This document shows, piece by piece, positions 1-26,207 of a DNA stretch of 26,207 nucleotides. Made by a program: the position numbers and the translations under genes. The notes below the pieces were generated by a model that saw nothing but the letters and a program-made list of their open reading frames with translations, searched no databases and was not told the DNA's origin. This stretch comes from a virus. The stretch is taken from positions 1 through 26,207 of the IMG/VR virus record IMGVR_UViG_3300044630_001365; one strand, given 5' to 3'. Every line of letters begins with the position of its first letter. The first letter of the stretch is position 1.

Positions 1-36
1 GCTTTTGTTCAGCAGATGATGAACCGTAAGAAATAG
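1..36 (+). CDS. 3' end of an upstream gene (partial)
   Basis: The window opens inside a reading frame whose last residues read AFVQQMMNRKK before a TAG stop. It is on the same strand and directly upstream of the virion gene run, so it is probably the last codons of another late gene. Too little is present to identify it. Confidence 0.6.
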   Translation, partial: AFVQQMMNRKK

Positions 37-54
37 AACAAATTACCCATTTGT

Positions 55-312
55 ATGAGTATTAAAGGTTCTGTCCCTGCACATTCTTATCATGGTATAC
101 CTGTTTTTGGGAACCGTCCTGCTGGTCAGCAGGCGGGTTCCATGATGGCTGCTGGCTCTGGACCTTATTTGGGTCGTGGTAACAAGTGTTCAGCGAATGA
201 TGACACTTGTGAAGGTAACCGTGTCAAGGACAAGGATGTTTGTGCTGGTCATTTGCGGTCCCAGAAGTTGAAGGAAAAAGAAAAGTCTGTAGAGGTGTCT
301 GATGGCGTTTAG
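55..312 (+). CDS. small Cys/His phage protein, unknown function
   Basis: 85 aa. The N-terminal half is Gly/Ala rich. The C-terminal half carries a Cys/His cluster (C45, C52, C63, H66, spacing C-x6-C-x10-C-x2-H) within CSANDDTCEGN and CAGH, followed by a Lys/Glu-rich tail. The cluster could bind a metal, but that is inference. The frame overlaps the start of the next gene by 11 bases, as expected inside a phage late operon. Similar short proteins with an 'ANDDTC' segment are familiar from environmental phages without a known role, often near the portal or neck genes. There is no clear Shine-Dalgarno sequence before the ATG, so the start is uncertain. Confidence 0.7.
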   Translation: MSIKGSVPAHSYHGIPVFGNRPAGQQAGSMMAAGSGPYLGRGNKCSANDDTCEGNRVKDKDVCAGHLRSQKLKEKEKSVEVSDGV

Positions 313-1021
313 AACTATGACCGCTTCGGACATTCGTAACGCTGTCCGTTCAATTACCGACCTTGATGCTGATGATTTGCCTGATTCGTTGTTGAATCTT
401 TATATTCGTGACGGGTATTATCGTATTTTAGATACGGAGAAGCGTTGGGGCTTTTTAGAGTATTCGTTTAATTTTAATACTCGTACTGGTGTTCGTGCCT
501 ATGAGATTGCTACTTTAACTGATGAACCACTTGGTCAGGTTGTGTCTATTGTGGATAACCGTGGTACTGGTTATCGTTTAGACATGATTGGTTTTGACAT
601 GGCTGAACAAACCTATATCGGTTCTTACGACACCGAAAGCGACCCTTTGTTTTATGCTGTTTGGGCTAATAGTATTCATTTGTATCCGAAGCCTAATAAT
701 GTTCGCCAGTTGACGGCTCGTGGTTATCGTGAACCGTTTGATTGGCAAACTGAAGGTGGCGATGTGGATGCGCCTGCTACGCTGCATTTCCCGTTGGTGT
801 ATTACGCTTGCAGTCGTGTGTATCAACAGTTGGAAGATTCGGCTATGGCTGAGATGTATAAGCGTGCGTATGATGAAGGTGTTGCGCTTGCGGTTCGCAA
901 CGCAACTACACCAACTAGTCATAACCCTTTGATTATGGCGCATGGACAAACGAAGCATCGTCCTACTTATAATGGTTGGTTTCGTTCTTTGGGTAGTAAT
1001 CGTGATGCTTGGGGTCTGTGA
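302..1021 (+). CDS. probable head-tail adaptor (podovirus gp11-like)
   Basis: 239 aa, starting at an ATG inside the end of the previous gene, with AGAGGTG upstream as ribosome binding site. The protein begins with a helical segment (TASDIRNAVRSITDLDADDLPDSLLN), passes into a beta-rich centre, and ends with a helical block around YYACSRVYQQLEDSAMAEMYKRAY. Size, fold pattern and position directly before the nozzle-like gene match the adaptor (tail tubular A type) proteins that join the portal ring to the short tail of podoviruses. The next start codon overlaps its stop (TGATG). Assignment rests on context and general pattern, not on a diagnostic motif; another neck or completion protein is possible. 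Confidence 0.55.
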   Translation: MAFRTMTASDIRNAVRSITDLDADDLPDSLLNLYIRDGYYRILDTEKRWGFLEYSFNFNTRTGVRAYEIATLTDEPLGQVVSIVDNRGTGYRLDMIGFDMAEQTYIGSYDTESDPLFYAVWANSIHLYPKPNNVRQLTARGYREPFDWQTEGGDVDAPATLHFPLVYYACSRVYQQLEDSAMAEMYKRAYDEGVALAVRNATTPTSHNPLIMAHGQTKHRPTYNGWFRSLGSNRDAWGL

Positions 1022-2682
1022 TGTCGTTGCAGATTTACGAGCAGAAAGATTTCACGGGTGGGTTAAACTTTAGGTCTGACCAGTTTCAGTTGGCTGATAA
1101 TGAGTCTCCTGAAATGTTGAATGTTGAAATTGACCCCCGTGGCGGTGTTTTTAGTCGTGGTGGTATGTCACGCATTAATCCTGATAATGTGGGTGGAACT
1201 TGGCTTCCCCGCCGTGTCCAGGCTTTTTATGGTGCAACCAGCAAGTTAATGCTTATTAATAACAATAATGTTTACTACCAGTCTTCTGGTGGTAACTTTG
1301 CTTTGTTAACTTACCAACATTCTGGTGTAACATATAATGTGACTAGCACCAATTCGCATGGTGCGTGTATGGCTGCATGGGGTCAAACATTATACATTGC
1401 TACACACAACAATGGTGGACACAGCGGAACTGATGGTCAATACAAATGGACTGGTGCTGGTTTTGCTACTGCACTACCTAGAGTAACTACTTCTCCTAAT
1501 ACTTGGGGTTCTCGTGGTGGTGCTGGCGGTGGGCATGTTCCACAGTGTGAACATTTAGCCGTGCATGCAAACAGAATGTTTGCTGCAGGCACATACGAAG
1601 ATGGCGTGTTTCACCCTAACCGTTTACGCTTCTCTGAAGATTCGCTTCCTGAATGTTGGGTTAAAGAAGATTACATTGACATTGAAGGTGGTGGAACAGG
1701 CATTACTGGAATGGTTGTTGTAAACGGTTCGCTGGTTGTTTTTAAACCTTTCGGTATTTACATTTTGTTTGGTTACGACCACACAGATTTCCAAATTGTT
1801 AATGTGTCAACCACACTGGGATGCCATAACCATGCACACATGGCAGCCACTGATACTGGTGTTTACTTCTATAGCCATGGTGATGGTTTGTTCTTTTTTG
1901 ATGGTTCTAATGTTGTTGATGTTTTTCAACAGTTGCGTCCCGTGTTTGACTTCGGTTACATTAATCCAGCACAAGATGATGCCATCAGTGTTTCGTGGGT
2001 TGGTCGCCGTGTTTGGTTGTCCTTGCCTTATTCGGAAACAACCGTAGCAACTACTTCAACTGTTAATCTTGTTTTTGACCCTTCTATTCGTGCTTATACA
2101 ATGTTTTCAACATCCGATGGCAAGGGAGTTGTCAGCGGATGTGACTTCCGTGCAGACACTGGTGCCGACCTGCGCTTAATGTGTCACCCCAGTGTTCCCG
2201 CAGTTTTGGATGTTGATGATTACGCTTTAAGTGCTGACAAAATTGCTGTTGGCGGTGCGGAAAGCGGTTTCTCAACCGTTTACCGCACTAAATGGTTTGA
2301 TGCTGGTTCATACATGCAACGCAAAATGTTTCGCCGTCCAGACCTAGTTATGAAAGAATCAGAAGTACGCATGCAACTAGATGTTGAAGTGTACCATGAT
2401 TTCCAAGAATCACAGGGTTCTGAAGCACGGACATTCTCTGTTGTTCTTCCTACTGCTGCTACTGGTATGTTTTGGGATTCTGATTCTTGGGCTATTGAAA
2501 ACATTGATGGTTCCACTAGTGGTTCTGTTTGGTCTACTGGTGTTGTCTCTAGCACTATTAAAACAGCGAAGAATCTTGGTTTGGCTAAAACGGTTCAGTT
2601 GCGTTTTATTGGTGAGTTAAAGAAATCGTGGGGCATTAACAGTATTGGATACAAGTGGGCACCACGCCGAGTTAAAGGATAA
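1021..2682 (+). CDS. tail nozzle-like protein (T7 gp12 / P22 gp10 type)
   Basis: 553 aa from the ATG that overlaps the preceding stop; the frame stays open four codons further upstream, but the TGATG overlap favours this start. The N-terminus reads DFTGGLNFRSDQFQLADNES and is soon followed by GGVFSRGGMSRINP. That pattern (F-x-GGLN, then L-x-DNE, then R-x-G) is typical of the beta-propeller nozzle or tail-stabilisation proteins that close podovirus tails. The remainder is beta-rich with many Gly, Tyr and Trp, as in a propeller, for example ITGMVVVNGSLVVFKPFGIY and DTGVYFYSHGDGLFFFDG. It lies between the adaptor candidate and the fibre gene, the expected place. The family is recognised by pattern only. 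Confidence 0.65.
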   Translation: MSLQIYEQKDFTGGLNFRSDQFQLADNESPEMLNVEIDPRGGVFSRGGMSRINPDNVGGTWLPRRVQAFYGATSKLMLINNNNVYYQSSGGNFALLTYQHSGVTYNVTSTNSHGACMAAWGQTLYIATHNNGGHSGTDGQYKWTGAGFATALPRVTTSPNTWGSRGGAGGGHVPQCEHLAVHANRMFAAGTYEDGVFHPNRLRFSEDSLPECWVKEDYIDIEGGGTGITGMVVVNGSLVVFKPFGIYILFGYDHTDFQIVNVSTTLGCHNHAHMAATDTGVYFYSHGDGLFFFDGSNVVDVFQQLRPVFDFGYINPAQDDAISVSWVGRRVWLSLPYSETTVATTSTVNLVFDPSIRAYTMFSTSDGKGVVSGCDFRADTGADLRLMCHPSVPAVLDVDDYALSADKIAVGGAESGFSTVYRTKWFDAGSYMQRKMFRRPDLVMKESEVRMQLDVEVYHDFQESQGSEARTFSVVLPTAATGMFWDSDSWAIENIDGSTSGSVWSTGVVSSTIKTAKNLGLAKTVQLRFIGELKKSWGINSIGYKWAPRRVKG

Positions 2683-2685
2683 ATT

Positions 2686-3351
2686 ATGGCTACTTTAAAT
2701 TATGACTATTCGTTTACACCTAATACGGCAGCGAAGGCTACTGAAGTTAACAGTAACTTTTCTGCTGTGAAGGCTTTTGCTGAAGGTATTTCTACTGGCA
2801 CAAACATTGATTCTAGTGCTATTACTACTGTCAAGATTAACGATAACGCTGTTACTGTTGCTAAGTTGGCTAACGATGCTGTTACCACCAGTAAGATTGT
2901 TAATGCTGCTGTGACTTTTGATAAGTTGGTTGCGGCATCACCTAGAGGTGTTATTGCTAGGGAAACAAAAACAACAGATACTGCTTCTGCTACTACTTCT
3001 ACACCAGTTAATAGGTTTACTGGTGTTACATTTACTCCAGTTGTTGGGCGTTTGTACCGAATTTCTTTTAGCGGTTTTCTTGCTCGCAACTACACGGACT
3101 TTGCAGTGCTTGCTCATGTGTTTTTTTGCGATGGAAGCAATACCTTGGTTCAAACAATTTTTCAAGAAACAGGTGCCGCACCATATATTAACAACAGTTT
3201 GTCTGATAGTTATATTATTGCTCCATCAACAACAACCGCTATTACTATTAATGTTCGTTTATCCATAAGTGGAAGCACCGACACTGTTTATTTTATGGGT
3301 TCTGCTACTAAACAAAACTATCTGCTTGTGGAAGACATCGGAGCAGCATAA
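2686..3351 (+). CDS. short tail fibre / receptor-binding protein
   Basis: 221 aa; AAAGGA lies upstream of the ATG. Residues 1-40 begin with NYDYSFTPNTAAKATEVNSN, a common opening of phage fibre and host-specificity proteins. Residues 45-84 contain four tandem 10-residue repeats of the form A-(I/V)-T-x-x-K-(I/L), which normally make a trimeric shaft. Residues 85-221 form a beta-rich, Ser/Thr-rich tip, likely the receptor-binding head. The tip has no enzyme motif that I can see. The gene sits right after the nozzle gene and ends with a TAATG overlap to the next gene. The function is inferred from repeat architecture and position; the host receptor cannot be deduced. Confidence 0.7.
   Translation: MATLNYDYSFTPNTAAKATEVNSNFSAVKAFAEGISTGTNIDSSAITTVKINDNAVTVAKLANDAVTTSKIVNAAVTFDKLVAASPRGVIARETKTTDTASATTSTPVNRFTGVTFTPVVGRLYRISFSGFLARNYTDFAVLAHVFFCDGSNTLVQTIFQETGAAPYINNSLSDSYIIAPSTTTAITINVRLSISGSTDTVYFMGSATKQNYLLVEDIGAA
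2818..2937 (+). repeat. four 30-bp coding repeats, fibre shaft
   Basis: Four consecutive 10-codon units encode AITTVKINDN, AVTVAKLAND, AVTTSKIVNA and AVTFDKLVAA. The protein repeat is clear while the DNA has diverged, which suggests an old shaft repeat under protein-level selection. Confidence 0.85.
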
Positions 3352-3491
3352 TGGCTTGGCAACCACTAGGAATTAACCTGCTATCAGGAACAGACGAAGG
3401 TCGTATTTTGATAACAATTTTAAACAGTCTTGCCCGTGAACTTTCCAGATTACAAGCAGAAATTGAAGAGTTGAAAAGGAATAAGCAATGA
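3351..3491 (+). CDS. 46-aa coiled-coil protein, unknown
   Basis: A short gene starting on the ATG of the TAATG that ends the fibre gene and ending in an ATGA overlap with the next gene, so it fills the space between them exactly. The product begins MAWQPLGINLLSGTDEGR. It continues with an amphipathic helix (ILITILNSLARELSRLQAEI, then EELKRNK) that should form a coiled coil. The codon use (GAA, TTG, CGT) matches the neighbours. It could be a fibre-associated chaperone or a small virion component; no function can be assigned. Confidence 0.75.
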   Translation: MAWQPLGINLLSGTDEGRILITILNSLARELSRLQAEIEELKRNKQ

Positions 3492-3913
3492 GTATGTACG
3501 GCGATTATGGTGTTGCAGAAGCCGCTGCTATTAGACGGCGTAAGCAACAGTCTGAAGCAAACACTAAAGCGGCTTTTTATGGTCAGCAGCGTGGCGCACG
3601 CCGCACTGCCGACATTCAACGCCAATACAACGAAGGTTTCCAACCAATGGTGGCTAGTTATGGTCGCCGTGGTTTAGGTGGACCTAATGTGTCGTCAGGT
3701 ATTCGCACATCTGGTTTAGAGAAGTACGCACAGAATCTGCAGCGTGACCTGGGTGTGGAATCACAAAACCTACAAGATGAGTTAAATAACTTGTCCTTGC
3801 AAGAAGCAAGTCAGCAGGCTGATTTGGAAGATTACATTGCTCAGTTGCGTCTTCAGAAGCAACAGAGCGTTATTTCTGATGCTATGAACATCAGACAGAT
3901 GGCTAGTTACTAA
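3488..3913 (+). CDS. small helical virion-type protein, unknown
   Basis: 141 aa, rich in Gln, Arg and Ala. The N-terminal half contains a basic stretch (AAIRRRKQQ) and Gly-rich turns (YGRRGLGGPNVSSG). The C-terminal half (about residues 75-130) is a long Gln/Leu/Glu helix likely to form a coiled coil. It overlaps the preceding small gene by ATGA and is followed after 12 bases by the next virion gene. Gln/Ala-rich helical proteins between fibre and large internal protein genes are often internal (ejected) virion proteins in podoviruses; that role is inferred from position only. Confidence 0.65.
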   Translation: MSMYGDYGVAEAAAIRRRKQQSEANTKAAFYGQQRGARRTADIQRQYNEGFQPMVASYGRRGLGGPNVSSGIRTSGLEKYAQNLQRDLGVESQNLQDELNNLSLQEASQQADLEDYIAQLRLQKQQSVISDAMNIRQMASY

Positions 3914-3925
3914 AAGGAGATTATT

Positions 3926-4822
3926 ATGGCATGGCAGTGGGATTCTAAAACAAATCGTTGGGTACAGGTTCCTGATACACCACCAACAACACAACCTAAT
4001 CAGGGTTGGGACCCGCAGCGGGGTAACTATGGTCCGACAACGACCACAACTGCGCCACCTGCACGGACAACGCCGACAACTACTTCACCTGCTAATCCAT
4101 CAACGCCTTCTAATAGTTCTAGTGTTGCTCCAAGAAATAGAATTACTTCCAATGTTCCTTATCGTCCGTCTACACCACGGGCACCGTTGGCTTATGACCC
4201 TAAGATTGCCCGAATTGCTGCAAAGAACGACCCAAAAAACTGGTTACATAAGGCTGTTCAGGATGCTTTAAATAGCGGCGATAATGAATTGTTGAGTCGT
4301 TTGCTTGGTGAAAACGCTGGCGGTGGCGGTTCTGGACCTAGTGAATCGCAGTTGCGTCAACAGCGTATCGGTTCAGCAAAAAAGATGAACCGTCAAACCA
4401 GTGCTATGGCTAAGAAGTATTTGGGTGAACAGTCTCAACAGGCTAATCAGGCTATTGATGCTGCTACTGCAGAGTTGCTTGCCAATATGGGTCAACCTAC
4501 GGCTTATAGTAATGTTCCGTTTGTTAATGTTCCACCAGCCCTTCAGGGGTTGCAACAGAACTTGTTGGCGTATGGTGGTACGGGTCAGGATGCTGCTTCT
4601 CAGCAGGCTCAGGACCAGCAGGCTAACGACATGTATGCCGCTTTGGCTAATCGTAGCGCACAGCAACTAGGTGCTGCCGAAACTGCTTATTTTGATGCTT
4701 TACGCCGTTCTGCGCTTGGCGCACAAGCGGCGGGTCGTCAGGGTGTAGCCCAAAATGTTTCTGACCTTCAGAATCAGGTTTTGATGGCTAACATTCAGGC
4801 TTTGCTTAACGCTTCACAATAG
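3926..4822 (+). CDS. Pro/Thr-rich plus Ala/Gln-rich protein, probable internal virion protein
   Basis: 298 aa with an excellent ribosome binding site (AAAGGAG). Residues 1-15 carry a Trp-rich opening (MAWQWDSKTNRWVQVP). Residues about 16-75 are a low-complexity linker with runs of Thr and Pro. From about residue 130 on it is Ala/Gln-rich helix (for example QQANQAIDAATAELLANMGQ and NRSAQQLGAAETAYFDALRR). There is no signal peptide or catalytic motif. The composition, and its place in a block of helical proteins before the giant protein, suggest a structural or ejected core protein. The Thr/Pro linker may tether it in the virion. Confidence 0.65.
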   Translation: MAWQWDSKTNRWVQVPDTPPTTQPNQGWDPQRGNYGPTTTTTAPPARTTPTTTSPANPSTPSNSSSVAPRNRITSNVPYRPSTPRAPLAYDPKIARIAAKNDPKNWLHKAVQDALNSGDNELLSRLLGENAGGGGSGPSESQLRQQRIGSAKKMNRQTSAMAKKYLGEQSQQANQAIDAATAELLANMGQPTAYSNVPFVNVPPALQGLQQNLLAYGGTGQDAASQQAQDQQANDMYAALANRSAQQLGAAETAYFDALRRSALGAQAAGRQGVAQNVSDLQNQVLMANIQALLNASQ

Positions 4823-4851
4823 AACATTTATCACATATATAAAGGGTTATT

Positions 4852-5631
4852 ATGGCTAAGAGAAATTTGACATCTTCTGATATTGTGGCGTATCTTCTTC
4901 AGGGCGGGGACATCTCCCGTCTTTCTCAGTTGGGTGTTTCACAGAAAGGTCTAATTGGGGCTTTTTTGTCTTCTCCTGAATTGGTAAGCAAGTACCGTAA
5001 ACAGGCTGAAACGGAATCGGAACCTTATGCTTCTTTTAATCCAACATATGAATATGACCCTGCTTCTAATATTAACCAGGTTGAGTCTAAGTATTATGCT
5101 ATGCCTGAAAAATACTCAAAATTTGCGAAAGATTTTTGGAACCGAGTTAAAGCAGTAGGTGCTAACCCAACGGAAGTTGGGCGCATTAAACGGGAAATTG
5201 AATCTAAACGGGATGCCTATGCTAGTGGTTCAGGTATGACCACTGACGAGTTTAACGAGTTGTGGAACGGTTTAACCAAGGATGTTGAGAACTTTCAGTC
5301 TGCAGAGTCTGCCCGTGAGAAAAGTCAGTATTCTGCTTTTTATAAGCAACGCAAAAAGTTGGGTATTACTGGTGAAGGACAGAAGGCTACTGATGAGTAT
5401 TTGCGTGCTTCTACTGGTGTTGCTGGTTTGGCTGATTTGCCAACCAGCGTTGATGATTTTGTGAAACAGAAGTCTACTAAGTTTTTGGCTGGTATTGAAG
5501 GTAAGTTTTCTGGTAAGGCTGAGCGTGAATACAAACAAATGTTTGAAGATGCTTTAAAGAAAAAGGTCGGTAAAAACTACCAGAAGTATAGCGTTACTGA
5601 TTTGTTGAAGAAGAATTTTTTGGGTGAATAA
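4852..5631 (+). CDS. probable internal virion protein, unknown
   Basis: 259 aa; AAAGGG lies upstream of the ATG. The N-terminal 40 residues (LTSSDIVAYLLQGGDISRLS) look like a small helical domain. The rest is Lys/Tyr/Glu-rich helix with no recognised motif. The stop codon overlaps the start of the 1758-aa gene (TAATG), so the two are probably translationally coupled and used together. By analogy with T7-like phages, which have two or three internal core genes in a row, it could be a smaller core component next to the giant one; this is an inference from gene order. Confidence 0.65.
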   Translation: MAKRNLTSSDIVAYLLQGGDISRLSQLGVSQKGLIGAFLSSPELVSKYRKQAETESEPYASFNPTYEYDPASNINQVESKYYAMPEKYSKFAKDFWNRVKAVGANPTEVGRIKREIESKRDAYASGSGMTTDEFNELWNGLTKDVENFQSAESAREKSQYSAFYKQRKKLGITGEGQKATDEYLRASTGVAGLADLPTSVDDFVKQKSTKFLAGIEGKFSGKAEREYKQMFEDALKKKVGKNYQKYSVTDLLKKNFLGE

Positions 5632-8600
5632 TGGCTGTATCAAAGTCCCCTTTTAGTCGCAACCCTAAAGGTAGCGACACAACAACTACTACACCACCAA
5701 ACAGGTTTAAACCAAAGTTGGATACTGGCATTTTTGAAGACATCCGTAAAATGCAAGCCGCTAGTGCTGGTTCTGGTTCTGGTTCTCAGGATTATGTTGA
5801 CATTGGGACAAAGACAACTCTGGGTGAAGAGAAGCAGAAACTTGATTCAGCATACAATACTGCTTTGGCTCGTATCGCTACTAGCCCTATGGGTGAGAAG
5901 CAGAAGGCTAAGGCTCGTAAGCAGTTTGAAGAGTTGTATAAGACTGGTAAGGTTGAAACAGACGATGATTTTAATCCTTTAAACCCGTTTGACCAACTTC
6001 GTGGTAATTTAAACAGAACAAAGGCTGTTGGAAAGTTTGTTCTTGATGGTCTTGAAACTGTTAGCCGTGTCGCTCAAGTTGCTTATTCACGCAGTTTAAC
6101 TAACCCTATCGGTGCGTATAATGCTGCTACTGGAAAAATTTCTTTTGATTCTCCTAAACAAGTTCTTGGAGAAATAAAAAGAGATATTACAAACAAAGAT
6201 TTTCGTTTGCTTCCACAAACAGGAATTAAAGCAGTTGATGCTGTTGTTGACTTCGGTGCTGATGTTGCTTTTGACCCTACAACTTATACAGGTGTGGGTG
6301 CTGTTAAGTATATTGGTTTGGCTGGTCGTACCGAGTTGGCTATTAAACTTGGTACAACAGAAATGCTGGCTAAACATCCACAGTTGATTGGAAAACTGGA
6401 CGACATTATGCGGTACGGCGTTGGTGCCGTACCGAAAGAAGTTCGTGCTGCGGAAGGTATTGAGTTCGGTATCCGTTTCGGTGGTTCTATTATACCGAAG
6501 ACTGATGCTATTGCTAATGTTATTTCTGGTCGTAACGGTATTACCACTGTGTTGCGTACACGGACAGGAGACACATTAGCCAAGGCTGGTCGTTTAGCAG
6601 AAAAAAGCGGCAAGTATACCCGTGGGTCTATAACACCTTCTAGCCGTGTCGGCATTGTCACTGCCAACATCGGACGAGATATGGGTGTTTCTGACAATAC
6701 TGTACTTCAACAGATTGCGGATTACACTTCAGCAAAATACGCTAAAGGTTATAAGGCTACAACATATAACCGTAACCTTAATGGTGTTAGAGATTTGTTG
6801 AAAGAAATCAAGGCTAACGGTGGCGAAATTCGTGTCGCTCAACTCGCAGATGATGCTGAAGCACTTCTGCGTGAACCTGACCCTGTTTTGCGTGACCTTG
6901 CTACACGCTACAAGGCGTGGCAAGATACGCTACTTCAAGAAGTTAACGCTGTACGAACAAAGTTTAATGCTGACTTCGGCGCAGACATGAAACTTATTAA
7001 CCAACTGGATGATTATGGTATTCACCACAAACTGACAGATAAAGCATTTCGTTATGCTTATGGTTCTAAAGGTAAAGCAACAGGCTGGTTCCGTGACGCT
7101 GACCTAACACCACTGGAACTTGGCACTAACACGGGTGCAGCGATGCATCGCCGTTACACCGCTGGCGAAAAATTTATGGATGAAACACTTCAAAAGGGAA
7201 CCATCGCTGAAGTTAATGAAATTTTCCGCCGTAAAACAGGTCAAGATATTGATTTCTTTGAAACAGACATTTTTGCTATTGCAGACTCTTACGCATACAG
7301 TATGGCTACAGCCCGTTCCCGTGAAGCGTATGTACGCCGACTGCTAGATTTCGGTCCTGATGTTGCGAAAGTTATAAACAAGAAACTTGTACCTGATGAT
7401 GAACTGGTAAAACTGTTGCGGGGCGCACACGCAGGGCTTGTATCTGTTCGTAACGAAGTTAAGCGTAAAGTAAACACTGGTCGTGTCCGTGCGAGAGACA
7501 CAGCAAAAGATGTCGTCAATTTCGCTAAAACCGTAATTGACGAAAAAGATGCTGACCTTGCCGTTATAAACAAGGACATCGGCGGTGTAATCAATTCTTT
7601 ATACAAGATTGAAACAACACTTGGTGAAGCATTTGCTAAGGCTGCCGCTAAATCTGCGGATGCCCGTGGAGCGTTCCTTAACATTCACGGCGCATTAATG
7701 GAAGATGTGCGTGTTTTGCGTACAGCCATTGAGGCTGGACGCATTAATGAAGTCGCTGCTTATGAATCGTTGCGGGATATTTACATTAAAATGGTTCCCG
7801 ATGCTAAGCGTATCCCTAAGTCTGCTTCGGTTTTGTTGGATAAAGTTACACGACAGATGGGCATAAAGGACCCTACTGAAGTGCGTGTTTTGGAACGCCA
7901 ACTTAAAGCACTTCAAAAGCAATTGTCTGAAACCGATAAGGTTGACCCGCAGGCTTTAAATGATTTGCTTGACCTTGAGCGTAACTTGATTGAACAAATT
8001 GATGGCTATAGTCGTTTGGCTGATGTTAAACTGGAAGCGGATTACGCTGAAGATGGTTTCCTTTATGGAACCTTTGACTCTATTGTTCCTAAACCATTTG
8101 ACCCCAATGCTGAACCTATGTTTAGGTCTATGGAAACACGACCAACTGGTGGTTCAACAACAGGTATGTCTTCTGATGAACTTGCGGCGGCTCGTCAAGC
8201 ATGGCTTGAAGACCCGAACAGTATCGCTGTCCATGCTTTAAGACCTGATGAAGTCATGGACATGCGTACCCCAGAAGCATTTTATGACTTCTGGGACCCT
8301 GATAACGGTATCGGTGAAGCAGTTGGTTATGCGTTGCGCCAGTCAGGAGCAGACCCTGAAGATGTGTTTATGTCTGTATGGAATGACGCTATGGAAGGTT
8401 TGCCTGTTGACCCAATGTTTGAACAGGTTTACCCTGAGATGGCTAACTTGATGACGGTTATCGGGTCGGTTCATAACAATGTGTTTGACCTTGGTGTTGT
8501 CCCTGACGACTTTAATGTTCAAGTGTTTAGTACGGTTAAGGAAATGTTCCAAGCCCAAGCGGCTTCTCTTGGTTTGGAAAACTCTGACCAAGTAGCAAAC

Positions 8601-10907
8601 GAAATGTTTGTTAACACGATGCGAGCCATGATTGAAGAAGGAACTGGTGGACGACCTTTGCTTCTTCCTTCACGCTTTATGGATGAAATGGACGAAGCAG
8701 CAGATGGTGCTTATAGTGTTTTGTTTCCTGATAACTTTAACTATGCTGAACGATTCGGTAAGAAAACCATTACGGATGATTTAATGACTGGTAATGGTGC
8801 CCCTGTTCAACAGACCAGTGGTAACTCTTTCTTGCGTGGCGTTGTTGACGGTGATTACCATACCGCTTCTCTTGAAGCGAACGAAATGTTGGATGCTATT
8901 GGAGAAACGGGTCAGCAACTCCAAAAAGAGTTGGCTGCCCGTGAATCTATCGCTAGTGATTTGCGTAGCACCGCTGGCAAGGTTGGTGGTGCCAAATCTG
9001 CTGGTTCACGCCGTGTTAAAGCGGCGGAAAAAGCATACGCCGATTATGCAGAATCAGGCATGGTTAATGTGTCTATTGGTGGTAAAAACATTCGTGTTAC
9101 CCGTGAAAAGGCTTTGGAAATTCTTGCTAAGCAGGAGTCTAAGTTGGCTCGTAAGGCTGAGTTGTTGGAATCCAAGATTGCAACGGAAACTGGTCGCCAA
9201 ACAGGTAGTGTTGCTCAACGCAAGGCTAAGATGGAAGAGCGTTTGGTGTCCTTGTTTGAACAGCGTAAAGTTATTGAACGCTGGAACGCAAAGACGGGTG
9301 ACGCTTTGCGTGAAGATATTGACCTATTGAAGACCGCTATTTACACTGACCCACCAACTGGTTTTGCAGGGACAATGTCAAGGGAATGGTCCGAGCGTGT
9401 CACTGCCCGTATGAACGCTATTAGTCGTCTTGATGGCACTGGTGCTAAGGATGCGTGGGAGCGTGTAGTTACACAGTTGCATGCTGATGAAACACAATTA
9501 GCGTTGTTGGAGTTTGATGCTATTCCACGGGCTGCTCGTGAGTTAACAGATGCTGAACTGGGTATTGTTGGTGGTTCTATGCGTGACGACATCCTTGATG
9601 GATGGAAGGCGTTGGAATCCACTGGTGTTATGATTCCCGACGAGTTCTATAAGGTTATCCGACCTAATGTTGATAAGTTGGTTAAAAAGGCGGAGCAGGC
9701 TGTGTGGCTGCGGGCGATTAAGCGTTATAACCAAATCTTTAAGATTTACGCTACGATGACCCCTGGATTTGTTGTTCGTAATGCCATGTCCGCAACCTTT
9801 ATGAATAAAGTTGCGGGTGTAGATAACAAGAACATCATGGACGGAATTAAGGCTGCTGTTGCTTATAAGCAGCATGGTCCTGTTAAGTGGCTGGATGAGA
9901 TGGGCATTACTGATTTGGCTGAGCGTGAGATGTACGAGTCTGCTATGCGTTCTGTTCAGGCTACGGGTCGTGGTATTCAGTCCGACTTTGTGAACCCTAC
10001 TTTGCGTGGTGGTTTTGCCGAGAAGATTGCTAATAACAAGGCTACTCGTTTCTTGGGTGATGCTAACGAGTTCACGGAAAACGCTGTGCGTCTTCCTATG
10101 GCTATTGACACTCTTCGTAAGGGCAACTCTTATGATGAAGCGGTTATGCGTATTTCACGATTCCATTTTGACTATACGGACCTTAGTGGTTTTGATGAAG
10201 CGATGAAGAACTTCATTCCGTTTTGGGTGTGGACTAGCCGTAACCTTCCGTTGCAGATGACGGAGATGGTGTTGCGTCCTAGTTACTATAATGCTTATTT
10301 CCAGTTGCGTGAGCGTAACCCTGCCGCTGGTGACATTTTGATGCCACGCTGGATTAATGATGCTGGTCCGTTTAGTTTGGGTGGCACTAAAGTGTTGACA
10401 CCTGATATGCCGATGACTCGTTTGGAGCAAACTGTTGGTCAGTTTGTTTCGCCTAGTAAGTTGGTTGGTCAGTTTACACCTATTGCTAAGTTGCCTATTG
10501 AAATGCTTGCTGATAAACAGTTGGCTATGGACATTCCTTTCACCGATAAATACGAAGAAGCAAAAGGTGTTGACAAAATTATTGCTGGTTTAGGAAGTTT
10601 GGCGGATATTGAAGGTTTAGGTCGCAGAAACGCTGAAGGCAAACTAGAAATTAACCCCAAGATTAACTATGCTATTGGTAACGCTTTACCGACTATCGCC
10701 ACTTTACAGCGTTTGGCTGGTGGAGAACTGGGTGGTAAGTCAACTTATCAGGAGCGTCAGGCTTCCAATGTGGCTAACTTCTTTGGTGTTCCTTACCGTG
10801 ATATTGGTCCACGCCAACAGCGTGGAGAAGCAATTAACCGTCAGTTCAAGATTCGTGAAATGCTTCAGGAACTTGCCCGTAAAGGAAAGATAGAAACTAA
10901 TGATTAA
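5631..10907 (+). CDS. giant internal virion / DNA-ejection protein (1758 aa)
   Basis: The largest gene in the window. The N-terminus is disordered and Thr/Pro/Gly-rich (about residues 1-60). The bulk is long helical segments, several likely coiled coils (around 640-700 and 1130-1210). Near the C-terminus there are two segments common in huge phage virion proteins: TPGFVVRNAMSATF at about 1377-1390 and FIPFWVWTSRNLPLQM from 1528, the latter following FHFDYTDLSGF. I see no clear lytic transglycosylase or peptidase motif, unlike T7 gp16. Length, position after smaller helical proteins and coupling to the lysin gene fit a core protein ejected into the cell at infection. A tail-associated role is the alternative. 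Confidence 0.65.
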   Translation: MAVSKSPFSRNPKGSDTTTTTPPNRFKPKLDTGIFEDIRKMQAASAGSGSGSQDYVDIGTKTTLGEEKQKLDSAYNTALARIATSPMGEKQKAKARKQFEELYKTGKVETDDDFNPLNPFDQLRGNLNRTKAVGKFVLDGLETVSRVAQVAYSRSLTNPIGAYNAATGKISFDSPKQVLGEIKRDITNKDFRLLPQTGIKAVDAVVDFGADVAFDPTTYTGVGAVKYIGLAGRTELAIKLGTTEMLAKHPQLIGKLDDIMRYGVGAVPKEVRAAEGIEFGIRFGGSIIPKTDAIANVISGRNGITTVLRTRTGDTLAKAGRLAEKSGKYTRGSITPSSRVGIVTANIGRDMGVSDNTVLQQIADYTSAKYAKGYKATTYNRNLNGVRDLLKEIKANGGEIRVAQLADDAEALLREPDPVLRDLATRYKAWQDTLLQEVNAVRTKFNADFGADMKLINQLDDYGIHHKLTDKAFRYAYGSKGKATGWFRDADLTPLELGTNTGAAMHRRYTAGEKFMDETLQKGTIAEVNEIFRRKTGQDIDFFETDIFAIADSYAYSMATARSREAYVRRLLDFGPDVAKVINKKLVPDDELVKLLRGAHAGLVSVRNEVKRKVNTGRVRARDTAKDVVNFAKTVIDEKDADLAVINKDIGGVINSLYKIETTLGEAFAKAAAKSADARGAFLNIHGALMEDVRVLRTAIEAGRINEVAAYESLRDIYIKMVPDAKRIPKSASVLLDKVTRQMGIKDPTEVRVLERQLKALQKQLSETDKVDPQALNDLLDLERNLIEQIDGYSRLADVKLEADYAEDGFLYGTFDSIVPKPFDPNAEPMFRSMETRPTGGSTTGMSSDELAAARQAWLEDPNSIAVHALRPDEVMDMRTPEAFYDFWDPDNGIGEAVGYALRQSGADPEDVFMSVWNDAMEGLPVDPMFEQVYPEMANLMTVIGSVHNNVFDLGVVPDDFNVQVFSTVKEMFQAQAASLGLENSDQVANEMFVNTMRAMIEEGTGGRPLLLPSRFMDEMDEAADGAYSVLFPDNFNYAERFGKKTITDDLMTGNGAPVQQTSGNSFLRGVVDGDYHTASLEANEMLDAIGETGQQLQKELAARESIASDLRSTAGKVGGAKSAGSRRVKAAEKAYADYAESGMVNVSIGGKNIRVTREKALEILAKQESKLARKAELLESKIATETGRQTGSVAQRKAKMEERLVSLFEQRKVIERWNAKTGDALREDIDLLKTAIYTDPPTGFAGTMSREWSERVTARMNAISRLDGTGAKDAWERVVTQLHADETQLALLEFDAIPRAARELTDAELGIVGGSMRDDILDGWKALESTGVMIPDEFYKVIRPNVDKLVKKAEQAVWLRAIKRYNQIFKIYATMTPGFVVRNAMSATFMNKVAGVDNKNIMDGIKAAVAYKQHGPVKWLDEMGITDLAEREMYESAMRSVQATGRGIQSDFVNPTLRGGFAEKIANNKATRFLGDANEFTENAVRLPMAIDTLRKGNSYDEAVMRISRFHFDYTDLSGFDEAMKNFIPFWVWTSRNLPLQMTEMVLRPSYYNAYFQLRERNPAAGDILMPRWINDAGPFSLGGTKVLTPDMPMTRLEQTVGQFVSPSKLVGQFTPIAKLPIEMLADKQLAMDIPFTDKYEEAKGVDKIIAGLGSLADIEGLGRRNAEGKLEINPKINYAIGNALPTIATLQRLAGGELGGKSTYQERQASNVANFFGVPYRDIGPRQQRGEAINRQFKIREMLQELARKGKIETND

Positions 10908-11349
10908 CAAGACTGAACAGTATAACTGGCAGAAAGCAACCGCAGTTGATAAAGTGCGGTTCGGTGGCAAGGCTAGTCCAAACATTTTGGCTATTAAAGA
11001 CCATCTTATTAAACGCTATGGCGGGTCTAATGTTGGTATTGTTTCTAAGCGTGAAGTTCGTGGTGGCGGTTCGTTGTCCACACATTACTTTGGTGCTGCG
11101 TTAGATTGGCGTTATGGTACACGGGCTAGTGCTATGAACGCTATGAAAGAGATGATTGCCCACTCTCAGGAGTGGGGCATCCAAATGATTGTTGATTATG
11201 TGGCAGGGACAGTGTGGACCCCTAAGAAGGGTTGGCGTAAGCAGGAACCTAATAAGCATGGCATGGGTCAGGCGTGGGCGAAGTGGTTGCACATTGAAAC
11301 AACGAAGTCTTCGTGGGGTGTTAAAACACCGTTGGTTAATCGCCTTTAA
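10900..11349 (+). CDS. endolysin, M15/LAS-type zinc peptidase
   Basis: 149 aa, beginning inside the end of the giant gene (8-base overlap) with AAAGGAAAG upstream. The LAS metallopeptidase signature is visible. After R51 there is SLSTHYFGAALDWR, giving H62 and D69 (S-x-H-x6-D pattern), and WLHIET near the end gives H131. H62, D69 and H131 are the expected zinc ligands, and E133 follows the last one. Such enzymes cut peptide cross-links of peptidoglycan (D-Ala-D-Ala or L-Ala-D-Glu type). There is no signal peptide or separate cell-wall-binding domain, so release would need a holin. As the last late gene it fits the lysis step; a virion-associated role is less likely. Confidence 0.8.
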   Translation: MINKTEQYNWQKATAVDKVRFGGKASPNILAIKDHLIKRYGGSNVGIVSKREVRGGGSLSTHYFGAALDWRYGTRASAMNAMKEMIAHSQEWGIQMIVDYVAGTVWTPKKGWRKQEPNKHGMGQAWAKWLHIETTKSSWGVKTPLVNRL

Positions 11350-11563
11350 GTTTACGCCATACGGCTGGTAGGCTGTGTGTTTCTACAGCCATCTTGGTGT
11401 CCCTGTCTTCATAGAGTCGGATTATGGGGATACATATATCTCCTGAGTCCCACATTAATTCGTCTTCTATTTTTGATAGCGGTAATCCATCGTGTGTGTA
11501 GCACACGAGTGGACTGCAGTATCCTAGTTTAATGCCTTCGTTAATCCATTCTTCAAATGTCAT
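11336..11563 (-). CDS. small conserved actinophage-type protein (MTFEEWI family), unknown
   Basis: 75 aa, MTFEEWINEGIKLGYCSPLV at the start followed by CYTHDGLPLSKIEDE. Proteins with this 'EEW-x-x-G-x-x-x-G-(W/Y)-C-x-x-x-x-C-x-x-HDG' opening recur in phages of Actinobacteria, and their function is not known to me. Cys16 and Cys21 with His24 might bind metal. It is the last gene of the leftward operon and overlaps the previous gene by ATGA, with AAAAGGA upstream. Its 3' end overlaps the 3' end of the lysin gene by 14 bases on the opposite strand. Confidence 0.75.
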   Translation of the reverse strand: MTFEEWINEGIKLGYCSPLVCYTHDGLPLSKIEDELMWDSGDICIPIIRLYEDRDTKMAVETHSLPAVWRKLKGD

Positions 11564-11805
11564 TCTGTGTCCTTTTGAAGTTCTTCCATAATGCAGGACG
11601 CTATGTAACTGTAGGTTTGCATGCAGCCTTTGGCTGCTTCTTGGTCACCTAGTAGGGCTTGCATCCATTCTTTAACCATGTCACGGGCTGCCAGTCTTGT
11701 TAAATGAAACTCTACGCAGTATCCGTTTTCTGTGTCACGAATAATTTGGTCAAACTTTTTGTTTAGTTCGTCCATGTCGGAAGGGTTAAAGTTTTCGTCG
11801 CTCAT
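11560..11805 (-). CDS. 81-aa protein, unknown
   Basis: A small acidic helical protein (MSDENFNPSDMDELNKKFDQ...). It shows no motif I recognise. Its start codon overlaps the stop of the upstream gene (TAATG) and its stop overlaps the next start (ATGA), so it is clearly part of the leftward operon. Central residues (CVEFHLTRLAARDMVKEWM) predict a mixed helix. Function cannot be assigned. Confidence 0.65.
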   Translation of the reverse strand: MSDENFNPSDMDELNKKFDQIIRDTENGYCVEFHLTRLAARDMVKEWMQALLGDQEAAKGCMQTYSYIASCIMEELQKDTE

Positions 11806-12092
11806 TATGCGCCGCCAGTTCGTACTGCGTTCTCATAGGCTTTTAGCACATTAAAGACTTTCCGCCAAGCCTTTGGGCTTGTCGGTTCTTGCTCCAGTAA
11901 TCCCAGTCCCCATACTAGTTCGTGGCAGATTTGTTCCCACACGGGTTGACCCCATTTTGTTTGGTTGTTAGAGTTTTTTAGCCGTGAGATTTCTTGGTTT
12001 AATTTGGAGATTTCTGCTTCGTATTCTTGTGTTGATTTTCTTTTAAGCCATGTGTCGTATTGCTTGTATTTTTTTGAGTTATCGTAGTCCAC
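11805..12092 (-). CDS. 95-aa coiled-coil protein, unknown
   Basis: The start is a GTG (MDYDNSKKYKQYDTWLK). Residues about 18-42 form a heptad-like segment (YEAEISKLNQEISRLKNSNN). The C-terminal half (KWGQPVWEQICHELVWGLGL) is Trp-rich. Its first 14 bases overlap the end of a small upstream gene. The coiled coil suggests oligomerisation. No family is recognised. Confidence 0.65.
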   Translation of the reverse strand: MDYDNSKKYKQYDTWLKRKSTQEYEAEISKLNQEISRLKNSNNQTKWGQPVWEQICHELVWGLGLLEQEPTSPKAWRKVFNVLKAYENAVRTGGA

Positions 12093-12234
12093 GGTTTTTC
12101 TCCACTAGGTTGATTGTTTTTTCTAGGTCTTCTATGTCTCGGATTCTAGCCAGCGGTAGTCCCATTTTTGTCGCTTCTTTTTTCAGAGCCACTAGAAGTG
12201 TTCTTAGTTGTTCTAGGTCGGTTTGTTTTGCCAT
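12079..12234 (-). CDS. 51-aa helical protein overlapping the sigma-like gene
   Basis: An ATG at 12234 opens a 51-codon frame ending with TAA at 12079. The product starts MAKQTDLEQLRTLLVALKKE and continues through GLPLARIRDIEDLEKTINLV, all well-formed amphipathic helix with normal codon use. Its first 89 bases overlap the C-terminal tail of the sigma-like gene in another frame, and its end overlaps the next gene by 14 bases. The tail of the sigma-like frame in the overlap is low-complexity, so this small frame is probably the constrained one. It may be a separate protein or a frameshift extension of the upstream one. Confidence 0.6.
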   Translation of the reverse strand: MAKQTDLEQLRTLLVALKKEATKMGLPLARIRDIEDLEKTINLVEKNRGLR

Positions 12235-12553
12235 TGTTGTCTTTCATTTTTTCAAATAAGGGATTTTTGAGTAGTTCTGTTTTTAGGCTTTCTAATGCAA
12301 GGCGAGTCTTACGCCATGCGTGCGACTTCGCTTTTATACCTAGGTTATTTTTTAGTTCTTCGTATGTTACCCTATCGTAGAACATTCTGTATAGCACCCA
12401 TTGTTCTTCTTCTGTCAGCATGGACATCGCTTGTGTGACTGCATCTACGAGTTCCCAGTTGGGTTCTAGGTCTGTGATGTCCGTGTCTGTGTACGGCATC
12501 ATTAACAGTTCTATTTCGGAGATACCTAGTTTATTTGTCGGGTCGTACTTCAT
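12146..12553 (-). CDS. sigma-70 region 4-like HTH protein
   Basis: 135 aa. Residues about 46-95 (LTEEEQWVLYRMFYDRVTYE, then ELKNNLGI and RKTRLALESLKTEL) follow the pattern of sigma factor region 4: an 'L-x-x-x-E-x-x-V-L' helix, a T/S-Y-E-E-(L/I) turn and a basic recognition helix. It lacks region 2, so it is a region 4-like DNA-binding protein and not a full sigma factor. It could redirect host RNA polymerase or act as a small regulator. The last 30 residues (from about 105, NNGKTNRPRTTKN...) are low-complexity and overlap a separate helical reading frame. Start ATG lies inside the end of the nuclease-like gene. Confidence 0.6.
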   Translation of the reverse strand: MKYDPTNKLGISEIELLMMPYTDTDITDLEPNWELVDAVTQAMSMLTEEEQWVLYRMFYDRVTYEELKNNLGIKAKSHAWRKTRLALESLKTELLKNPLFEKMKDNNGKTNRPRTTKNTSSGSEKRSDKNGTTAG

Positions 12554-13016
12554 CGTATGCGGGGTTGGTCATAAGGTCGTTTACATGTTCGGGTAAAAGC
12601 AAGTATCCTTTGGATGGGTTGGATGAGTTCCAAGCAAAGTTAGACATTGTTTTACGGTTAAAAGTTTCTTTGTTTATTTTCAGATAGCGTTTAATGCGGG
12701 GTACGGACACGATGACGAACGCTCCTTGCGTTCCGTCTAGCGTGTATACATACACCCACCACGCTGCTTTAGTGACGCTTAATCCTGACGGTTCCCATAC
12801 GGGTTTGTCGTTTTCATCTCGTCTTTTGCGTGGGTTGTGTTCAATTTCAAGCACCATTTTACCGTTACGGTAGCGGTCTGTTTTAACTTCAAAGGAACCT
12901 GCTTCCATGGCGGTAAGGAAGTCGGCAACAAGTTGCTCGCCTTTCTGACCAAACTTAAGGTCTTCATGGAAGTTAAACTTCTTTGCAGGTAAATCATAAT
13001 CGGAGAACTTGCCCAT
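12531..13016 (-). CDS. PD-(D/E)XK nuclease-like protein
   Basis: 161 aa with a strong ribosome binding site (AAGGAG, 7 bases before ATG). The layout fits a small restriction-endonuclease-fold protein: helix with G26-E27 (FGQKGEQLVADFL), then FEVKTDRYRNGKMVLEIEH with E43-V44-K45, D47 and E57/E59. It is followed by SGLSVTKAAWWVYVYTLDG, a strand-helix-strand of the kind seen in phage nucleases that resemble Holliday-junction or mismatch nucleases. Located right after the RusA-type gene, it likely acts in DNA recombination, repair or processing. The exact catalytic set is uncertain and the substrate unknown. Confidence 0.6.
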   Translation of the reverse strand: MGKFSDYDLPAKKFNFHEDLKFGQKGEQLVADFLTAMEAGSFEVKTDRYRNGKMVLEIEHNPRKRRDENDKPVWEPSGLSVTKAAWWVYVYTLDGTQGAFVIVSVPRIKRYLKINKETFNRKTMSNFAWNSSNPSKGYLLLPEHVNDLMTNPAYDEVRPDK

Positions 13017-13019
13017 TGG

Positions 13020-13376
13020 TTACTCCTTCGTTGCTTCAACATAATGCACCTGCTTGTCATCTGTCCATGCCACACCGTTTAAACCGTCCATCAGGGTTTT
13101 AACATAGTTATCTAGGTCACCACGCAACTTAGACTTTGTGCCGTCATATTCTATGACGGTCACTTCTGTGGTGGTGTCGTTAAACAATACACGAATAGCG
13201 ACAGACCCTTCAAATAAGGGTCCGTCCCATGCTTCACGAATGGCGGCTTCAGCGATTAAAGTTTTCTCAGGTGTGAATACACGACCACGCCTACCGAGTC
13301 GTGGTCGTCCCTTGGGTACGGGTCTGCCTTGGATAACAACGGTGTGTTGTGCTGGTTTCTTTTTGCGTGTAGCCAT
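13020..13376 (-). CDS. rusA: RusA-type Holliday junction resolvase
   Basis: 118 aa. The N-terminal GRPVPKGRPRLGRRGRVFTP is the classic RusA opening (basic, P-x-P-K-x-R-P-R). The C-terminal part holds RGDLDNYVKTLMDGLNG followed by VAWTDDKQV, with acidic residues D87, D89 and D106/D107 at the positions of the RusA catalytic aspartates. RusA dimers bind four-way junctions and nick them symmetrically; in phages they resolve recombination or replication intermediates before packaging. Length is normal for the family. Its start overlaps the stop of a 51-aa gene (TAATG). This is one of the safest calls in the window. Confidence 0.85.
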   Translation of the reverse strand: MATRKKKPAQHTVVIQGRPVPKGRPRLGRRGRVFTPEKTLIAEAAIREAWDGPLFEGSVAIRVLFNDTTTEVTVIEYDGTKSKLRGDLDNYVKTLMDGLNGVAWTDDKQVHYVEATKE

Positions 13377-13531
13377 TAGAACGGCTCTTCCGCATCAGGG
13401 TGTGGGTATGTGGGGTCGTCTTTAAGTCGCCACATAAGCAGTTCTTTTGTTAGTTCAGAAACTTCTTGCTCTAGTTTATAAACATAATCTTCCAGAATAC
13501 GCAAACGGTTTTGCATTTCTTCGTTATCCAT
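13376..13531 (-). CDS. 51-aa coiled-coil protein, unknown
   Basis: Starts at ATG 13531 and ends at TAA overlapping the RusA start. The product opens MDNEEMQNRLRILEDYVYKL and continues EQEVSELTKELLMW, then an acidic Pro-rich tail (DDPTYPHPDAEEPF). The first two thirds form a heptad coiled coil. AAGGAGTGTT lies upstream as ribosome binding site. It is fully embedded in the operon between primase and resolvase. Function unknown; a small adaptor or scaffold is possible. Confidence 0.75.
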   Translation of the reverse strand: MDNEEMQNRLRILEDYVYKLEQEVSELTKELLMWRLKDDPTYPHPDAEEPF

Positions 13532-13539
13532 AACACTCC

Positions 13540-14433
13540 TTATGTGTATACTCGTGCCACTAGTTTATCAATTTCTAGTTCGCCGTTAGTCCTGCTGTGG
13601 TATTTACCCCACCGTAAATCAGCGTCTACTAGCACGACTTTGGTTTCTGATGGGTTTAATCCTGCTCGTACACATTCGTGTGCCAACTTGGCTAGGGCAC
13701 GGCTACGGTCACCACCTTCTAATGGTCCGTCACGCCATATAACCTTACCGAGTGGGCTGAGTTTACGCATAGCGTCAGGTAAGGATTCACATTGGGTGTG
13801 GTCGGTGTTAATCATTGTCGGTTTGGGTGGTTCTTTATAAAAGCCAGCGAGTCGTGTAATTGTGTCTGGTGAAACCAGGCTTGCTTCTGCCATGTTAAGA
13901 AACTCGTCAAATGAATACGGTTCTTCCGTGTCTGTGATGACACGCCTGTTGGGGATAGATAAATCCGAACAGTTGGGGTACGGTAGCCGTACATAGTTGC
14001 CGTATTGTTTTGTGCTTGCGAGTGTTTCTTGTTTTGGGTTTACTTCACGGGCAGGGTAGTCAACGACTTGGTGACACGCTAGGAACATTCGCCGCATATC
14101 CCGTGCAAGCACTGGCTCTGTGGCGAACACCCACACATGATAACCTTTAGACCTTGACTTTTCTATAAAGGCATGGACACCAGCAACGGCAAATGCATCT
14201 CGTAAATCTTTCGCTGCTTGCAGGTCACCTGTGTCAATGTCCGTGCATCCCCATACTGTGTACCAGTCACCTTTTATGGGCACCATAGGGTAAACACCGA
14301 TAGGTGTTGTCCCGTCTAGGTGGGATGTGAACACATCCGTGGTTAATGGTTCTTTGACGCACGACCCTTCTTCGGAGCCGTACACATCTCCACGACCACG
14401 GAACAGTTTAATGAACCGTGTTGTATTTTCCAT
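13540..14433 (-). CDS. archaeo-eukaryotic type primase (AEP, TOTE-like)
   Basis: 297 aa from the ATG at 14433; the frame can be opened 12 bases earlier with a TTG, but the ATG lies 2 bases after the helicase stop and is preferred. Motifs of the AEP fold are visible: DID at 65-67 (first metal-binding pair), EKSRSKGYHVWVF at 91-103 (S/R-S-K-G-x-H motif), then NPKQE at 132-136, GNYVRLPYP at 145-153 and a later Asp near 168 (VITDTEE). This combination is typical of the AEP-TOTE branch. The C-terminal part (about 225-297) is helical. It would make primers for phage replication together with the adjacent helicase. It has no helicase domain of its own. Confidence 0.75.
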   Translation of the reverse strand: MENTTRFIKLFRGRGDVYGSEEGSCVKEPLTTDVFTSHLDGTTPIGVYPMVPIKGDWYTVWGCTDIDTGDLQAAKDLRDAFAVAGVHAFIEKSRSKGYHVWVFATEPVLARDMRRMFLACHQVVDYPAREVNPKQETLASTKQYGNYVRLPYPNCSDLSIPNRRVITDTEEPYSFDEFLNMAEASLVSPDTITRLAGFYKEPPKPTMINTDHTQCESLPDAMRKLSPLGKVIWRDGPLEGGDRSRALAKLAHECVRAGLNPSETKVVLVDADLRWGKYHSRTNGELEIDKLVARVYT

Positions 14434-14435
14434 TT

Positions 14436-15509
14436 TTAAATCCAATCATCATCTAGGATACTTAGTTGTTCACCAATTTCATTGGCTACGGTTGGGAACT
14501 CGGACGGGAACTCGCCGTTCTTTAAGCGTGTTAAACGCCCTGTGCCTTGTTCAATTTCAAAGTCAATGTCGTCCAGTAGTTTGGACGCAGGACGCTTACA
14601 TTTTACAAGGTTAACGGTTACTGTGTTTTGGTGGATACGAAGTTCGTACCGTAACGCATCTAATCTCTCTAAAAGTCGCTCGGTGTTTTTAGATGTATCT
14701 AAGCGTTCTTCTATTTCACGAATCTGCGCTTCTATCTCAAACTTCTTTCGGCGTACACCTATAATGTGTGTTGCTTGTTGCTCACCACCATACGCACCTG
14801 ATGAGATAGTCATCTTCTTGCCGTCTGCACCTGCGGTGCGTGACGACTGATGCAGAACTAACAACGGGATGTTATGTCGTTTACCAAACGCTTTAAGAGT
14901 ATTAGCCTTGGACGGTACATCTTCTCCGCCACCATTTAACAATTCCAAATAGTCAAACACTAGCAACGCTGGTTTGCCCCACATGTCACGAATCTCTCCG
15001 AGTGCGTTTTCCATTTCGTTTAATGTCATCATTTGGTCAAAGACAGCAAGGTTCGGGAACGACTGGTTGGCTGTTTCTTTCAACAGTTCAATTGCTTTAT
15101 AGTCGTTGTTCGCAACTTGGTCTTCAAGCATGTCTGCAGGGATACCGTGCATTAAGCAAGTCAACTTGATTAATGTTAATGTGCGTGGTTCGTCTGGGCA
15201 GAAATACACAACAGGTTTATCTGCGTTCGCTACAAGTATTTGTAGTAGGAACATTGTTTTACCTGAGTGCGAGTAGCCGTTAATAAGGCACATCTCTGAT
15301 GGTGCGATGCCACGCATCTCTTCGTCTAGGTCATTAAAGCCTAGGTAGATACGCTCGTTTGGGTGTTGTGCCCAGTGGATAAAGTCATCCGCTGCGTGTG
15401 CGAGTGGATTATAATACTGTCTTGTTTTTATGGCGTTAGACACATCAGGCGTGGGGATTAGTTCCCCACGCCCTAGTGCGTCCCAACGCTCCGCATAATT
15501 CGGAGTCAT
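14436..15509 (-). CDS. DnaB-like replicative helicase, RecA fold
   Basis: 357 aa; AGGGAT lies upstream of the ATG. Walker A is GYSHSGKT at 78-85, a strand-loop (VVYFCPDEP) follows at 100-108, Walker B is LLVFDYLEL at 182-190 (D186), and LLVLHQSSR at 216-224 matches the H3-type 'hQ' motif of DnaB/RecA helicases. The N-terminal primase-binding domain of DnaB is missing; instead there is a short 60-residue lead. The C-terminal 100 residues hold a coiled coil (about 255-290) and an acidic tail (SILDDDWI) that could bind partners. It is transcribed just before the AEP primase, so the two likely form the primosome. KaiC/RadA-type ATPase is the alternative family. Confidence 0.75.
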   Translation of the reverse strand: MTPNYAERWDALGRGELIPTPDVSNAIKTRQYYNPLAHAADDFIHWAQHPNERIYLGFNDLDEEMRGIAPSEMCLINGYSHSGKTMFLLQILVANADKPVVYFCPDEPRTLTLIKLTCLMHGIPADMLEDQVANNDYKAIELLKETANQSFPNLAVFDQMMTLNEMENALGEIRDMWGKPALLVFDYLELLNGGGEDVPSKANTLKAFGKRHNIPLLVLHQSSRTAGADGKKMTISSGAYGGEQQATHIIGVRRKKFEIEAQIREIEERLDTSKNTERLLERLDALRYELRIHQNTVTVNLVKCKRPASKLLDDIDFEIEQGTGRLTRLKNGEFPSEFPTVANEIGEQLSILDDDWI

Positions 15510-15536
15510 TTGTATCCCTACTTGTTGTGACTAGAT

Positions 15537-15989
15537 TTACTTACCTTTTGGTGCCCAAAAAGCATCGTTAGATGATGTGGACTTGAACCAAGGACGCTTC
15601 GGGTTTGACTGAAGACCGTCACGGTTGTCCCACACTTCGGTTACACCCTTCATAGCGCACTGTTCGTTGAGCCATTCAGGAATTGGACCGTGTTGCTTGC
15701 CTTTTACACGGACTGTGAATCCGCTTACTTGCTTCGCTTCGGGGAACGACTGTGTAAACAGTTGCTCATCCGCTGGTGCTGGAGCAGGATTGTGAGCCTG
15801 CTGTGGTGCTGGTGTCGTGGCAGGGGCTGTGACGCTCATACCTTGTGAAGTAAGGATAATGTCGCATACTGCTTCGTATGCTTCATTGAACGCAACAATG
15901 TTAGCATTAACATCGTTGCTCTTGGGTGTTAACTCGCTCGCAATTTTTGCGGCTACTTGCATAATGATGGATTGGTCTTTATTGACCAT
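15537..15989 (-). CDS. 150-aa protein, possible ssDNA-binding or replication accessory
   Basis: The ribosome binding site AAAGGAGA is strong. Residues 1-50 are helical. Residues 52-75 are a Pro/Ala linker (VTAPATTPAPQQAHNPAPAP). The C-terminal 70 residues form a compact basic domain (GFTVRVKGKQHGPIPEWLNE, then VWDNRDGLQSNPKRPWFKS) rich in aromatic and Lys residues. The gene lies between nuclease and helicase genes and overlaps the former by 11 bases. A role in binding single-stranded DNA or loading the helicase is plausible from position and charge, but I recognise no OB-fold signature. Treat the function as unknown. Confidence 0.65.
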   Translation of the reverse strand: MVNKDQSIIMQVAAKIASELTPKSNDVNANIVAFNEAYEAVCDIILTSQGMSVTAPATTPAPQQAHNPAPAPADEQLFTQSFPEAKQVSGFTVRVKGKQHGPIPEWLNEQCAMKGVTEVWDNRDGLQSNPKRPWFKSTSSNDAFWAPKGK

Positions 15990-16878
15990 TTGTACTCTCC
16001 TTTGTTGAGTAGTTGGTTGACACTGTATCAGATACTGGTTCTGTCAATGTCACTGGAGTTTCCTGTAAGGGCAAGGACAGTCCATTCGGGCTGACAAATG
16101 CGCCTTTACACATACTCCAATAGTCGCACCACTTTTCGCTACATAGCGCACTGGTGTCGTTCATAAGCCAGTTTCTGTCCGTGCCCATAACAAGGGCAGT
16201 TTGGATAACTGGTTTCACATTATGAATAAGCCATTGTTGGTGTTCTTCGGTACGGCGAAGAATACCGATTTGGGCTTTAGGTTTTTCTTGGCGTACCATA
16301 ACGCCATAACGGAACTCGGCAGGGTATTTAGTCATCAAACGGTCAACGGCAGCAGCACAATAAACTGTAGCCTGAATAGATTGCGATTGTTTTTCCTTCA
16401 TATAATAAGGACGGGACGCTGTTTTCCAGTCCCACACAACACCGTTCGGGTCAATGTAGTCCATAGTTCCTTCACACCATACGGCGTACTCGCCAACGGT
16501 TATACCAAGTGGGAAACTAAAACGCATCTCAACCTGACCACCGAAGGTAACTTCAGGCATAATATGCGTTTTGAACGCTTCACACATACCGCCTATCTGG
16601 GCGACAGATTTATCAGGGTCAAGGTTAGTGACTTTATAAGGCTGTTCACGCAAATGTTCCCAATGGTCAAGGACAGTCTGCAACATCTCATCGGGGTTTC
16701 CACCGCCAAGGATAGTCTCAATTCCAAAGTGAATTGCTGTTCCCATAATGGTCGCATCGCTCGGACCTGATAGTTCAGGTTTCGCTAGTTTGAAGCGTGC
16801 CCTTTCAGGACAGATAATGCTGTCGTTCAGCCACGATTGGCGCAAATATATAACGCCAGAGTGATGGTCTATTCTCAT
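15979..16878 (-). CDS. Cas4/RecB-family exonuclease with Fe-S cysteines
   Basis: 299 aa, GGAG 8 bases before the ATG. The PD-(D/E)XK motifs of the RecB/Cas4 branch are in order: GTAIHFGIE (H50), CEGTMDYIDPNG (D140), VVWDWKTA (D150, K152) and QATVY (Q169, Y173). Four cysteines (C23 near the start in IICPERARF, then C246, C251 and C257 in the segment CSEKWCDYWSMCKG) match the split Fe-S cluster of Cas4 and AddB nucleases. It probably degrades DNA ends for recombination or repair in replication. The tail after residue 265 is Thr/Ser-rich and looks disordered. No CRISPR array or other cas gene is nearby, so this is a phage recombination nuclease rather than a Cas protein. Confidence 0.8.
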   Translation of the reverse strand: MRIDHHSGVIYLRQSWLNDSIICPERARFKLAKPELSGPSDATIMGTAIHFGIETILGGGNPDEMLQTVLDHWEHLREQPYKVTNLDPDKSVAQIGGMCEAFKTHIMPEVTFGGQVEMRFSFPLGITVGEYAVWCEGTMDYIDPNGVVWDWKTASRPYYMKEKQSQSIQATVYCAAAVDRLMTKYPAEFRYGVMVRQEKPKAQIGILRRTEEHQQWLIHNVKPVIQTALVMGTDRNWLMNDTSALCSEKWCDYWSMCKGAFVSPNGLSLPLQETPVTLTEPVSDTVSTNYSTKESTNGQ

Positions 16879-17587
16879 TTTTTCTCCAAGTGCAAGGATA
16901 GTCTGCTATTTACAATAAACAGTATAGCACGGACAAGGACAGTCTATTGTCACTGTTCCATTGTCCCTGCCAATACTGTCTATAGTCTATGGTTATGTGT
17001 TACGCACCCGCTAATTTCTTGCGGTGGCGTTCACGAACTTTATTTACAACTGTCGGGTTATACTCTTTACCGAACTCTTTATGGACTATGTCCACAATTT
17101 CCCGTGAAGTCAACTCTGTTTCTTTCGCTAATTGATGTAGCATTTTCTGTGCGGGTTTATCCCCGCCTTTCAAACGCTCACGGCGTTCCGACCAATACTT
17201 GCGGATACCGTTCACCATAGCGACAGTCAAACCTAGTTGCCTAGCAAGTTCCCGATAATTTAGATTATCCCCCATAAACAGTTCGTCTAGTTCCGCTATG
17301 CGTTCCTGAGTCCAACCGTCACCTGCCTTACCTGTTGTTAGGCTGTCCATTAGAAACTGTGGTTCTAATTCGTGGTAGTTCATAATCTCAACGAGACTAT
17401 CGTTGAACTTGTCCATAGCATACTGTACGACTTCACGCACCTTACCCCACTGCACGAACGGAGAATCATTATCATCCAACTCAATAGGTTCCATTTCAAG
17501 CAAACTCTCCCCTTGAAGGGAGTGTTTGGAATAATGATAAGCATCATAAAAAGTTTCAAGGTCAACCAAATAGTCAAGGATAGTCTG
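16072..17587 (+). repeat. six dispersed copies of CAAGGAYAGTC(T)
   Basis: Direct copies begin at 16072 (ending TCC), 16668, 16707, 16893, 16934 and 17575. Five have the full 12 bases CAAGGAYAGTCT and three of these continue with G. Two lie in the intergenic region 16879-16999. The others are inside the Cas4-like and HTH genes, in different reading frames, so protein coding does not explain them. Candidates are binding sites for a phage regulator (the neighbouring double-HTH protein is one) or replication iterons. Confidence 0.7.
16879..16999 (-). promoter_or_regulatory. intergenic regulatory region with operator-like repeats
   Basis: 121 bases separate the HTH gene from the Cas4-like gene. 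Two of the six CAAGGAYAGTCT copies lie here. On the - strand a good -10 hexamer TATACT sits at 16926-16921, but no -35 at standard spacing is convincing. A promoter overlapped by operator repeats is plausible and would separate the DNA metabolism operon from the early genes. GGAG before the Cas4-like start is the ribosome binding site. Confidence 0.4.
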
Positions 17588-17758
17588 CCTTGTCCAAGGG
17601 ACACCATAACCTTTCAACTCGCACAACTCACGCCCCATCCACATATCGTGTACGCCGTTCCTAGTTATAGGAACAATGTTATGTGGTATGACAACATCAC
17701 ATAAACACGACAAGTCGTGTTCGGCAACACCGCATCCTAGTTCATTTTCAATGTCCAT
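17000..17758 (-). CDS. protein with two helix-turn-helix segments, probable DNA-binding regulator
   Basis: 252 aa; the start overlaps the upstream stop (TGATG). The N-terminal half (1-140) is acidic and helical with several Cys (C9, C18, C20) and is not recognised. Residues about 149-190 hold a typical HTH (ERIAELDELF, then NYRELARQLGLTVAMVNGIR). Residues about 215-247 hold a second HTH-like unit (LTSREIVDIVHKEFG, then NPTVVNKVRERHRKKL). It could be a transcription regulator of the leftward operons or a DNA-organising protein. It stands next to the repeat cluster at 16.0-17.6 kb, which makes those repeats its candidate sites; this link is inference. Confidence 0.6.
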   Translation of the reverse strand: MDIENELGCGVAEHDLSCLCDVVIPHNIVPITRNGVHDMWMGRELCELKGYGVPWTRQTILDYLVDLETFYDAYHYSKHSLQGESLLEMEPIELDDNDSPFVQWGKVREVVQYAMDKFNDSLVEIMNYHELEPQFLMDSLTTGKAGDGWTQERIAELDELFMGDNLNYRELARQLGLTVAMVNGIRKYWSERRERLKGGDKPAQKMLHQLAKETELTSREIVDIVHKEFGKEYNPTVVNKVRERHRKKLAGA

Positions 17759-17994
17759 CAGTCGTATCCTATCTCTTCAATGAGTTCTTCATAATCGGCT
17801 AAACACCACTCTAATGCTTCAATAATGAAACTGAAAACAGTTTCATATTCATATTCCATAGCGCATTGACCACCGTATTTAGAGACATTGTGGTAACGAG
17901 TTACCACCCATCCCTTGTGTGCGTTGGCGTACTGCACTTCATAGTAGCCGTCAATGTCGGGCGCATCAACGGTTATCAATTTTATTGATTCCAT
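17758..17994 (-). CDS. 78-aa acidic protein, unknown
   Basis: AGGAGAAAG precedes the ATG. The N-terminal half is beta-like (YYEVQYANAHKGWVVTRYHN); the C-terminal half is acidic helix (IIEALEWCLADYEELIEEIG). There is no motif I recognise. It ends in a TGATG overlap with the HTH gene and is likely co-translated with it. Its coding DNA carries two of the strong inverted repeats (17825-17846 and 17890-17907). The strong net negative charge is reminiscent of phage DNA mimics or inhibitors, but nothing specific supports such a role. Confidence 0.65.
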   Translation of the reverse strand: MESIKLITVDAPDIDGYYEVQYANAHKGWVVTRYHNVSKYGGQCAMEYEYETVFSFIIEALEWCLADYEELIEEIGYD

Positions 17995-18003
17995 AACTTT
18001 CTC

Positions 18004-18306
18004 CTAAATATCATCCAAATAGTTATCTTCAACACCTGTCACTTTAGTGACGGCATCGCTAATAAATTCCCAACCGTAAATGTCGGCAACAGCATCAATG
18101 CTGTAATCCCACTCCCTAGTTGCCATAACCGCATCCAACAGTTCACCTGTTGGTTCCACCAACCTAGACTCTAGTACGGTTACAATGTCTTCGGCGGACC
18201 AAACAACCCCCTTGAAACCGAACTTATACATAAGTTGTCTTATAACCCGATACGCTGTATCGGGACATTCCATTGATTCAATATATTGAATTGATTCAGT
18301 GTCCAT
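18004..18306 (-). CDS. 100-aa protein, paralogue of the gene at 18608-18868
   Basis: The start is taken at 18306, where ATG overlaps the upstream stop (TAATG) and GGGAG lies upstream; a start five codons earlier is possible. The protein shares a pattern with the product of 18608-18868: KFGFKGVVWSAEDIVTVLES against KFGWKGVMFTRDYVRQAVIE, and LLDAVMATREW against KVDAVMSGRMW. The two therefore appear to be a duplicated small family within the window. No catalytic motif is seen. The coding sequence contains a perfect 16-base palindrome (18276-18291) and an 8-bp hairpin (18246-18264). Confidence 0.7.
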   Translation of the reverse strand: MDTESIQYIESMECPDTAYRVIRQLMYKFGFKGVVWSAEDIVTVLESRLVEPTGELLDAVMATREWDYSIDAVADIYGWEFISDAVTKVTGVEDNYLDDI

Positions 18307-18605
18307 TATTCTTTCTCCCATTCTGGATTATTTAGAATCTCCAACGCTTGAAGATACTCTTCATCAGTTTCCTTCGTCCACTTGCCTTGTTCCATATCAA
18401 ACGCAGGACCTTCGGTGAATCTATCCACCAAAATTCTATCGTCAATATATTTAGTTTGAGTGGATAAATCTACCGCCACTACGAAGTAGATTTTCTTACC
18501 TGTTTGCATTGCCGATAGGCAAGCACCGCACACGGTTTCGTCAAACTCGTAATCGGCTAGGTCGTAACCGCATTGGTCACAATAGCGTTTATCTTCTGTT
18601 TCCAT
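18306..18605 (-). CDS. zinc-ribbon protein, unknown
   Basis: 99 aa. Cysteines C9, C12, C26 and C29 in YCDQCGYDL and VCGACL form a classic four-Cys zinc ribbon. The rest has a beta strand (KKIYFVVAVDLSTQTKYIDD) and an acidic helical tail. AAAAGGA is the ribosome binding site. It lies between the two related small genes and is coupled to the downstream one. Zinc ribbons of this size in phage early regions usually bind nucleic acid or a host protein; the target is not known. Confidence 0.7.
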   Translation of the reverse strand: METEDKRYCDQCGYDLADYEFDETVCGACLSAMQTGKKIYFVVAVDLSTQTKYIDDRILVDRFTEGPAFDMEQGKWTKETDEEYLQALEILNNPEWEKE

Positions 18606-18607
18606 TG

Positions 18608-18868
18608 TTATTTATCCTTTTCTGTTTCTACAATTGCATCATAGATGCATCCCATACCTTCAGTAGCAATGGCTTCTTCAAGGTCTTTCACCCACATACG
18701 ACCAGACATAACAGCGTCCACCTTGTCGTCAAGGCTTTCCGACCATCCATAATGCTCAATGACGGCTTGCCGTACATAATCACGGGTGAACATTACACCC
18801 TTCCATCCAAACTTGTGGGCGAAGTCCCACATAAGTTTCAACGCTTGGTCTTCAGTATAATTTTCCAT
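18608..18868 (-). CDS. 86-aa protein, paralogue of the gene at 18004-18306
   Basis: MENYTEDQALKLMWDFAHKF, then GWKGVMFTRDYVRQAVIEHY and KVDAVMSGRMWVKDLEEAI. The spacing of KFG(F/W)KGV and the (L/V)DAVM motif matches the protein of 18004-18306 end to end. AAAGGAAAA is the ribosome binding site. Both are acidic, helical and early-located. Duplicated small genes flanking a zinc-ribbon gene suggest tandem duplication followed by divergence. Function unknown. Confidence 0.7.
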   Translation of the reverse strand: MENYTEDQALKLMWDFAHKFGWKGVMFTRDYVRQAVIEHYGWSESLDDKVDAVMSGRMWVKDLEEAIATEGMGCIYDAIVETEKDK

Positions 18869-18870
18869 TG

Positions 18871-19062
18871 TTATTTTCCTTTCAGTTCCATAACGGTAAT
18901 ACCTTTACCGATATGGTTATTACACGACGGCGGAGCCGTCATTTTTACGAATATCTCAACGGTGTTTTTACACCGTGGACATACCCAAATGCCTGCTTTA
19001 TACAACTGAACGGGGGGCTTACGCCCCCCGTTGTTTGTTGTTTCTTTCACGGCACTTGCCAT
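18871..19062 (-). CDS. zinc-finger mini-protein (C-x2-C / C-x2-H)
   Basis: 63 aa. GIWVCPRCKNTVEIFVK followed by PPSCNNHIGK gives C28, C31, C47 and H50, a compact metal-binding fold. Proteins of this 'W-x-C-x-x-C ... P-x-C-x-x-H' kind occur in actinophages as unknown short proteins. The start overlaps the upstream stop (TAATG). The codons for NNGGRKPPVQ contain a perfect 10-bp inverted repeat, which is more likely to be selected at the nucleic-acid level than by the protein. Confidence 0.7.
   Translation of the reverse strand: MASAVKETTNNGGRKPPVQLYKAGIWVCPRCKNTVEIFVKMTAPPSCNNHIGKGITVMELKGK
19009..19032. repeat. 10-bp perfect inverted repeat, loop of 4
   Basis: Arms AACGGGGGGC and GCCCCCCGTT flank the loop TTAC. 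It is the most G+C-rich hairpin of the early region and lies inside a coding sequence. It has no following T-run on the - strand, so an intrinsic terminator for the leftward transcript is unlikely. Confidence 0.9.
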
Positions 19063-19703
19063 TATAACATCTCCTTCATCTGTAGGCAGAAGCGTGTAAT
19101 TTCCTGCATCTCATCTGCGTTCAATTCGTCAATGCCTTCGGCATTATCTTCGGCAAATGTAGCAACATCATCCAACATACCCTTTAGGGTAGCAATGGCG
19201 TTGTTATACCGTTCTGATGAACGGTCACCATTTACGGAGCAGTCGTACATTGCGAAAGTGGCACGGTCAAGTGTGTCAACATCACAGATGTTGTGTTGAA
19301 TGGCGAAGTCGCAAATAGTAGCCATACTAACCGCAAGGTTATAAGCACTAGCCGTTCCTTCGGTCAAACCTGAGACTAATACTTCGTATACTTCTTCGGG
19401 AATGTCGTAGTTTTCTCCGTCATACTCGCCGTTCTGTGCTAAGCCCCACACAACTACGCAGTTACCGTGAATCTCACGCTTGAAGAGATTAGTGGCGAGA
19501 TAATTCATCTCCATACCGTTGATGAGAAACTCATCATTGACATAGCCAACGAACAACATTTCTTCCATACCACAATTTGTGGTAACACAGTCAAAGTGAC
19601 CACCTACGGCAGACTGAATGGATTTATGGTCTTCTACGAAGATAGGTTCGGGTTCAACATTGACCCCGCTAGGTAGGAATAATCCTACGGTAATTGATGA
19701 CAT
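19062..19703 (-). CDS. DUF3846-like protein
   Basis: 213 aa. The first 90 residues follow the DUF3846 pattern seen in actinobacteria and their phages: a strand plus 'EDHKSIQSAVGGHFDCV', then YVNDEFLINGMEMNYLATNL and VVVWGLAQNG. The remaining 120 residues are acidic helix (for example LDDVATFAEDNAEGIDELNA) and are not recognised. The high acidic charge resembles antirestriction DNA mimics that often sit near DUF3846 genes, but that is speculative. The leader contains a hairpin (AACCT-GAA-AGGTT in mRNA sense) that includes the ribosome binding site GAAAGG and, just upstream, the box shared with three other genes. Confidence 0.6.
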   Translation of the reverse strand: MSSITVGLFLPSGVNVEPEPIFVEDHKSIQSAVGGHFDCVTTNCGMEEMLFVGYVNDEFLINGMEMNYLATNLFKREIHGNCVVVWGLAQNGEYDGENYDIPEEVYEVLVSGLTEGTASAYNLAVSMATICDFAIQHNICDVDTLDRATFAMYDCSVNGDRSSERYNNAIATLKGMLDDVATFAEDNAEGIDELNADEMQEITRFCLQMKEML

Positions 19704-19847
19704 TATATAACCTTTCAGGTTAGTAGGGATTTATTGGAGCCGTTGACTCCGTGACACATAGCGAGCATCTGCGGTGTCCACTATGTATCACGCAACCAAC
19801 GGGAATTGGTTGGTGCAGACTATTGTCTGCAGTTAGTTTATCGGTTG
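19704..19847 (-). promoter_or_regulatory. structured leader upstream of the DUF3846-like gene
   Basis: 144 non-coding bases made almost entirely of inverted repeats. TGCAGAC/GTCTGCA is at 19814-19831 (loop TATT). CAACCAA/TTGGTTG is at 19793-19812. A long arm pair at 19751-19761 and 19781-19791 matches at 10 of 11 positions with a 19-base loop. A small hairpin at 19708-19722 contains the ribosome binding site. The box TAGTAGGGAT is at 19721-19730. Such a compact series looks like a structured 5' leader RNA. No known riboswitch class is recognised. Confidence 0.6.
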
Positions 19848-20105
19848 TTATCTCCGTTTCCACCATAGAGAACAGATAGTTCTAACAATGTCGCTGTCCT
19901 TTATTTGGATGTAAATCCAATAATTTATCAACACGAAAGCGTAGAACACTAGCAATGTTATCGTTAGCATAACGATAATCATTAGCAGATTCACGGTCAT
20001 AATCTGGTCATTCTCCCACTGTCCCCTAAGCGTTAGGAGCAGGGACAGCAGGAAACACCAACTGAATAGGGCTATGCCCCATTCCCATAGTTTGTCCGTG
20101 TTCAT
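19848..20105 (-). CDS. two-span membrane protein, holin candidate
   Basis: 85 aa with two hydrophobic segments: about residues 7-26 (WEWGIALFSWCFLLSLLLTL) and about 36-66 (a run of Met, Ile, Leu, Val through YAFVLINYWIY). They are joined by a short polar loop (RGQWENDQ), and the C-terminus ends in WWKRR. Size, two spans and charged tail are within the range of phage holins, and no holin is seen next to the lysin. However, it lies in the early-type leftward operon, so superinfection exclusion or another membrane role is equally possible. Its ribosome binding site is in the 3' arm of a 9-bp hairpin at 20112-20135. Confidence 0.65.
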   Translation of the reverse strand: MNTDKLWEWGIALFSWCFLLSLLLTLRGQWENDQIMTVNLLMIIVMLTITLLVFYAFVLINYWIYIQIKDSDIVRTICSLWWKRR

Positions 20106-20107
20106 AA

Positions 20108-20350
20108 TTAGTTACCTTTCAATTCTGAAAGGTAATCACGATTCATCTCCAACGGCATACCCAATTGACTAGTTAGATAAACTAGTCGGTCCTTGTCGCT
20201 AGGCAATTCCATAAGGTCCTGAATCTGTTGAAACTCCCAATGGGATACATCCCATACGAAGTCAACATTACCCATCATACTAGGGCTAAAAGCCCATAGC
20301 CCCGATGCTTTATGAAAACCAACATAAGTTGGTGAAGTTTGAATGGTCAT
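20108..20350 (-). CDS. 80-aa protein, unknown
   Basis: Start taken at ATG 20350 (TGATG overlap with the upstream gene, GGGGG upstream). The product has a beta-like N-terminus (SPTYVGFHKASGLWAFSPSM) with several Trp and a helical C-terminal part. No family is recognised. Its DNA includes the hairpins at 20112-20135, 20167-20187 and 20240-20255. Confidence 0.65.
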   Translation of the reverse strand: MTIQTSPTYVGFHKASGLWAFSPSMMGNVDFVWDVSHWEFQQIQDLMELPSDKDRLVYLTSQLGMPLEMNRDYLSELKGN

Positions 20351-20610
20351 CACTTGTCCCCCTTCAGGGCTAATTGTGCCTGATTATAGGCACGGTGTAG
20401 GTTTTCGTATGCAGTGTCCAAATGGTACAACTCATCATTGAGTTGGTCAATACGATGTTCGTATCTATGAACTGCATTATGTAATTGAGCCTTTAGGTCA
20501 ATTACTTCCTGATGTTTTTCGTCAACTTGTTTCTGCAACTGTGTTGCAGTAATCTGCAAGTTGCGAATGTTACGGCGTAGCCGTTTCACAATGGGTAATT
20601 TGCTAAACAT
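20350..20610 (-). CDS. 86-aa coiled-coil protein, unknown
   Basis: After a basic N-terminus (PIVKRLRRNIRN) the whole protein is a heptad coiled coil (LQITATQLQKQVDEKHQEVI, then LNDELYHLDTAYENLHRAYN). The start codon lies inside a perfect 18-base palindrome (20604-20621), with GAAAGG just upstream on the mRNA. The basic head and coiled coil would suit a small scaffold or DNA-bridging protein; nothing more specific can be said. Confidence 0.7.
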   Translation of the reverse strand: MFSKLPIVKRLRRNIRNLQITATQLQKQVDEKHQEVIDLKAQLHNAVHRYEHRIDQLNDELYHLDTAYENLHRAYNQAQLALKGDK

Positions 20611-20632
20611 TATAATGTTTACCTTTCTTTAG

Positions 20633-20752
20633 TCAGTCTTCTTCGCAGAATTTTCCATCTTCACAGATGGAACATTGAATGTCTGTCTCTAGCAGAGACA
20701 CTCTTCCACACCAAACGCATAACAACTTCTGTTGTTCATCGTCAATAAACAT
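20633..20752 (-). CDS. 39-aa zinc-ribbon mini-protein
   Basis: Found by translating the gap between two larger genes. ATG at 20752 (ribosome binding site AAAGGA) opens MFIDDEQQKLLCVWCGRVSL; the product ends with two further Cys (CSICEDG, KFCEED) before TGA. CVWC and CSIC give a four-Cys metal site. Length and acidity resemble other tiny zinc ribbons in this region. The start codon is enclosed in the hairpin ATAAAC/GTTTAT. The strong ribosome site and exact fit in the gap support it as a real gene. Confidence 0.75.
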   Translation of the reverse strand: MFIDDEQQKLLCVWCGRVSLLETDIQCSICEDGKFCEED

Positions 20753-20766
20753 TGTTTATCCTTTCT

Positions 20767-21642
20767 TTATAATTCGGATGGAATAAGTTCCATCCCCTTG
20801 AGAGTTTGCATAACCCAACCCATAGGGTCACGAACGATGTCACCGCTACCGTCCTGAAGTTTCTCTACGATTACATCGTATTCATCCAACATTGGCAACC
20901 CCATTTTATGGGGTCTACCATAGCCACTACCCATAGTGGCGTGCTGTTCGTATGCTGTTGCGCTCTGTTCCTGAACAGAGAATGTTAGTCGGCGCAACAT
21001 TGAAGGATGAGCCAAAGCGAACATAACGGAGTTTATGTCCAAAGTATCTGCCGAGTCGTGCAGTTTCACTGCCGTACTATAGGCGTGTTCTCCGTCACCC
21101 GCTATCGTTGAATCCCACCACAACTCAACACCAAAGCCGAGTTTATTGATGGTATCAATAAGCGACAACACCGCAATGCCACGCTTCATAAGCCATTCGG
21201 CTTGAATATAAGAACTTGCAGTTCCTGCAACGACAACCTTTATAACTCTGCCGATAGACTTATCGGCACTAGCGGAAAAGTTCACCATACATTCAGGGTC
21301 ACCTTCCACGAAACGCCCCATATCCACATAAGCACCACCAAAGTCGTAGGTCGGCTTATAAAGTTCCGATAATTTATCGGCAAGTCGTTCGGTAACATCC
21401 GTAAGGATGTTATCAACCTTAGGACGCAACTCGGTCCAACCTTCGGTTGCTAACTCGCAAGTAGCCTTGAGTGTTCTGGCGTGTGGTCCGTGCCAATCTT
21501 CTTCAAACTTCTTATCCGAAGACCCTGTCTTCGGATTAGTTTGGGCAAACTTTATGAACTCACCTAGTGAGTCAAACAACTCACAATGCAGTTTCTTACC
21601 CTTAGGCATAGCCTTGTTGCCGTATTCGTTGATGATTCTCAT
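20767..21642 (-). CDS. partner of the MoxR/CobS-like ATPase; degenerate von Willebrand A-like protein
   Basis: 291 aa from ATG 21642, chosen because GGAG lies just upstream in a hairpin loop; the frame is open further up to 21705 but that part has no ribosome site. Residues about 1-95 (SLGEFIKFAQTN, DWHGPHARTLKATCELATEG) are helical. A central stretch at about 130-185 (RVIKVVVAGTASSYIQAEWL, then IAVLSLIDTINKLGFGVELW) has the alternation of a von Willebrand A core, with AGTASS where the metal-binding D-x-S-x-S would be. The Asp is lost, so metal binding is doubtful. MoxR-family ATPases usually pair with such proteins, and the ATPase gene is directly upstream. The assignment is structural inference. 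Confidence 0.5.
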   Translation of the reverse strand: MRIINEYGNKAMPKGKKLHCELFDSLGEFIKFAQTNPKTGSSDKKFEEDWHGPHARTLKATCELATEGWTELRPKVDNILTDVTERLADKLSELYKPTYDFGGAYVDMGRFVEGDPECMVNFSASADKSIGRVIKVVVAGTASSYIQAEWLMKRGIAVLSLIDTINKLGFGVELWWDSTIAGDGEHAYSTAVKLHDSADTLDINSVMFALAHPSMLRRLTFSVQEQSATAYEQHATMGSGYGRPHKMGLPMLDEYDVIVEKLQDGSGDIVRDPMGWVMQTLKGMELIPSEL

Positions 21643-21669
21643 TTGAAACTCCGTTTCAATAGTAGGGAT
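21643..21669 (-). promoter_or_regulatory. hairpin leader with ribosome site in loop, plus shared box
   Basis: In mRNA sense the stem TTGAAAC/GTTTCAA encloses GGA of the ribosome binding site GGAG. TAGTAGGGAT (+ sense) follows at 21660-21669. The same arrangement occurs before the genes starting at 23005 and 23320, and a variant before 19703. Confidence 0.7.
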
Positions 21670-21683
21670 AATTGGGGTAATGA

Positions 21684-21705
21684 GTGTGGCACTAAAGTGC
21701 CACAC
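21684..21705. repeat. 10-bp inverted repeat over the stop of the ATPase gene
   Basis: GTGTGGCACT and AGTGCCACAC are separated by AA, and the stop codon of the leftward ATPase gene lies at the centre. There is no T-run afterwards, so it is not a standard terminator. It may act as a 3' stabilising hairpin or processing site between the ATPase and its partner gene. Confidence 0.85.
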
Positions 21706-23005
21706 CCATCATAACCTTGTCGGCAACTTCAGGCTTCGCACCCTTGAGAATTGTTGTATCAACAATTTCCTTGAGAGTGTAAGCGTCACCCTTGAGAAGT
21801 TTGGCACCGTTGACAGTGGCTCGTGGTGAAACCACGACACGCAAACCATAATTCTCAACATTCTTTCGTGCCATACGGACGATGTTGAGCCACTTAGCCG
21901 ACACCGTTGGCTCTAAGCCAACCGCATTTAGCATTGCTTCTTCAATACCGTTATCGTAACCGATAACGACACTAGCGAAACGGTCAAGGAAAGCCGCATC
22001 CAAAGGATTACGACCCACATACTCGGCAGTAGCACCGTGACCGAAGGTATTCGCCGTAGCAACAAGGACGAAGTCCTTGTGACGCTTCACCATTCCATCA
22101 GGGAAAGCCATAAAGGTATTCGCTAAAGCGGAGTTCAACACCGTCAACACATTGGCGTTACCGTTATCTACTTCATCAAGTAGATAAACACCGCCAAACT
22201 CAAACGCTGTTCGGAACCCTGTTCCGACATACTGCCCCGTAGCCGACATATAACCCAACAGAGAAGACTCTGTTGCTTGACTAGAGCACGACTTGCTATA
22301 AAAGTCAAGCCCTAAGGCTTGAGAAGCATTTTCGGCAATGGTTGACTTGCCTGTGCCTGCAGGACCAACCAAATAGGTTGGGACACGGCATTGAAGATTC
22401 AACAACACCTTGTTGAAGTTATAATGTTGGACTCCGTCCAACTTGCGAACTTCACCAGACGGAAGTTTCACTTCCGTAACTTTCGGTTGCATAGTTGCAA
22501 TAACATCCTTCAAGGATGTTACTTCTTCAACAACACCATTGAAAATGGTTAGATAACCTTCCATCGCACCGTTTACGGTGTTGGCAATCTCATCCTTAGG
22601 TAACTCAGGGACGAAGTCCCCGATAACCGCTTCAACAATGGCACGAAGTGCCCCGTCAAGCCCACCTTCGGTGGTTCGTGGCTGTGTAGGCATTGGAGCC
22701 TTCTCTTTCTCCACCTTCGGTGGTTCTGGTTGTGGTGTTGGACGAGAACCAACTTCAATAACGGTTACACCGTTACTAAGCAGCAATTCTTTCTGCTTTT
22801 CGTAGAAAGCCTGCAGTTCGTTGTCCTTGCGGTGCATTGGGGAACCCTGAAAGGTTACCCCCATAGCCTTGAGAGTTTGAATACGGTCTACCTTCGCTAA
22901 GAAGGTAAATCTGTCGGTTCGGTCACGATTCCAACCATAAGGTTGGACAGTAACACGGTCTGTCTCTAAGTTGATACTTAGAATGGTGGATGCTTTATGA
23001 GCCAT
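21692..23005 (-). CDS. MoxR/CobS-like AAA+ ATPase
   Basis: 437 aa from ATG 23005 (ribosome site GGAG in a hairpin loop); the frame is open 20 codons further up but without support. Residues 1-80 are a small N-terminal domain, and residues about 88-112 a Pro/Lys linker. The AAA+ core starts near 200. Walker A is GPAGTGKS (214-221), Walker B is VYLLDEVD (273-280), sensor 1 is VATANT (315-320) and the arginine finger region is FLDRF (R342). This is the MoxR/CobS branch, which uses ATP to remodel a partner, often with a von Willebrand A protein. CobS-like genes are known from several phage groups with unclear purpose. The partner candidate follows immediately. Confidence 0.75.
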   Translation of the reverse strand: MAHKASTILSINLETDRVTVQPYGWNRDRTDRFTFLAKVDRIQTLKAMGVTFQGSPMHRKDNELQAFYEKQKELLLSNGVTVIEVGSRPTPQPEPPKVEKEKAPMPTQPRTTEGGLDGALRAIVEAVIGDFVPELPKDEIANTVNGAMEGYLTIFNGVVEEVTSLKDVIATMQPKVTEVKLPSGEVRKLDGVQHYNFNKVLLNLQCRVPTYLVGPAGTGKSTIAENASQALGLDFYSKSCSSQATESSLLGYMSATGQYVGTGFRTAFEFGGVYLLDEVDNGNANVLTVLNSALANTFMAFPDGMVKRHKDFVLVATANTFGHGATAEYVGRNPLDAAFLDRFASVVIGYDNGIEEAMLNAVGLEPTVSAKWLNIVRMARKNVENYGLRVVVSPRATVNGAKLLKGDAYTLKEIVDTTILKGAKPEVADKVMMGVAL

Positions 23006-23098
23006 TATGAAACTCCGTTTCACTAGTAGGGAATAGGTGACTCCCACCGTGAGCATAATGCCCACGGTGGGAAACTAGAAACAACACTCTTTAGAGTG
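23006..23098 (-). promoter_or_regulatory. intergenic region with two strong hairpins and shared box
   Basis: From upstream to downstream on the mRNA there is an 8-bp stem AACACTCT/AGAGTGTT (23083-23100), then a 10-bp stem (23042-23051 with 23063-23072) whose loop itself contains GCAT-A-ATGC. The box TAGTAGGGA follows at 23024-23032, then the ribosome-site hairpin TGAAAC/GTTTCA (23008-23022). It probably controls or insulates expression of the ATPase gene. No known element is recognised. Confidence 0.6.
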
Positions 23099-23320
23099 TT
23101 ATAACGCCAAATTAGGGTCATAAGCGACCCATTCAACAGAAACGAATTCTTCGTTTATGTACTTATACGCAAGGCAACCAACAACGCCGTGGATAGGATG
23201 TGTGTATTCCACACACTCTTCGGCGTGATGAACTCCGTTATCATCCGTGAAAGATGCGTACCACTCTTCGGTTGCATAGCAACCACGGGGGGCAGAATCA
23301 AAAATAGGTGATGGGGACAT
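23099..23320 (-). CDS. 73-aa protein, unknown; first gene of the leftward early operon
   Basis: MSPSPIFDSAPRGCYATEEW, then YASFTDDNGVHHAEECVEYT and LAYKYINEEFVSVEWVAY. It appears beta-rich and acidic, with Cys14, Cys36 and Cys49 and a His pair (H31-H32). No family is recognised. It is the gene nearest the strong leftward promoter, so it is likely the earliest and most highly expressed. First genes in phage early operons often encode host-takeover or antidefence factors, but nothing in the sequence shows which. GGAG in the loop of a 7-bp hairpin serves as ribosome binding site. Confidence 0.65.
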   Translation of the reverse strand: MSPSPIFDSAPRGCYATEEWYASFTDDNGVHHAEECVEYTHPIHGVVGCLAYKYINEEFVSVEWVAYDPNLAL

Positions 23321-23345
23321 TATGAACTCCGTTCATAGTAGGGAT
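23321..23345 (-). promoter_or_regulatory. ribosome-site hairpin and shared box before the first early gene
   Basis: In mRNA sense TATGAAC/GTTCATA encloses GGA of GGAG, and TAGTAGGGAT (+ sense) covers 23336-23345. It has the same layout as the leaders before 21642 and 23005. Confidence 0.7.
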
Positions 23346-23416
23346 TATGGATAAGGCAAGGACAAGCCAAGCCCCTAACTACCGTTAGGTAGTAGTACAC
23401 GGAAAGGGAATTGCAC

Positions 23417-23473
23417 CCCACACGGACAATGTCCGTGCTACTAAGTCCGTGTGGGACGGTATAAATACCGTCC
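23417..23473 (-). promoter_or_regulatory. mutually exclusive hairpins in the early leader
   Basis: CACGGAC (23421) can pair with GTCCGTG at 23431 (7 bp, loop AAT) or, as part of an 11-bp arm starting at 23417, with the second copy of GTCCGTG extended to 23455. The two pairings exclude each other. A separate 9-bp hairpin GGACGGTAT/ATACCGTCC at 23454-23473 competes with the last bases of the long arm. This is the layout of attenuators and switching leaders. Confidence 0.5.
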
Positions 23474-23760
23474 ACAATAAGTCACATTACGATAACACCC
23501 CGTAGGGGACAGAAACACCTTATCTGTCTAATCCTACGGATTATCGCCGTGTCTCCTGCCCTAAGCAACTACTTTATACCGCAATAACCATAGGTTATTC
23601 TAGGCGAGTTCTATCGCTGGCACCACTCGGCATAATGCAGAGTGTGACACTAGGTACGCTAACGAAGGAAACATCCCGTGACCCCGTTAGTCGTGCCGTA
23701 CCTTTATCGCCCTAATCGGGAGTACGGCTCTAATCGGCGGTACCGACTAGGTTGCCAATC

Positions 23761-23789
23761 ACAATAAGCCCTAGATTTTCACTTGTCAA
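23761..23789 (-). promoter_or_regulatory. leftward sigma70-like early promoter
   Basis: On the - strand a perfect -35 TTGACA (23789-23784) is followed after exactly 17 bases by TATTGT (23766-23761, four of six matches to TATAAT). Transcription would begin near 23753 and run into the early operon, giving a leader of about 430 bases before the first start codon at 23320. It is the best promoter match I found by eye. Confidence 0.65.
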
Positions 23790-24101
23790 GGGGTAATTAT
23801 TCTTCACCCACCGCAAACCCTTGCAAAATAAGGAAAAAAAAATTTGGAAAAAATTCCGAAAGTCGTATACACACACCCCTAGGTATACGGTTTCACCGTC
23901 ACCCAAACACGCCGAAACCCCGTGCATAATGCACACGGTTTCTCGTGTCACAGGAAAAACACACATAGGCACACACACCGCACGACACGGGTCATCACGC
24001 CCGTATGCGCCCGCATTGGGGGGTTTATAGTCACAATAACCATAATCATTTAGGGTATAAAGCACCATAATCCATTGGCTATCGGCATCCTAGCCACACA
24101 C

Positions 24102-24130
24102 GGGCAGGGGGGCACGGGGGGGTACGGGGG
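24102..24130 (+). other. G-quadruplex motif
   Basis: Four G-runs of 3, 6, 7 and 5 bases are separated by CA, CAC and TAC, which meets the usual intramolecular G-quadruplex rule with short loops. It lies in non-coding DNA next to the point where strand composition changes. More G-runs follow at about 24178-24197. Confidence 0.75.
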
Positions 24131-24201
24131 TGCGAGTGCTAAAGTAGTATTTATCGTATAGCCGATGCGTTGTATTTTGGGGTTTGGGCATAGGGGGCAT
24201 G

Positions 24202-24234
24202 AAAAAACCCCCATGGGGGTGGGGGTCTTTTTTT
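24202..24234. terminator. bidirectional intrinsic terminator
   Basis: The 14-base palindrome ACCCCCATGGGGGT (24207-24220) is followed on the + strand by a second G5 run and TCTTTTTTT, and on the - strand directly by a T run (the A6 at 24202-24207). The leftward gene ending at 24274 is 40 bases away, so the main use is probably to end that three-gene unit and to block read-through in both directions. Confidence 0.75.
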
Positions 24235-24273
24235 AAGTACCGTATGAGCCTTGCTATATAAGGGTTTGATACC

Positions 24274-24567
24274 TTACCATTTGACTTTGTTTGCCCAGTA
24301 TGCGGCTGACATTGGTCCTTTGGCTATGTTTTTGGCGTGGCGTGTTTGGAAGCGGTTGCGGCGGCTGGCGTAGGCTGCTGATTCGCCTTTCTTTTTGGGT
24401 GACCCTTTTACGCCTTGTTGTCCGAAGCGGATGGTTTTTACCATGCCGCCTGATTTGGCTACTACGATGTGGGATTTGGTTGGGTGGGTTGGTGTGGCTT
24501 TGGGTTTGTTGTAGCCGCTTACTCCTGCTCGTGCTAGTCGTGGGTCGGTTGCTTTTCGTGGTGCCAT
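24274..24567 (-). CDS. conserved basic phage protein (MSAAYWANKVKW C-terminus), unknown
   Basis: 97 aa, strongly basic. The N-terminus (APRKATDPRLARAG) is disordered; the middle is SHIVVAKSGGMVKTIRFGQQ (32-51). The end carries RHxxNIxxG (76-84) and MSAAYWANKVKW (86-97). I have a recollection of small basic proteins with this ending in environmental and marine phages, with no known function. The charge suggests binding of DNA or virion components. It is the last gene before a bidirectional terminator. The codon use differs from the early zone (T/G-rich + strand), so it belongs to a different compositional segment. Confidence 0.75.
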   Translation of the reverse strand: MAPRKATDPRLARAGVSGYNKPKATPTHPTKSHIVVAKSGGMVKTIRFGQQGVKGSPKKKGESAAYASRRNRFQTRHAKNIAKGPMSAAYWANKVKW

Positions 24568-24582
24568 TATTTTGTCCCTGCT

Positions 24583-24879
24583 TTACTGTACGCCATTGTT
24601 TATTACTTCTATTTTCATAATCCAAGCCATGGGGATGTGGTTGATGTCGCCTACGGTTTTTACTGTACCATCTTCAGGTTGAAAGATTGTCCCTGCGATT
24701 GTCAGATAGTGTTCTTGACAGTTATGCCATATCCGTCCTAATGTGACGGCTATGGCATCTTCAGGTTCGTAGTCGTCTACTTCGTGCCATCCTGAATGGG
24801 GTGCATAGGCATCTCGCCATGTGACTCGGACTTCTGTCCAGTCTGCCAGGTTTCGGATTTGGGATTCAATGTATTCCAT
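24583..24879 (-). CDS. 98-aa protein, unknown
   Basis: MEYIESQIRNLADWTEVRVT, then WRDAYAPHSGWHEVDDYEP and IPMAWIMKIEVI. The 'W-x-DA-x-x-x-x-GW' segment and the beta-like ending resemble a small family common in phages that contains no known catalytic motif. It is transcribed between a membrane peptide and the basic 97-aa protein. Function unknown. Confidence 0.7.
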   Translation of the reverse strand: MEYIESQIRNLADWTEVRVTWRDAYAPHSGWHEVDDYEPEDAIAVTLGRIWHNCQEHYLTIAGTIFQPEDGTVKTVGDINHIPMAWIMKIEVINNGVQ

Positions 24880-24910
24880 ACTATTGGTCTAGGGGTTCTA
24901 GGATTATGGT

Positions 24911-25030
24911 CTAATCAAATGATTCAGTTTGAAAATTCTTCACCTGCTGATACACGAAAGCAACGACAACAGCAACACTCAAAACGGTACCACTCGCCAG
25001 TCCGACTATAATCTTAAATGCTAGTTTCAC
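24911..25030 (-). CDS. 39-aa single-span membrane peptide, possible holin or spanin part
   Basis: A frame from GTG at 25030 to TAG at 24911 encodes VKLAFKIIVGLASGTVLSVA, then VVVAFVYQQVKNFQTESFD. It has a basic N-end, a clean transmembrane span of about 22 residues and a polar C-end. No ATG is in frame and the ribosome site is weak; an ATG 12 bases upstream is in another frame. It could thus start at GTG or represent a frameshifted gene. The hydrophobic pattern is unlikely to arise by chance in non-coding DNA. As the first gene of the small leftward unit it is a possible lysis or membrane-modifying peptide. Confidence 0.5.
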   Translation of the reverse strand: MKLAFKIIVGLASGTVLSVAVVVAFVYQQVKNFQTESFD

Positions 25031-25060
25031 TCTTGTTGTCCATGCCTAACTGTTACTGTC

Positions 25061-25138
25061 GTGCTGCCTGCCTACGGGCAGCACATTAGCCATACTATAT
25101 ACTATAGTCGGTTTACCGTCACTTGCGTTATGGTAAAC
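25061..25138. promoter_or_regulatory. divergent control region with three inverted repeats
   Basis: Between the leftward unit and the rightward late genes lie GTGCTGCC/GGCAGCAC (25061-25084), an ACTATA/TATAGT repeat around 25093-25107 that contains -10-like hexamers on both strands, and GGTTTACC/GGTAAACC near 25110-25138. This is a plausible operator and divergent promoter region, but no -35 stands out. Confidence 0.4.
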
Positions 25139-25166
25139 CTACAGGTTTCCTTACCCCCCCTATAAT
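25138..25166 (+). promoter_or_regulatory. rightward promoter candidate, TATAAT between C7 runs
   Basis: A perfect -10 (TATAAT, 25161-25166) is flanked by seven C on each side. At 17 bases upstream is CCTACA, a 3 of 6 match to TTGACA. Transcription would start about 25173 and lead to the small terminase-like gene at 25217. The C-runs are unusual and may help an activator or alter DNA structure. Confidence 0.45.
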
Positions 25167-25216
25167 CCCCCCCACTGTTCTAAACCTTTAGTCTAGGGAA
25201 CAACCACCACAATTGC

Positions 25217-25642
25217 ATGGACATCCTAGACGAACGACAAGAAAAATACCTGAACTGGCTGCTGGTGCCAACAGGGCACCGCACACCTAAAACCCAAGAC
25301 GCATACGCCAAAGAAGAAAACATAGATGTCACCACCCTAAGACGCTGGCAGAAAAAACCACACTTCAAAGCCGAATGGCAAAAACGAGTAGAAGAACTAC
25401 AAGGGTCCCCAGAACGAACCCAAAAACTACTAGATGAAATCTATCAGCGTGCGCTCGGCGGCGATAATAAAGCCGCCCAATTGTATCTTCAGGCTACTAA
25501 CCGTTTGGCTCCCCAACAGGTGAACATTACTCATACTCAGTCTTTGGCTGAGATTTCAGATAAGGACTTAGAAGACCTTATTGCTAGTGTGGCTTCTGCT
25601 GAGAAGTCTGCTAGGTTGGAAAGCCGTGAGTCAAACTCCTGA
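25217..25642 (+). CDS. terminase small subunit-like protein
   Basis: 141 aa. RQEKYLNWLLVPTGHRTPKT followed by DAYAKEENIDVTTLRRWQKK makes an HTH of the phage terminase small subunit kind (recognition helix about 37-46). A helical body follows (ERTQKLLDEIYQRALGGDNK, AAQLYLQATNRLAP), the usual TerS second part. TerS binds the packaging site and feeds DNA to the large subunit, which should lie to the right outside the window. Codon use changes near residue 77 from CTA/CTG Leu and CGA/CGC/AGA Arg to TTG/CTT Leu and CGT Arg, hinting at a recombinant gene. The ribosome binding site (AGGGAA) is distant. Confidence 0.7.
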   Translation: MDILDERQEKYLNWLLVPTGHRTPKTQDAYAKEENIDVTTLRRWQKKPHFKAEWQKRVEELQGSPERTQKLLDEIYQRALGGDNKAAQLYLQATNRLAPQQVNITHTQSLAEISDKDLEDLIASVASAEKSARLESRESNS

Positions 25643-25760
25643 CTTGGTAGAGTGTAAGGTATGCGGTTGTGAGTATCCGCCTATCTTTGAATTTGGTTGT
25701 CCAGAGTGTTTCTTTGAAGAACCTGAACCCAAAGTTAAGCGTATGCGAGACTCGGATTAG
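25626..25760 (+). CDS. 44-aa zinc-ribbon mini-protein
   Basis: GTG at 25626 inside the end of the terminase-like gene opens a frame to TAG at 25760 encoding MSQTPDLVECKVCGCEYPPI, then FEFGCPECFFEEPEPKVKRM. Two Cys pairs (CKVC and CPEC) give a zinc ribbon. It fills the space before the next gene and shares its T-rich codon use. Several podoviral late operons have such tiny zinc proteins after terS. Function unknown. Confidence 0.75.
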   Translation: MSQTPDLVECKVCGCEYPPIFEFGCPECFFEEPEPKVKRMRDSD

Positions 25761-25778
25761 AACAAACTAGGTATTTAT

Positions 25779-26114
25779 ATGGTTCCTGCAAAACAAGATA
25801 TTAAAATTATGCGTGGAGACACCGAAGTTTTCAACATTACTGTCACCGACTCTGCTGGTGCGGCTGTTAACTTGACTGGTGATGTCTTTACTAGCCAAAT
25901 TCGTTATAACCGTGATGACTCCAGTGTTGCGGCTAGTTTTACATGTGTGGTCACAGACCCTATTGCTGGTCAGGTTTCTTTAACTTTGCCTGCCGCCACT
26001 AGTGCTACTTTGGTTTCTGGTACAGCGTATTGGGACCTTCAGCGTAACGACAGTGGTGTTATTACGACTATTGTTGCTGGCAAGTGTACCATTTTGGCTG
26101 ATGTAACCCGCTAA
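25779..26114 (+). CDS. Ig-like virion protein (baseplate/decoration type)
   Basis: 111 aa. DIKIMRGDTEVFNITVTDSA is followed by NLTGDVFTSQIRYNRD, a DPIAGQVSLTLPAA strand and YWDLQRNDSGVITTIVAGKC. This is a compact beta-sandwich pattern ('GDT ... ltd ... G ... LTG ... IR ... G-x-v-x-L-x-L ... Y-x-W/D-D-L-Q') common among small phage virion proteins of the BppU N-terminal or Ig-like kind. CTAGG upstream is a moderate ribosome site. It precedes another virion-type gene. It may decorate head or tail; which one is not shown. Confidence 0.6.
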   Translation: MVPAKQDIKIMRGDTEVFNITVTDSAGAAVNLTGDVFTSQIRYNRDDSSVAASFTCVVTDPIAGQVSLTLPAATSATLVSGTAYWDLQRNDSGVITTIVAGKCTILADVTR

Positions 26115-26115
26115 T

Positions 26116-26207
26116 ATGGCTATTCGTGATATTCAGGTCCAATTAGGGGCTGATGAAGAATCCCAGTTAAATGTTACTTTAACAGACATTAATGTTTCTG
26201 TTGGTTC
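26116..26207 (+). CDS. start of a further late gene (partial)
   Basis: ATG at 26116, one base after the preceding stop, opens MAIRDIQVQLGADEESQLNV and continues TLTDINVSVGS to the window edge. The beta-like pattern suggests another virion protein. The rest is outside the window. Confidence 0.65.
   Translation, partial: MAIRDIQVQLGADEESQLNVTLTDINVSVG

Follow-up and report, generated by a model that had tools for sequence, protein, structure and literature searches.

A train of short perfect hairpins opens the early arm in a family of uncultured podophages and may shape their first mRNA

In CsrA/RsmE sites, a short stem over the ribosome-binding site carries a GGA in its loop, and the early region of the podophage N4 carries promoter hairpins for its virion RNA polymerase, which are short and perfect and have three-base loops. 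In positive-strand RNA viruses such as HCV, selected RNA structure is pervasive and runs through coding regions (GORS; PMC7566573). Cluster K mycobacteriophages carry a repeated Shine-Dalgarno-bearing element (SAS/ESAS) just before the starts of non-structural genes; the SAS is one fixed 13-bp sequence, GGGATAGGAGCCC, and the authors doubt RNA pairing of the associated inverted repeats (PMC3203893). GGAG within the Shine-Dalgarno sequences of early genes is cut by the T4 nuclease RegB, which requires no partner as long as the GGA is unpaired (PMC3014915). Lastly, template switching is a process that creates and maintains hairpins (PMC8794818).

The window analysed here is a whole virus record of 26,207 bases, part of a podophage-like genome with the virion arm on the plus strand and the early/replication arm on the minus strand. 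A putative early promoter of the sigma-70 type, matching the consensus as TTGACA-N17-TATTGT, lies at 23761–23789 on the minus strand. It is followed on the same strand by a first early ORF of 73 aa without a family (23099–23320), an AAA ATPase gene (AAA_5/MoxR-like, phrog_249; 21692–23065), a gene for a DUF7192 protein (phrog_1909; 20767–21705) and a gene for a DUF3846 protein (19062–19703). All lie within the hairpin train (17700–23600, minus strand), of which the AAA and DUF7192 genes are genes 2 and 3. The replication module (12146–16878, minus strand) lies outside the train, with a hairpin density of about background; by sequence it encodes a PD-(D/E)XK exonuclease, a DnaB-like helicase, an AEP-TOTE primase and a RusA-like protein, and the window proteins scanned, a subset of the ORFs, included no recognised DNA polymerase. 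On the virion arm, the largest protein (1758 aa; 5631–10907, plus strand) had no PHROGs or Pfam match.

Within 23700–17600, we counted 116 non-overlapping perfect hairpins with stems of at least 5 bp, and about 25% of the train bases sit in stems. An earlier note on this DNA had claimed 26 perfect repeats (stem of at least 8 bp, loop of 0–6 bases) for 17825–23599; our recount gave 29, and its numbers and coordinates were essentially right. The 10-bp stems that it placed at 19009, 21514, 21684 and 22164 are exact, and those at 20112 and 22501 also reach 10 bp. Over 17700–23600, perfect stems of at least 7, 8, 9 and 10 bp numbered 60, 30, 10 and 6, far above the dinucleotide-shuffle means of 2.6, 0.55, 0.17 and 0.0 and the maxima of 7, 4, 1 and 0 reached in 60 shuffles. 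The random rate of about 0.1 per kb quoted for the 8-bp class was correct. In the virion half (1–11000), counts of 8, 1, 1 and 0 versus 5.3, 1.5, 0.5 and 0.1 in shuffles were at shuffle level, in line with the remark that hairpins there are isolated cases.

Protein sequence does not explain the excess, as the earlier note had argued. When codons were permuted among synonymous positions inside each gene (200 trials), the 48 stems of at least 7 bp and 24 of at least 8 bp found in the zone genes dropped to 3.9 and 1.06, the highest values of all trials being 10 and 5. The same permutation of the virion genes revealed no excess (7 and 1 observed versus 5.8 and 1.65). The hairpins were also confirmed to fall in every reading frame and in non-coding DNA: stems start 20, 27 and 30 times at the three codon positions, and those of at least 6 bp occur at 14.8 per kb in coding and 21.9 per kb in non-coding DNA. 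RNA folding z-scores were −1.8 to −3.8 on either strand in kb 18–23 of the window, and weaker elsewhere.

The stems measure 5–10 bp, the loops mostly 2–5 bases (3 and 4 being the most frequent), and hairpin centres are mostly 30–60 nt apart. Pooling the first 1.3 kb of 11 genomes, we found 126 centre-to-centre distances of 30–60 nt versus 86 expected; distances below 30 nt were avoided (27 versus 58 expected, pooled over 11 genomes). There was no strict periodicity of the hairpins, merely this preference for spacing. The longest stem-free stretch in the window zone is 145 nt, versus a mean of 762 nt in shuffles. No sequence is shared by the stems or by the loops, which leaves the suggestion of recognition sites for a protein, in the sense of sequence-specific binding, unsupported for the train as a whole. 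Most loops are other than GGA (GAA, GTA, TTTA, TTCG and many more), and a comparison with Rfam yielded no match above the gathering score.

Using the AAA gene as a marker, we found 41 contigs. About 30 fall in the family (38–95% identity), most of them with the train, and ten distant ones lack it; the relatives are uncultured podophage metagenomic contigs. The train always occupies the first 3–6 kb of the early arm (in relatives of 36–39 kb, some with end repeats), and the replication module and virion arm of the relatives are free of it. Summed over eight genomes and measured from the AAA start, the density of hairpins is close to nil between −2000 and −1200, climbs from about −1000, peaks between −400 and 0 and then decays over 5 kb. 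In the window, L003, G002 and G012, the first hairpins follow 150–200 nt after a TTGACA-N17/18-TATTGT-like promoter; most other relatives yielded no recognisable promoter of this kind. The promoter scan alone was not above chance, and it is this recurrence in relatives that argues for the site at 23761–23789.

Among 80 contigs picked by another widespread small gene alone, only two carried the train, both of them family members. It was absent from the distant relative MW202803; the nearest phage records are uncultured or distant, and no carrier host was found among the bacterial genomes searched. Two relatives, G003 (L006) and G005 (L009), have no train, and they have nearly the same early genes and much of the gene order in common, with AAA proteins 53–57% and helicases 83–84% identical to those of the window. 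Both retain some ribosome-binding-site hairpins, and no missing partner gene was found in their gene content. Since these two relatives do without it, the train is dispensable.

In relatives, the stems turned out to be conserved and to covary, so that neither of the outcomes named in the earlier note as refuting it, a density at shuffle level or stems lacking conservation and covariation, was seen. Between close pairs, divergence at fourfold sites was 0.118 in stems versus 0.255 elsewhere, and we counted 28 Watson-Crick double changes where about 3 were expected, together with 160 single stem changes; covariation was counted in detail in one gene, and the genome pairs are not fully independent. 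Over the whole zone, stems differ by 6.4% and other sites by 11.5% between the window and L003. Paired changes could be followed through the protein sequence: LTVLNS with ACT..AGT corresponds to LGVLNS with GGA..TCC, and HKDFVLV with GAC..GTC to HKNFVLV with AAC..GTT. The hairpins of relatives substitute aligned codons rather than being inserted. At 50–60% protein identity, 149 AAA hairpin positions were shared versus 45 in shifted controls, and positions coincided well above these controls even below 50% identity. Past roughly 60% protein identity, relatives maintain the density mostly with other hairpins. As judged from these alignments, the stems are under purifying and compensatory selection.

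Several of the first early genes have their ribosome-binding site in a hairpin loop (e.g., attcaacTGGAGgttgaatATG), with stems that vary among relatives. On the minus strand of the window, TATGAAC-GGA-GTTCATA (23321–23337) directly precedes the ATG of the 73-aa gene, TGAAAC-GGA-GTTTCA (23008–23022) stands before an in-frame ATG of the AAA gene, and TTGAAAC-GGA-GTTTCAA (21643–21659) directly precedes an in-frame ATG of the DUF7192 gene; a further hairpin, TAACCT-GAA-AGGTTA (19708–19722), lies before the DUF3846 gene. Typical forms are attcaac-TGGAG-gttgaat-ATG and ttgaaac-GGA-gtttcaa-ATG. Of the hairpins with a Shine-Dalgarno-like loop in the pooled zones, 61 of 103 have an ATG within 12 nt. 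At the site before the AAA gene, the stem changes across genomes and the loop register shifts (TGGAG, GGA, AGG, GGAGGATAA), and the hairpin is kept in most; no clear hairpin was found there in L017, L018, L020 and L075. By a crude count, in which the gene starts of relatives were derived from ORFs without curated annotation, the ribosome-binding site is in a loop at 54 of 181 candidate starts of train-bearing early zones. The same holds for 11 of 54 starts in the replication module of train-bearing genomes, so this arrangement is not confined to the zone. Exact searches of viral collections with two of the ribosome-binding-site hairpins returned mostly this podophage family.

We also noticed a motif, CCCTACTA (TAGTAGGG on the plus strand), of which the minus strand has five copies versus 0.5 expected (23336–23343, 23024–23031, 21660–21667, 19721–19728 and 11650–11657). 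Four of the five immediately precede hairpins at early gene starts, and the motif may be a promoter, operator or translation element.

Like GORS, the train is a pervasive selected structure that runs through coding regions. It differs in that it belongs to a dsDNA phage and takes up only the first 3–6 kb of the early arm, whereas GORS is genome-wide, and in that its hairpins are short and local, internal G-U pairs being rare and ribosome-binding sites being placed in loops, whereas GORS is a large-scale folding of genomic RNA. The likeness to the SAS lies in a Shine-Dalgarno-bearing element at early gene starts, and the SAS, as GGG-ATAGGAG-CCC, could itself pair. In contrast to the SAS, the stems of the train differ among genes and genomes by compensatory change, and the hairpins continue through the genes. 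The promoter hairpins of N4 are few, whereas the train has more than 100, mostly in genes and without a consensus sequence; moreover, the excess in N4 was mild and limited to the first 2 kb, with no comparable zone, and we rejected an N4-type phenomenon. No description of such a hairpin train was found in the open-access literature searched. The most conservative filing would be as an extreme variant of selected mRNA structure. Taken together, however, its extent, its confinement to the early unit and the display in loops match no described system that we found.

The reading that we favour builds on what could be established at the level of sequence, namely, the density of the hairpins, their start shortly after the putative promoter, the decay over about 5 kb, the conservation in the family, the purifying selection and compensatory changes in stems and the ribosome-binding sites in loops. 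The immediate-early transcript of the family would be selected to fold locally, during its synthesis, into one short, perfectly paired stem-loop after another, some of them presenting in their loops the ribosome-binding sites of several of the first genes. The stems would leave the first phage mRNA, which is unprotected, with few long stretches lacking structure, such as Rho, single-strand ribonucleases, R-loop formation and RNA-guided defences need, and the start sites would stay accessible. We give a probability of roughly 0.5 to this proposal that the immediate-early mRNA is a string of short perfect hairpins displaying ribosome-binding sites and limiting unstructured RNA. Among the causes offered in the earlier note, a folded early mRNA was the best supported, given the confinement to the start of the early unit, the ribosome-binding sites in loops and the covariation of the stems; its benefit is what we infer. 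Shielding from a host process that requires single-stranded RNA would be the likeliest benefit but is a tentative and rather doubtful part of the proposal. The position of the train would fit a shield, since replication and virion genes lack it, and any shield would be partial because about 75% of the bases lie outside stems. That the early operon, as a hairpin array, gives the first mRNA a layer of general physical defence or of traffic control is a reading to which we give slightly less than even odds.

Selection probably acts at the RNA level, through the sense RNA rather than single-stranded DNA. We favour sense RNA because of the ribosome-binding sites in loops, the position after the promoter and an asymmetry of loops on the sense strand, where UNNG occurs 38 times and CNNA 6 times (p=6e-6). 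A possibility was that the hairpins act instead as single-stranded DNA, in the non-template strand or in both strands (in a transcription bubble, R-loop or replication intermediate), for example by excluding single-strand binding proteins or nucleases. The stems are indeed strictly Watson-Crick, G-T being treated as a mismatch: 7-bp stems exceeded shuffles 40-fold when perfect, 2.3-fold with one internal G-U and 1.9-fold with another mismatch. The G-U tolerance of the RNA phage MS2 (7.6-, 6.9- and 2.3-fold, respectively, from small numbers) is thus absent in the train. However, E. coli hairpins before T-runs (250 kb; small numbers) showed equal strictness, and since such terminator hairpins act as RNA, G-U strictness does not discriminate between RNA and DNA; G-U avoidance was therefore dropped as proof of a DNA-only origin. 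The loops, too, suit single-stranded DNA: on either strand there is an excess of GNA/TNC triloops and of TTTA/TAAA loops, amounting to about 8-fold for GNA triloops closed by a C-G pair and about 10-fold for two-base TTTA loops, and the complements of both are likewise enriched. Triloops and two-base loops of these kinds fit the rules of DNA hairpins. GNRA tetraloops were not enriched (0.63-fold), folding z-scores were alike on both strands, and computed loop energies favoured neither strand beyond the null. Against this, the sense-strand asymmetry and the ribosome-binding sites in loops call for RNA, or for the sense strand at the least, and we know of no single-stranded state restricted to the first 5 kb of an early region. 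We regard single-stranded DNA as unlikely, albeit the likeliest of the alternatives to sense RNA, and a DNA-level component may contribute.

For the ribosome-binding-site subset of hairpins, and for it solely, a reader of GGA or GGAG loops would be a rival to the folded mRNA, the hairpins being targets of a CsrA/RsmE-like repressor or a RegB-like nuclease and the coding hairpins accessory elements or decoys. TGGAG and GGA loops precede early starts family-wide, some are kept in the train-less G003, GGA triloops are 3.8-fold enriched, and the placing of GGA in a short-stem loop over the ribosome-binding site recalls CsrA/RsmE sites. Yet, the loops of the train are C-UGGAG-G or C-GGA-G, not ANGGAN, and the majority of the hairpins have other loops without GGA. 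The likeness to T4 RegB sites, an early-gene GGAG presented as a defined element, is likewise limited, since strong RegB sites share the consensus GGAGRAYARAA and structure protects them from cleavage (PMC3014915). No match to the CsrA or RegB families was obtained among the window proteins scanned, a subset of the ORFs of a genome fragment. Such a reader appears still less likely than action as single-stranded DNA.

Template-switch (quasipalindrome) copying, which the earlier note had listed as a cause, would make and repair perfect stems, so that replication or transcription of the early region would have produced the train largely by mutation. The train does share perfect reverse-complement stems and multi-base compensatory changes with template-switch hairpins, which were described as a mutation mechanism on RNA genes, whereas the train has more than 100 stems in one region under purifying selection (PMC8794818). 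Coordinated multi-base changes were seen between L024 and L026 (TCAAGTC..GACTTGA versus TCTTGTC..GACAAGC), and a serine codon switch from AGT to TCC matches the other arm. On the other hand, the 160 single changes far outnumber the 28 double ones and stem fourfold sites change half as fast as others, which argues for selection and not correction alone. In addition, template switching leaves the ribosome-binding sites in loops unexplained, and the train-less G003 and G005 have the same replication genes. It may thus supply some of the multi-base changes and help to create stems, but as the explanation of the train it is improbable.

A view of the hairpins as separate small elements, each a terminator, promoter hairpin or mobile palindrome in its own right, is hardly credible: short palindromic elements and N4 promoter hairpins do exist in phages and bacteria, but terminator-like sites were at about shuffle level in the part scanned (23000–25300, with one alone at a train hairpin and the remaining zone viewed by eye), the sequences are diverse, hairpins replace aligned codons in relatives, and N4 has no comparable zone.

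If true, a folded early mRNA would mean that a structural code lies over about 5 kb of protein code, for which there is no described counterpart. Several kb of the genome of a dsDNA phage would then carry a second layer of information, which compensatory evolution has preserved, which is linked to the genes transcribed first and which some relatives have and others lack despite sharing those genes. Train-bearing and train-less phages make the survival of early viral mRNA in a hostile cell testable, G003 and G005 being natural controls. The many independent perfect hairpins, with their natural variants, are also material for studying selection on mRNA structure, and they provide a layout, found in nature, for presenting ribosome-binding sites in loops.

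Just upstream of the early promoter, the window encodes a small basic protein (phrog_7595; 24274–24567, minus strand). This locus (L047:14338–14610 in a relative) codes for one of two proteins, phrog_7595 or DUF6321, and no examined locus had the two together. DUF6321 replaces phrog_7595 in relatives with weak hairpins: both long-standing DUF6321 clades are weak and all seven phrog_7595 clades are strong (p=0.03, with clades grouped by eye and L015 and L028 as recent exceptions). We rejected the phrog_7595 protein as a partner of the train, as 78 of 80 other contigs carrying phrog_7595 have no train, and the association more likely reflects linkage. Apparent recent swaps between the two proteins were seen in the sister genomes L014/L015 and L029/L028. 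Finally, a contig without an AAA match (L078) has two genes beside the early promoter in common with the window (73 and 87% identical) and displays a weak hairpin excess.

Follow-up and report, generated by a model that had tools for sequence, protein, structure and literature searches.

A dense carpet of small perfect hairpins over the 5' part of a phage early operon, and ribosome sites that sit in hairpin loops

The window analysed here, meaning the whole stretch of DNA under study, is a 26.2-kb viral contig (a water virus). Its plus strand encodes the late genes, and its minus strand carries an early/replication operon. The gene set of a tailed dsDNA phage is present, including structural genes, a primase, a DnaB helicase, and a PD-(D/E)XK nuclease. 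A nucleotide search of named phages with the window returned no match, and a search of genome contigs for a host recovered distant ATPases only. Upstream of the early operon lies a putative promoter (Table 1), the downstream end of which is separated by 161 nt from the first of the hairpins described below; exactly the same spacing is found in the relative G002.

Table 1. Features of the early operon and its hairpins in the window.
Feature	Position	Strand	Remarks
Putative early promoter, TTGACA-17-TATTGT	23761..23789	-	Consensus match and conserved spacing
Hairpin carpet	17000..23600	-	About 80 perfect hairpins on the early-mRNA strand; loops 3-4 nt, stems 6-10 bp
Non-coding leader within the carpet	23345..23600	-	5' of the first early gene
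RBS hairpin, gene 23099-23320	23321..23337	-	Loop GGA, tatgaacGGAgttcata
AAA ATPase gene (Pfam AAA_5, phrog_249)	21692..23005	-	17 hairpins in coding body
RBS hairpin, ATPase gene (ATG 23005)	23008..23022	-	Loop GGA, tgaaacGGAgtttca
DUF7192 gene	20767..21642	-	12 hairpins
RBS hairpin, DUF7192 gene (ATG 21642)	21643..21659	-	Loop GGA, ttgaaacGGAgtttcaa
Stem-loop holding ATG of small ORF (start 20752)	20745..20759	-	
Palindromic hairpin holding ATG 20610	20604..20621	-	
10-bp hairpin 5' of ATG 20105	20112..20135	-	SD in 3' arm
RBS hairpin, DUF3846 gene (start 19703)	19708..19722	-	

A preliminary description of this DNA had reported that seven consecutive starts in the early operon carry a hairpin at the ribosome site or the ATG, and each of the seven was found. 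Likewise present are the GGA-loop stems at three of these starts, located just 5' of ATGs 23320, 23005, and 21642, and the single exception, the ATG at 20350, which has no hairpin and shares a TGATG with the stop codon of the gene before it. When compared with dinucleotide shuffles, the start-site hairpins lie far above chance. Equally good hairpins, however, cover a quarter of the surrounding 6.6 kb, such that a random 19-nt zone within it touches a hairpin with a probability of 0.48; against this local background, the finding of hairpins at seven of eight starts is only marginal inside the window (binomial P ~0.03). None of the next ten starts downstream (19062-14445) has a start-site hairpin. 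The start-site hairpins are real, yet they are part of a larger, operon-wide carpet. A scheme restricted to start codons is rejected because gene bodies are as dense in hairpins as the starts are. The density of hairpins in gene bodies and leader, equal to that at the starts, had been missed in the preliminary description.

Across the whole window, 146 perfect hairpins (stem of at least 6 bp, loop of 3-8 nt) are observed vs 38 in dinucleotide shuffles, and nearly all of this excess falls at 17,000-24,000. Within the carpet core, density reaches 9-17 hairpins per kb vs an expected value of ~0.6 per kb, with a peak at 19,000-23,600 and a return to background by ~15,000, while the late genes are at chance. 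Spacing is approximately one hairpin per 61 nt in coding bodies and leader alike, and hairpins cover 25% of the sequence between genes and 17% of that within genes. Loops in the carpet are overwhelmingly 3 or 4 nt in length, whereas the late region of the window displays no preference for loop size. When synonymous codons are shuffled gene by gene, 1.3 hairpins remain in the ATPase gene and 0.8 in the DUF7192 gene, where 17 and 12, respectively, are observed; across 20 carpet phages, the ATPase gene contains 258 hairpins vs 20.8 after synonymous shuffling. Predicted folding exceeds that of shuffles as well: for 120-nt windows, the mean z value lies between -1.8 and -2.8 in carpets and between about -0.5 and -1.2 in late genes. 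Together, the dinucleotide and synonymous nulls rule out an artefact of composition or codon usage. A dispersed palindromic repeat of the REP type was also rejected, as the listed hairpins differ in sequence, a few at ribosome sites excepted, and an Rfam search of 17000-24500 returned no match.

Analysis of loop types, performed against a coding-aware null, reveals a bias toward the mRNA strand. Specifically, GNA loops are enriched 5.9x vs 1.75x for their reverse complement, TNC, and TNNG loops are enriched 2.5x vs 0.4x for CNNA, while the sense strand has seven C(TTCG)G loops and none of the complementary CGNA type. TNC loops, which are GNA loops on the other strand, are also mildly enriched. 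GNRA tetraloops, favoured in many structured RNAs, display no enrichment in the carpet. Perfect stems of at least 7 bp number 276 vs 9 expected, and mismatched stems are at background. Stems of at least 7 bp that contain one G-U pair are far fewer, at 57 for the mRNA strand, where 18.5 would be expected, and 42 for the other strand, where the expectation is 18.7; among close pairs of genomes, one-sided changes lead to G-U in 167 cases vs to A-C in 164. Predicted folding of the antisense strand is about as strong as that of the mRNA strand. The scarcity of G-U pairs counts against a reading purely at the RNA level, because selection on RNA should tolerate G-U better, and it leaves room for a contribution from DNA-level processes or template switching; the equal numbers of G-U and A-C changes, the similar antisense folding, the lack of GNRA enrichment, and the mild TNC excess weigh in the same direction.

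Comparisons between phages demonstrate that hairpins are both retained and replaced. The proportion of shared hairpins is 78% above 90% protein identity and 64% at ~82% nucleotide identity, and near 50% protein identity it is ~15%, a value still 3.6 times that expected by chance; density is maintained while individual positions turn over. Fourfold-degenerate sites have diverged by 15.1% in stems vs 25.0% outside them (P = 1e-11, pooled over 17 non-independent pairs, 15 of which agree in direction). Similarly, between the window and G001, which is 90% identical to it, no change is seen in 52 of 75 alignable stems, whereas ~23% would have stayed intact if sites changed independently (0.9^14). 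Where both sides of a base pair have changed between close relatives, Watson-Crick pairing is restored in 82 of 108 cases vs about a third by chance. Such compensatory double changes, which may have arisen in single or in successive events, occur at ~10x expectation. The slow divergence of silent sites, the unchanged stems, and the compensation show that the stems are under selection.

The distribution of the carpet was surveyed in relatives collected via the ATPase, DUF7192, and the DnaB helicase, together with a few phages outside the family; related genomes in this set do not count as independent. The carpet has an abrupt start at the 5' end of the early operon in each of the carpet genomes profiled, and fades over 3-7 kb; background density is seen in the remainder of that operon and in all late genes. 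An equally strong carpet is found in the more distant phage L189 (56% GC), which hints at further cases. The sister phages L008 and L011, with 54-55% ATPase identity, have no carpet and are nested inside the carpet clade of the ATPase tree. A survey anchored on DnaB (53 loci and the window) comprises 18 loci of high, 28 of low, and 8 of intermediate density, and the high-density label needs seven changes on the tree, at least five of which are forced by well-supported branches. The carpet is a labile family trait, with at least 5-7 gains or losses. No gene was found that is common to all carpet phages yet absent from the carpet-less sisters L008 and L011, and so no obvious dedicated trans-acting partner emerged. 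Within a wider set, two small protein clusters occur in carpet-less phages and in no high-density phage; these were rejected as an explanation, as one is encoded on the late strand, the other is a short basic protein of no assigned function, and they are confounded with lineage.

Superimposed on the carpet is a specific arrangement at gene starts, which in the relatives were called by a simple script. The 87 SD-bearing carpet genes pooled from 12 phages include 46 with the SD in a hairpin, vs 26.7 expected from random placement within the same carpets; not one of 2,000 random placements gave as many. When each lineage is represented by a single genome, the values are 32 vs 20 (P = 0.0015). Conversely, the start-codon zone is depleted of hairpins under the same random placement (16 vs 29.4, P = 0.001), a depletion that is weaker with one genome per lineage (15 vs 22, P = 0.047). 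In the 45 genes whose SD core touches a hairpin, the core is in the loop in 36, in the 3' arm in 6, and mixed in 3. Hairpin coverage in 92 carpet genes follows the same layout: it is ~0.5 over the SD, drops to 0.03-0.05 between the start codon and about +16, and has recovered to 0.38 by +40. Ribosome sites are displayed in loops rather than hidden, and start codons are kept clear. Pairing of the SD or start codon in a stem, as in an RBS-sequestering switch, is not the general arrangement, the exceptions being the starts at 20610, 20752, and 20105. Genes further down the same operon have no hairpin at the SD.

At the ATPase gene, the ribosome-site hairpin recurs across the family with differing stems, for example atttacGGAGgtaaat, tacaacTGGAGgttgta, and tgaaacGGAgtttca, and it is also kept in carpet-less phages. 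In 17 versions, 98 of 102 pairs are Watson-Crick vs a mean of 58 and a maximum of 75 when arms are shuffled, with up to four pair types per position. As these versions are leaders picked for an SD-in-loop hairpin, they demonstrate that pairing is kept while sequence changes, and do not measure the frequency of the element. Other branches have a hairpin directly 5' of the SD. What the preliminary description had picked up here is thus a genuine conserved cis-acting element, retained through compensatory change and superimposed on the carpet.

On balance, we lean toward the view that local folding of the early mRNA is under selection, with ribosome sites displayed, and that it would serve as a shield from host factors. 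According to this proposal, the early operon would be written, mostly via synonymous codon choice, such that its 5' 4-7 kb bear a hairpin about every 60 nt; these hairpins would be small, fast-folding, and very stable on the mRNA strand, and selection would act on their density and not on particular hairpins. An SD set in an apical loop just 5' of an unstructured start codon would leave initiation open, and the first transcripts would be kept locally folded yet translatable. We infer that the hairpins fold in the mRNA in vivo, where they would shield the message from host factors that need single-stranded or pairable RNA. Host activities that might be evaded include RNase E/J-type decay, Rho loading, and RNA-guided defence, the choice among them being speculative. 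Resistance to a host activity would account for the 5' polarity of the carpet, its independence of sequence, its turnover, and its repeated loss, for example upon a change of host. In its most specific form, in which the lineage-labile carpet, with SDs in loops, is a sequence-independent and protein-free shield of the earliest mRNAs against a host RNA-directed activity, the proposal is offered tentatively, as a possible and not a probable account.

Foremost among the rival explanations is a mutational one, in which template switching (quasi-palindrome correction) makes and repairs perfect inverted repeats, the resulting hairpins have little or no function, and purifying selection merely clears those that block translation starts. 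Template switching is documented to generate RNA hairpins with perfect stems and multi-base compensatory change, and to be able to create and maintain them (PMC8794818). The carpet shares these characteristics: its stems are almost purely Watson-Crick, without an excess of mismatched forms, multi-base compensatory changes are common, and hairpin positions turn over as density stays. Mutation alone, however, is insufficient, as it would not account for the slower divergence of silent sites within stems, the restriction of hairpins to a single operon and there to its 5' part, the preference for mRNA-strand loop types, or the placement of SDs in loops and thus the layout seen at start sites. This explanation is therefore considered unlikely in its pure form; template switching as a source of raw material for new perfect hairpins is plausible, and would explain their Watson-Crick purity.

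Somewhat less credible is the suggestion that the hairpins act in DNA, as single-stranded or cruciform structures involved in replication, priming, protein loading, or entry, with any effect on mRNA being incidental. Extra-stable DNA mini-hairpins with GNA triloops and C-G closure are known, and the GNA triloops of the carpet, when closed by C-G, resemble them; the lack of strong G-U tolerance on either strand points in the same direction. Against a DNA-level role, extra-stable DNA loops of other types (GNNA, for example) show no enrichment, the TNNG and C(TTCG)G loops are biased to the sense strand, and the distribution of hairpins follows the transcription unit and avoids start codons.

Equally doubtful is the scheme put forward in the preliminary description, in which hairpins hide the ribosome sites until a phage protein, an RNA, or temperature opens them. 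The excess of SD hairpins over background and the covariation at the ATPase gene do indicate a feature linked to initiation, and at 20610 and 20752 the ATG itself lies inside a hairpin; to this extent the preliminary reading is supported, although most of what it sought to explain belongs to the operon-wide carpet. Its switchable component finds no such support: the SD is mostly in the loop, the zone around the ATG is kept clear, hairpins are just as dense within gene bodies, later genes of the same operon have no start-site hairpins, and none of the genes follows the trait throughout the carpet phages. Finally, an origin of the carpet in chance or base composition can safely be discounted, for single short hairpins do arise randomly at ~0.6 per kb, but many independent contigs show a 10- to 30-fold excess relative to both the dinucleotide and the synonymous-codon nulls, and carpet phages range from 44 to 56% GC in the helicase survey.

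Several known systems resemble the carpet in part. Genome-scale ordered RNA structure (GORS) is a property of some RNA viruses and consists of diffuse, genome-wide folding. As in GORS, structure in the carpet is pervasive through coding sequence, is kept while individual structures change, and exceeds that of shuffled coding RNA; unlike GORS, it belongs to a dsDNA phage, consists of discrete perfect mini-hairpins with 3-4-nt loops, and is limited to a single operon, of which it occupies the 5' part; the late genes and the operon's 3' half are at chance. With RBS-sequestering hairpins, such as RNA thermometers and the operators of RNA phage and T4, the carpet shares a small hairpin at the ribosome site and, at the ATPase gene, covariation, and it differs from them in that the SD is mostly in the loop, the start codon is clear, and gene bodies are filled too. 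Reduced mRNA structure near start codons has been described in dsDNA viruses (PMC3072339), and in the carpet the start codon and first codons are similarly depleted; here, in contrast, the clearing stands out from surroundings extremely rich in hairpins, and an SD-in-loop hairpin lies directly 5' of it. A literature search of incomplete coverage turned up no phage whose early operon is described as carrying such hairpins.

The carpet points to a so far unexplained protection or management of the first viral messages. It is a case of selection acting on silent sites across an operon of a dsDNA phage, probably for the shape of the mRNA, and silent sites in carpet phages should not be treated as neutral. 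If the shield reading is true, the carpet would be a protein-free counter-defence, its protection encoded purely in the shape of the mRNA. Sister phages with and without the carpet keep the same genes and so provide a natural comparison, by which viral coding-RNA structure, early mRNA survival, and SD accessibility become directly testable. No carpet is present in the named phages of Mycobacterium, Gordonia, and Tunturiibacter that encode the ATPase/DUF7192 pair, and the Manatee Spring phage MW202803 displays a weak, fourfold excess of hairpins.

A common leader word, TCCCTACTA, is located upstream of the RBS hairpin at four early genes of the window, and is again found upstream of the ATPase gene in L008 and L011, sister phages lacking the dense carpet of perfect mini-hairpins. 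The early leaders of the window and of G002, a carpet-bearing relative, have ACGGGATGTT in common, within a stem in both phages, and the flanks of that stem differ (CTAAC/GTTAG in the window versus CTAGA/TCTAG in G002). This stem may represent a structured leader RNA.

Coordinates of leader elements and other features
Feature	Location	Strand	Remark
TCCCTACTA leader word	starts 23320, 23005, 21642, 19703	minus	before RBS hairpin
ACGGGATGTT leader stem, window	about 23640-23710	minus	
ACGGGATGTT leader stem, G002	about 29180-29240		
ACCCCCATGGGGGT stem	24207-24226		between A and T runs
Late protein	5631-10907	plus	1,758 aa
Phage primase	13540-14445	minus	

A carpet equally as dense as the others, with 15 hairpins per kb, is present within positions 1-6000 of the more distant phage L189 (IMGVR_UViG_3300044729_001638). 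This phage has a GC content of 56% and a gene content unlike that of the family, and its carpet is possibly of independent origin. A short basic protein of ~87 aa ('...SKGRPTRKALALRKWDC') is encoded where the early operon begins in eight phages; its carriers (L192-194, L209, L211-213, and L223) comprise 7 of 14 phages with low hairpin density, no high-density phage, and the intermediate L212, a distribution that may reflect shared lineage.

Just past the putative early promoter region of the window lies the near-symmetrical ACCCCCATGGGGGT stem, which looks like a bidirectional terminator. A Pfam search returned no match for the late protein, which 15 of 16 compared genomes encode. The primase of the phage shows a match to the archaeo-eukaryotic primase domain found in TOTE conflict systems.
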